Positions 1 through 64,000 of a stretch of DNA of 64,000 nt are shown here, one piece after another. Source of the stretch: Ananas comosus (Eukaryota; Streptophyta; Magnoliopsida; Poales; Bromeliaceae); NCBI RefSeq assembly GCF_001540865.1, contig NC_033627.1, positions 4,660,744-4,724,743 of the forward strand, written 5' to 3'. Made by a program: the position numbers and the translations under genes. Numbering within the stretch: position 1 is the first letter of the stretch; each line of letters begins with the position of its first letter. The notes beneath the pieces are model-generated. The model saw only the letters and a program-made list of their open reading frames with translations. It was not told the DNA's origin and did no database searches.

Positions 1-614
1 GTTTTTGGTGGTTGAAAGTCTTGGAAGGTCACATATAGTTGCGAACTTTGTAAAAGGCCATGTCACTTGTCTCATCATACTTTATCTGCGAATGACAATT
101 ATAGCATATGCTATTTTAGGCGCCTGAAGTTCTTATTGGAAATCTGTCTCATCTTTGTTGTAGCTCTGAGACTGACCTTATTTAACCTTATGTTTGTAGT
201 GTCCACAAATGTGAATGGTGATATAAATGAAAATCCGTCTGCTGGTTGTCATAAAGGCTTCATGTAATTAGTCCACAGAATGTATTATAATTTGAGCAAA
301 TTTTGGTAATTTGTCTCATATTCACTGCGTCATCAGATTGGCTGTTTATGATTCTCACTTAAAAGTTTAGTTTATTCATTACTTCATGATGATTCCATCG
401 AAGAGTAGGACATTTATGATTGGTGCACTAAAGGTGCTGGCTTGATTGTGATATCAACTGGTGTTGCTGATTCCAACTGTTTGCACAATAGATGCGTGCA
501 ATATTAATTACCTGTAGGAATAGTACTAGGCAAGACTTACGCATAGACGTCGATGCCCATTCAAACTCGATTACCCTACTAAACTAAATACTAGTTTTTT
601 TTTCCACATTGCAG

Positions 615-3600
615 GTTGAAACAATCGACGACTATGATGAATATTGCCACTATGTGGCAGGGCTTGTAGGTTTAGGACTCTCTAAGCTCTTTCATGCTTC
701 TGGATCTGAAGATCTGGCTTCAGATTCACTTTCCAATTCAATGGGTCTTTTTCTTCAGGTATCTTTGAACCTTTAAGTCCATAATGAATTTTCATATGAT
801 TTTGAGCTACTGAGACTACCCGCCTGCTAACTAACTAGAAGCATTTATCAACCCTCTTAAATGCAGAAAACAAATATAATTCGGGATTATTTGGAAGACA
901 TAAATGAGATTCCAAAGTCACGCATGTTCTGGCCTCGAGAAATATGGAGTAAATATGCTGACAAACTTGAGGTGTGTCAACTTTGCTTCTTTGGCCATTC
1001 CGCTTTTCTTGTTTCTTGTGTTTCCTTGAACTATTCTTTCGATGGTTGATGAAGCTTCTTTGCTTCTATTTCCATTCTCATAACTTGTAACACTTGCTGC
1101 GCTCCTTGTTTTACATGTCTTCTTTCTGAACAATATTGACTGTTTCCTTTTAGTTCAATTTTTTTAGTCCTCTCACTGTTTTCCATCCTAATACATGATT
1201 CAGGATTTCAAGTATGAGGAGAACTTTGTACAGTCAGTGCAATGCTTGAATGACATGGTAACCAATGCTCTGATGCATGCGGAGGACTGCCTGCTGTACA
1301 TGTCTGCTTTGAAGGGTCTTGCCATCTTTAGATTTTGTGCCATCCCTCAGGTATCTGAGTTGCTTAGGCTTGTCTGCTGAGTAACATGCTTGACACTTTG
1401 TTGGCATTGTTGTCTATGATATTGAAATACTAGATGTGCTTTCTGGTTTTTTCCCACTTTATTGGCATTGTTTTCTGTTTAGATGGTTGAGTTAGAGAGG
1501 ATGGAACAGAGATGGAAAAACTAATGGTTCCATTAAACAATTGAGCTGACCTTTTATTCAGGAAGACCAAAAATTAATAATATAGTAATGGAAATAACAT
1601 GGAAAGTTTTGAATTAACCTGCAGAAGCTTCAATGAATCTAACTTCCATCTTTCTCAGTGAATCATTGTTCTGCCAACTGGCGGCACATGCATTATCACT
1701 TCCCATTCAGTAACCTAATGTGGTAGTGCCTTAATGTTCATCCTGTTCGAATGAAATGGAAACAACCACGTCGAAAACAATTACCCTGCACAAGAGGGAA
1801 AACAGCCAGCCTACTCTTTGTAGTATAGAAGTGTTGTTATGTGCAATTTGACCAATATTCTTCCAAAAGTTCTTGTCTTTTTTGTTTTATAATTAATTTG
1901 TATATGAAACACAAGAAATGACATGATGCATTTTGTTTGTAACCTTTTGATCAATGGATCGGTTTATTCTCTCTTGCTGATCAACCTTGTTCTTAATGTT
2001 CATATTATATTATGATGGTCGTTACTAGAATTTCACCTCATTTAACTTTATTTTGTCTTTTTCTAGGTTATTTCCTTCCATTTTCATGCTAAATGTTCAA
2101 CAATTCTTTGCTTGCTGTTTTGAATTTATATTTTCTTTCTTAACTTTCCCAAAATTATTGCTCCTTTAATTTGAGTTTTTTTACTGTCTAAAAGAAGTAC
2201 TGCATCTCTTTTGAGGATGCTTGTTGATTACTCTTATTTATGGTATCAGATAATGGCGATTGGAACGTTAGCTTTATGTTACAATAATGTGGAGGTCTTT
2301 AAAGGAGTTGTCAAAATGAGACGTGGTAAGAAAATACTGCATTTGTTATTCACTTGGAATTATTAATCTTTTTGGATATGTCCAGTTTTTTATGGTTAAT
2401 AAATCTCTAATTTCTTTTTATTTTTGTATATTAGTTTGATAACCAGATATTTATTGTTTTTTCCAATATCATCACTTGGAAATTCCAATAATAGAGATAT
2501 CAAATATGATAACATTCACCAAAAGCATTAGAGGCTTTTCCTCCATTCAACTTTGTTTTGGGGAAGATTCCTATTAGAATGAGTGATAACATTCTTTCAC
2601 TATCTCCCGCGTGATAGTGAAACCATATAAGGCACTTAAAATAGATGTTTTCCATGTTGACATGTTATGAAAGGTTAACTAGTAGTTCACTGTGGATGGA
2701 AGAGGTATGAGATTTCTAGGTCATTATGGTAGTTCCATATTATTTCCGAAGTCATAGTTCTTGGTGCATTCTGTTTTATAATAATTTGATGCTTTTGTCA
2801 GTGTTTTTAATATGCAGTGTAGTATGATGTCCTCCTTTTAGTATGAAATTGAAATTTGGCTGTGTTCCTTACTGTTGTTCATATATTGCTCATTCCAGGA
2901 CTGGTTGCAAGGGTGATCGATCAAACAAATGATATGTCAGATGTATATGGTTCTTTCTATGAATTTTCTTCTTTACTCCAGTCTAAGGTATACTCTTTAA
3001 ACAGTTGATTATATTATTGAATCTCTGTATAGTAGTTAACAGGGAAATTTAAGTACCATGTGCCCTAACTTATCCAACTATCATTTATTTAAAGTTTTTG
3101 GAAGTTCGGATCAGAAAAATAAATGACGAAGAAATAAAGACATGATACTTGTTCTTTAAACTGTGGCAATTTTCTAAAAGCACACCTTAGGCCCAAGGCA
3201 TCCATTCTGGCACTGTCCATCCATTTGAGTACAAACCCCTTGGCTGATGAATGTCCGTCAAGCGCATTACACAGTCTAAGCTGATGACTGATAAAATAAA
3301 TGTCATGTTTTCCTTCAGTCAGAAATTCCTTCAGTCATTCATCATAGGTTATTTACTTGCCTTTACCACGAAAAGTCTTGAGTTTATTTTCGTTGCTGTT
3401 ATTGCCAAAGTTCCAACCTCATATGCTTCAGAATACTACTCTCCAACTAGTTTACCACATTTAACATCCATGAGCTTTTTATTAGCTTACTTTTGAGTTT
3501 CTATTAGCTGCATTTAGCGGGGTCAACAGTATTTACCCTTACAAAGTTTGTCTACTACTGTTTTGTAGATTGATGAGAAAGATCCGAATGCTGCTCTTAC

Positions 3601-4268
3601 ACTTAAGCGTGTGGAGGCAATAAAAAAAGCTTGCGCGTCCTCTGGGCTGCTAAATAAAAGGTTTGTCATTTCTGTGAAGAGTCACTCTAATTTTTGTGTT
3701 ATCTGCATAACAATATTGCATTGGCTTATACAGGAAAATCCACTTTTGTGAGAGCAAGTCAAGGTTTAGCTCGGTGTTGGTGAGTTTTCCACACCACCAT
3801 CCTAATACTGACTCTACTATCTACTGTCGTCGAGTTGAGGAATGGGTTGTTACCCTTCGATGCCTTAGAGGGTCCAAGTGAACCCACTTTGCAAGCTTTA
3901 GAGTGTCCCAAGTGCTTTAGAGGCTTCATATTTTTGGGGCCCTCTAAGGCTTTGTTTAGGATGATGGACAGAATCCATTATACGCAGTGAGATAGAACGA
4001 TGGGAAAATATTCCCTTTTGCTTCCGCAAGTGATAAAATGTCATGCAGATTGCATTGATTTGGTTAGGATATTAGTGTTATGGTCCCACGGCAAATGGAT
4101 AATCATATCTCCACATTCTTCCTTCCCAATTCGTGTCGGCGCTGTGCTTGGACGACACCTTCTCAAAAAGGCCCTAACTATGTTCGGTTTCTAACTGTCA
4201 CCTTAATGCAGGTAATGGTTGTGCTTCTGCTGCCTATTCTGCTCGCTCTTCTATTGATCAAGCTATAG
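615..4268 (+). CDS. SQS: Squalene synthase (farnesyl-diphosphate farnesyltransferase), C-terminal part, 8 exons
   Basis: Joins two farnesyl diphosphates into squalene at the ER membrane, the first committed step to sterols and triterpenes. Exons I place, all with GT-AG borders: 615-758, 867-971, 1204-1350, 2250-2325, 2899-2987, 3569-3660, 3734-3779, 4212-4268. They sum to 756 nt, an open frame of 251 codons plus TAG. Visible family signatures are [20 protein letters not shown] in the first exon, the second Asp-rich motif in [11 protein letters not shown] (exon 2), [18 protein letters not shown] (exon 3) and the MRRG turn. The last exon is almost wholly hydrophobic ([18 protein letters not shown]), the expected C-terminal membrane anchor. 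Plant enzymes are about 410 residues, so some 155 residues with the first Asp-rich motif lie left of the window; bases 1-614 are intron. The strong donor GTGAGT at 3780 was chosen because the earlier GT at 3764 brings the last exon in at a stop. Function is near certain; the two small last exons are less sure. Confidence 0.95.
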
Positions 4269-4925
4269 TTGTCTGCTGTATGGTGAGGATCTCTATCACA
4301 GGTCAAGCCTGTCTCTTCTCGGTTTCAGTCGTAATGTCTATATTTTGTTGATTCCTATTCTAATGTTAGATCGCTGGAACTTCAGGATATCTACCGACTA
4401 TTTCCTGTATGGTTACCACTGAATTTGCTCTAGTAAATGCTGGTTCCGAAGCTTTTCTAGTCTGTGTTTTTTCAGACTGTTTTCTGATAGTCTTGTTAGC
4501 TTGCGGGTTAAACTATCCCAAGGGTAAATGCATTAATCTATTAACTGTGTCGGTGTCGAAGAAGATAGGCAGCAACCAAATAATTCCAATCTGTTTGGTC
4601 CCATCGATTGATGTGTGGAAGATTGTTTCGAGTTAATTTGTTGCACGGTTTGTCTAATTATACGTAATACAATGTTGTATGTTCAAACATTTTGTCGCCC
4701 TTTTTTGTGTCGTAACTTCACGCTGTGTCGATTTTTTATTAAACAGGAATGTAGCATTGTGCCGATTTTGGGTTTCTCTCAGTAATTTGTCACGCATTGT
4801 CGTGTTCGGGTTGTTTTATCTTGCAGTGGTGCTAAGAAGGGTATTCAGAGTGAGAGAGGGAGGGAGTTGGTTTGGTTGAGAGAGAGATTTATTCCATCAG
4901 TCACAGTCACACTACAAGCTTTTCT
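4269..4925 (+). other. 3' flank of squalene synthase
   Basis: T-rich, non-coding DNA directly after the squalene synthase stop codon, probably 3'UTR followed by spacer. The short open frames here have no recognisable motifs and no splice context. I see no clear polyadenylation hexamer. Confidence 0.4.
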
Positions 4926-4926
4926 T

Positions 4927-5234
4927 AGCTGCTGTTTGGTTTTTCGGAAAAGAATGATTTTTTTTTTTTTTCATTTTTCTTAATTTTTCGTCTGTTTGAT
5001 TCTAAAGGAAATAAGTATTTTTTATTTTTTATTTTTCATATTTCATGACAACTGTTTTTTGTTTTTTGAACTTTGTTTAGGAAATCGAAAATACTAGTCT
5101 TTTTTATAAGTTATGGGGGGAAAAATTCATAGAAGTTTGGTTTCCTTAGAACCAAACGGATGAAAAATTGATTAGTTTTTATGTGGATTTTTTTTTTTTT
5201 TTCACACTTTTTTCAGAAACCAAACAACTCTAGC
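4927..5234. mobile_element. Small TIR element (MITE), hAT-like ends
   Basis: The left end reads CTGTTTGGTTTTTCGG. The right end, reverse-complemented, reads GTTGTTTGGTTTCTGAA, giving imperfect terminal inverted repeats around a T-rich core. 'TGTTTGG' ends are common in plant hAT-type MITEs and recur elsewhere in this window (6.15, 13.9 and 32.6 kb). I found no clean target-site duplication, so borders are approximate. Confidence 0.5.
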
Positions 5235-5520
5235 CGATGCAGAAAAAGATGTTGTCAATCATACAAGTTTAAAGCCTTTCGCGTATTTTGTCGAATCACA
5301 TGCTATTCTGAAAACTTGAAATTACTGACCGAGGGCGTGTTTGTTTTCATGGAAGTCCAAAGTTGAAGTCGTGACTCGTGAGTCCGTGTAGCTTGAGATT
5401 GCCGTTGTTAGGACGATGCTACGATCTTAGACTTCTGTAGAGCCCACGTGGCCTGCACGCTCGTTTTCGTCTTACGGGGCTGCGTGTTTGCATACAGTGC
5501 GCAAACTCGCGACTTTGCGA

Positions 5521-5602
5521 CCGTCACGCGCGATGTCGACTTCCACTGTATGGACAGAACTCCGTCACGCACGATGTCGACTTCCACTGTATGGACAGGA
5601 CT
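5521..5602. repeat. Tandem duplication, 2 x 41 bp
   Basis: Two adjacent 41-bp units, 5521-5561 and 5562-5602, differ at very few positions. Both contain GATGTCGACTTCCACTGTAT. They sit in a locally GC- and CpG-rich island (about 5400-5620) that encodes nothing I recognise. Confidence 0.85.
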
Positions 5603-5619
5603 CCGACGATAGTTCCGTG

Positions 5620-6149
5620 TGGTGTGGTCCCGTAATAATCAACACTCCCTTGTTCAAACCTAAATTCCGAACTACAAAATTAGAATCGGAAAAGACAATT
5701 CTTGTGCGATCCTAACACTTCATCTCAACCCTAAACCTTAGTGTGGAGGGTTCAATCTGAACCGTCTAATATAGAGGGTTCAAATTGATCCCACCATTAA
5801 CCAGTAGCAGGATTATTTTGTTTATCCAAAAAAAAAAAGAAAGAAAAATTCAACGTAGTACTGAACTGTTGAAAAATTGCGGTAAGGTTGAGATGGAGGG
5901 GAAAGAGTTGAATTAGGACATAAGAGGGGTCAAAGATGTGAGAGAACTATAAACCAATCTCTCTCTTTCTAACTTTTTTTTTTTTTTTTTTTTTTGATGT
6001 CCTAATTTAGATTTAGATCACACAAAATAGATGGTATTTGCTTTAATGTGTACATTAATGATCCGTCTAAGAATGCTTTATAATTTTATCCCAATAAAAG
6101 TTAAGAAGATGCTTGTGCTAAATGATTACTCTAATTTGTTACATTAGTT
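5620..6149. other. AT-rich intergenic DNA
   Basis: Holds poly(T) and poly(A) runs (5829-5845, 5973-5996) and no gene, RNA or transposon that I recognise. Confidence 0.5.
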
Positions 6150-6550
6150 GATGTTTGGCCTAGCATCTGAAAAGTAATTTTAGGACCAAAAGTGATTTTT
6201 TTTTTTTTTTTTTCTAATGGAGTGTTTGGTAATATCTTTTTCAAAATTTGATTCTTATTTTTAATATCATTTTTGTGATTTTAGAGTCTTAAAATCAGTT
6301 TTCTGATCTTAAAATCTGTTTCTGATTTTGGACATAAATTTTATATTTTAGTTCAAATTTTAAATTTTATATTATTATTTGCAAACAGTAAAAAAAAAAT
6401 TTCCAAATAGTTTTATAAAATCACTTCGCAAAGATCACTTTTTATCTAGATTCTGCCAAACGCTCCACAGTTTTTAACCAAAATCAATTATGCAAGTTAA
6501 AATTAATTCCTCAGAAATTACTTTTCCAACATATGGGCTAAACAGGCCTT
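6150..6550. mobile_element. MITE, hAT-like ends
   Basis: The left end has GATGTTTGGCCTAGCATCTG followed by AAAAGTAATTTTA. The right end, reverse-complemented, reads GGCCTGTTTAGCCCATATG and then GGAAAAGTAATTT. The roughly 400-bp AT-rich core codes for nothing. The left half of a related element appears near 13895. No exact target duplication was resolved. Confidence 0.55.
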
Positions 6551-7152
6551 TAATCTACATTTAGATTTAGGGCACATCTACTTGTTATTATAATAACTAG
6601 CAATTGACCCATGCAATGCATGGGAGTGTTGTTACCAACTTTTAGTTATAAGTTTTGAGTAATTTATTTTGGGATAGAATAAAAAAGTGACTTAATTTTA
6701 ACAAAATAATAATATGATAATTATTTTGTTGAAGTATCAAATGACAAAAAAAAAAAGAGTGACTTAATTCCTTTCCCATTATTCCTATATTATTTTGTTG
6801 GATTATCAAATTACAAGTACTCCTTTAAAATGCAACAAAAAAATTATTACTGTAAAATTTTGCGTACCTCTCAAAAATGAATGTTGAGTATTTGTCGGTG
6901 ATGTGAGCGAATAATTATAAACTCTGAAAATTTCAGTACTCTGATATGTTCCATGCTACCAACATGTATCATGAAAAAATAAAAAAAATATATTAGTAAC
7001 ATACCTATTAAGAACTAATAATATTATTATACATAATTATTTTTAAAAGTTAAAGAGTATATCCATCTCTTACAAAGAGTAAAAAAAAAAAAAAAGATAT
7101 TGGAGAGAGAGAGAGGTGAAAAATGAATATGCCATTGCCGATTATATATATA

Positions 7153-7330
7153 GAGTTCGGTTACTATACTTTTATGAGTACGATCGTCCTAGCTCGTACT
7201 CATAAGTTGTTTTTTATAATAGAGCTTTCGAATTGACGATCCACACCGTTAAACGTTATCTAGAGTATTTAAAACGTTTAGAAATTAAATTTTATAATTT
7301 TTCGACATCATTTACCTTACGATCAAATGG
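7153..7330. mobile_element. Truncated Mutator-type MITE (left half)
   Basis: Begins GAGTTCGGTTACTATACTTT and stays similar to the left half of the complete element at 27064-27611 through the stretch ending near CATCATTTACC. It then breaks off. A word of about 17 bp (ATGGCATTTAATTATA) occurs at the break and again some 75 bp further on, suggesting deletion or slippage. Confidence 0.7.
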
Positions 7331-7339
7331 CATTTAATT

Positions 7340-8128
7340 ATATACATACATAAAAAGATATATACATACATAAAAAGAGAGAGAGTAGGATGATAATGAA
7401 TAAAAAATGGCATTTAATTATAAAAAAAATTATAAATTTTAAACTATTTGTACAAAAATTAGTAAGCATTAATAGTGAAAATTATAAAAGCATTAAAATC
7501 AAAAAATAAAAAAAATATAAGGGTTGATTTGGGATTTAAGAATAACGGCGTGGCATGAACGGTAAGATGGAAGGTCATTTCTACTGTAAAAGAGAAAAAA
7601 AAAAAAAAAAAAAAAAAGTTTAAAGTAAAAAATGCATGGAAACCCCCTCAACTATATTGCATTGTTAAATAGCTCCCTCCATTGTTTTTGATTGCAGACA
7701 ATTTCTTTTATTCTTTTGTGTTTAAATACTGACCCAAGCAAGCTATAATTTATTCGAAAAAATTTAAATATTTATGTATTAAAAAAATTTAAGTTATAAA
7801 TTTATATTACTTTTACATTAAGTAGTTAGAAAATATCAAAAGTATTTCTCAAGTTATAAGTTACATTAGTTAGAAAAAGTTATAAAAATTAGATGTCTTT
7901 AATATATAAGCCCATCAAATATTGTAGATTAAATTTTGAAATATAAATTTTAATTTAGAACTTAATTGTAAAATTCTAATTTAATCTCCTCTATTAAAAA
8001 AATTAAATAACTTCACTCATTTTATTCCATATTGATAATTTTTTAAATATTTAAATAAATTAATTTAATTTTAAAAAATAAAAAGTTTAGAGGCTCAAAA
8101 TTTATATATATAATTAGCAACTATTGTA
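7340..8128. other. AT-rich intergenic DNA with poly(A) runs
   Basis: Long A-runs (for example around 7593-7615) and A/T-only stretches. I see no coding potential, RNA gene or element ends. Confidence 0.5.
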
Positions 8129-8137
8129 TTTATATTG

Positions 8138-8679
8138 GAACTAGGCTATTATACTATCGGTAGCACGGAGGGTTCCGTGCTATTAAGTTGTTTTCGATGA
8201 TGCAGCTTCCAAATCAATGATCGGCTCCGTTAGACTTAATCTACACTATTAAAGTATTTAGAAACTAAATTTCATAACTTTTCGATATCATTTACCTATC
8301 AAACAAGTAGTCTAAAATTAAACGGCTGAAAATAAAAATCTCATAAAAAATGATAATAAAAGATTTAAATTTAAGATCAGATATACTGATCTTACTCTAA
8401 ATAGTGAAAAAAATTTTCTATAAAATTTTCATCGGATTTGGATTGTTTTACACCGTTAAACTCACAAAGACACTACATCGGCCTTTAAAATTGTCAATTT
8501 TGAGATCTTTTGATCACTAGTCAAATGATGTCGAAAAAATCTGAAATTTAGTTTCCAAATACTTTTAATAGTGTAAATCAAGTCTAATGGAGCCGATCGT
8601 CGATTTGGAAGCCGCATCATCGAAAACAACTTAGTAGCAGGGAGCGCTCCGTGCTACCGATAGTATAGTAGCCGGACTC
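8138..8679. mobile_element. Mutator-type MITE, 542 bp, intact
   Basis: The long inverted ends pair: left GAACTAGGCTATTATACTAT, right reverse-complemented GAGTCCGGCTACTATACTAT. Both continue into CGGTAGCACGGA. The element is flanked by an exact 9-bp target duplication, TTTATATTG, at 8129-8137 and 8680-8688. Nine-base duplications with long TIRs are diagnostic of Mutator-like elements. The inner arms match the copies at 7153 and 27064. It has no coding capacity and so is non-autonomous. Confidence 0.9.
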
Positions 8680-8947
8680 TTTATATTGAATCTGTTGTAC
8701 AAAAGTTGGATAAATGGGAAACAGTTCAAGATTTGTCTTAATAGTTCTATTCAAGATATTAGGTAAACTATGCAATATATGTGCTCACTGAAAATATGAT
8801 GAGGCAAAGGAGTAGCAACTCATATGTCATTTTATCAATTTAGTAAGAAATGGTCCAAATTTAGTCCTACCAGAATCTAGAAGCTTATTTATGTACTCAT
8901 GCATTATTAATCTTGAGAAATTAATGCTTCGAATCCTCACTAGGGAT

Positions 8948-9188
8948 GGGACAAAAATTTTATGGGCATAGTCCCCAAACTAATTAGTTTGGGGATTATG
9001 CGGATCGACGCCATGTGGCCGATTCGACAGCCACGGATGGAAAGAAAAAAAAAAAAAAGCCCTGTGTTTAGAGAGAGAGAGAGAAAAAACAACTGAGAAA
9101 GGCATCCGTCGGATCGGTCACGTGGCACCAATCCGCATAATCCCCAAACTAAATAGTTTGGGGACTTTGCCCATAAAATTTTTGTCCC
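8948..9188. mobile_element. Foldback MITE, about 241 bp
   Basis: Both ends read GGGACAAAAATTTTATGGGC inwards, and the inverted arms stay nearly identical for about 60 bp, through CCCCAAACTA and GGGGATTATGCGGAT. The flanking GAT on each side is a possible 3-bp target duplication. Each arm holds an inner palindrome (CCCCAAACTAATTAGTTTGGGG). The superfamily is unresolved; PIF/Harbinger is possible from the 3-bp duplication alone. Confidence 0.85.
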
Positions 9189-9190
9189 GA

Positions 9191-9652
9191 TGGATGTCAA
9201 CGGGTAGGGATATTTAAATTTTATCCAAATTCGAATCCGAACGAAGTGGATTTACCTGATGCTAAACGGATATAGTTTTAATTATGAATATATATTAAAA
9301 ATAAAAACCCGATGAATATGAATTCGAATATGGATTTTGACTGTACTCGACTTTAACCCGAACCCAACCGGAACTCGAATTTATTTTACATTTTTATATA
9401 GTATGTATATACAAATTTGAAGTTATATTTGAATTTATATTTTAAAATTTTAGATTTAATGTAATATATTTTGAAATATTGAAAAGAGAAATAATTATTT
9501 CCGGTTCGGATTTTCTAGTTCGAGTTTCGAATTTTTAGTTAGATTCGGGTTTGGATACGAATTTTTAAAATTCGTTGGATTCGGATTCGGGTTTTGGGTT
9601 CAGATTTTTGAAAATCCGTGCCGAATCCGATCCGTTGACATTCCTATCCCTT
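9191..9652. mobile_element. hAT-like MITE
   Basis: The left end has GATGTCAACGGGTAGGGAT. The right end, reverse-complemented, reads GGGATAGGAATGTCAACGGA. The core is rich in 'ttcggatt/aattcgaat' words typical of plant non-autonomous hATs with ATGTCAA ends. It lies immediately beside the 8948-9188 MITE. Borders are approximate. Confidence 0.6.
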
Positions 9653-9659
9653 ACTTCGG

Positions 9660-9863
9660 AGAATTTTATTATATTGTTGATGCGTTGGCTAACACATGTC
9701 GAGGATTAAGAGTTTAGAATTTAAAATATACTAATGATGCTTACGGCTTAATAATAATATTTAGGATTTATAATTAATATTTAAAATATAATAATAATAA
9801 TAATAATAATAATATCTCTTTTTTTTTTAGAGAGAGATGTAATAATATCATATCATCAACAGT
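9660..9863. repeat. Intergenic AT-rich DNA with (AAT)n microsatellite
   Basis: Contains an (ATA/AAT)n run at about 9789-9812 followed by T8 and a short GA run. I see nothing else in it. Confidence 0.6.
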
Positions 9864-10204
9864 ATTATAGGCAAGGTTTTAAGTGCCGCCTGTGCTGGGC
9901 GGCACGGGGCCGTGCCGTACCATGCCCCCAAGAAGGGGGCACGATACAGAGGGGGTCTCGGACCCCCCCTCTGTCTCGCGGCACGCACATGCGTGCCACA
10001 CGAAACAAAACGGCACGCAGGTGCGTGCTGGCGGCACGTACCGTGCGTGCCGCTTTTTTTTTCTTTTTTTCTTTTTTTTCTTTTTGGCTTTTTTTTTGGC
10101 TTTTTCTTTTTTCTTTTGTTCTCTGGGGTATCAAGTCCCCCTCGGACCACTTATATTGTCTTTTTAATTGACATATCCGATCTTGGAGGCATATATCCAT
10201 TCTC

Positions 10205-10705
10205 CTTAGGTTTAGTTTAGTGACGTTTCGGTTGTTTGAGTTTGGGTTTAGTTTAGCGACGTTTCGGTCGTTTGAGTTTGGATTTAGTTTAACGACGTTT
10301 CGGTCGTTTGGATTTGGATTTAGTTTAATGACTTTTCGGTCGTTTGAGTTTAGGTTTAGTTTAACGAAGTTTCGGTCGTTTGGATTTGGGTTTAGTTTAA
10401 CAACTTTTCGGTCGTTTGAATTTGGGTTTAGTTTAACGACGTTTCGTTCGTTTGGATTTGGGTTTAGTTTAACGACATTTCGGTCGTTTGGATTTGGGTT
10501 TAGTTTAACGACTTTTCGGTCGTTTGAGCTTGGATTTAGTTTAACGACGTTTCGATCGTTTGGATTTGGGTTTAGGTTAACGACTTTTCGGTCGTTTGAG
10601 CTTGGGTTTAGTTTAACGACGTTTCGGTCGTTTTGATTTGGGCTTAGTTTAACGACTTTTCGGTCGTTTGAATTTAGGTTTAGTTTAACGACATTTCGGT
10701 CGTTT
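10205..10705. repeat. 36-bp minisatellite inside the hAT element
   Basis: About 14 imperfect copies of a 36-bp unit containing 'tttagtttaacgacgttt' and 'cggtcgtttg'. Because 36 is a multiple of three, one frame stays open and translates to a monotonous 12-residue repeat (for example TTFRSFGFGFSL). This explains the 138-codon frame without any protein being implied. Confidence 0.9.
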
Positions 10706-10729
10706 AGATTTGAGAAGCTTTGGATTTTG

Positions 10730-11360
10730 GGGTTTTATTTGTGGACTTTGGGTTTTGAGATTTATTTGTGGATTTTGGTTTTGGGATTTATTTGTGGACT
10801 TTGGTTTTGGGATTTATTTGTGGACTTTAGTTTTGAAATTTATTTGTGGACTTTGGTTTTGAAATTTATTTGTGGACTTTGGGTTTAGGTTGGCTTAAAC
10901 CTCTTGTATTTGATTTGGGATAAACCGTTATGTTTTGGTTCGGGACCCATCAGGACTTGGTTTGAGTTGGGCGACCTTACGTTTGTTTTGTCGCTTTGGA
11001 TTTGGTTTGGGTTGAACCGTTATGCTTTGGTTCGAGACCCATCGAGACTTAGTTTGAGTTGGGCGACCTTAAGTCCATTTGGTCGCTTTGGATTCGGTTT
11101 GGATTGAACCGTTATGCTTTGGTTCGAGACCCATCAAGGCTTGGTTTGGGTTGAACCGTTATGCTTTGGTTCGGGACCCATCAAGACTTGATTTCAGTTG
11201 GGCGACCTCAAGTTTGTTTGGTCGCTTTGGGTTTGGTTTGGGTTGAATCGTTGTGCTTTGATTCGAGACCCATTAAAACTTGGTTTGGGTTGAACCGTTA
11301 TGCTTTGGTTCGGGAACCACCAAGACTTGATTTGAGTTGGATTCTTTACGGTTGAGTTCG
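10730..11360. repeat. Two further tandem-repeat blocks inside the hAT element
   Basis: At 10730-10890 there are about six units of roughly 27-33 bp built on 'gggatttatttgtggacttt'. At 10900-11335 there are larger units built on 'gttgaaccgttatgctttgg' and 'ttcgggacccatcaagactt'. Both blocks are rich in G and T on the plus strand, as is the 36-bp array, so about 1.1 kb shows strong strand asymmetry. Confidence 0.85.
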
Positions 11361-12159
11361 GATCGGACCCACTTCGGTTCCAGTCGGATCCTCTACGGCT
11401 TGGTTCAGACGGGATCCTCTACGGCAAAGCCCCCGCACCCGTCGGATGTCAGTGGTGGGCTACGGGCTCGGGCCTGTCGGCCCGAGTCCTTCGCTTCCAC
11501 CACAGACATCCATTTTTTCTTCGCAATATATTTTTTCAAAATTTGTCGCACCGCGAAACTTTCAATGAATCAAGAGAATAAAAATTGATCTCCTAAATAA
11601 ATTTTGATAAAATATTTTTAAAAAGAACAAAAAATATGGATGTAATATCGGAAATATATGACTTTCTCACAATACCAACAATATTTATATCAATAATGTC
11701 AAATAAATCTTATATCTTTATATGACAATATGCCATATGATCAAACGCGACGATCTATGTCGAATTAAGCAGTCATCTCCATATAAAGATGTAAATTTAA
11801 ATAATTATTATACTTGTGAATTTTATTATTGTATTTTAATTTCTATTCTACATCAGGTATAGTTGTATTTTACTTACAAAAAGCTTACATACATGTTAAT
11901 TAATGAGTATAGTAAGGTATATATAGTAAATATTCATTATTATTTATTTAAATATTTCAAAATAACATTATAAGAGTTTATTGGAACCAAAAAAACTAAA
12001 ATAAATCCGTGCCAAAGCGTGCCAGTAGAAGATCATGCGTATCTATTTGCACGCAAGCGTGCCACGTGTCAGCACGCAAGCGTGCCTGTGCCGTACCATG
12101 TCATGGACATAACGGCACGCCCCGTGTCACGGCACTTTAAATCTTGATTATAGGGTACC

Positions 12160-12840
12160 TTCTAGATGACTGCAGCAGCACTCTATTAATTTATTATCCA
12201 TTTGAAACTCCATTAACTCCTATTCCCACCCTACATAGCATTCTTCCACTTGTAGCAATATTATCTTTCTAGAATAAGTCAAAAACACATTATTTGAATA
12301 TTAAACTATATTACAACTGTTACTTGTCTACATCATTTTGTCAACATAATGCTCTTAACTGCACAAATTTAACTAAACCCAAACACTTTAATTAGTTACT
12401 TTGATCTCACGTTATGTTCACCTCATACAATTACATAATTAATTAAGTTGCTTGGTAAGTTGTAAGATTATAATGATAATGATAATAATAATGATAATGA
12501 TGTTACTATTACTATATTAAATTTGGTATACCAAATTTAATTTCGCGATTGTCATGCTAGTCACATCTCTCAAACTAGGCAATCATTGTATTTGACCATA
12601 TATTTTATTTAATATATAATATTTTGACTTGTTTCTAGAAGTTCTCGACTTTTCATAATTTGGTTTTATTTATTTATTTATTTATTTATTTTAGGAATAG
12701 GTGGTAGGTCCCATCCTAATAAGCCCTTTCATAGGATTATCGTGCATTGCTTTTCTCCTGCAAACTCCTGACCACTTATTTATGATTTTTTTTTTTATTT
12801 CCAAAAAAATTAGTTTTTATTTTTTTTTTCAAATTTAATA
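12160..12840. other. AT-rich intergenic DNA
   Basis: Includes a GATAAT microsatellite near 12473-12500 and (TTTA)n near 12665-12695. I see no genes. Confidence 0.5.
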
Positions 12841-12847
12841 AATAATT

Positions 12848-13316
12848 TGTGAGACCCAGATAATTCTATATATAAGATATAATAGGGCTAAACTCTTAAT
12901 CCAATTTAAGTATTGTGGGTGGTAATTAGATCCAAGATATTAAGAGAGCTAAGCATGTTAGGACGAAAGTAGTTTTAGGATGGGCGACCACCACCTGTGA
13001 AGTTGGGGCATCACAGTTAGTGTTAGAGCCAATTATCAACCGGAAGTGTGAGATGAGTCTCAGCTGAGCCAGGAAGGCTAGCAAGATGAGTCTCACATCG
13101 TCTGATACTTGTGAGTCTGAGTCTGACGAGAACGTCAGGGGTTAAAAGAGGAGAGATTGTGAGACCCCAGATAACCCTATATATAAGATATAATAGGGCT
13201 AAACTCTTAACCCGGTTTAATTATTTTGGATGGTAGTTAGGCCAAAGAGGTTAAAAAAATTGTGTGCTAGAATTAGTCTTAGAATGGATAACTCCCTGAA
13301 AAGTTGGAGAGCCACA
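12848..13316 (+). mobile_element. Cassandra-like TRIM retrotransposon with 5S-rRNA-like LTRs
   Basis: Two direct repeats start TGTGAGACCC and end near CACA: 12848-13015 (about 168 bp) and 13158-13316 (about 159 bp), with only about 142 bp between them. Just inside the first LTR, TTAGTGTTAGAGCC resembles the initiator-Met tRNA primer site of plant LTR elements. A purine-rich tract (AAAAGAGGAGAGA) precedes the second LTR. Each LTR contains a 5S-rRNA-like core: 12945-12995 carries GCTAAGCATGTTAGGACG and TTTTAGGATGGGCGACC, resembling the internal promoter part of plant 5S rRNA. That is the defining trait of Cassandra TRIMs. These LTRs are shorter than is usual for Cassandra. Flanks TAATT and AAATT are a possible decayed 5-bp duplication. 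Confidence 0.8.
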
Positions 13317-13329
13317 AAATTAGTGTTTT

Positions 13330-16300
13330 TACTTTTTGAGAGAAAGTATGAAAAACAAAAATAATAAATTTTCATAAAATTTAGAAAAGAAAATTTTCAA
13401 AAAAAAAAAAACGAACCACACGAGTGAAAAATTAAAAAAGAGTTTTTCATGAAAAAATTTTCTCTCGAATTTTTTTTTATACTTTTTTTCAAAAACCAAT
13501 CATGCCCTTTAAAGGTCTATTTGATTTCTTGAAAAATAGTAAAAAATTATTTTTGAAACAAAATTTTCTGTAGAATTTTTTTTTTTAGTTTCTGTTTGGT
13601 TTGATGAAAAAGAAAATTAGTTTTTTATGTATACATGTTTGGATGGTAAGAAAAAAAAATGAAAAAACACTTTTATTTATATTTCACTTGTTTAGTTAGT
13701 TAAAAATTTTGGTATATAAACACCTTCAATAAAAGAAGGAAGAAATTGCCGACCTTTTAAAATTTAACATAATATTTACATACTATTTATAATATAAATA
13801 ATAAATAAATAAATAAAATTAATTTTAAATATATTTTGGTGTAGATAAAATAGTTCGAAAGATGGAAACGGATGACTGTAGAAGATGGTTAAGGGCATGT
13901 TTGGCCTAGATTTTGAAAAAATAATTTTTAGAAAAGTGATTTTGGTTTAAAAAAATAATTTTGGTTAAAAGCTGAAGAGCGTTTGGTCGAGTTTAGATAA
14001 AAGCGATTTTTTGAAGTGATTTTGTAAAACTGTTTGGCAAAATTATTTTGATGTTTCCATAAATTAATATTTTTATTAAATTTTATCTTAAAATAATTTA
14101 AAATATATCAAATTTGAATTAAAATTTAAATTTGAAATTTTAATTCTAGAATAATTAAAATTTAAAATTTAAATTTGAAAATTTTAAATTTAAAATTTGA
14201 TATCTTATTTTAAAAATAATTAAAAATTCAAAAATTAAATTTTAAATTTTAATTTTAATTTTTTAAAATCTAAATTTAAATTTAAATTTTAAATTTCAAA
14301 TTTGAAATCTTAAAAATAAAATTTAAAATTAAAATTATTTTTAAATTTTAAATTAAAAAATTAAAAATTAAAATTTTAAAATATAAAGTTTAAAATTTGA
14401 ATTTTAAAATGTAAAATATCAAACGTCCTAACAAAAATTCGGGTTTTCCGAAAAACACTTAAGAAACGAAAAGAAATTTTTTGTATGAAATATAAAAAAT
14501 AATTTTTTATCTTTTTTTTTTCATGGCATATCAAACACACGAAAAATTGTACTAGTTCACGGTGTTAATAATTTAGGAACCAAACAAGCTCTTAGTATGA
14601 TGGAGTAGAATACCAACTAATTGTACTAGTTGGTGATGTTAATAATTTAGTATTTGATAAATAAAAATTTCAAAAGATTTCTTACAATAAGACAATAAAA
14701 TAAACATTTAGGTAAAAAAACTCTAAATTTTAAAATTTTAATTCGAGACCATATTAAAAAATGGTTTGATAGTCGATACCCGTGGTTAAGTTCGAAATCT
14801 ATTTACTTTATATTTTTATCTAAATTTATTTTTTTTAAAAAAAATGAACGAAACAAATAGTATACTATTTTTTTCTCTCAAAAGGACTATATTAAAAAAT
14901 ATAACAAAAAATTATTAACATTTCCGAATAGCACTGTTTATCGGATTCTTTTAAAAATAAATCCTTAGAAAATTAATAATTTGTAAAATAATCCTATCAA
15001 AATTTTATTTGGTGAAATAACTTTATTTCACGCAACTCAGCATCAAGATGGAAGAATAATTATAAAATGAATAAAATTTAAAAAACGGTGAATTGCTTAT
15101 CACTTTGTTTCTCACTGTCTTTATCGTAGATAGGAAAACTGTAAACAATTTGCTCTTTTTTTTTTCTATTTTCCGTATATAATTCTAACAACTATATTAA
15201 AATTTCAAAAAGTCACATATAATCTAGACAATCAAAAAAATTTTAACAGTCTATTCATACAATCATAACAATTAAAGAAAATTTTCAATAATCCATGTAC
15301 AAAACTAACAATCTTACAAAATTCTTTACAACCCATAAAAAAATTCTATAACAATGAAAACAATCTAAAAACGAAAAATGATTCAACGTTTTATGAAGAT
15401 GGTCTCATTTTAGTCCAATATGATATTGAGTTGGTTAGAAGAGAATTAATTGATCAAATAAAATTTTAAAAAAATTATTTGGCCAATTAAAAGTTTTTAA
15501 AAGCTATTTATTTTTTTGAAAATGTTTAACTAATTATTTGGCATATTGAGAGATTGGTTTCGGGCCTTTTTCATCAACAACTCTCCCATTAGCCATTAAT
15601 TAATATTTGCATTAAAAAACATAAATCGTAATTAAGACTTTATTTCGTACCGCAAATAAATAGTATTATATTATAAAAATTAAGTCGGTTACGATATATT
15701 TTTACGGCGACTCTTCCTCACCTAATAACATTAAAGCAACTCTAAATGAGAAAATCAAAATAAAAAAAAAATGTGGAAAATAAGTTATTGGTTTTTCACC
15801 AACCACTACAGCTATAGCTAATCATCACCAATGCTGATTCTTTTCACGTGGCTAATAAATGTTATCACGAGAAAGTGTATAAAAAAGATTTTATTTTTCA
15901 GATTAACTTAAAAAAACTAAAATATAGAAAATTTTATGTAAATATATAGTTTTTATATTTTTTCTGACTTTTAAAATTTTATATTTTATTTTTATAAATT
16001 ATAAAAAATATTTTTAAAAAATTACGATATAAATGAAAATGACGAAATAATTAAATTTTCTCTACTTGTTCTATAAGGAAACAAATTAATTTTTAAATGT
16101 ATTTTTGTCATTTTTAAGAATATTTTCCATACGACTTATAAAAAATAGTGAAAGAACCTGATGGAGTGGGGGGGGGGGGAACTAAGTGTACCAACTTAAT
16201 TAAAATTTTAAGAAAATAAAATATAGATTTTAAAAATTTAGAAAGATAGGTAAAAAAAAAGTGGATATTTATAAAAAAAATTTCTCTATTTTAGCCTTTA

Positions 16301-17270
16301 AAAATTATAATATGTTAATTAATCCAATCAAAATTTTGTTTGGGCAAATGATGGAAGAATGATTAAAAGATGATAAATTATTTACCATCTTTAATAAAAT
16401 TTTAAAAAATAAATTATTTATTGTCTTTTCTTTTAGAAAGAAAAATATGAACAATTTACCAACTTCTTTCTATTTTTCATATATAATTTTAATAACTATA
16501 TAAAAATTTAAATAATTATAATCACATTTATTCCTAATAATCCAGAAAATCTTAATGATCTACCCATATAATTCTAATATCAAACAAAAATTTTAATTTC
16601 ACATGCAATCTTAACAACCTTACAAAAATGCTCACAACCCATAAAAAAAAATAATGATCCTCACAACACATAAAAAAATAATAATATTAATATGAAAAAG
16701 GTGAGTGGTTTATCACTTTCTAAAGTTGGTGAACGATTCGTCGTCTTCTTTATTTTTTTGTTCCAATATGACACTGAGTTGATGATAAGAAGGTTAGTTG
16801 GTCAAATAAAATTTGAAAGGTTATTTAGCTAATTAAAAAATTTTATAGGGTTATTTCAAAAGAGGGTCCGTGTGAAGCGCCTCTAAAGTTTAGCACTTCT
16901 GCAAACAAATGCCTAAACTTTTAATTTCGACAATTAAATATTCTAACTTTATTAAATTATTTAATATATCTTGTTTTTTGAGTGAAGATACTAATTGAAC
17001 ACCCATTTTGATCGCATGTTTACTCACAGTTTTGTGTATCTTCAAAACACGCACAAAAAAAAAATCTATGTTTCGTCTTTTACTTATGATAATTAAGTCA
17101 GTTTCAAGATTGAACACAAGAGTAAATCTATCTTTAATTTTTCTTTTATGCGTTAGAATAAAGAAATAGATATTTTTTGTTTTATAAATTTAGGAGTTTT
17201 GTAAGTTTTATATGTAATACAAGCAACGGTAATGACTGTAAGATTAGTAACTTTAATTGAGGGCAGAAAT
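13330..17270. other. AT-rich intergenic DNA, TE-derived, no gene
   Basis: Nearly 4 kb of A/T-rich DNA. The 13890-14600 part starts with a hAT-MITE-like end (ATGTTTGGCC), degenerates into A/T-only words (14050-14420), and ends near CAAACAAGCTC. At 16170 there is a run of ten G. Two segments look like diverged copies of one repeat: 15000-15560 and 16330-16850 share 'gaacaatttac', 'catataattctaac' and 'tgacactgagttg'-type words, spaced about 1.3 kb. I see no coding sequence. Confidence 0.5.
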
Positions 17271-17274
17271 ATAC

Positions 17275-17441
17275 TGTGACGCTCTAACTTTTCAAGGGAT
17301 CATTCATTTTAGGATTATTTTCGTCCTAACACGCATAACTCTCCTAACTTCTTTAATCTAGCCACCACCGAAAATACTTAAGCCGGGTTAAAAGTTTTAA
17401 TAATATTATATCTTATATATAGGACTATTTAGGGTCTCACA
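17275..17441 (-). mobile_element. Solo LTR of the Cassandra-like TRIM
   Basis: On the minus strand it starts TGTGAGACCC and ends GCGTCACA, about 167 bp. It aligns with the LTRs at 12848 and 13158 throughout ('tatataagatataata', 'aacccggcttaagtattt', 'gcgtgttaggacgaaaataa'). There is no partner LTR nearby, so it is a solo copy. The 5S-like core is more decayed than in the complete element. Confidence 0.8.
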
Positions 17442-17585
17442 CCTACAGAGATGTTTGGTAAGGCTTAAGAAGTCTAATTGTCAAAATTAAAAATTTAGAT
17501 GACTATTTACAAAAACTCTTAACATTCAAAAAGAGTTTTGTGTTTTTTTTTAAGAAAAAAATTATTGTCTACTACCATCTTTTCT

Positions 17586-17589
<4 letters not shown>

Positions 17590-17632
<43 letters not shown>
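17590..17632. repeat. (AT)n microsatellite
   Basis: About 21 uninterrupted TA dinucleotides. It lies directly before the MOR1-like exon fragment. Confidence 0.95.
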
Positions 17633-17637
<5 letters not shown>

Positions 17638-17694
17638 CAATAATTAGGCATAGTTTCTCATGGAACATTCTTTGAAATGTGCTTCATTTGCAGG

Positions 17695-17800
17695 TATTAG
17701 TGAAAGGGTTGCTGACATCAAAACTCGTGCCCATGCGATGAAGTGCCTTACTGCTTTTGCCGAGGCAGTTAGTCCTGGATTTATATTTGACAGAGTAANA
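17695..17800 (+). pseudogene. Isolated exon fragment resembling MOR1/XMAP215-family microtubule protein
   Basis: After an acceptor-like TTTGCAG at 17688-17694, the plus strand encodes ISERVADIKTRAHAMKCL and then AFAEAVSPGFIFDRV. This matches, from memory of the family, a TOG-domain segment of plant MOR1. The rest of MOR1 (over 1900 residues) is absent. An undetermined base lies at 17799. The open frame runs on to 17900, but the part after DRV is not MOR1-like that I recognise. I read this as a captured or orphaned exon, not a working gene. Confidence 0.65.
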
Positions 17801-17904
17801 TATATTGTATCTTGTATTGAACACCAATTCTTGGACTTGGTTACATATGGCAACATCAAGGAGACTTGCACAAACTTTGAAGCAGGGTTAGTCCCACATT
17901 AGCT

Positions 17905-18314
17905 GGCCAACCTAACACTTTCCAAATTACCCACCTACATGTGGGACCCACAAAGAAAAGTGTCTCCTTCCAAATGAATGGATTTAGTACCAAACCCAAC
18001 ACCCAAATAGATATTTTCTTTATTAATATACTTCAAAAAAATATTATAACCATAAAATTAATTTTTTTAAAAAGTTGTTTATAAATTTTAGGCTTGTGGG
18101 GTGAATGAATCACCGCTTTTTAAACATAACAAATCATTCATCGCTTTCTTCGCAGTATTGAAATTATTTTTAGGATTTAATATTGTACATTTTTTAGCAT
18201 TCGAAAATAAAAAATATATATAAGTGTGGTTTTAGAAAGCAATGGCTTATTCACCTCTTAGACCTAATTTTACAAATAAAAATATAAAATGTCTATTTTT
18301 AGAATTAAAAAATT
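17905..18314. other. Intergenic DNA, nothing recognised
   Basis: AT-rich, with no open frame of interest and no element ends. Confidence 0.4.
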
Positions 18315-18764
18315 GGGTTAATTGCATATAGGTCCCTGTAAATATAGCAAAATATAAATATATTCCTACAAAGTTTAATTTTATATGCTGTCTCTGTAAA
18401 AGTTCTGATATTTTCAAATATGTTCCTACCGTTAGAATTAGTTAGAGAAATTTAGTTAATCATAGGTTAAATACTTAACTCCAGTTAGTTAATGAGGTGA
18501 ATTGATCTTTTTACCCCTTTTAATGAGGTGAATTGATCTTTTTACCCCTTTTTAATTAACAGTTGGGACTTTTGGAAGAATATATATTTGTGATGGCAAA
18601 AATGTCATTTTACTTATAAAATAGATAGTGTTTTAATGATAACAAATTAGAAGAACATATTTGAAAATATTAGAATTTTTATAGGAACAATATATGAAAG
18701 TTAAACTTTGTAGGAATATATTTATATTTCACCATTTTTATAAGGACCTGAATGAAATTAATCC
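18315..18764. mobile_element. MITE with GGGTTAATTGCAT ends
   Basis: The left end is GGGTTAATTGCATATAGGTC. The right end, reverse-complemented, is GGATTAATTTCATTCAGGTC. The arms continue with matching 'aaatataaatatattcctac' and 'atattttcaaatatgttcct' words. It contains a tandem duplication of about 31 bp ('aatgaggtgaattgatcttt') at about 18492-18555. The left half of another copy lies at 40323-40470. Confidence 0.7.
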
Positions 18765-19033
18765 AAACTAAAAAAATTCTATAAACATAGTCACCCAAGT
18801 AGGCTCTTTTTTTTCTTTTTTCTTTTTGAATGAGTAAAATGTTTAGACACCACGAAACATTTCTATTTTGCAAGGAAACCTTTGAACTTTTAATATTTAC
18901 AATTAGCCCCTCTAAATTTTATTAAATAATTTAATAAATTAAATAGGTGATATGATCTGATGTTGAACAGATGATAATCTTGTAAAACTTCATAAACAGA
19001 GAAATCCACTCCTTCTCTAGCGGATAAAATTAA

Positions 19034-19385
19034 GAATAAACTTCAAATACCATTCTTGTGGTTTCGTACTTTCTCACTTTAGTATTATGGGTTTAAAATG
19101 TATCAATTTATAATTTTTAATATTCTGTGGGTTTTTTTTTTCATCAAATTTTTTTTTTCATTAAATCAGTGACAAAGTTAAAAGTAAAATGTATTAAAAT
19201 GAATATTTGAAAAGCCTAAGTGGGATATCTAAAGTTTTTTGTATATAATTTAACGAAATATTAACGGAGGAGCTGACGAAAAAAAGAAAAATAAAAGCAT
19301 AGGGTACAAAATTGATACACTTTAAACCATAGGATACTAAAGTGAAAAAATGCGAAACCACAGAGTTGATATTTGAGTTTACCCT
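19034..19385. mobile_element. Long-TIR MITE, family with 'gtggttt' arms, copy 1
   Basis: The left arm has AATAAACTTCAAATACC, then GTGGTTTCGTACTTTCTCAC and TTTAAAATGTATCAATTT. The right arm, reverse-complemented, has GGTAAACTCAAATATCAAC, then GTGGTTTCGCATTTTTTCAC and TTTAAAGTGTATCAATTT. Copies 2 and 3 are at 22561-22903 and 34197-34550. Confidence 0.75.
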
Positions 19386-19389
19386 AAAC

Positions 19390-20480
19390 TTAAAACATCA
19401 GAATTAAAGCATAAAAATTGCGTTTTTCACACGTTAGAATATAAAAGAGATTGATTTCACTATGTTTAATTCCTAGCTATTGCATGCCCACGTGCAAAAC
19501 ATGTAATGAGAATATATATTACTTATTAGTACTTAATAACTTTCCTTAAATGAGAAAGGTTATTAAACTATTTATGAAAGTTTAGAAGGGGTGATTACAA
19601 AAGTTCAAAGCTTAATTAGCAGGATTAATTATTTGCAAAAATACTAAAATTAAAAGTTGAATTGTTTATACTCTTTTCTTATTGCTTAATTACATTATAT
19701 TGTACTGTATCTTACACTTTCTTTGTGGATCGCTATACTATAAACAATAAATTTAGATAGAAGCTGGTAAATCCATTATGTTAGATATGTCTCTAATTAT
19801 GAAACCGCAAATTTTCTAACTCTATTTGATTTTGGTTGTCCTATAAAGTCAAATTTAGATTATATCTAATGTAAATTTTGGTTGTCCTATAAAGTCAAAT
19901 TTAGATTATATCTAATTACATTCGATTATGCGAGAAATAATTGGCATGGTCTAATTGATCAACATAATCAAAATACATGTGACACGTAAATATTAGTGTT
20001 TTTTCTCTCTCTAAAAAGAAACATTTTTTTTTAATTTTTTCTAGCATTTTTATTATTGTCCCTCTCATTCTGCTGCAATGCCACTAATAAACAGAAAAAA
20101 GTCTTAATTCATTATATAAAAAATAAAAAATTATTTTTTATAAAATTGGTAACAAATTAATTATATTATAGCTATGTTATAAGGTACAAATCTCACTTTG
20201 TGGAACCAATATTTTACTATAAATAAACAAGTACATATTCCTCTATATTTAGTAGGGTTGTTGCGTGTCAATTTAGCATATATTCTTTGTTATTGAATGT
20301 CTTATTTATTCGAAAAATAATTGTTTAATTTGAAGAATTACTATTTTGATGTGACTGAAAAACTATCATATACTCTTTTTCTTTATAAATTTGAAATTTT
20401 TAATACTAAAATTGGTGCAGTTTGTTATTACTATTATATTTTTTTATTTTTTATTTTCTGCCTAGTGTACTGATTTTTTT
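19390..20480. other. AT-rich intergenic DNA
   Basis: Contains a tandem duplication of about 48 bp at 19830-19918 ('tttggttgtcctataaagtc' twice). I see no genes. Confidence 0.55.
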
Positions 20481-20889
20481 AGGGCTTTTTTACATTTAGC
20501 CCCCTCATAAAAAAATTTTCACAAATAATTCTATTAATTTTATAATTATAATTTTCGTCCTATCTCTGCTAAGTAAGTACCATGTTAGCGCCACGCGAGT
20601 AGGATGGGGGCTGAGTGGTAAATAGAACATTCACCGTATTCAAATACGGTAAATGATTTATCGTGTTTAGTGGTTATATTTATTCTATACTCAAATAATA
20701 TAATATACTCGACAAGGACACGGTGAATGAATTACTGTATTCAGCTTATTCCACACTCTCCACCTCTGCTCGAGTAGTACTTACGTGGCGCCTGTATAGT
20801 GTGGATAAGGATAAAATCATAATTATAAAATTAATGAAGCTATTTGTAAAAATAATTTTTTTGAGGGGGCTAAATGTAAAAAACGTCCT
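20481..20889. mobile_element. Foldback MITE with arms over 80 bp
   Basis: The left arm is AGGGCTTTTTTACATTTAGC. The right arm, reverse-complemented, is AGGACGTTTTTTACATTTAG. Both continue with CCCCCTCA, 'attaattttataattat' and 'cgtcc'/'atcc', so the arms pair for more than 80 bp. The loop holds smaller inverted words (for example ATTCAAATACGGTAAATG). It lies 2.3 kb upstream of the EDR2-like gene. Confidence 0.8.
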
Positions 20890-20899
20890 TAAAAACAAA

Positions 20900-22560
20900 A
20901 AAAAAAGGGTAAAAGAGGAGCGTGGGACCACAAAGTGGGAGTTGGGGAGTGGGACCCGCGGAAGGTTCGGTCCACTCGTGTGAGCGAACTGACCACCGAG
21001 TGTAAGTACAAAGTTATTAAAAATCCGTAGAGCCGTGCGATGGCCACTGACGCCACGTGTCACTCCGTCGACGGCCGACCGAGGCACCAGGCTCACTGTA
21101 GATTATTCTCTGGGTGGACCTGGTCCACTTTGAACCGGCCTCCAAAAACACACATTTTTTGTTTTGTTTTGTTTTTTTTTTTCAATAAAGTTGACCAAAA
21201 ATTTATTTTTTTTCTCCCCCTTCCTTCTCGCTTCATTGGTGGGTCGGGACGGATCCGAAACAGATCATTGAAAGTTAATTTCTATCTTTTTTTTTATTTA
21301 TTATTTTATCTGTACGGATTAGGATAGGAATTAATTTTTCTTTAGTTTTGACGCTCAGTCCATTCCTTTTTTTAATCCGTTCTTCGGAGGAGGATTTCTT
21401 ACCTCCCATCTCGTTTTGTTGATAAGTCAGGGTGGATCTAAAGTGAATTCTTGATAAATTATTTTTTATTTATTTTACTTACTATTATATTCGGGCGGGT
21501 GAGGATATGAGTGGATTTTTGATGAATTTTTGAAAGATTGAAATAAATTAAAAAAAGAAAAAAATTTTCTACCTTCTGCTTTCTTTTCTTAGCGGATTAG
21601 AGCGAATTCGAGATAGAGGTGGACAATGGCGGGTGCTCCACCTATCAGAGTCATTTGCATCTCTATCAATCCATAGAGTTCTTATAGACTAATTTGCACT
21701 ACTATTCCCTAGCCTTTTAGTTGAGTTTCAATTCGAACTCAAATTTTTTTAACTTGGATATTTGAGATTATAAATAATTTTAATGTCACAATTTAGTCTC
21801 TAAACTTTCAAAACTATTTTATTTTAATCTTTATGCACTTAATTTATCACATATTTGTACATCATAATTTATTAATTCTTCATCAATTTCATATTCTAAT
21901 TTATACATGAAGAAAAGCTACAACTCAATAAAATTTTCGAGGGTTTTGGGACTATTAGTGTCCACTTGAAAATTTGATAAATATAAAATTTGTCAAAAAA
22001 TTTAGAGAGTGGTGCGATTTTGGTGATTCTTACAAGTAATATTTTAAATAACTCAAGAACAGGTGGCTCAATTCAAATTTATTTAATTCTATTAAAATCA
22101 GCCACTAAATGATAATCAGAGTTAATAAATCTATATATCTACATTCACTATTAATAGGCTAAAATATAGAAAACTTTTTTTTAAATATCTGTCTTTTTTA
22201 CGTTTTCCTTTAGACTTTCAAAATATATATTTTACCTTCTAAATATTTTTTAAATTTTTTTTGAAAATTATGTTGTTAATGAAGATGACGAATGAGTAAA
22301 TTGTCTTTATTATTCTAAATAAATAATTATTTTAATATGTTTTCACTAGTTTTAAGGATATTTTTTGTGTATTTAATCATAAGTTTTAAGAAATGAATAA
22401 AATAATGATAGAACCCTGGTGCTTGGATAGCTAAGTGCATTAAATTATAAATTTTGAAAGGTACATAATATTAATTTCTGAAAGTTATAGTAGAAAAGTA
22501 AAAAAAGGCATTTTCTAATATTTCTTTTCCTTGTATTTTAGCCTTATTTAATATAATTTT
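20900..22560. other. Intergenic DNA upstream of the EDR2-like gene
   Basis: 20900-21140 is GC-rich (ACGCCACGTGTC-type words) and might hold promoter or remnant sequence. The rest is AT-rich. I see no open frame with recognisable motifs. Confidence 0.4.
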
Positions 22561-22903
22561 AGAAAAACTTCAAATATCACCCATGTGGTTTCTCACTTCC
22601 TTACCCTGTGGTTTAAAATGTATTATTTTTGTATCTGTGGTTTTATTTTTTCTCATTTTGTTATCCTCTCCACAATTTTTTTTTTATTAAATCAGTGACA
22701 ACGTTAAAACTAAAGGATACTAAAGTAAATATTCAATAAACTATATATGGGGTATCTGGGTTTTTTGTATATAATTTAAAGAAAAGTTAACGGAGGGGTC
22801 GACGAAAAGAGAAAAATAAAATCATAAGATATTAAATTAATATATTTTAAACTATAGGATACTAAGGTGAGAAAGTACGAAACCACATGGGTGAGTCTAC
22901 CCT
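22561..22903. mobile_element. Long-TIR MITE, 'gtggttt' family, copy 2
   Basis: The left arm is AGAAAAACTTCAAATATCAC, then ATGTGGTTTCTCAC. The right arm, reverse-complemented, has AGGGTAGACTCACCCATGTG, then GTTTCGTACTTTCTCACC. Inner words are shared with copies 1 and 3. It ends about 270 bp before the EDR2-like start codon, so it may contribute promoter sequence. Confidence 0.7.
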
Positions 22904-23096
22904 ATTTTTTGAAGTATTTTATATGGTGGTGGACCGGGTCCATAGCAGCAAATTCAACCTCTGCGGCTTTGCCTATTTCCGAGTCGCCGATTCCTCGGCC
23001 ACGCCGCGATATCGAAAAGCGCTTCCCCCCAACTTCGCCACCTCTCTCGAAGCGGGTTTCTAAAGCGCCACTCATTCCCACGCACACGCCATCGCC

Positions 23097-23165
23097 TCTC
23101 TCTCTCTCTCTCTCTCTCTCCTGAAGCGGAGCGGAGGGGAGGGGAGGGGAGGGGAGGGTAGGGGG
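23097..23165 (+). promoter_or_regulatory. 5' leader of the EDR2-like gene: CT microsatellite and G-rich repeat
   Basis: A (CT)n tract at 23097-23120 is followed at 23128-23168 by GGGGA units and a run of seven G, just before the ATG at 23176. CT tracts in 5' leaders are frequent in plant genes. Five or more GGGG runs within 45 bp could form a G-quadruplex in the DNA sense strand or mRNA; that role is inference. No TATA box is evident. Confidence 0.6.
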
Positions 23166-23175
23166 GGAGCTATCG

Positions 23176-26100
23176 ATGGGGGGGTGCGTGTCGAGGTCCG
23201 ACGCGTGCGTCGGAGTGCGGCGAAAGGCCCGTAGCGGCGGTGGCGGCGGAGGCGGCGGCGGTGGCGGAGCACGGCGGAGGCGGCGGAGGGGGATCAGGAA
23301 GAGGGTATCGTCGTCGGCGGCGGGGGCGGTGGCGGGGAGATCGATGGAGACAATCGACGAGGCCGAGGCCGCCGGAGGGGCCGCCGATCATCGCTCCCAT
23401 GGCAATCCTTCGTTCCCAGGTCGCATCGATCGATCCCCTCTCTTCTTCTTCGTTCTCTTCTTGTATCGATTCATTACGTGCTGTTTCTTTGACCGGTTGG
23501 TTTGTGGAATCAGAGGCGGACACATCTTTGATATTGAGATGGGAATTTTTTTTTTTTGGGCTTTTGTTTTTTGCGACATTGTGTTCTTTTCGCTCACAAA
23601 GTTGCGATTTTTCGACTTTTTCTTCATTTTGCATCGGATCATTGAATTTATTGGCCAAATTTAGAAATTTGAACCAAAAACTTTAAGCTTGAATTGATCT
23701 GACGCTGCTGTTTTGAATGAAGGGATCGAGTTGATGATCTTAGTCATTTTCTCTTTTATCTTTTTGTAGAATCGGATTTAATGATCTTAGTTGTGTGTTC
23801 TACCTGTTTTTTCAGTTTTAGTATTTACCTGGATTTAGTTTTTGGTATTTTCCTTCAAAGCACATTAATGGATGAAGCATGAAATATAGAGATTGAGAAT
23901 ATACTTCTTCCCAACTCATATAAATTTTGCATCGTTCATCATAAATTTTGCTGTTTTCTTAATTTTTTTTACTTTTTGTGTCTTCATTGTTTATGATTCC
24001 CCTGTTAATTTGAGAAGAAGTTATGGTTTGGGTGTCTCTGTTAATGTATTGCGCACTGCCCTGCGCGCATTCCCTCAGATCAGCGATATTTTAGGGGACC
24101 TTCGAGGGCGCCTGTAGCAGTGCTCTTTGCAAAGTTTGACTTTATAGACTGTTTGAGCATTATACTCTGCATGATCTAAATTTGGAAACCTTTACAGCCT
24201 TATCAGGGAGCATTGAGGAAGCATGGTTCGATTCGCTTGCGCTTACCGAATCAGACGGCGAGGATGATTTCCACAGTGTACAGGATGGTATGGGTGAATC
24301 TTGCTTTTTAGTACCTCGTCTTTGGAAGTTTAGAATTGCAACTTCGATTTCGAAAAGGTGCTGTGGAAATTTTGCAGATGTGTTTTCATTGAATGGCTTT
24401 GAGAGTGAAGCCGCGGTGAGTACTTCATTGTCCAAAGATATCCACAGCGGAGGCGGTAACAGTAATACGCCCTTCAACCTTTCCACTGACCAAAACCATA
24501 GGAGCCAGAAATCAAGTGAGCAGTCGAAAGGAAGTTTGGAGCATGGAGTGAAACCTTTTGGCGGCCATGACGATATTTCGAGCCTTTCCATGGATGAAAC
24601 TAGTAGTAGGGGTGAGGGGGGAATACTAAACAATTGTGGTATTTTGCCCAGCAATTGCTTGCCCTGCCTTGCTTCTACTGCTCCAATAACCGAAAAGAAG
24701 AGACCTCTTAGCTCGAGCCCGACTAACTCTATCAAGATGCCTTCTTTGAAGCTTCCATTCAAGAAGAAGGCTGGGGAAGGCCATGCTTCCGCAACTCCAT
24801 GTGAGTGTCTCAAGTGTCTCTTGTTCTCTGTACATTTGTGTTCTGCACAAGCATAGATTATAACTTCTCCAGTCCATTAGAGTTTACATGGATTATCATG
24901 CCGATAATCTTACATTTCAAAAAGAAAGGGTAGTTTAAATTTTAGTTTCTGAAGTTTGTTCCAGACTTCAGTTTGTTTTCAGTTGTTTCAGCTGTAACAA
25001 CTTAGTACCTGGTGTTTTTTTTCTTCTTCAGTGTTTTTTCTTCTCCTTGAATGCAACCCTAAACCCTAAAACCTTTTGAAGTTTTTGGGGCATTGATCAC
25101 TGAAGGCACACTATCTTGATTAGTTTCAAGTTGAGCTACACTAATGCTGAAAATGATTTTATATTTTGTTATGTTAGTTTGGGAAGTTAATGCTAGTCGT
25201 ATGCTCTTTTGATACTTGTAAATAATTCTTTATGCTTGAACATGTAGTGTGTAATCTTATGAATGCAGATTGTTGATTTGCTTACAAAATATATAGTGCT
25301 CTAACAACCTGTGTAATAGTTGCTTTGCGTGGATTCCCTTTTTATTCATAAGATTAATGTGTTACATTTACAGATAATGCCTAGTCAAAAAAAGAAAACC
25401 ATATCAAGTATTAATTTTAGGTCTTGTTTGTATCGTTGCTGTTTTTCAGTTTCTATAGACAAATTTTATATGTTGGTATGCCGGTGTATGGACTTTCCCA
25501 CTCTTATCATTGTAGGCTAATGCAACCCTGGTGGATGCAGAAAGACATCTTCAGAACAACGAACAAACCAAAGAAAGTTACTAAGTGTTTTTAGAGAGAA
25601 GGAGAGAAAATTACTCCCTAAGTTTTTGTTTTGTTTTGTCAAACATATATCACAGATGTATAGACTTCTATGTTAGACTTAATATTGATGCCAAAAGCAG
25701 TTATAGAAATAATTCTTTGTAAAATTCTTTTTCGTGATACTTTGTGATAATTAGTGTTGTTTCTTTCTACTTGTAGTTATTGTGGAAGTTGATAGCACAA
25801 CTAAGCCAGAGTTTACACATTGAAACATAGTACTTGAGTATCATACATGTATTTAATTATCGATCTTTGTTTTTAAACCTCTTGTCGATATTGCATATTG
25901 AGGACATTATTACGGTTAGCTTATAGAGAAATGCTACATGTACACCCAGCGTTTGCATGTAAATCTTGCACCCACCCATCCAAGGGTTTAGAGAACCCTT
26001 TTGGGTGTTTCATATTAAAAAAATAGGAATGTGATAAGGCTAGTGTGAAAAAACTAGCGTTTGGATGGGGAGGGTGTAAAATTTACACCCACTTTTGGGT

Positions 26101-27026
26101 TTATGGTAGTATTGCTCTAACTTATATATTAATGAATTATCTAGAATTATTATTTTAATATGTTTATGTTTTTATATGTTACAACAATATCTCCATGCTT
26201 CAGATAACGGGTGGCCAGAAAGTACTTTGTCAGAGTAAATGTGCTAAATTCTTCTCTTTTTTTCACCTTTTTCATTTAAGTTTCTTCAAAGCCATTCCTT
26301 GAAAGGCCAATTGCTGGTTCACAAGTTCGATTATGCTCAGTGGGGAAGAAAATTTTTGACAGCTGGTCATTGATTGAGCCTGGTAGCTTTCGAGTTCGGG
26401 GAGCAAATTATTTTAGGTGAATAACATATTTCAGCCCTTGTTTTTTATGTTAAACTTATATGAGTGAATATGCCAATATTCTGTATCATTTTACAATAAG
26501 ATCTTCATATGCCAGGGATAAGAAGAAAGAGTTTGCTCCAAATTGTGCAGCATATTACCCATTTGGCGTGGATGTATTCTTATGTCAGCAGAAAATTAAT
26601 CACATTAGTCGGTTTGTGGAACTTCCCGTTCCAAATACAACTACCAAATTTCCTCCTCTCCTTGTAGTTAATGTTCAGGTATTATTTGTAAATGCAGCTA
26701 CGAAAATTGCTTACCTTAATATGCTTACCCTCTAACAAGGTTTAGAATTACTTGTGCTTATATAAACTGATGCTTAGATTAAAGTACATAATTTCTTCTG
26801 CAACACATTATTTTTTGCAAGACATTGTTTTATGTTTGTACTTTATATACTAAAACCATGAGACATTGGCCTGTTCTGTTTCATAAGACATGTAATCAAA
26901 GCAAACAACATATTTGAAGCATGCTTTTAGAAACCAAACTGTAACATAACTGAAGGACTATCTAGTCACAATTTGATTCTTCATTCCCAAAATCAAGTTG
27001 ACTTTTACAGATAGGAGCTAAAAGAT

Positions 27027-27064
<38 letters not shown>

Positions 27065-30000
27065 AGTCCGGCTACTATACTCTTATGAGTATGATCGCCC
27101 TTATACTAAGTATAAGTCGTTTTCGATGATAGAGCTTTTGAATTGACGATCCATACCGTTAAACATTATCTAAAGTATTTAAAACTTCTAGAAATCAAAT
27201 TTTATAATTTTTTGACATCATTTACTTTACGATCAAAAGGTTACAAAATTGACAATTTTTAACGGCCGGTATGGGATGCTCATTAGTTTAACGGTGTAAA
27301 AGAATCGGAATCAGTTGAATTTTTGATAGAAAATTCTATTCACTACCTAGATAAAGATCAATAACTCCGATCTTAAATTGCAGGATCCGATCATCCATTT
27401 TTAGGACGTCGTTCGATTTCGACCGTTCATTTTATACCCACTTGATGGACTTTATTATGATTTCGAAAAATTATGAAATTTATTTTCTAGAAGTTTCAAA
27501 TACTCTAGATCATATTTAACGGAGTGGATCGTCGATTCGGAAGCTCCATCATCGAAAACAACTTATGAGTATGAAGGACTCTATACTCATAAGAGTATAG
27601 TAGCCCTACTCTATATATATATATGTATGCATGTATGATTACTGAGAAACTAACAATTGGAAGGGTTATTGTCATGTTAGCTAAATTTTCTTGGTATTAT
27701 ATTTGTGATTAGTTGCTTGTTTATGTCTCATAATCACAAATTATCTGCAGTAGTAATAAAAGCTCATTTTGTTATACTAGATCTAGGAAAAAGACATAAG
27801 GATGCTCAAAAAGTTTATAACTTTATCTAAATGTGGAATTAATCTGAGCTCAATTTCGATGCAAAATCTTGAATACTCATAGTTTCTTTGCCTCTTGAAG
27901 TTACTTCTGGGCAGTGGATTCACTGTTTTGTTTGCTATGTATACATTTTATTTGGTATTATACTCTACTATGCAGAGTTTCAATTTCTGGATTAAGTTTT
28001 TCTTTTCCTTTATCACTCAAATATTCATTTGACCTAAAAGTTCTGTAATTCTTGCAGATTCCTCTGTATCCTGCTTCCATATTTCAGAATGAAACAGATG
28101 GTGAAGGAATAAGCTTTGTTTTATATTTTCGGCTTGCTGAAGATTATGCGAAAGAGCTTCCATCTCATTTTCTAGACAGTCTCAGGGTAAGTATTATCCT
28201 GCTTAATACTTTCTCTGCGACTTGTAGTTTTAATTTTCTAGTGTCGAGCATTTTAAATTTAAATATGGATGTTTAATAATATAGTTATTTATTTAATTAA
28301 AATCCTCTAATTTTACTTCTTTCTTTTCAAAGTACAGCTCCGGAGCTACTATTTAATCAATGTAAAACTTTAGGCCTCAGTTTGGTATCGTTTCCTTTTT
28401 TATTTTTTTTTAAACACTAATTCTATATAATTTAATGTGTTGAAAGAGAAAGGCTTTTCTTTTGTTATTATAGTTTATTAGCTTACAATTCATCTGATCA
28501 AGTGGTAGACGGCAACTAGTTTAAAAGAAAATTTGGAAGCAAGAAAAGTTGTTTTCAAGTTTTATTTTTTGTTGCCAAGTAAACACTTTAGATGAAAGAA
28601 TTGCAAACAATCCATTGACCATCTTACACCTTTTGATATACAAAATTGTATTTTAAAAAATAAAACACAAACACGACACTAAATGAGGGCTTAATGTGTG
28701 TGTATAAGCTATATGAACTTGCTATCTGTTCTTTAAAGCTGATTGGTCTTTCTTTCAAAGCAGAAACTAATCGATGATGAGGTTGAAAGAGTGAAGGCCT
28801 TTCCCATGGATACAACTTTACCTTTTCGGGAACGATTGAAAATACTTGGTCGTGTAGCTAATTTGGACGATCTCCCTCTAAGTGCGGCAGAGAGGAAGGT
28901 CATGCATGCGTACAATGAGAAGCCTGTGCTCTCTCGTCCTCAGCACGAGTTTTACTTGGTAAGCGACTATGCTTTAATCTAAGATGTTTAGATATTATAA
29001 GCCGTATTGTAACGATCCGATTCACTAGCAATAATAATTCGTTGGGTCCAAACCACTGACACAAAATGCCTAAGTCTAGATATTATTATTAGAGCATATG
29101 GTCTCTTATATAATTCAAATACAATCCCATTCTCGTCCGATTTGGAACAATTGGGGTGTCATAGATTTTTTCCATTTAGGTCTTGACTTCCTTGTCAGCC
29201 CAATCAAACACATAGTCCACGATTACTAGGCGATGTGAGATCTGCCGCACACTTCTGTCTGGTGAACGGGTTGTGACACCAAATGTAATGCCCTGCTTTC
29301 CAAGACGGTCACCCATCCTAGAACGACTTTAGTCCTGGCATGTTTTACGTTTAGTCCTATATACTATTCCAAATCCTGGATGTGTCACATTCTCCCCCCT
29401 TTAAGGGCTGATGTCTATGTAGGTGGACGAGCCTCTGGCTGGTCAAACCATCCAGTTTGGCCTCTGGTGGCAACAAGGGTGTTTTATGCTGTCCCGGCAC
29501 TGATATCGGCACGAATCAGGATTTTGGTGGCCAAGTTACTCACTAGCAATAATAGCTCATCGGGTCCCAACCACTAGCCCAAAATGCTTAATCCTATTTA
29601 TTATTATTAGAGTTCAATGACCCCTTATATTTCCAAACGCAATCCTATTTCTATCCGATGTAGAACTATTGAGGTATCACACGTATATTGTTTTTGATCA
29701 TCAAACCTTCTATTTTAAAAAAACATGAAGTTTGAGGAGAGATTTTTCCATCCGAAGTACTCAAATTTGAGTTAGTACCTGAACATTATAAAGGTATCTG
29801 TGAGTGAAGCATCCATATTTATTATTTAAAGCTGTGTTCGTGACGAAATCAGTAATGGTGTTACAAATAGAAAAAAAAAGCTCGGCCAACAATCTCCTAT
29901 CATATGTGCTTAATGCTGTTGTCTTGTTATTTTCTGCGTCATCTACAGGGAGACGGTTACTTTGAGATAGATTTGGACATGCATAGATTCAGCTACATAT

Positions 30001-30254
30001 CGAGGAAAGGTTTTGAACAATTTCTAGACCGGCTGAAGCTCTGTGTCATAGATTTCGGCCTAACAATTCAGGTACCCTCAAATGTCGTAATTACATACTA
30101 AATATCTCCTTCCAAATTAGCATATGAGGTGTGACTCATTTCATTTCTGCAGGGAAACAAACCCGAAGAACTACCCGAGCAGCTGTTATGCTGCGTGAGG
30201 TTGAACGGACTCGACTACACGAATTATCACCAGCTAGCTGTGCATTCTTCTTGA
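23176..30254 (+). CDS. DUF1336 / EDR2-like C-terminal domain protein, 531 aa, 9 exons
   Basis: Plant protein with the EDR2-C (DUF1336) domain, related to the C-terminus of ENHANCED DISEASE RESISTANCE 2 but without its START domain. Biochemical role is unknown; the family is thought to act at membranes. Exons, all GT-AG: 23176-23419, 24207-24287, 24378-24800, 26281-26416, 26516-26678, 28058-28186, 28764-28958, 29949-30071, 30153-30254. They sum to 1596 nt in frame. The N-terminus MGGCVS fits an N-myristoylation signal plus a palmitoylatable Cys. A Gly run and an Arg-rich stretch follow, then [20 protein letters not shown], a low-complexity Ser-rich linker, and the domain from about residue 250 ([59 protein letters not shown]). 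It ends in [14 protein letters not shown]. Introns 3, 5 and 7 are long and hold transposon insertions. The start gives the family's usual MGGCVS. Confidence 0.95.
25925..26118. mobile_element. MITE in intron 3 of the EDR2-like gene
   Basis: The left end is AGAGAAATGCTACATGTACA. The right end, reverse-complemented, is AGAGCAATACTACCATAAAC. Inner inverted words (TAAATCTTGCACCC / GGGTGTAAAATTTAC) continue the pairing. The element at 34778-34958 shares the GCTACATGTACA end. It is well clear of the splice sites. Confidence 0.65.
27064..27611. mobile_element. Mutator-type MITE in intron 5 of the EDR2-like gene, 548 bp
   Basis: The left end is GAGTCCGGCTACTATACTCT. The right end, reverse-complemented, is GAGTAGGGCTACTATACTCT. 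The arms stay paired through TATGAGTA, 'aagtcgttttcgatgat' and the 'gagtatttaaaact' region, over 150 bp each side. It sits in a TA-rich tract, so the flanking 9-mers (TATATGTAT and TATATATAT) are only suggestive of a target duplication. Same family as 8138-8679 and 7153-7330. Confidence 0.85.
29009..29690 (-). mobile_element. TRIM-like retrotransposon cluster with a 5S-like LTR, in intron 7 of the EDR2-like gene
   Basis: Two direct repeats of about 145-155 bp share 'cactagcaataata', 'gggtcc(c)aaccact', 'aaaatgc(c/t)taa' and 'ccgat(t/g)t', at 29009-29161 and about 29537-29682. Between them, on the minus strand, a unit running from about 29388 to 29283 starts TGTGACACATCC and contains GTCGTTCTAGGATGGGTGAC, the 5S-rRNA-like block seen in the TRIM at 12848. 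It is followed by TTTGGTGTCACAACCC, which may be a decayed primer-binding site. I read this as a nested or rearranged TRIM. Which repeats are true LTRs is not settled. Confidence 0.6.
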
Positions 30255-30979
30255 TACAAATGTGTTCTCCCAAGCCAGCGAAACGGTAACATATATATGC
30301 CGAATAACGTGTTCAAAATCGAGCATTCCCTGCTACAGTGGGTGGACAAAACAAGGTGACGAGAAATTCTCTCCGGTATCGGTAATTACGAATGTATATT
30401 CATGTACACGTCATTTATTTCGTTATATTCTTATTGAGTCCAAAAGAAAAAGGAAAGAAAAGAAAGAAGGTAAATTAAATAGTTTATCATACCATCATCA
30501 AGAAATAGGTGAAAATAGATAGTTCCATTGTGATGTATGTTACATACGTGGGATTTTAATCCCATGCACTGTAGTTAATGAATATTTTTCATTGTATTCT
30601 TCCTTATGAGGGTCACTTTATATTAGTTTTCAATGATAATTTGTTGTTAATCGCAGAATATATGAGCTCTCTAAATTCCTTTTTTTTTGTTCATAATAAC
30701 TTGCATAACGTTTTTTTTTTGTCACATAGGCCCAAACATTGAAAATTTTAAAAAAATGGTGCTTGGGCTATTTTCGTCACAAGTAGATAAAATTGATTAA
30801 TACAAGGAACTAAATGTGATTTTTTAAGAAAAAATTACTCATTACATGGTCAATGATTTGATCATTTTTTTATCTCGTTTCGTTTCTATCCTTTTCTAAT
30901 CAATATACAAAATGAGAAAGAAATTCAAACCAAAAAAAAAAAGTACAAATGTGAATCAAAATTTGGTTCATATTTTGTA
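30255..30979. other. Shared 3' region between two convergent genes
   Basis: The EDR2-like gene ends at 30254 (+) and the MASS-like gene at 30980 (-), so this 725-bp AT-rich gap holds both 3'UTRs. Possible AATAAA-like poly(A) signals are weak. No other feature is seen. Confidence 0.5.
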
Positions 30980-31291
30980 CTACTGTATTGGGGTGGTGGT
31001 GGAGGGAGAGGGTCTCATGCAGGGGCAAAAAACAGCAAAGAAGCCGCACCGGAAGCGCGGCTGCGGGCGGCGAGCAGGAGGGGTGGCGAGGGGCGGGGCG
31101 ATGGAGGCGGTGAGGTCGGCAATCGGCGGAGCAGAAGAAGGCATCGGAACGGCCACGGGGGCCTCAGGAAGATGCGGCGCGGCATCGACGGCAGAGGAGC
31201 CCTTATTCGCATCGAGGGGGTCACTCCAGATGTGTCCCGACGACCCTTGTCGACGGAATGACACCGACGATCGCTGCAGCTTCGTCGACAT
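30980..31291 (-). CDS. Small MASS / At1g80180-like protein (putative MAPK substrate), 103 aa, single exon
   Basis: The N-terminus STKLQRSSVSFRRQGSSG, followed by HIWSD, matches my memory of the plant family annotated as 'MAPK kinase substrate protein At1g80180-like' (MASS proteins, linked to MAPK signalling in the stomatal lineage). After it comes a Pro/Ala-rich low-complexity middle and a basic, Cys-containing end (RFRCGFFAVFCPCMRPS), as in many family members. GC content is far above the flanks, as expected for a monocot single-exon gene. SP and TP sites, potential MAPK targets, are present in the middle region. It converges on the EDR2-like gene. A CT-rich tract at about 31296-31330 lies in the probable 5' leader. 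The overlapping plus-strand frame has no family motif. Confidence 0.75.
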   Translation of the reverse strand: MSTKLQRSSVSFRRQGSSGHIWSDPLDANKGSSAVDAAPHLPEAPVAVPMPSSAPPIADLTASIAPPLATPPARRPQPRFRCGFFAVFCPCMRPSPSTTTPIQ

Positions 31292-31364
31292 CCTCTGAAT
31301 CTCTCTGTAAGTCTCTCTTTCTCTCTTTTGGTTGATGAGGAATATTGAGGAGGGGAGTGCAATG

Positions 31365-32605
31365 CAGTTGTTGCAGGGTGTGTGTTATTTTGGTTGGTTT
31401 TTGTTAGGTAGCTTCAAGGGAGGGGCTGTGGCTTTGTGGTGCTTTAAATTTGAACCACACATTTGATTTTTTCTTTCTATATATGGGAGACAGGAATAGA
31501 GATACAAGTAGAGAGGGGTTTTTATTTATTATTATTATTTTTTTTTTTTTGTTTAAATTATCTTCTTATATCCAAAACTGAGTGTAAATCTTATACCTCG
31601 TCGTACAAAGATCAATCTTATCGGCCTTTATTTTTATTTTTTAATATGAAAGCCTAAAAGAATTGTTTTAATATTTGGATATGTGAGTTGTATTATTTAT
31701 ACGTAATTTTTGGATGCGCAGAGGATGTGTTTATGTTATGTAAGGCTTTTTTTTTTTTTGGTTTTGAATTTGGGGGGTGAATTTTGAAAGATTAAAAAAA
31801 AAAATCATCCTATCCCAAAAATTTTAGAATGCTTAAAATTTTTCTTCTCTAATATTTTCAAATTACAGTTACAATCGTCACCGAAGAAGTCTGCAGTTAC
31901 ATGTTTTTTTACATTGACGGTTGCATTTATAAATTTTTGTACAGGAAAAAAAGATGTTTAAATTTTTTAGCCATTATATAATACAAAATTAGTGTTTTAG
32001 CCATCGAGAATGTTGTCCCTTATTATTGATTGGTAGTAATGTGAAATTTTTTTTAGGTTAAAGATATTTGTAACAATAAGATTTAAATTTAAAAATTTAT
32101 AAATATTAAAGAATCAGGTTGTGAGAAAAAAAAAATTAGAAACTAAACAAAAGAAATACCGAATAAACGTTGCAGCCAATGGTCCACAGTGTAGGGGTTT
32201 TTTCAGAAAATAATATCATTTGTAGGATCCTTGGGGCTAGCTAATAATTTTAAAAGTTCAAGACGTTAGAAAAATATGATCAGTGCCCAAAAATTTTAAT
32301 TATGTTTTGAGATAATTCGACCTGACTTGATCTAATTCAGTTGTTCGTGGTTTTGAATATGAGTTGGTTCAATTTGATGTTCGGCGTGAGGCAGTATTTT
32401 GAATCTTTAGAAAAAAAAATTTTCAATACCCTCTGGAAGAAAAAAAAAACTATTTATACACCTTCAATTCCACCAATCTAGGGTGGAATGACCTTCACTT
32501 GTCGCGTTAATGTGACTAGTGGAAAAGTAACATATAGTCTGTATATCGTACGGGTGTATGTGTAGCATCGCTCCCCTTCCAAATAACTCTAATTTTATGA
32601 ATATC
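31365..32605. other. Intergenic AT-rich DNA
   Basis: Contains poly(T) runs (31532-31551, 31747-31760) and no gene or complete element that I can define. 32435-32580 has inverted words around ACACC and GGTGTATGTGTAGCAT, resembling an eroded copy of the MITE type at 34778. Confidence 0.45.
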
Positions 32606-33615
32606 TAGGTCCTGTTTGGTTGGGAAACAAGGGTGGGGATAAGGGGTTATTCCCTTCTTGTTCCCCAAACACTATATCTAAGGATGGGAACAAATTATTC
32701 CCACCCTTAACGGATTATTCCAGAATAACCCGTTAAGGGTGATAGCTTGTTCCCACCCTTAGGTGGAATAGGGGTGGGAACAAGTTGTTCCCACCCCTAT
32801 TTTTTTAAAAAAAAATTAAAAATTAAAAATTTTAATTTTAATTTTAGTTTTAAAAATTTACAATTAGTAATTTCAAAATTCAAGTTTATAGTTTTAAATT
32901 TTAAATTTTAAATTTTAATATAATATTTTATATTTTTTAATATAAATTTTGTTATTTATATTTTAAAATTTAAATTTGATCTTAAATTTTAAATTTTAAA
33001 TTTTGAAATTAAAAATTTAAGAGTTTAATTTCAATTTTTGAATTTTAAAGAAAGTATTTTTAGGATCACCTTGCTTGTTCCACCAGTAAAATTTAAATTT
33101 TCTAAATTCAAAAATTAAAATTTATAATTTTAAAATTACAAAATTAAAAATTTAAATTTTAAATTGTTTAATTTAAAATTTAAAATTTTGATATTTTAAT
33201 TTTTTTTATATTTAGAATTTGATATGTTATTTTTTAAATTAAAATTTCATCTTAAATTTAATGTTCAAACTTTAAAAAATTAATTTTTTAAAATTATAAA
33301 TTTGAGATTTTAAAATTTAAAATTTTAATTTTAATTTTTAAAATTTAAAAGTTTATATTTTAAATTTTAAAATATAAATATAAAATATAAAAATTTAAAT
33401 TCTAATATAAAAAAAAATAATATAATTATTTTTTATTTATAAATACTCACTTTAATTCTTATCCCATCTTACCTAACCAAACGCTATTTTTCTTATTCTC
33501 AGGAATACTCAATTTTCATCCAAACGCAAAATTTATCTAATTTTCGCTTATACCTCAATTTATACCTATTCCCGAAATATCCATTTTTTGCTTATCCCCA
33601 AACCAAACGATATCT
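32606..33615. mobile_element. TIR element of about 1 kb, hAT-like
   Basis: The left end is TAGGTCCTGTTTGGTTGGG, followed by 'gtggggataagg'. The right end, reverse-complemented, is AGATATCGTTTGGTTTGGGG, followed by ATAAGC. The interior is almost entirely A/T 'aaattttaaatttt' words (32800-33420), with no coding capacity. 'GGTCCTGTTTGGTT' ends are common in plant hAT-type non-autonomous elements. The target duplication is not clear. Confidence 0.65.
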
Positions 33616-34196
33616 TAAAATTTTAAAATTTTATATTTGTTCTCCAAAAGCATGATGAAGTTTCAAAAACGCCTTTATAGCTATAAGAGCTTCAAAATAC
33701 CAACTTTACCCTCCATTTCATTCTCCACACAATTGTTTTTTGAACATGTGGAGACCCCCTCAATTACAACTCGCTATGAAATAACCCCCTAAATTTAACT
33801 TTTTTAATTAGAGTCTTCTTTAATTTTTGTTAAAAAAAATTGAATAATTTTTTGTTAATTAAATTAGAAATTTTATCCAATGCACTGATGATTCAATCAT
33901 ATTTAATAATTTCAGTAACTACATAATATATAAAACTAAAAAAGTATAAGGATAAAACCGCAATGTGGAGATAGTCCATATGTATTATCCTAAAATAAGT
34001 TAAAAGCTAAATGAAGTTTCAATTAAATAAAGAAGAGGCCAATAAAAAATTAGGATTTACTTAAAATGGTTTATAGTTGAATTAGGAAACATTGAAAAAT
34101 AGTGGTGAAGGAAGTTTAGTTTTGACCAAATAGTGAAGAAAAAGTTAAGGGATGAAATAGTAATTTTATATTTTGAAGTAAAATGAAAAAAAAAAT

Positions 34197-34550
34197 AGGG
34201 AAAACTTCAAAAACCCCCGCTTGTGGTTTCCAACTTTCTCACTTTAGTACCCTGTGATTTAAAGTGTATCAATTTGCCCCCCTGTGGTTTTGTTTTTATT
34301 TTTTCTATAGTTTTTCTTAATATTTCGTTAAATTATATGCAAAAAAACATCAGATATCTATCTAGATTTACCGAATATTTACTTTAGTACCCTTTAATTT
34401 TAATTTTGTTACTAATTTGAGAAAAAAATAATAAAATTGATAAAAAAAAGAGAAAAACGAAACCACAGGGGGCAAATTGATACACATTAAACCACAGAGT
34501 ACGAAAATGAGAAAGTTGGAAACCACAATGGGGGTTTTTGAAGTTATCCC
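34197..34550. mobile_element. Long-TIR MITE, 'gtggttt' family, copy 3
   Basis: The left arm is AGGGAAAACTTCAAAAACCC, then TTGTGGTTTCCAACTTTCTC. The right arm, reverse-complemented, is GGGATAACTTCAAAAACCCC, then TTGTGGTTTCCAACTTTCTC. The arms are more alike than in copies 1 and 2, so this may be the youngest copy here. Confidence 0.85.
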
Positions 34551-34777
34551 AAAAAAATATATGTTAAGTTGATTGATGTTAGCACAAGCTAAGGAAAGGG
34601 CAAGGAAAGGATATTTATAAGAGAAACTCGTGAATTTTCAAAAATTCCAACAGTATTTATGCTATATCATAACTTGATGAGGCTACAAATGATTATTAAA
34701 CAAGCACTCTAGGTACACTTCAAATAAGAATATACATCTTATAGCTATTTCACTCCAAAATTATTAGTGTTCTATAA

Positions 34778-34958
34778 GAACAATGCTACATGTACATCCT
34801 ATCAGAAATGCACAAATTACACTCTATCCATCCAATGAGTGTAGTGTTAACCACTAATCATATCATATGACTGATGTACACACACTCTCCCATCCATTAG
34901 ACGAATGACGTGTAGGATGTACAGCCCACTTTGATGGGGTGTACATATAGTATTGCTC
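34778..34958. mobile_element. MITE, about 180 bp
   Basis: The left end is AGAACAATGCTACATGTACA. The right end, reverse-complemented, is GAGCAATACTATATGTACAC. Same end type as the element in the EDR2-like intron (25925). It lies about 0.55 kb before the gene at 35502. Confidence 0.65.
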
Positions 34959-35360
34959 ATACTATATTTATCACATCAAATTTTTTTATTTTTAATAAAA
35001 AATATTTAAATATTTGTCAATTTAAGAATATAATATATATAGGGTGAAATATCTATTTTTTTTTTTCTTTGATGTTAAAAAAGTATTTTTCTCCATGAGC
35101 TGAGAATAGGGGCTCCACTCCACCCCGGGCATATCTGGGGGAGGTTTTCGGATCCTTGGCGCACACGCAATCCCCCACGTTTTTTTAATTTACTCCATTC
35201 TGACTCGTGACGGAATGAATATGCAGACCAATTGCGTGTCCACTTTGACGACGCCTCCCGCCCCTTCCTGCAGCTTCCGCCCCTCGCCGACTTCTCCACA
35301 TTTTGACTTCTGGAGCACGCTCCGTCGTCACGAAGCATCCCCTTCTCTCTCTCCCTTCCT

Positions 35361-35370
35361 ATAAAACGCG
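35361..35370 (+). promoter_or_regulatory. TATA box of the 35502 gene
   Basis: CCTATAAAACG at about 35359-35369 is a good plant TATA context, some 135 bp before the ATG. That allows a 5' leader of about 100 nt. The C/T-rich tract just upstream (ctctctctccc) is also typical of plant core promoters. Confidence 0.6.
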
Positions 35371-35501
35371 CCCTACTGACAATCACAAAAAACAGCAACC
35401 CCCATACATACAAACATTCCATTCTCAGCTACTTGGCCCCTTTAATTCAATCCTAATATCAATAATCCCTTTCGCTTGTACGCCACATAATCACACAACA
35501 T

Positions 35502-35801
35502 ATGGATAAGCTTTTGATGCTGTCGATTCTTAGCTCCTCCCCTGCGGAAATCTCCGGTCCCTGGTCCAACCTATCCGTGTCCATCCAGAATTCGAAGAAG
35601 GAGAAGAAGCAGCTCGGCGGTGATGATGATGCGCACAACAGCAGCAGGAAGATCAGCGAAAGCAGCTCCACAGGCAGATCAGACCAGCAGCAGCAGCAGA
35701 AGCAGAAGCAGAGGAGGTTTCTGCGGTGGCCGGCGGCGACGCCTCGGTGCGCTCCAGAGCTTGACGGGCTCAACTGCTTCGAGACCTTCGCGTTGCATTA
35801 G
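35502..35801 (+). CDS. Small unknown plant protein, 99 aa, single exon
   Basis: An intact frame with a good TATA box upstream, GC-rich relative to its flanks. The N-terminus (MDKLLMLSILSSSPAEISGP) is mildly hydrophobic but interrupted by Pro, so not a clear signal peptide. The middle is hydrophilic, with Lys/Glu, Ser and a short Gln-rich run (SDQQQQQKQKQRR). The C-terminus, ELDGLNCFETFALH, looks like a conserved plant motif I have seen at the ends of small stress-related proteins, but I cannot name the family. The minus-strand frame over the same bases lacks a promoter and motifs. The gene lies between a MITE and LINE remnants and seems the only gene between 31.3 and 41 kb. Confidence 0.7.
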   Translation: MDKLLMLSILSSSPAEISGPWSNLSVSIQNSKKEKKQLGGDDDAHNSSRKISESSSTGRSDQQQQQKQKQRRFLRWPAATPRCAPELDGLNCFETFALH

Positions 35802-36518
35802 CTAATCACTTTTGATTCTTCACCCTCATAATCTACTATCGATTCTTTCCTTGTAATTAAAAAAAGAAAAAAAAATTATAGATGCGGAAGTGTATTTTAG
35901 TTGAACTTTTTGCAAATCAATGAGATCATAATGCTTCGGGATGTCTTAGCATCATAATTATATCCAGCATGAATCTTAGTTTAGTTCAGTTGATTTTGAC
36001 ATGGAGGCAGTGCACGAATTCAGAATCAGGGTAAGCTGCGACCTACCAAGGGCCCTTTTACTTGTTTGTATTTGTTGGAGATCGATCTTTGTGCGACTAG
36101 GATTTCGATTTGTACTAGTGTAGATAATAGTTAGTTGATTGATCTTGCCGCCCTAATCGTTTCCCTACGAATACGAATTAATTCCTCATTATTCTGTTAT
36201 CACCGATTTGTGTGTCTAATGATGCTTATGAACAACTCTGGGCAGATAGATCCGGTTCTTCGCCACTAAATTATCAGATGCAAAAGTCATCCTCAGCATC
36301 AAATAATCGGCTTCTTCGGGTTTCGTATATATCAATTCTGTCATGTATTATGATAGTCGAATGTCTATTTTGTGGGGGTTAAATAAGTTTAGTTTCAGAA
36401 CCCCCTTCAACATGAAGGCTTCATGTGTTCAGAACTGCTCAGAACACTGTTTCGTATCAGATTATGCCACCCAGATTTTGTGACATGAGAGAAAGCAGAG
36501 AACTGTTTTCTAGTATTT
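35802..36518. other. 3' flank and spacer
   Basis: Non-coding after the 35801 stop codon. The first 100-200 bp are probably 3'UTR. No element or RNA is recognised. Confidence 0.4.
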
Positions 36519-36534
36519 GAGTTTGTAATAACCT

Positions 36535-36929
36535 TGCAATGCACGAGATCTTTGGACCACTATCTCCAACACTAACGCCGCACAAAAGAGATCGGAAGGT
36601 CTAACTTCTTTGGCGGCAATCTGGTGGGTTGCCTGGAATGAAAGAAATCACTTTATCTTCAACCTAAAGGCCCCTTGATGCGGCTCGAGCTCTTGACCGC
36701 GCCAACCTCCTAGTGACATCTTGGATGAATCTACTGTGATCGGCTCCTGCGCCTGTTCTTTTCTATTTTACTTTTACTTTGTTTCTTTCAGTTTTTTTCT
36801 TGTTTTGGTTTTCTGTTTTTCTACTTTCCTGTCTCTTTCTCCGGAAGCCCCAGCTGCTTCCAATCTGTACGCCTAGTTCATTTTGCTTAATGAATGAAGC
36901 GGATAGCTCGTTACCTTTTCTCAAAAAAA
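36535..36929 (+). mobile_element. 5'-truncated LINE, 395 bp, with perfect 16-bp TSD
   Basis: Flanked by GAGTTTGTAATAACCT at 36519-36534 and 36930-36945, an exact 16-bp duplication. It contains the last codons of a plant LINE ORF2 (AAIWWVAWNERNHFIFNLKA, at about 36614-36673), then a 3'UTR. The end TTAATGAATGAAGCGGATAG and a short A tail match the tails of the LINEs at 39.8 and 40.5 kb. The exact duplication suggests a fairly recent insertion. Confidence 0.92.
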
Positions 36930-36945
36930 GAGTTTGTAATAACCT

Positions 36946-37619
36946 GGCTGCTTAGATAACACGGACTTGCTCGACTTTGTTGTTTAAAGCTCCACTGTTC
37001 GTCCAATTACTGTCTGACTGACAGTTCGATCTATTGATCTAGTTCATCTTAATGTGCTATTCAGGCGCTCCGCAGTTCGCACCTTTAGTTTATCCTCTTC
37101 ATTAATAGTGCATTGGCAGCTGAAACACTCGCGTGTTTGCGAAGAGAAAAGTAGAACAGACTGCAATCGGAGCGCACCCTTTCTTCCTATGCGTATAAAC
37201 CGAAAATTCAAGTTTTCTACACGTCCAAGATTGCACAACCACCGAAAAAGACAAGAATGGAGAAATAAAAAGCTCACAATAATAATCTCAAACAACTCTA
37301 CATATAAAATAAAATAATTTTACAAAAAATATCCAAAACACCATACAATGAAAATCGAAAAATACCAAATAAACCTTCAATCAAAACACCTTAGTATGAA
37401 TGTTCACAAGAGAGAAGAAGAGATAGATTAGAGGCCACCCCCCTCAAACCTAGCAAAAACCAACCACCTTTGGACCCTCTTTCATACTTCTCTTGCACTT
37501 GAGAGAAACCACCAAAACAAAGGATTTTTTTTTTTTTTTTTTTGAACTTAAGAGAAGCAACTCTCTTTTTTCTCTAAACCTTTTTTTCTTTTGATCCCCT
37601 AACTAAAACTCATATAGTC
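36946..37619. other. Intergenic DNA
   Basis: No gene is supported. The open frames at 37044-37317 on both strands have no motifs. There is a poly(T) run at about 37526-37543. Confidence 0.4.
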
Positions 37620-37930
37620 CAACTTGGCTCACATAGCCCGAAATAAGCCATAAGTCAACTTAACTCAAAGAACAAAAAAGCGACCCATTTAAACAATAGA
37701 CTATTGGGCTTTTATAAATACAAAAAAAGTAAGTTTAGCACTAATTTTTAACACTCCCCCTTAGTGCAAATTTGTGAGAAACCAAATCGAGCCTTTCTTG
37801 AAGTTCCACAAACTTCCCCTTGTGGTTTATTTTTGGCTCATGAGCCAAAAATAAACCACAAGTCAATTTGACTCAAAAAAAACAAAAAAGAGGCCAATTT
37901 CAACAATAGACCATTGGGCTCTTATAAATA
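37620..37930. repeat. Diverged tandem duplication, second copy split by a LINE
   Basis: Copy A (about 37620-37755) and copy B (about 37835-37930) share 'aagtcaa(c/t)tt(a/g)actcaaa', 'caatagac(t/c)attgggct' and 'ttataaataca'. Copy B resumes on the far side of the LINE at 39857-39881, where AAGTTTAACACTAATTTTTA matches 37731-37753 of copy A. The LINE therefore inserted into copy B. Confidence 0.7.
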
Positions 37931-39856
37931 CACTACACTTATTAAACTAGTAAACAAAGCAGGTTGTCCCCGGTTGGCAATCTCTTCTTTAAGGCCATCC
38001 AGAGAAAGATTTTGACTTTAATCGAAATTTTCAATCTCCAAATGCCGGGCGTCACTGAATCCAGGACTCCTCCAGATCTGATGAGCGAATATACTGACTT
38101 GACTGCAAACCTATTTCCGGGATTCCATCTCCATTGAGCCTCATCGGGATGATTAGTGAGAAAAACGTTGGCAAGGTGATTCTTCAACTCCCTAATATTT
38201 TGGTTGCTATGTTGTGAGTATCTTCTAGCGCCTCTTAGGATCTTTCTCCACCTCCAACCAGATGTAGAGAAACATTCGCTGACTCGGACCTCTTTTGTGT
38301 CAACATCTCGAAAAATATCTGGAAATTGCGACTTTAGAGAGGTGTTGCCACACCACCTATCAGCCCAGAAGTCAACGAGAATTCCGTCTCCTAGTCCGTA
38401 ACTTAACCCGCTTTTAAAGACTTCCTTCAAATTTACTACGTTCTTCCACCATTGTGAGGCCGGTCGAAAAGATTGGCCTTCAAAAAGCATTCGCCTTCTT
38501 GTGTAATATATGCTTCTGATCAGTTTAGTCCACTGTGGTCCTCGATCAGTGAGAAAGCGCCACCACGGTCTGGGAATATTGTGTGCGTAATGTGTGGGGT
38601 AGAGGTGGAGACTATTGACCACCTACTTGGGAAATGTGTCGTCTCTAAGTACCTCTTCGTTTCGCTTCTTGGTGAACTACATGTTGGGAATCCGGTACTC
38701 GCCCCGGTACCGGATCTCGTGAATCCGCAACCCGCTCCGATACCGACTGCTGTGGATTCGGTACCGATTGTTTGGATTCCGCAACGGAAGCGTCGAATCG
38801 GGTTTTTACTATAAACCCGTTTCCTCAGCAGATGCTGATACAATCATAAAAGAGAAAAATATGCAGGTAAAATAAGATTCCTTAAATAAGAGGATATTAC
38901 ACCTGACTTCTTTTCCGCACAGAGTAGCTACAACCTGAGCCCTCTCTCTGAATCTCTCCTACCCTTCTCTCATCTTCTATACTCTCAGAAGACATCACTT
39001 TCATCCTGTGCATCCGTGCACAAGGTATACCAATGACCCACGGCTACGAAAGCCGCACACGTCCTCTTGCACCAATGCACTAGGTGCAACCAAAATCATG
39101 ACCATATTGGCCATGCCATATGGGTGTGGCTAATCCATACCACCACCACTACCGAAATAATAGCACATATGCTATATTTATAGCTTACATCAAAAGCTAC
39201 CCAAATCCTAATATAATTAGGATTCCTACTCCGATAAATATTTAAATCTATATTTGTTTATCTCCAATAGATTTAAATATTTATCCTAATCTAGTTAGAT
39301 TTATACTCTAATTAATATTTAAATCTTAATTTATCTTCAATACATTTAAATATTAATTCTTATCTAATTAGGATTCAACTACAAATCTAACCAAATCCTA
39401 ACACTACATGCCCTTCCTTTGCTCGACGATGTCTATACCATCTGGGAGGAGTTGCGGGGGAACGGGCCGCCGACGGATAGGTTCAAGGCTCAGAGTCTTG
39501 TGGCAGCCTTATGGTGGACGATTTGGGGTGATAGAAATAACATTATTTTTCGAAACTTAATTACCCTTCGATGTTTCCTCAGTTGCCCACCGTGTTGAGG
39601 TCCTGGCAAAGGAGTGGGCCACCTTTTGTTGAATTAGGGAACATCTGAGGTGTACCACCTATTCTCTCGACGTGTGTTTTTGTACCTAAGTTTGCTTTCC
39701 AATTTTATCCTCTTTTTTTTTTGTTTTTGTTTTTTTTTTTTTTTCTCTGAGGCTCTGGTTGCCTCACTTTATGTAGCTAAATTCATCTTCCCATTGAATG
39801 AAGGGGGTAGCGTGCTACTTTTTTTTTCAAAAAAAAAAATAATAAAAAATAAAAAA
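37931..39856. mobile_element. LINE with twin-priming inversion, interrupted by a solo LTR
   Basis: The minus strand from about 38575 to 37945 encodes the end of a plant LINE ORF2: WWRFLTDRGPQWTKLIRSIY, GDGILVDFWADRWCG, FLWMALKKRLPTGDNL. The next part of the same protein is found on the plus strand from about 38580 (NIVCVMCGVEVETIDHLLGK). It continues, after an inserted LTR, at 39409 with LPLLDDVYTIWEELRG and LWWTIWGDRNNIIFR. The plus part ends in the 3' tail GAATGAAGGGGGTAGCG and poly(A) near 39838. An inverted 5' part followed by a direct 3' part, joined at adjacent protein positions, is the product of twin priming. C-x2-C...H-x4-C spacing in the zf-RVT domain is preserved. A dead copy. Confidence 0.88.
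38682..39403. mobile_element. Solo LTR, 722 bp, exact 5-bp TSD, inside the LINE
   Basis: Starts TGTTGGGAATCC and ends AAATCCTAACA (TG...CA, with TGTT/AACA short inverted ends). It is flanked by CTACA at 38677-38681 and 39404-39408. Removing it restores the LINE reading frame (codons for GEL, then H, then ALPLLDD). There is no internal domain or second LTR. The left end carries a small GC-rich block of repeated 'gtaccg' words. The superfamily (Copia or Gypsy) cannot be told from the LTR alone. Confidence 0.93.
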
Positions 39857-39881
39857 CTAAGTTTAACACTAATTTTTAACA

Positions 39882-40322
39882 GTTTGGTCATCCGAATCGA
39901 TCATCTGAACTTTCACGAACTGTGTGAGCAGAACTTTATCTTCAAATCTCTCTGCGAAAGTGTGTGTATGAGTGCTTATATTTGACTGTCGTAAATCTAT
40001 AGGCTCTAACATGTTATTTCGCAGTTCATGCGGTCGGAGGAGATTGCGTTCTCAACGAACTAAGTTTAAAAGCATTCGCAGTTTTTTTTTTGTCTTTCAT
40101 ACACTCTCATACTTTGGCTCGTTGTTGATTATACTGCACGGAGTGGTAGTGTTGCAGCAGTTTATTTATACTCAAATGACGCAATGAAAATCCTTTGGTA
40201 TTAATGGTTTAAATTAGCGGCTTAATTACAATTTCTTGTATCAGGTTTAGAGTCATCAGGTTTAGAGTCGACTTGATTCGGTTCCGTGTTTCGGAGAGAT
40301 CTTATCACATACTTTATTTGTA
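39882..40322. other. Intergenic DNA
   Basis: No gene, RNA or element ends recognised. Confidence 0.4.
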
Positions 40323-40470
40323 GGGTTAATTGCATAAAGCTTCCTGCAAATATAGTGAATTAGAAATGTATTTCTACAAAGTTCAACTTTTATATATTGT
40401 TTTTATATGTGTCGTAATATTTTCAAATATGTCCATTTCGTTAGAATGCGTTAGAAAAATTTAGTTAATT
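40323..40470. mobile_element. Left half of a GGGTTAATTGCAT-type MITE
   Basis: GGGTTAATTGCATAAAGCTT, then 'tttctacaaagttcaa' and 'atattttcaaatatgtcc', follow the left arm of the element at 18315-18764. The copy stops where the poly(T) of the next LINE begins, so the LINE probably inserted into it. No right half is found. Confidence 0.65.
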
Positions 40471-41219
40471 TAACTTGTTTTTTTTTTTTTTTTTGAGAGA
40501 TAAGTAGCACGCTACCCGCTTNCCAACCTGAACGAGAGGTGCCTGGTCAACACACCTATCTCGGACTATCAACGTTAACCCGTCCCTGCCCACACAAGTG
40601 TCAGGGTCCCTGCCCATACAGATGTCAGGGCTAACCTAACCCAGTCTAAACTGTAAAGGATGTCAACCAATCACATCTCGTACTATCATATCACTAAACA
40701 TCGCCAACTCAAATAAAGGACGAAAAACCGATAAGAACGAGGGAAGACATCTGAATCACCCACCTGGCTACAACAAAACCCGCCATGGGTGACTCCTGAT
40801 GAACAAAAATGTCATCAAGAGTGCGGGTCAACAATGGGGACAAAACGTCTCGGTGTCCAAAGCCGACGACGCGGAAGGCGCCTAGTCCTAGCTCCGTTCC
40901 CGCAGCGCTCAATCTCGGGATGGGCTGCACAGACTCGATCTCCACGGGGATGACGTCCATCTACAAAACAAAGCTCAAATACATGTATCACCTGAATTGA
41001 GCGGTCACGCTCATCGAAACATAAAACCTAAACCTGATACATATACTTTGAGTCAAACAAATCGAAGACAAAAGAGATCGTCGAGAGATGATGACAAGCA
41101 TCATCACAAACTAAATGTCCATGTCGATAGCGAAGCATATGTCCCCTTTAAAGAAACATATGCCGCCTAAACAGCCGCACGGGCCCCTTGCACAGTAGGC
41201 CCCGCACTGTTGAGCAAAG
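40471..41219 (-). mobile_element. LINE 3' end, minus orientation
   Basis: On the minus strand the end AAGCGGGTAGCGTGCTACTT runs into poly(A) (poly(T) at 40473-40493). It is nearly the tail seen at 39.8 kb in the other direction. Upstream of the tail are two copies of 'gggcagggaccctgaca'-type words and a minus-strand open frame at 40709-40960 starting MDVIPVEIESV, which I do not recognise. An undetermined base lies at 40522. The 5' limit is unclear because it approaches the polarity break. Confidence 0.65.
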
Positions 41220-43070
41220 GGATTAATATATATAAATAAAAATAGAAGACGTAGATTGCATCAACCGATACTTAAATTATGAACTAGAAACACCAGAATT
41301 CTAGTTTTAAATCAACAAAGTAAAAAAATCAACTCTAGTAAAAATATTAAAAAAAACATGAACAAACTATATAATGGAGAGACCCACAACTTTTTCAGAG
41401 GTTCTTAGAAAAGCAAATAAACATGACAATACAACTAATATAAAAATAACAATGGAAACCTAAAACAAAGACCAATGATGGCATGCGTAAGGACCATACG
41501 CGCAATCCCGTCACAGAGGGTGCGAAGACCTAGTTTAGCAAACTAAGAAGAAGAAGGTAATAAAACCTAAAATCGCGAATTGATATTCAATTAATTAAAT
41601 AAAAGTAGTGTTCTGATCAATCTAATATTGTGTTAGTCTAAAAAGTCACGACATAAAAGGGTTATCAAATAGGGGAAGATGGATTGTGTTCAACAGAAAA
41701 GGAAAAATTTATATACAGAAACACAACTCTACGTTTGGGAAGAGCTCTTATTTACTCCGAATTCCTTGTGGATAGGGAAAAACTATCGCTAGATTTATCA
41801 TTTACAAAATTTAACAACGTAAATGAGCCAATGACGCCATATTTACCGGGCTATATCTATAACTACATTACTAGGATAATCGTTACAACGTACCACCTTA
41901 AGCCTACAAAACACCGAACTTCCGTATCCTAATCTGATTACAACGGTAGTTAAGTTAAGTATACTACTAAGTATGAACAGCTCAATACAATGATAATATA
42001 AATAAATTACTAAGAGACGATTAGATATAACAACAAAATCAAAAAACAATTTTTATTATGTCCCGTACTCATATTATGAATATCTAGGTTTAAATATATT
42101 AAATATTGAAGAATGAAATGACAACTGATGATGAATAAAAACTGACTATTTTCGAAAACTTTATAGTATAATGATACTTAAAGTGGGGATAAATAGTTAA
42201 ACTAAAGATAATTAAGGATTAATTAAAGAAAAAATAAAGATAAGTAGATTTACACAGAATTAGTGATAAGATAAATATAAATTAAAAATGTGAAGAAATA
42301 AAGTTTAACTTAAATGGTAATGTTATATTATAAAAACGAAAGATTGGCCAAGGAAGAAGAAGATATAAGTGTTATTGAGAAGTATATCCAGAATTACAAC
42401 GTTAAAATATATTATAACAACAATAAGTATGAATACGAAAGGTCAAACCGGCGGACAAGATACATTAAAAATTTGACCTCATTATAACCAGGTATTTGTC
42501 ATCCTGTCTTTCTTCTTAGATGTCGGTAGTTAAGATGTATCAAGGTCTTGACGATATATCCTTTCATGCATGATTGTGGTAGGTAACTACTAGTATATGA
42601 ACTTACTTTACTTGTATCTCCTTAACATTTTACCACCATGAACAAAACAAGTTAACACCCAACGGAATATACACAAATCAACATCCAATAGAACATAAAC
42701 TATCCCTATTAACGGATATATGGGAAGTATTGAAGCCTTTATAGGCTAAATGGGGATAAAAAAAAGAAAGATTATATGGGGAGCATACAAGGTGGTAATA
42801 AGGTTTTGTGGAGGCGTCAATGGGGAACAATCAATAGAGCCCAATTTGTTCCCAATTTACAGATGGTATCAATTTTAGATTAATTTTATGGATAAAACGG
42901 AGATGAAATGATTTGATAAGGGAATTCAATAGGAGAGAAGGAGAAGGTTGAACCAGGGTAATGCGTTGGCAGCAGAAGTTCGGGATCTACAGCGGGATAA
43001 CCTTTTTTGGCAGCTAAGGGAAAAGGGTAAAGAGAAAACGGGAACGTTTTTTCATGAAAGAAGAAGAGGT

Positions 43071-43330
43071 AACAGAATTCTTACCGTATTAGGAGTACTA
43101 CAGTGGTATCTTAGTTTCCTTGACGCCGTGACAAAGGTAATAAATTCCAAAACCTCGTAGGATGCAACAGAATTCTTACCGTATTAGGAGTACTACAGCG
43201 GTATCATAGTTTCCTTGAAGCTGTGACAAAGGTAACAAATTCCAAAACCTCGTAGAATGCAACAGAGTTCTTACTGTATTGGGAGTACTACAACGGTATC
43301 GTAGGTTCCTAGAAGCCGTAACAAAGGTTA
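43071..43330. repeat. Tandem repeat, about 3 x 95 bp (in the wrong-polarity segment)
   Basis: The marker AACAGAATTC occurs at 43071 and 43166, and AACAGAGTTC at 43261, exactly 95 bp apart. Shared words are 'ttaccgtattaggagtacta' and 'aattccaaaacctcgtag'. No coding sense is seen in either re-polarised strand. Confidence 0.9.
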
Positions 43331-44029
43331 CACGAGACAACCCTCCTTAATTCCAGATGTAACACAATAATATCGAAAGATGCATTTCTTTTTCGATTCT
43401 AAGTAAATTAAAACATTAAAAAATGTAGATCCCAAAAACTTAGATCGATAATATAAAACGAAGATCCACATGTACCATAAAAGACTTTATAAGATACTTA
43501 ATGGAAGAACAATAAAATAGGAATTTGATATTAAAAACGTACGCAACTCTTTTCAACGTTAAAAGATATTATAAGATACTTAATTAAAAAACGGTAAACT
43601 AGAAATTATAGAGAAAGTAGGTAGCTTTACAATGTAATATAAACCACAATAAATTCATATCGATAACTAAACGTTAACGTTGTACCGTGGTCTAACATCT
43701 AACTTTCAATACATACCCCCTCACAAATTTGGTCAATTCTGTCTCAATTCGTCTTTTTTTACACATACCTTACGTTTGAACGATGTGTCATAAATCGCTA
43801 TGTATAAAATTTTCTTAAAAAACTTCTATAGTTCTTTTACACCCTGACCCCTCTTTATCTTATACACGTTCACCGAATATTTAGTTTTTTCTGGTTTCCT
43901 CTTCGAGTTTTCAAATAACTATAATTTCCATTTTCACTAAAATATCTATACAATCTTGTTAAGTATCTACCGTGTCTCTACCTTTATAAACAATGATAAT
44001 CGAGGATACTGTAGGAAAAATTAAAGTTA

Positions 44030-47000
44030 TAAGTCATACTATCATGATGACTAGGATGACCACCACCATGATTACTATCACTATTATCACAACTACCACC
44101 CTTCTTCCTTTTTGAACTATAACCTCAACTACCACTTTAACTCTCATTTCTACTACAATCTTAACTCCTACATTGGCTCCTTCTTCTACTACAATCTTAA
44201 CTCCTACATTGGCTCCTTCTTCTACTACAAGCTCTACTTCCACATCGACTCTATCTCCTACGACAACCTCTACTTCCACATCGACTCTTTCTTATACCAC
44301 AACTTCTACTTCCACCTCGAGTATATCTCCGATTAGTACTACCATCTCGAATATATTACCAACTAAAATAATCTTTACTCTCCCTTCTATTCCCACTTCG
44401 AATGTGCTCCCGATTATTACAATCTTTACTACTCCTCTTACTCTCTCATCTATTTAATCTATTTAGGAGATGACTTTTAAAACTTTTCTTAAATCAAAAA
44501 TCAAGGTAACTTTTATTGAGTTCACTCCTACACAATCAAATACTGTTACTCTTAGGTTAGTACCTGATACCACACTTTATAGTACTACAGTTAAGTAAGG
44601 CTTCACGAGAAAAAATTAAGCAACAGGTTTTAGTTAAAGTTATGTTCCAATATTTTTCACTAGTTAGATCTCACTGTCGTTCTACATACTGTATTCCAAC
44701 ACTCACCTCTTATGTACGTCGTTCCTAAGCTCCTCGATGGAAAGTCCATTTCTTCATTTAAAATTAACGATGATACAGATTATAATGAAATTAGATTAAT
44801 AAAGAAAGTTGGATAATATAGCTGTCCAGTTTTGAGAGGTTAGTCTTGTATATACGCTTCAACAGTTATCCATACCTTTGTTCTTACGATGTTTTACTAC
44901 CTAACGTCTTTCTTAGATTACATCCTGCCCAGTTTGGATAGGATGTTCATTAATAGGGAATCTACACCATCCGTTTTATAAAACGTCTTTTTAATTTGCT
45001 CGTTAAAAAAAATATATCTTTTCTTGCAGGTTTTTCTATTATTTTATTCTTTTTAGACTAGTCTATTCTCGAGCATGGTATGTTGCAGGTTGCTCGCGTA
45101 CTAATTCGATAACGCTAATTAAGTCTAGTAGGTTCTAGATAAACGTTGCAGGAGGATCAGTATGAACATTTACGAACACATTAACTCAAAGGGGGCTGTT
45201 ATCATTAGTTCATAGAACGTTCCTGTTTCCCTCGATTTGTTAAAAGACTTTAAATCCTACTATTTTATTCAGATGCTTAAAAAGGCTCTTTCTTTTATCT
45301 TTAATTTGATAAGATATTTGGTTCGAAAATAATGGTTATCTAATATACGCATCTAACTTTATATCTTTCTTTATGATTAAATAACTAAACTTGGCCCAAG
45401 TAGGTTACAAACCGATGACGAACAACCAAATCGTGGAAGTGTCCACGGACAACTGCACACGTCCTTCGTTTCAACGGAGCCCTCCACGCGTTTCCTCGGA
45501 GCAGACGTCGAAGAAGAAGAACGACGAACGTGTTTCGAGAGTGGAGAGTTGATCTTTGAGGAGATAAAAGTTTTTAGAATTGGTTTGGAATGTTTATTTA
45601 TCAGTTTTAAACGTCTTTTAATTCTCCTTGAGTTTAGGTTATATTGTAATATTGAGACCTGGAGCGATCTTGGCTTTTGTGAGGCCCTTTTTTTTGAAAG
45701 CGGGTTTTTGGAAACGTTCTTTTCAAGTTTTAAAATAAGGTATTAGTAGCAGGGGTAGTATTTTGGAACATCCGATAAACATATCATTAATGTAGGCTCT
45801 TATTGGCTTTTTAGAGTTGATCTCTAAATGGATTTTCTTTTATAAAGATTTGTTCTGAATAGATTTTCCTTTTATTTTATAAGTGTTGTTTTATTAAAAT
45901 TTTATTGTCTCATTTACTCCTTATTAGAAATCTAGGTATATCACCCAAACCCACGGTTGAACGCGGCAGAAGCAACTATCTGGATTTTGAGCCTGCTACT
46001 ATGCCCAGCCCAAACCAGACGTAGTCTTAGTAATTAACCGATTTTTGACTTCCACTATATGTACACTAACTTAATAATTTTTCTGAATTTCTCGTCATAC
46101 CTTCCAACCTCAACGGGATAAATTTCCACACCTTCCCGTTTCTCCTTTGTTACTTGGTTAATGTACCTTTCACTCTTGATAGTAAGAGTTCTCAAAAACT
46201 AAAAACACAACTCTAATCCTCTTCTTTATATCCTTCAGTATGTGTCTAATTTAACTACCTCCACTTCCCCTTTGTTGTAAAAGTTGCTTTCGAATAACGA
46301 AAACCCCGATCATAAGTTCCAAAAGTTTCTCCCACATCCGGTATACAGCCAAATCTACCCCGAGTAGACTACCCATTTAAGTTTCCTTAACAACATAATC
46401 GTTAACGTAACCTACCTTTGTTGAGTTACAAAGGTCAACGTATACCACACCAACTCAGTCTTTTATGTCTCTCAACTCTTACCAAGGACGATCGAGAGTT
46501 CCTTCGTTATCCAACAGGATTACCAAACCAAGATAGATCATTATCTGTTTTTCCGAATCTATTCCGGAAAGATCGACAGATAGGATGACGATTTGTAGCA
46601 TTTACGTACACAGTGAATATATCGTTAAAGTTCTTTGCCAAAGCTCTTCTATAAAACTTCTTTGTAGATCCCTCGTTAATCCCGTATATGTTCAAGATCC
46701 AACTAGTTATGGTATACCTTTTCTCACGTCTCCCGTCTATCATCTCACTAACTAATGAATTCTCTCTTAGTACCAGTACATACCTGAGCGAGAAATAAAC
46801 CTTATCTACGGTTCACGTTTGCTCTTTGGTTATTATAAACACCCTGAAAATTAAGAACCTAGTTATTTCTTGCCTTATCTGGCCACTATCTATACTACCT
46901 ACGGTATACTGTCTTTTATTACTAATACTACTTGTTTTCTTATTCTCTACGTTCTTTTACCAGTTGTTTCGAACATGGTCCTCGTTAATTCGTATAGTTG

Positions 47001-47565
47001 TTAAACTGGTACCATTTAAATTTTTGAACGAACAACAAAGAATGATATTGACGATTTGTTTGTTCGTTTGAATGTTTGAATATAACATAATAATAATAGA
47101 ATACAATTACGTTCCTAGAACTTTTAATATTTCACAACTCCACATCACTACTCGTTGGCTTCTATCTTCCCGGATTAAGTTCTATACTACACTCCAACCT
47201 ACTCTCCTGTACGTGTACATCTTCTACCGTTCAGAGACCTAACGGGACACATGTACGGTAACGGAAATATCGATTCTACTTTGAGTTGCGACTTCTAATA
47301 CATATTAGTATGAAGTGACACCTCTCCATAACTCTACGGATACACAATTTATAATTCGGTAACGGACGGGTTCTCCTAATCCTTCTCTCACTATATCCAA
47401 AATCACACAACGGTATATCCAAAATCACACAACGATGGATATAATCGTTCTAAACGACCGTCCGGTACTTTTTCCTCTTATTCTCCTCGTCTTTTTTACT
47501 AATTCTCTTCTGTATTTACACGATCTACACCACTAAAACAGGTAGTACGTTCTTGTACGTTCTTA
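44030..47565. pseudogene. Mutator-like (MULE/MuDR) transposase, readable only in the base-complement
   Basis: Read as the left-to-right complement. (a) 44080-44350: an acidic N-terminal stretch with a near-exact tandem repeat (DDVRIEDVTEEE twice, then DEGVAE variants). (b) 44540-44890: a MuDR-type DNA-binding region (NSFRSALF, VVQNQFQYKVIKSDQSRVTA), split by an apparent GT-AG intron whose acceptor CGACAG is at about 44826. (c) From about 46020, INWLKTEGDIHVIELLKRLK and the core: CRPYVGLDGAHLMGKFKG, ALDGNNSMFPVAYGVVESEN, RQKGLDKAFLAVYP, HRKCMCHLYSNFKKRF, NSWINKERNRPVIDMMDA. (d) 47230-47290: a SWIM finger, CTCRRWQVSGLPCVHAIAF. (e) 47517-47558: a CCHC knuckle, CARCGDFVHHARTC. Stops replace expected Trp or Glu residues at several points, so the copy is dead. 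About 1 kb (45.0-46.0 kb) is non-coding, either intron or insertion. Terminal repeats were not found. Confidence 0.92.
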
Positions 47566-47589
47566 TTACAAGGTTGTCGTCCGGGATCG

Positions 47590-48240
47590 TGTGTTAGGTA
47601 TTCCATTAAATAAAGAAAGTTTGATGATATAGTAGAAAGTGAAAAAATCATCAAAGTTGTAGATGTATATCATTAGAATTTGAAGAAAAGGCCGTTTTTT
47701 TTTTCTTTTTTATCACCTAGTGTCGTTGTTCTCGTTCTAATGCTTGTATGCCGTCGTCGTTATAGTGTCGTCGTTCTTTCCAATAAAGTACTACGATTGT
47801 GTGTTAAAAGTTCCGTTAGATAAAGGTAGTTCGATAATATAATAGAAAGTTAAAAAACTATCAGAATTAAATATTTTAATCACTGAAATTTGAAGTAAAA
47901 GTTATTCTTTTCTTCTTTTTTATTGCCTAACCTCGTCGATCTTGATTAAGAGTTCTACGTCGTTGTCCTCGTAATGTCGTCGTTTCTCATAAAGTACTAC
48001 GATCGCATGGTAGAAGTTTCATTAGATAAAGGTAGTTCGCTAATGTTATAGAAAGTTAAAAGAATATCTGAATTAACGATTTAAATTACTGAAATTTGAA
48101 GTAAAAATCATTCTTTTCTTCCTTTTTATCACCTAGCGTCGTTGCTCTCGATCTAAGAGTTCTATATCGTCGTCATCGTAGTGCTGTCGTTCCTCATAAA
48201 GTACTATGTCGTCGTTGTTGTTTGAGCGTCGTCGTTGTAC
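47590..48240. repeat. Triplicated exon-intron unit after the MULE knuckle (wrong-polarity segment)
   Basis: Three copies about 195-215 bp apart. In the complement each has a short Lys-rich then Gln-rich coding block (GSQQQEQDYEHTAA in the first), followed by an intron-like stretch starting 'ggcaatctatttccatcaag' and ending near 'cttcattttcaataag'. On the given strand the repeated marker is 'agataaaggtagttcg' (47819, 48015) with a variant at 47607. This would extend the C-terminus of the MULE protein by repeated Gln-rich exons. Confidence 0.7.
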
Positions 48241-48244
48241 TCCG

Positions 48245-49141
48245 TTAAGAGATAAGTGTTGTCCCAAGTTGGTAAAGATTGTAACTACGTTCGTATAATG
48301 ATTCAACTCTCAATTAAGTACATTTCTAACGTGAGTACGAAACGATTATACAATACAAAAAAAACAACCTACTACTACCACGACAAAAAATAATAAACTA
48401 CTATCGAGATAATAAAAAATCTACTACTACTAGGACAATAAAAAAACCTACTACTACCATGACAATAAAAAACCTACACCACTAAATATAAAACCTCGAA
48501 CTTACTATAATAATAATAAGTGCTTTAACAAGCATATACTCGTTAACGGACACGGTACTACATTGATCACGTGAAAGGTTCATTAACGTTAATATATCTC
48601 TCGAATTTATTCTGTAGGATGTATATTATGAAAAAATAGTCTAAATGTTATAACATTAACGTACAGATTTTATGATTTCGTAGGATATAGTATTATGAGG
48701 TAGTGTAGATGTCACAACATTAACATACGGATTTTACGAGGGGAATAGTCATATAGTTCCTAATGTTATGTCTTTTCATTAAATTCAGTTTTGTCTTGAA
48801 AGTGAATGTAATAAACATAAAAAACGAGTCACCGAAGAGGTTAACGAATATTGACTATAAAGTCTAGATGTCACGACACAACATGTAGCAATTACAGTAC
48901 GGGGCCCCGGTTAAAATTTTCGGAAAAATTTTGCTAATGGTAAAGTCTTTAGTCTCAACGCCTTTCGCACAGTAAAAAAAAAATAAAAAAACTTACGTTG
49001 GAGCGGGTGCACTACATATCTGGGCGGTGTTTATGTTTCAAGGAGATAGGTGAACCTGTCTCAGAAGAAACATAAACGTGCCGCATGGTTGTTATGTAGT
49101 CCTAGAGTTGGTGTTGGATGTAAGTGGTTAGTCGTTGGTTA
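48245..49141. other. Wrong-polarity DNA, no product recognised
   Basis: Contains short repeats ('ctactactac' at 48368-48480) and two diverged copies of a block of about 75 bp (around 48610 and 48680, with 'atgtataacattaacgta'-like words). Nothing in the complement or reverse reads as a known protein. Confidence 0.4.
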
Positions 49142-50352
49142 TTCCCAGACAAACAAACATGCTTTCACCCCACCTTCACCCTTCCCCTTTCATTAAAAGT
49201 CACTTTTGATTAGTGAAGGCAACAAACCAAGTGGCATTAAAATAATGCGGGCTTTCAGGTCAAGTGGGTTTTTCCACTTTAACTGAAGCGGGAGGGTGCC
49301 CCCGCTTCAGTTAAAGCCACTTCAGCTTTTATTTCGTTCTCACCCATTACACAATCCCAATGGCTGGGTTGAGATGGGTATGAGATGGGAAGAGAGAGGA
49401 GGGCTGGGATGAGAGAGATAAGAGATAGGAAAGGAGAGGAGGGTGGTTGAGAGCGGTAAAAAAACAGAATCGTCTGGGGTGTTTTTTTTTTTTTTTTTTT
49501 TAGAGGGAGTAAAAAGAAAGTGGGGGTCTCGTAACAACTCGGGTGGATGAGGTAGAGGAAGCGGGGACTAGAAGAATTCGGGCGAAGAAGTAGAAACCAC
49601 TGATAATCCAAATATAATAAATAGAAAAAAAAAAAAAGTATAAAACAAAGAAGTTAGGAAGGAAGACAGAGATTGGTAAGTAGAAAAAGCTAGAGTCTAG
49701 AGCGTAAGGCAAAGGTAGAGGAAGGGATAGCATCAACTGTTCCAAACGTTTATTTAAAAAAGCAGAGACTAAATAACATCAAAAATAAATAAAAAAAGAA
49801 ATGACATTAAAAATTGTAAAAATAAATGACGTCAAAGTTAAAAAAAATTAAATGACGATTAAAATAAAAAAACGAGACTAATAATTTCTAAATTGTAAAC
49901 ACAACATGGATTAGTACAAAAAAATAAATGACGTAAAAGATTAAAAAACGGGAAATAAAAACTACTATGTATATATATATTAAAATATGTATATATTAAA
50001 CACAACGAGACTAATAATTTATATTAAAAAATTTTAAAATAAAATATTAATATGTATATATATATTAATATATGTATATATTAATATAATTAAAAATAAA
50101 TAATATTAAATAATAATTGATATTCAATGTTTATCTGTTATTAAAGTGAAGCCTCCATTGATATGGTCCCCACCTCTATATGTGAAAAATGCAGTAGATG
50201 AAGGATGGTTTGTTTGTTGTCTTGAGTGTCTTGACGTGAAGGTGTCAATCTTTGTTTGTCGTCTTCACTTGATTAAAAGTGGGGTTGAGGTGAAGTTGAG
50301 GTTCAGGTGAAGGTGGGGTTCAGATGAATGCAGCTTTGTTTGTACGGGATTT
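49142..50352. mobile_element. TIR element of about 1.2 kb (wrong-polarity segment), hAT-like ends
   Basis: In the complement the left end reads AAGGGTCTGTTTGTTTGTAC. Read right to left, the right end gives TTTAGGGCATGTTTGTTTCG. Both are followed by 'gtggggtggaagtg'-type words. These are the same kind of TGTTTG-type ends as at 32606. A hairpin with AACTGAAGCGGG / CCCGCTTCAGTT arms lies at 49279-49316. The interior has poly(T) at about 49483-49501 and A/T-rich DNA. Confidence 0.65.
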
Positions 50353-51779
50353 ACGCTATGCAAATGTATGTCGATCGCAAGGAGTCTCTACTACGTACGG
50401 AGATTTGTGAGGAATCCACGACCTACTACGTTACGTATCATGTTGTTCGTAGGATAAATTTTCATGAGGGTGGGCCTTCGAAACTAAAAATTTGAGATTA
50501 ATTAATAGGTATTTTTAGTAAGCTTTTGGAAAAATTTTGACAAAGGGTGAGCCTTTGAGGCAAAACTTTTAGTTGACGGAGTTCCCCATCTTTTGGTATT
50601 ACGTATTTATGTATTCAGGCTCTTGGTTAATAGATATTTTGGTTTTGGTGTCTAGGTATTTGAGGTCAACGTACGTATTACCTTTAGTGGTTCAATTTGT
50701 ACAAGTGTTTGTAAGTTTATAGTTATTATTAGTAGATTGACTTGGTAAATTAATAATTTAATGATTTACTTCTTTATTTTCATTGGGCCCATTGCTAGCG
50801 ATGACGGCAGAACGATCTTGCAGGAGGGCAGCTCGGGTTTTCGGTTGAGGAACGGGCTTAGTGGACCCCTTTATCCCCCACTCTTTGATGTTAGTTCCAA
50901 AAGGTCACCTATGCTGTCTCGGTGCTTCCGTTCAGCATAAATGACTTTTTGTTTCCTCTATCCTCTTGTTTATACATATACCGTACTATATTTTCGTTGA
51001 TGTCATCATGATCTTTGTCCTACCGTTTACTCGCTCTTGCTTTGATGATGACATTGTTTTTGAGTTGACTTGCCTACGGAGTTCTCATTTATCAGGTTTT
51101 AGTTTGGGTTAGACCTCGACGATATAACCAGGCTTCTGGAGTTCGCAACGGACAGTGTCTCGTCTGTGACGGTTACTAAGTATACAGGTGGCTGCTGGAT
51201 AGGCCTATGCATGTGGGGGACCAACCACCGGTTTGGTTGACCACAGATCTTATGTGTCACGACACTGATTTAGTACGACTATACGAGTTTTGCTTTTGGC
51301 CGTTCCTCTGGCCACGGAACCGGCTTCGGTCTACGTTCCCGCATGTTACGGCTTGGTGCTAGTTGATCTAGCTTTGTGGGCTGTTTCCTCAGCTACACAA
51401 CGAACCTGGGTTTCAGGTATCTATATGTTGTACACGTTCGGACGAGATGTACAGATAGTTGTTGATGACAGTACGTTAGTTGTTCCATATACAGTGCGGG
51501 CCTATAGTCGCCTTCGTCTGGGCTATGTACGTGTCTGGGCGGTATGTGGACATCATATATTCCACAGATGATTTAGTACAGTCCTTCCATGGCTAATGTT
51601 TCTCTAAGATTATACTATAGTCTCGTTGTGTATTTGGTTATCATGATGATAATCGTCTTTTCATTCATATTCAGAGTCTTTGAGTTGTTCTCTATCTTTG
51701 GATTTTGACATTTATGTAGTCAGATTTGGTTGTATATGTAGAGTTCCAGCGGGTTTTGATATATTTGTATTCACCATCA
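50353..51779. other. Probable LTR-retrotransposon sequence (wrong polarity)
   Basis: In the complement, ATGATATCAGAGC at about 51614-51626 differs by one base from the initiator-Met tRNA primer-binding site used by plant LTR elements (TGGTATCAGAGC), so the DNA just before it may be an LTR. One near-match is weak evidence, and I could not fix LTR ends. Confidence 0.35.
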
Positions 51780-54060
51780 GAGAGATATGTCCCCATGTGT
51801 AGTAGGAGCAGTCCTAGAGTTTTATCGCTCCACTAGTGGATCGTCCTGAGGTGCGATACGGATCGATCTGCGCTGAGGGAACGGCGCTAGGGATCGGAAA
51901 GGGCAGCACCTACCGAGACATTTTTGTTGTTGTTTTTTCCCGCACTCTTGATAATTTGTTATCAAGGGTTATCCATTCGGCGGTCGGAGCCGCTTAATGT
52001 GGTGATCTAAGTATTCCATGATGATTTTTACATTCTTGTAAATAACGTATTATCTATATAGTTACTGTTAATTGCTATTCGTACATCGTATGACAGGTTA
52101 TATAGTTGGGTAATCTTCGTTCATTTTACTAATGATACTTGTATTTGTTCAGTACATCCCTACATTGACATGTGATGAGTCACTATTAGTAGATAGCAGT
52201 AGTAAATCATGAAACCCAATCGAGTATTCCTGGATGAGTTCCATCAGGTCGAACGCGGCGCGGATTACCGGGGCACTATTATATGTGAGGGGTGCCGTTA
52301 GGTAAAGCCGTGGATTATGGCGTGCCCACTCGTTAGACAGCGCATCCGGTTGAGGCCTCACGGCCGAACACCCCTCGCTGGGAGTGTTCGTACACGCTTA
52401 CTCGTGTTACCGTTCGTTCGTGCTAGATATCAGGTTGTCAAGAGTCAACAGTACAAAATTGTACATTTCAAGAGTGAGAGCTGGTTATCCAGCCATAAAT
52501 TCATATTACTTTTTATGATCATAGGTGATCTAATTATTGAGTATTTTCGCTACGATTGTATGTATACAGTAACCTTTGAATTATTATATTTACGTAATAA
52601 TGAGTATAGTGTTCACATACAGGAATAAAAGTTGAAATTTCCCTGTATAATTCCAGTAATCAAATCCTTTGAGTTCGAATCGATCACTAGTTACGTAACG
52701 GAGTTAATGAGAAGTGAATTGTGTATAATCAAGTTAACGTGTTATAATTATCAAGATATCATAGTATATCTTGTATCCCCTCAAAGTGAACGAGACCATT
52801 CCAGTTTGGGTGGATGATCAACTACTGAGAACAGCTTAAATATAACTAGTCGGTAGGCTCCATAGGTCCAAAGGGATGACATGTTTAAGTTTAGTCGATG
52901 TTCGACTTAAATCTATGAATATTATTTGAAGTGGATAAGCGGCTTATCCTTCATTAATGAATGGATCCAAATCCTTTTTCAATTCAGATGAGAAGTTCCA
53001 TCCATCTTCGGGGGGGGGGGTTATGAGTCGAGTTTCGACAAGTTCGCTAAGGGCTTAAGTCGAGTTGGTTCAGAATTAGGACGACACTTGATTAATATTT
53101 TGACGTAACTTTGATCATGGTTTTGTAGGGTTAAGTCGTTGTAAGAGTGGAACACGTTTCGATGTCGAACATGGGGATAAAACCAAGTCCAATCATGTAG
53201 ATTAAGTCGGAGATTTTCGAGGGCTATGAGTCGGCTCTTAGTAGGTTATGGGACAGTGTTCGGACGACGCTTATTTGTAGATTTGACGTAGTTTTGATAG
53301 TATTCTTGGAAGTTAAGCCGTATTAAAATGGATCCACGTCGTGTCCCAGTTTGGAAATGAGGCTGAAGCTAATGTGTGGACTTAGGTCGAGTGTCAATGG
53401 GGAGTTAAATCGAGCTTCCCTTTTGGTTGTCGACTCTTGTATTTGGGTTTTTAGTCGTAGAGGTGAGGTAATGATGTAGGATATACAATAGTTGTATTCC
53501 GTCCCTTAATTGATGAGTGGAAAGGTTTCAGAGTTAAGTCGAAAGAAACTTTAATTTCATCTTCTTGGGGTCCTTGATCGAGAAGAGATCGACAGGAGAT
53601 TGGAGAGAGTCGAGTCGATCGTAGTTCATCTCCTCCTTTAATTCGAGTTCAGGTGGTAAGGAACGTAGTCTCTCTCTCTTTAGATCTCTCTCTTTCAATC
53701 TCTCCACATTGGGAATAGGGACCTGAGGTCGTGGGAAACCCATCGACGACCCCAGCACGACTCTCCTACTCCTATCTCTACCTTTCCTTTTTCTGGTTTT
53801 ACCGGGTCGACGGTGCGTCGATGACGACGACGACCAAAATGGCCATGTTGTAGTTACAACATGGTCATGTTGTTACGTCTTAGACGGTTTAAGCGTCCTT
53901 GTGACGTGAAAGAGTGAAGGCCGAAAGTCTAGTGAGAGTATGAACAGGTGATTGGAGAGATTTGGGAAATCTTGTACATCCTATCAAGGTTAGCAGTAGG
54001 GGTGTGAGTTTGAAGTGTTAAACGATTTCAAGTCACATGATGTCATATCTATATGTTTAC
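51780..54060. repeat. Long direct repeat, copy 1 (wrong-polarity segment)
   Basis: Colinear with 56240-58920. Shared blocks are CACTCTTGATAATTTGTTAT (51949 / 56342), 'atgtggtgatcta', 'ggattaccggggcac' (52261 / 56888), 'gtgccgttaggt(a/g)aagccg', 'tcactgggagtgtt'-like words, 'cgttcgttcgt(g/a)ctag', 'ccagtttgggtgg' (52800 / 57820), and 'ttcaagtcaca(t/c)gatgt' (54028 / 58904). Offsets grow from about 4.4 to 5.0 kb, so indels separate the copies. Candidates are two long LTRs of one element or two solo LTRs. Confidence 0.75.
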
Positions 54061-56239
54061 TATTTGTTTCGTTGACTGTATATCTCTGATGTTACGACTT
54101 TATCTTCTTGTCTCCTTCCACTTTGCTAGAGTGGCTGATGGTCGAGCTTCATGGATGGACAGTGACAGCGCAGCCTTTTGACCCACACGTGTTCAGTTGG
54201 CCTAGATGCTTCTAGGTGACCTAGTCATAGGTTGAATGTTTGGGTTTCATATGCTGAGTGCTTGGGGGTGTGTTTAGGGGCTTTTAATCAAAGGGTTTGG
54301 CTAGTGGTATTGATCGGCCTTCAGGGTTTTTGGTGTAGCCCTGCGGCAGCCCTGGGTGATTCACAGGGTTTTGAGTGGCTAAGCACGGTGCTCAGTGGGT
54401 GACGGTGTTTTGTGTAGTTAAACCTACGCAACCGTCGTTTGTGTTCCATTGTGTTTATTTGTTAATAGTAGCCTATTAACAAACCTAGGCCTAAGGGCCT
54501 TCACAGATAAAGTTGTGACCTTGGGGGGCAGCGAGTGGGCAGTAGAGGCTTGAGTGTGATACTGCTACCACTGGTCGGCTGTTCCGAGTCACTGTTTCGA
54601 ATCCCGTTTGTTTGTTGCAGCCTTCTTTAGGTTTGACTTTGGCGCAAGGCGGCCGCTTAAAGCGGCTTTTTTACGTGATTTTAACGATAAACTAAAGGCG
54701 CTTTCGATAGCCTGGAACCTGTTAGTCAGGTCTCCAGTGATGTGTATGAATATATGACGGGTGTCATCGGTGTTCTACGTGTTAACGTATTTTCAGGGAG
54801 ATAAATGTATTTTAGGGTGATAAAATACATTTATTCCGCTGAAACACCGAACTATTGCGTTTGATTCCTGAAGGTTCTAAGCGGCTCTGTGCATGACTGT
54901 CCAGAGCTGTACGGCTTATGGCACGAGTGCTAGGCCTCGTGTTACCGAGTGACACCCTCCGCGCCCTCGCTGGGCTTGATAGTCGCTTATCGTGCGTGAG
55001 TCCCTTTTGACACGGTTTTTACGTCAAAGCCACAAGCAACTAGGTTTCACTCCACTCGTAACACTAGCCGTGACTGGTCGCTAGTGGCACGAGTAGAAGC
55101 CTCCGTAGCCCTATCGGAGCCTAACGGCTTTTTTACGCACGTTGGGTCTTATCATTTGTTTTCGGGATCTAATTCGAATGGCCTCGTCGTCCTTGATCCC
55201 GTTCGACCGCCACCGAGACGCCGCCCGCGCGGTCATCAGCTACCCACGCCAGCTGCACCTCTCCGGCTCCGAGCGTGGACGGCCACCGCCCTCCGCCGCC
55301 ACCACCGCCGCCTCGTTTGGCTCGGACGTGTTCGGCTCGAGCTCGAGCCCCACGTACGGCCGGAGCTGCCGCCAGCCCCGCGGAGCCCCGCCGCCGCTCC
55401 CAGCGGCCCCGAGGCCCCCTCCGTCATCCTCACCGGAATCCGCCGACGCCGCGCGCCCCTCTCCTACGTCCCAGTCGAGACAGACTAGGGCGGCTTCGTC
55501 GGTCGTCCCGATTTCATCGTGCCGCCGCCACGAGCCCCGCCGAGCCCCGCCGCCGCCGCCTGGCGGACTCACATTCAATACTTCTCGGGATCCTAGATAG
55601 ATCTAACATAGTTTGTGGATCTTCCCCACTTATACACATTGCTGGTTTTTAGTATTTAGAGTTACGCTATTTTCATTTACGCATTTTATTTTTAGTGTGG
55701 CTCTAAATGCACCCTTTTGAGGTTAAACCTCATTTTTTGGGTGCCCTAGTTGTGCGCTTTTTTATTAAGTGATTCTCTTTTCTAATGTTCCACTAATGGC
55801 TGAGGTGCCTGAGCTGGAGAGAATTGGAGGATACTTAGAGCGCGTTAGGGGGCCCAACAGGTACGGGAGTGCAAGCTTAGGTGCTTGCGGAGCGAGTGCA
55901 GGCTTAGGTGTTTGCGGTGAGCTTAGGTGCTCGGGTGCTAGGCTTAGGAGCTTGGCGGAAGCTAGTGTGGCTTAGGTGCTGCGGCATGTACTTCGTGGAT
56001 GCCACGTGTGATCCATAGATGTTGTGGATATCTTTCTTCATCTTTATTTAGGATTTGTTTCACTAGTCTCGTTCATATATTTAGATGATATATCTGTCCA
56101 AATTATGTTTATATGTAAGTGTTCTATATGTTGTTCATACTTATTTTAAATGTAAAACTTATAATCCTCTAGAAATGTGTTTTATGTTAACATGTGGAAA
56201 GTGTGATTTTGGTTTTCTTACTACAGTTACCCATGTTGT
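54061..56239. other. GC-rich block between the long direct repeats (wrong polarity)
   Basis: Strongly GC-rich at 55080-55620, with CCGCCG-type runs that keep several frames open by composition alone. None of the frames, on ordinary or re-polarised strands, shows a motif I know. 55855-55980 has degenerate repeats of 'gcttaggtgcttgcgg'. Confidence 0.5.
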
Positions 56240-58920
56240 TATCGTTGTGGCTCCTCCAAGATCGATCAGCGATTGGGAACGGTACTAGGTTTCGGAGAGT
56301 ACACACCTTGCGAGACTTTGTTTTTGTTCGTTGGTTACCCCCACTCTTGATAATTTGTTATCAAGGGTCATTTATTCGGCGACTCTCAACGCTTTATGTG
56401 GTGATCTAGTTCATTCTGTTCTATTAATATTGACTATATACTCGTATTTACATCCTTGACTTTACTTTACCAAAATGATGATAGGACGGGGATTCACTAT
56501 TACGGCTTGTACTTACACCAAGATTCTAACAGTATACATATTCACATTTATATGTTTAAATATACATACAGGTAGAAATATAATTCTCGTTATCAATTTC
56601 TTTTTTAAAAGTAATAGTAGTACACCGATGAGGTGATATGACTAGTTGTACACATATCTAGATGATTATAATTCAAACGGTTATATTTATTATTGGTTGA
56701 ACTTATAAGCAAATGACACATACGTAGTTAACTAACACTACATATTACAGTGTTTCATTATTAGTTGAACTTATAGGTAAATGATATATACGTAGTTGAT
56801 CAACACTACATGTTACAATATAAATGAATTGAAAATGGGTTAGTTGCTCCCTAAATGTGTATTATTGTAGGGCCGAACACGGTATGGATTACCGGGGCAC
56901 CATCAATTATAAGGAGGAGATCCTTACTCGGAACGAGTGCCGTTAGGTGAAGCCGCGGATTAAAGCGTGCCCGCTCGTACTACGCGTTTCCGATTAAAAC
57001 CTCACGGCCGAATATCCCTCACTGGGAGTGTTTGAACATGTTTACTTGTGTTTCCGTTCGTTCGTACTAGTAAACACAGTACAGGTTCCGGTATCCAGAG
57101 CTAGTAATACAGATTTTGTACTTTAGAGTTAGTAGCTGAGCTTTCAGCCCATGATATTGTATATACAGTACTAGGAAAAGAGTTAGTTACACCCTTACGT
57201 AGGGATGGTTATACGTTATACAAAGTTCGTACATTTCCAAATGTTGAAAAATAGGATCGTTCCTATCAAGATATAGAGTACGTATTGGTACCCTTCAATA
57301 TTCACAAATGATAAAAGAGATATCATACATTCTATTGTTAAATAATTACAGTATAAGTTTCTTATACTCCTACAGTTGGTCCAAGTATAAAGTACAGTAC
57401 GTACACGGAACGATATATTCGGAGATGGTATATCTTTTCTTTCAAGTAGTACGTTCGTGAATGAAGAGTAAACTGATTCGTTAAAATGTGTAAACGGTAG
57501 TACAGAATTAGTTTAACAAGGTAACTCGAACATTACAACTTACGTGTACTATCGCGTTGATACATGGATGTATATCGTACGTACTCTCATCAAATGGTTT
57601 CATGATCTTGTTCTTTTTCTTATCCAAAGGTCCGTCGAGTACATAGTACTGTATATACATAAAATAGAGTGTATTGAGATGATGTATCTCCTATACTTAG
57701 AAGTACACTTCATACTGGTTTAGTATACGAGTTTTTAAGTTCTTACGGTGTTCCACGTATAATTTGAGAAATAATTCAGGATATTGTATTATCCTCTATA
57801 TCTACCTCAAGTGGGTAAAGCCACTCCAGTTTAGGTGGCCTATTGGAAGCTTTTGAACTAGTAAAAGATTTACTTCAACAGGAGATTTGAAGATTGTGGG
57901 ATTCTTTTTAAAGGTACCCAAATGATTGAAAATTTTTTGAATGGTGCTTTAAGTAATTTTTAGTTCGTCTTTAATCCACTTTTAATGGAATTAGGCTCTG
58001 TTCGAACACGTTTCGGGTTTAGTTATATTACCTCGAAGTTTTCGTTGGATGTTCTCACAAGTTGTGAATAGTTAAGGTGAGGTTTTCGAGTGTTTTCTTT
58101 TCGGGGTTTAGTTTAGGATCAAAGATGTTTTGATCTAAAAGATGGTTTTAGAGAACATTTAGAGGGTTTATCTCTCATGATCCTACGATGATTGGAGTTT
58201 AGCTCGAGGTTTGGTTCAATACTCCACGATCCCAACTTCAACTAGGAGTTTGTTTGAGGAGGGAAGTTAGAGTTCGAGGGGAGGTTCCGGATCTACGAAC
58301 ATAGATTTCTCCTCTCCTTCTTTTTTCTCTAGTTTGGGTTTCTAATCTCCCAATCCCTTTCTTTAGATTCTCTCTATTCTCTTTCTCGAGTGGAGAAGAA
58401 AAGAGAAATTGAAGTCGTGTTTCTCTTGTTATTCTCCCTATTCCCCTATATAATGTACTACATTGTTATAAGGGATTCTGGGGAGTTTTTGAGTTTTTAA
58501 TGTTTTGACGTGCTTTGTTAAAGACGTCGTAACCCATGACCATGAGCCGTCAAGCCCATGGTCTCTGGGTCAGAGCGTTTTGAGCTTGCAATCATTAAAA
58601 CCAAAAGATAACGCAAGACCATGCTCGGGCTACATCATGGTCATGAGCCAAAGCATAGCCATGTGTATCGGCTCAAGGCGTTTTGGGTTCTCGATAGTTT
58701 AGGTTGTGAGTTGACCCAAGGCCATGGGGTTTAGGGTATGGTTACGGTTTATGTTTTTGACGTCAAACTGTCTAAAACTAGAGGTCTCAGGCAAAAGCGC
58801 GAATAATCCGGAGTTTTTGTGAGGATTCGAGAGGTTTGAGTCAGTTTAGGAAGTCTTATCATATTTTCGTGATAAGAGAGTGATCTTGAGGCATAAAACA
58901 TCTTCAAGTCACACGATGTA
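56240..58920. repeat. Long direct repeat, copy 2 (wrong-polarity segment)
   Basis: Partner of 51780-54060, with the same order of shared blocks. Within it, 56690-56820 carries its own tandem duplication ('ttattagttgaacttatagg' and 'tacgtagtt(a/g)a(c/t)(t/c)aacactaca'). Confidence 0.75.
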
Positions 58921-58959
58921 TCAATGTGATAAAGAGGAGGGTTTCTTGTGAGAAATTCT

Positions 58960-59240
58960 ACTTTTAATGTGAGAAATTTACTTCCAATGTGATAAACCCT
59001 CTATCAATATAATAAAGAGGAGGGTTTCTCATGGGAAATTCTATTTTTAATGTGAGAACTTTGCTTTCAACATAATAAACCCTCTATTAATGTGAAAGAG
59101 GAAAGTTTATCACGTTAAAAACAAAATTTTTTACATTAAAAATAAAATTTCCCACGTCAAATATAGAGTTTCTTACGTTGAATGTAGATATTATCACGTT
59201 GCAAGAAAATTTTATTACATAGAAAAAAAATTGTCACGTT
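58960..59240. repeat. Degenerate short tandem repeats
   Basis: Repeated 'aatgtgagaaatt', 'gtgataaaccctctat' and 'cacgtt(g/a)aa' words over about 280 bp. No product is implied. Confidence 0.6.
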
Positions 59241-59299
59241 GAAGTAGAAGAAGAAGGAAGAAGAGATTAATAAGAAAGAATAAGAGATCAAAAATAAAA

Positions 59300-60330
59300 A
59301 TCAATTAAAAAAAAATAACATTCGTTTATTTTTACGAACTGATCTATATGAGGGCATGTGGGGGCGGAAGGAACGGAAACTGGAGCGATTCCGGCGCGAG
59401 CGGCGGCGGGTCGCGAAAAAAACCGCAGCAGTGCAAGAGAAAGCAGAGGTGGAGCGAGCAGCAGCCGGGATCTACCCTCGTTACCCAGCACACGGGAGAG
59501 GTAGCGTTCGCTCGAAGAACCGTGACTCTTCGCGAAGGAAAAAAAGCAGCAGCCGTTACCACTCCTGCTACTCAAAGGTCTTCACCCAAACCATCCACTT
59601 TTTAGACGATGTCACCTCCATCTCCACCTCCACCTTCACCTCTACCTCTACTCAGCGTTTCCCGGCGTCTCCGCCGCCTCCTCCAAACTTCTCTTTTTTT
59701 CTCCTAGTGTTGCATCGAGCCGCCCCAGCCTCTACTCTTCTCGCCCTCCACTCGCCCTCCACCAGTTCCCGTGTACCCCACCTCCGCTCCTCCCCGCAGG
59801 GTTTCCCTCCGCCGTTTAGTCGGAACCATCCCAGCCTCCATTCCTCCCGCCCATCACCCGCTCTCACCCCCCCTACCCTCCCCGTTTCCGCTCCGCCCGC
59901 CGGAGCAGAGGTGGAGGTGGAAGTAGAGAGAGAAGCCTCTCCTTTTTTTTTCTCTCTCTCTTTCCTTATTCCCATAAAACCAGTCAAAAGATTTTTAAAC
60001 CTTACTTAGACGTTTTAGCTTTTCCTCCGGGTTAAAACGTTTTCGAGTTTTGAACACTTAAAAAATATGTTTAACCGGAATATTTATAAGTATTTAAATA
60101 AACACTATTTAAATATTTTTAATTTCATAGTATTTAATTTTACTTAAGAATCGTTATTCTCTACAAAATAAATTATCTGAAAAACACAACTGAATCTCAG
60201 ATGATAATGAATAGCGTGAAGAATAAATTAATAAACAAATAAAAGCTTTTTTATTATTGATCTCAAGGAACATAATCGACAGCGGTGAGTACACGAGAGG
60301 GACGGAAGAGGGTTTGTAGTGAGAGGGATA
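59300..60330. other. GC- and CT-rich block (wrong polarity), no product recognised
   Basis: Several overlapping open frames on both ordinary strands (59288-60009) are Ser/Pro- or Arg-rich, as expected of biased composition. No family motif appears in ordinary or re-polarised translation. Confidence 0.4.
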
Positions 60331-60349
60331 GGAGAGGGAGAAGGGGAGC

Positions 60350-60590
60350 TGTACGAAACCGGTTGCTCGAGGAACGGCCACTTGAGTATCCGCTGCTCGA
60401 GGAGGGGCTTTAGAGAAACGGACGCTCGAAGAATGATAGTAATAGGAGTGACCACTCGGGGAGCACCGACTAGAGGAGCGGCCATTCAACGAACGGCAAC
60501 TAACGGAACGGCCGTTCGGCGAACGATGGCTAGTGGAGCGCCGCTGGAACAATGATAGCAACAGGAGCGGCTACGGGAAGCAGTAACTAG
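60350..60590. repeat. Roughly 15-bp degenerate tandem repeat, coding-like when re-polarised
   Basis: Units such as 'gctcgaggaacggccac', 'gaggagcggccattcaac' and 'ggaacggccgttcggcg' recur every 15 bp or a multiple. Read right to left, one frame gives repeated LAGKAINGK and LTGEEISHEG-like units. It may be a repetitive segment of the neighbouring gypsy element; that is inference. Confidence 0.6.
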
Positions 60591-61269
60591 AGGTGTGTTC
60601 TCTTTCCAGGAGGAAGGGAAGTGGAGGAGAGAGAGAAATAGAGTTAACGTGTTTTAAGATATTAAGTACGTACTTAGATGAACAAAGAACTTCATTAAAT
60701 CTTTGGACTTACTACTAAAGTACACCAACGAAGTAAACGACACCAATTACTAGAACAAAACCAACAACTCAAAACGTACGGGTACAAAAACTAAATACGA
60801 AGAAACTCCCAGTACTTATTATGGGGTAATTAATTCGGAAGTCTTATTCTTATTGGTTTTCCCTTTATCAACTAGGCTAAAGTATTGTAAAAAAAAAATA
60901 AAAAACTCTATGATCAAGAAAAATAAAAATAGACGTGACGTTTCTCTTCGAATAACCCGTACCATCTTCCTTACCCTTATTGTTGAAAATTGTTGTGATA
61001 AGTTTATTGTAATATAAAATGTCGTTCCAAATTTTACAGAGAACAGGTTTTACGAAGAACAGGTATATGAACAAAATCTCCTAAAAAACTCTTTAACGCA
61101 CGGGAAGCTCAATTTAACCACTTAAAGATCTTTGGGTTAATGTACTATAGAAACTAATTAATCACTTGTAAGAAACTAATTAATCACTTGTAATGATGTG
61201 ATAAAAATACTGCCAATTATACAATCGGATGTACTATGTTTCCTAAAACTAAGTATACACGTAAGTAAA

Positions 61270-61960
61270 CACGACTAACGAAGGGCACTTCAGTCAGTAT
61301 CGGCATAGTTATCCGAACTCGAACAGAAGTGAGAACAGGTTGAAGAACTTTTTACTGCATCCGTACTACAACTGGTACCGGGTCGACAGCTAGTAATGTG
61401 TCGGAGATCCGGCAGGAAGATAATCTCAGTACTATATATTCCCAGCCTATTTAAACCAAGTATCCCGGCTACCGAAAAGTTTATGATAGCATAACCGGTG
61501 GAAATGTAGAAGCTCAACCTCGACCCGTTGCCGGTCGAGGAGGAATATAACTTCAAGGAGGAGTTAGAGATGACTAAGACAGCACTTGTTTGTACCGTCT
61601 CGCATGTGATACGAATACAGGCGACTTGAAAGAAGCCAACGTTGAAGAGCCCAGAAAATAAAAAAGAGGAGCCTAAGAAAACGGTAAAATCGGCTTATAA
61701 GTGAGAAACTGGAGTGTAGAGAGAGGAACCCACCGGTAGCGAGGACGAACTACTTCCAGAGTTCCCTGCACTAAAAGAAGAGATCGAGTAACACCCACTA
61801 GAAGAGGTAACCGAGACGACGTTGGCTAACGAAATAAAACCTGAAGTTGGTATCCTACCCTAAACTCAGCGAACGTAGTAGCGGTAAGAAGTATCCAGCT
61901 CCCCCCGTCGGTGACGCGTCCGACAAAGATGCACAAGCTGGAGTAGGAAAAGCGAAGAAG
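61270..61960. pseudogene. Ty3/gypsy retropepsin region, readable right to left
   Basis: Reading the given strand from right to left without complementing gives ISIVYALPCLFTTE, EELQYKEELAVAQLQLEDV, VFEKPSAL, KFIRPLYI and VMIDSWAMVNIMPTSFFQEV, then PIDTAMTDFTGS. This is the order of the plant Ty3/gypsy aspartic-protease region; the active site (D-S/T-G-A usually) reads DSWAM here. With internal stops it is inactive. The element runs in the opposite sense to the MULE, so both strands of the segment carry readable genes once polarity is corrected. Reverse transcriptase was not found further left; the element may be deleted there. Confidence 0.88.
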
Positions 61961-61965
61961 GGTTA

Positions 61966-64000
61966 CTAAAGAGTAAAGCCGAATTTAGGAGACAACAACG
62001 GTAAAAACACAGAAGCAGTCACGGTCGGGTATGGTAGATCGGCCGTGGGAACGGTACTGGGTAACCAGTCAGCCGTGCAATCGACCATAGAAATGGTAGA
62101 ACTCCACAAGGGAGTTCTAAAAAGAAGAGAGGGTTCCAGAGTCGGTACCGATTTACTACTCAAATAAGTGTTTGGAGGTTGGTTCTTTAAAATACAGGGG
62201 GAGCTAGTAAGGAAGTTTAAAGCCAAGCCTAGAACCGAAACCGACAACCACGGTACGTCCGACGATAAAGTCCACGGAGACGCGATCCACGGCTTCCCAA
62301 CAGAACCCACTAGGAGAGCCGGGTAGAAGAGAATACAGATCATTATGAGTAGTCCTGGAAGACTTAGCCACCCAGGAAGTACGGAAACCGTCTCAAATCC
62401 AGAAGAAGTTTTAACAATCTCCGGAGAAGGTTCGTAAGTAGCCTCATCGGCTACCGTAGTCCATGGAGGGTGAGACGTTCCTTCCGATACTTGAACAAGG
62501 TGAGTGTCATGTGGAATAAGAGCGCATACTACCGAAAGGTCAGGATTGTGCAGTAAACCGGAACATGAACTACGTTTTGACTTCGTAAGAAGGACAGAAC
62601 AGGTGTAGGAGAATTTTAAAGAGGAAAACCTCACCAAAAAAAAAAGAAATACAGGTGATACAACTGGACACTCTCTTTCCCTAAAACCAGTTGAAAATAT
62701 AATGAAAATAAAAGAATGAGCCGTTTATGATCTGTTAGGAGTAAATTAAAAAAAATTAAACGGAAAATTTCCAACACGTCAGTAATCATGACACCGAGGT
62801 ACTAACCATGATGAACGTTATAAAAGAAAAAAAATCAAGGAGAGATCTATATTGCGAACTGGAAGAAGCTCGAACTAGGACGGTAGGAATATATTGACTA
62901 GCTTATAAACTAACCAAAACAACTGCAGTTTCCTTATCTACATGCAATGGTAAGTACGAAAATAAAGCGACCGGAAACGATCGGACTCGTTACGTGTAAA
63001 TATCCTAACTACCAAAAAGTGGTAAAGTCGGCGTATGTGGAGCCGGAGTAGTCGGCTCAGAAGATAGATCAACCTCAACAAGTCGAGTAGAACTCGACTA
63101 GGGAGAAGTTATTTTCTCTGTAAGAAGAGAAAGAGGAATGAAATAAGGAACAAAGCCGAGGTTGTGCCGGCTAGGAGGGATAAAATAAAAGATTTAACAA
63201 ACATAACCCGCTGAGCTTGTAGGTTTAGCTTGTCTAACTCTTTTATAAATAGAAGTTTTAACAGAAAATAGAATTTTACGTTTAGTAATTTATGATAGAA
63301 ACACTTTGAGTCTAAAGCCATAGGAATGTTTCATAACCAAAGATCGACAAAACTTTATCAAGTTTATAAGAAGTTGGTAAAGGGAGTTGCAAACAGCTAT
63401 GTTCCGGTTCAGTCGGTGACTATTAAATCCAAGTATGGATATTTTAACGAGTACTTTTAATACAAGGTTAAACAGGGTTGGCGTCTGTCTTAACCACCCA
63501 TCTGATCACATGGTACACTTACAGTAGAATCAATCGCTGCATAATTTGTTTGTTTCAAAGTTTTTATCCATTCGTCGGCGAAGAGAGGTTACCCAGCACT
63601 TGGCTCGTTGTACGTGGTGTAATAAGAACCAGAGAAACGGGCTCTTGAACAGCTTAAAGCTATAAAAGGTTAAACGGGTCATACCTACGAGACGTAACTA
63701 TAATCGACCTATGCCCTTAGATTTATGTCCAGCGTAACGGCTGGAACGGGGATGTGGTTTACATAAAACCTAACAGAATAAATAAACTCGTATATCGAGT
63801 AATAAGGGATAACGACCTCGTCTTCGACCCAACCTCCGTGTAAACCGATACCTCCGACAGGCATTAAAACATAACATCCCAATTCAGGGATACTATGCAA
63901 CCCCGGAACGGGGGTTGAGAATGTAGGTATAAAACCCTGACTATCCGATCGATCGTTTCCTCTACCTCTTCCATTTGGGTGCGTTAGAGATCGACACCCG
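61966..64000. pseudogene. Ty3/gypsy Gag, readable right to left, runs to the right edge
   Basis: Right-to-left reading from about 63790 to 63490 stays open for about 100 codons: RFPYPANINAEHPYWANWKI, SKFDKFSGKETKNNVVHVAR, TKMTFTWYTSLPTNSV, then a W-x-x-LEHNFHEHF stretch. After a frame slip comes VADLALYRQTLREMVEEYL (about 63420-63365). These are the conserved steps of plant gypsy Gag. A later piece at about 62120-62000 (PANVPTDQWVMARVP, ALTKTQKWQQQR) fits the region before protease. The 223-codon frame on the ordinary minus strand (61966-62637) is a shadow of this. Confidence 0.88.

Follow-up and report, generated by a model that had tools for sequence, protein, structure and literature searches.

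A 28-kb wrong-polarity assembly artefact in the Ananas comosus genome sequence

Draft genome assemblies are known to contain errors of scaffold orientation and inversion. The block of DNA described here resembles scaffold orientation errors in that a piece next to a join has been given the wrong orientation. A misoriented scaffold, however, still reads as valid DNA on its opposite strand, where a search can find it, whereas in this block letter order and strand have become uncoupled, so that searches of both strands miss it. Sequence that is reversed but not complemented has a use in SPUMONI 2 (PMC10197461), where, in the part of that paper drawn on here, it serves as a null model and is relied on to behave as random. 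The operation is the same, but there it is made deliberately as a control, whereas the block sits in an assembly as genome. A literature search found no precedent for a reversed-polarity assembly error among the papers listed, and the part of PMC4776415 considered concerns other matters. The domains encoded in the block include those of MULE elements with a SWIM zinc finger and of LTR retrotransposons with a Retrotrans_gag domain; these are ordinary repeats, and only their writing is wrong.

The window, that is, the whole stretch of DNA analysed, spans 64,000 nucleotides of contig C7 (NC_033627.1) of the A. comosus assembly GCF_001540865.1. We show that positions 40523-68745, counted from the first base of the window, are a wrong-polarity assembly artefact. 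The block contains nothing biologically new and is not a real feature; although no cell produces a string of this kind, one is present in a chromosome-scale assembly.

Extent and polarity of the block

The block comprises 28,223 bases (C7:4701266-4729488) whose letters are reversed without being complemented, and its right end lies outside the 64-kb window (Table 1). Its first base, 40523, stands directly to the right of a lone N, and its far end is a run of ten C. The initial annotation had recognised a shorter interval, starting at 41220 and extending for about 22 kb; both figures had to be revised. Although 40523-41219 looks plausible by eye as given, LTR copies match it only in reverse, and the later start was rejected. 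Position 41220 falls close to where an LTR ends. The remainder of the LTR at the block edge sits just outside the block, from 68746 on, where it matches C7, from window-coordinate 146700, at 75% in standard orientation; the C7 copy of this LTR thus breaks at the same base as the block edge (146699/146700). To the left of the N the sequence is of normal polarity, and of the candidates scored, only the flank's own locus matched it at full length (Table 1).

Oligonucleotide polarity flips at the block edges. In each of the twelve 2-kb bins starting at 40 kb or beyond, the ratio (TG+CA)/(GT+AC) lies below 1, whereas it exceeds 1 in 19 of the 20 bins to the left. Similarly, CG/GC exceeds 1 in 11 of the 12 bins from 40 kb on, as against 7 of 20 to the left, and TA/AT does so in 8 of 12 as against 0 of 20. 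A strand-symmetric 5-mer score, given as LLR, reaches its strongest reversed signal over about 40.46-68.62 kb (LLR -343 and -347). Every 2,650-b window tested inside the block scores below -13 (52 of 52), whereas only 8 of 431 such windows outside it fall below zero, the lowest at -7.8.

Table 1. Coordinates of the reversed blocks and associated features. Positions without a contig name refer to the window.
Feature	Coordinates	Strand	Remarks
zf-RVT domain in normal-polarity flank	37945..38622	-	E 8.5e-9
Normal-polarity flank	37900..40521	+	Matches genome repeats as given; 39 of 3,929 candidates scored
Lone N, left edge of reversed block	40522..40522	.	
String-reversed (not complemented) block	40523..64000, on to 68745	.	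End-to-end alignment of reversed string with C18; composition
Part of LTR, reversed polarity	40523..41211	.	94.8% reversed-polarity match to C7 window-coordinates 146011-146699
Identity step versus C18	42241..42258	.	Right, 98.9-99.8% in long aligned pieces; left, 90.7%
292-codon open frame	43739..44614	.	Readable only in left-to-right complement; upstream of MULE pieces in that reading
MULE transposase pieces and SWIM zinc finger, stop-broken	46175..47303	.	Readable only in complement
Retrotrans_gag open frame	63290..63880	.	Readable only right-to-left, uncomplemented
Block 2, reversed	C7 window-coordinates 116739 to about 119390	.	N at 116738
Reversed block	C9:7183253-7184093	.	N at 7184094; partner 99.05%
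Reversed block	C9:7186377-7186663	.	N at 7186376; partner 94%; joint extrapolated over 3 unaligned bases
Reversed block	C1489 up to 9818	.	N at 9819; C18 partner continues from 1088528 (at 8343) to 1088529 (at 9818)

Coding content and the copy on C18

When 40524-68745 is reversed, it can be aligned over its whole length with C18:1067390-1095457, a locus of the same assembly that is in normal polarity. The alignment, found in reversed order only, contains 27,763 identities in 28,369 columns (97.9%), with 158 mismatches and 448 gap columns. Differences are unevenly distributed: 45 of the 57 bins of 500 columns have none, and the left 1.7 kb of the block differs from C18 by about 9%. When the block is undone, C18:1095458 and C18:1095457 fall at 40523 and 40524 and C18:1095459 at 68746. 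The joint contains a single mismatch, and putting the block back restores base continuity across 68745/68746.

The MULE and Gag assignments of the initial annotation were borne out, together with the unusual readings that they require. The left-to-right complement contains two adjacent pieces matching MULE (PF10551; E 2.9e-5 and 2.9e-4, neither reaching the curated cut-off) and a match to SWIM (PF04434) at E 1.7e-10, above the cut-off, so that the transposase domain and the zinc finger are both present in this wrong-polarity reading. In the right-to-left uncomplemented string, Retrotrans_gag (PF03732) is matched at E 2.9e-7, above the cut-off; this gag domain, of the kind found in gypsy LTR retrotransposons, came from a scan of single open frames. 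By contrast, none of the 64 ORFs of at least 65 aa in the standard frames of both strands of 40523-64000 matches Pfam at E <= 0.01. The C18 counterpart has 88 ORFs, with Pfam matches that include MULE, SWIM and Retrotrans_gag as well as one marginal match to RVT_N (E 0.0047). The 292-codon frame has no Pfam match, and a tRNA scan found none.

It had also been predicted that two-strand searches would be blind to the interval, and this proved correct. Compared at E <= 1e-6 with the remainder of a 264-kb stretch of C7, the block gives 25 reversed-polarity matches and no standard-orientation match. Against C18 there are 62 reversed matches and a single standard one, of 41 b in a simple-repeat stretch. 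The comparison with the source genome that had been proposed, by complementing without reversing, gives 100% identity over 1,129 b between the complement of 46175-47303 and C18:1088749-1089877. A genome-wide search with the same segment as given returned its own locus and two others, both of them also reversed.

Recurrence and origin of reversed blocks

Mapping revealed four further reversed blocks, all adjoining a lone N (Table 1), as does the main block (five of five). The mapped blocks range from about 0.3 to 28 kb. Elsewhere on C7, block 2 has 38 reversed matches and none in standard orientation, and its reversed reading encodes WD40, a piece of this protein being 100% identical at C12:2135177-2135497; judged by this 107-residue protein match, block 2 appears to duplicate a C12 locus. 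For the shorter C9 block, 7186377-7186663, composition is weak evidence by itself (LLR -1.9). In the C1489 block, the initial 291 b (8344-8634) carry no polarity signal (LLR +0.4) and have no partner. In three of the four further blocks the inner end is continuous with the reference copy once the block is put back; including the main block, inner edges are continuous in all four testable cases, and none of the five carries an N. A single LTR queried in reverse gave 43 matches on 24 contigs, the main block included (40 of 56 candidates scored), a lower bound from one query. In normal polarity the same LTR gave 3,344 candidates against 56 reversed, both figures being first-look candidates rather than scored copies.

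The presence of a lone N beside every mapped block points to an assembly step. Most probably, a contig-joining or end-extension step took up an opposite-strand piece and complemented its letters while failing to reverse them, a reading that agrees with the geometry of the block and with the earlier description of it as complemented but not reversed. Contig-end extension or path output would have run into a gap that then received a single N, and later flips of whole scaffolds would have left the N on either side of a block. If extension steps wandered through repeats, the block would come to duplicate a C18 locus. A length of 28 kb is long for an end extension and counts against that view. So does the count of lone Ns, since only 5 of the 15 seen adjoin a detected reversed block, 3 of these 5 blocks coming from two loci picked for holding reversed MULEs. 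Unmerged overlap across a lone N is expected of a scaffolder's negative gap, and some lone Ns do part such overlaps, of 47 b at C7:4798601 (exact) and of 120 b at C18:1086127 (99%).

A faulty flip could instead have befallen a whole separate contig of the opposite strand, placed by the scaffolder without extension or merging. The lone N at one edge, as between scaffolded contigs, and the ten-C run at the far end, which looks like a contig end, would suit this account. However, the inner edges lack an N and are continuous when put back, so the piece seems to have been fused to its neighbour already, and for this reason we regard a whole-contig flip as improbable. It is unlikely, though less so, that a duplicate of the C18 segment, or an alternative haplotype of it, truly exists on C7 and that polarity alone is wrong. 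The 158 mismatches, the 448 gap columns and the divergent left 1.7 kb speak for a genuine second copy; against it stand the many difference-free bins and the flank past the far end of the block, C18:1064001-1067389, which has just scattered matches of 40-212 b in the C7 stretch compared.

A pattern that no cell makes might also suggest an edit planted as a control rather than an error of the public assembly. Pieces of the block as given are found at their own place in the source assembly, however, so the change is not confined to this window; reversed matches to one LTR on 24 contigs and the varied block sizes make deliberate planting very improbable. The initial attribution, to data handling or a deliberate edit rather than to biology, is upheld. 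Ordinary inversion, inverted duplication or mirror-repeat DNA can be dismissed with near certainty: we found no point in favour of a biological origin, an inversion would read on the other strand, where the ORFs are as devoid of Pfam matches as on the given one, and in standard orientation the remainder of C7 shows no similarity at E <= 1e-6. To our knowledge, no polymerase or recombinase reverses 5'-3' order.

Consequences for analyses of the assembly

Wrong-polarity DNA lies on many contigs of this assembly and includes the WD40 exons of block 2. Two-strand searches being blind to such content, exons are hidden and a stretch may pass as novel, unconserved DNA. Because reversed DNA recurs, analyses of gene loss, repeat content and k-mers, as well as DNA language models, may be touched where they use this assembly. 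At a little short of even chances, mirror-polarity DNA may constitute a hidden class of systematic error, occupying roughly 1-2% of the assembly (several Mb of affected sequence, by extrapolation) and likely also part of other assemblies made by the same step; it would cost exons, create false 'novel' sequence and escape homology checks while staying visible to a k-mer polarity scan. An oligonucleotide-frequency scan of this kind detects long blocks without a database and is applicable to other assemblies. A third candidate reversed piece, 10202-10703 (LLR -20.6), was rejected as a 36-b tandem array that also resembles its own mirror image.

Polarity and coding content of the reversed block

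A stretch of 28,223 b on C7, the contig that carries the window at 4660744-4724743, has its letters reversed without complementing (block 1) and is an assembly artefact, not a biological feature. The initial annotation had placed inverted polarity at 41220..64000; polarity signal, Pfam matches and reversed matches to C18, a contig with the normal-polarity counterpart, uphold this polarity change, and its edges now move to 40523-68745 (window coordinates above 64000 continue along C7).

The ratios of polarity-sensitive dinucleotides in a string versus its reverse shift near window 41 kb. In the twelve 2-kb bins from 40 kb on, (TG+CA)/(GT+AC) is below 1 in 12, CG/GC exceeds 1 in 11 and TA/AT exceeds 1 in 8, versus values above 1 in 19, 7 and 0, respectively, of the 20 bins to the left. 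With bins of 1 kb, a 4-mer score trained on window 1-40 kb is negative in 23/23 from 41 kb onwards and in 2/41 to the left, one of these being a tandem array at 10 kb. When 264 kb of surrounding contig is scored with 4-, 5- and 6-mers, the reversed segment with the most negative score spans about 40.45-68.6 kb (LLR -317 to -343). The 5-mer score of 2,650-b windows is below -13 in all 52 tested inside block 1; outside, with windows near this and a second C7 block (block 2) and those across long N runs set aside, it falls below zero in 8 of 431 (minimum -7.8).

Four of eight wrong-polarity pieces tested gave a Pfam match. The left-to-right complement matches the MULE transposase domain at 46175-46474 (E 2.9e-5) and 46478-46678 (E 2.9e-4), two adjacent halves of the profile that each score under the curated cut-off, and SWIM at 47109-47303 (E 1.7e-10); the right-to-left uncomplemented string matches Retrotrans_gag at 63290-63880 (E 2.9e-7). 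A single string-reversed molecule accounts for both readings, one per strand. None of the 64 standard-frame ORFs of at least 65 aa in 40523-64000 matched Pfam at E <= 0.01. The C18 counterpart has 88 ORFs of this kind, whose matches comprise MULE (2), SWIM (1), Retrotrans_gag (1) and Transposase_mut (1), with two further marginal families at E 0.005-0.007.

A normal-polarity counterpart and the edges of block 1

The complement-only search proposed in the initial annotation, run against the assembly (381,958,007 bases in 3,128 contigs, C7 included), bore out its expectation: the complement of 46175-47303 matches C18:1088749-1089877 at 100% identity across 1,129 b, with 30 more matches at 65-92%, and the same interval as given matches itself and two other places, C1489:8635-9618 (90%) and C9:7183509-7184075 (65%, E 1.9e-17). 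As given, 43739-44614 has its own place as sole match. String-reversed 40524-68745 aligns to C18:1067390-1095457 with 27,763 identities, 158 mismatches and 448 gap columns, and 45 of its 57 bins (500 columns each) contain no difference. The differences cluster at a 210-b gap within a repeat, around 55.5 kb, next to a lone N (an isolated single N) of C18, and left of window 42241, where identity drops to 90.7% versus 99-100% on the other side; this switch is likely a chimeric joint running through a repeat. The C18 counterpart has normal polarity in 17/17 2-kb bins.

At E <= 1e-6, 25 matches link block 1 to the rest of the examined C7 (264 kb), all in reversed polarity and none in standard; against C18 there are 62 reversed-polarity matches and one standard match, 41 b in a simple-repeat stretch. 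Comparing C7 sequence outside the blocks with itself at the same threshold, and counting every pair from each side, gave 1,108 standard matches and 14 weak ones in reversed polarity.

Block 1 begins immediately right of the lone N at 40522. Read backwards, its start terminates ...GTCCAACC and runs on into 68746, GGCATGAGCG...; across the same joint C18 reads ...GTCCAACT, then GGCATGAGCG. An LTR copy on C7 is split at this very base: its letters up to 146699 match block 1 in reversed polarity, and those from 146700 onwards match 68746 and beyond in standard orientation. The far end is ten C in a row, as at C18:1067390 on. Given this continuity, split and identity, block 1 appears to have been reversed in place within a contig, from the lone N to 68745, which is equivalent to complementing an opposite-strand piece without reversal. 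In the left flank (37900-40521), repeats are matched in the given orientation and the full length at its own place only (39 of 3,929 candidates scored). Two apparent contig ends, at window 68736-68745 and C7:4627031, share an odd beginning of ten C and then TCCC.

Recurrence across the assembly

The string-reversal artefact recurs in the assembly and concerns each of its users. Inspection of the C1489 and C9 loci revealed three additional reversed blocks, and the initial view that data handling or a deliberate edit, not biology, is the cause stands with this wider scope.

Features with coordinates, adjoining Ns and polarity
Feature	Coordinates	N or edge	Remarks
zf-RVT domain frame	window 37945-38622 (-)		normal polarity
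36-b tandem array, 14 copies	window 10209-10712		mirror-like to itself; mimics reversed polarity
Block 2	window 116739 to ~119390 (C7:4777482 to ~4780133)	left edge, lone N at 116738	
Reversed block, C9	C9:7183253-7184093	N at 7184094	99.05% reversed-polarity match to C9:7187946-7188786
Reversed block, C9	C9:7186377-7186663	N at 7186376	94% reversed match to 7181721-7182003
Reversed MULE piece, C1489	C1489:8635-9818	N at 9819	87.8% reversed match to C18:1088529-1089751

The right end of block 2 lies, within 2 nats, at 119051-119714. All 38 of its matches to the rest of C7 are reversed (0 standard) and fall inside 116826-117554. Its exons are readable only backwards and yield WD40 (E 3.3e-11); in the PDB a WD-40 repeat protein ranks first (E 1.5e-46), followed by COP1-named chains (E ~7e-26), so that by PDB names they are COP1-like. 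That protein piece has a copy with 100% identity across 107 residues at C12:2135177-2135497, where it is readable.

One LTR used as a string-reversed query gave 43 matches on 24 contigs, block 1 counted (40 of 56 candidates scored), as counted from the search output; in normal polarity it gave 3,344 first-look candidates (40 scored). Within the examined C7, the reversed query finds block 1 only and the normal query 8 places. The crude reversed/normal ratio is about 1.6%, and by extrapolation the affected sequence would amount to several Mb. No precedent for such string reversal was found among the matches listed in open-licence full texts.

Lone Ns and a probable joining step

A scaffolder may write one N where contig ends overlap yet stay unmerged. 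Of 15 lone Ns in the examined C7, C18, C9 and C1489 sequence, five adjoin a reversed block, three of them from loci chosen for their reversed MULEs. Sequence is repeated either side of the lone Ns at C7:4798601 (47 b exact) and C18:1086127 (120 b at 99%), which fits overlaps left unmerged. We infer that a joining or end-extension step probably appended opposite-strand pieces, complemented without reversal, and that later whole-scaffold flips would have placed the N on either side of the blocks. This step would have strayed through repeats, so that block 1 would duplicate the C18 locus and block 2, so far as one protein match shows, the C12 locus.

The left flank of C9:7183253-7184093 ends at 7187945 of its partner, and LLR is -14 in the block versus +14.5 in the partner. 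Its neighbour at 7186377 was assigned by N and continuity because its composition is weak (LLR -1.9). On C1489, the match of 8187-8343 to C18 stops at 1088528, and the adjoining 8344-8634 has neither partner nor polarity signal; the inner edge was therefore set at 8344 by continuity alone. Both short C9 blocks sit in a stretch of tandem MULE-like copies.
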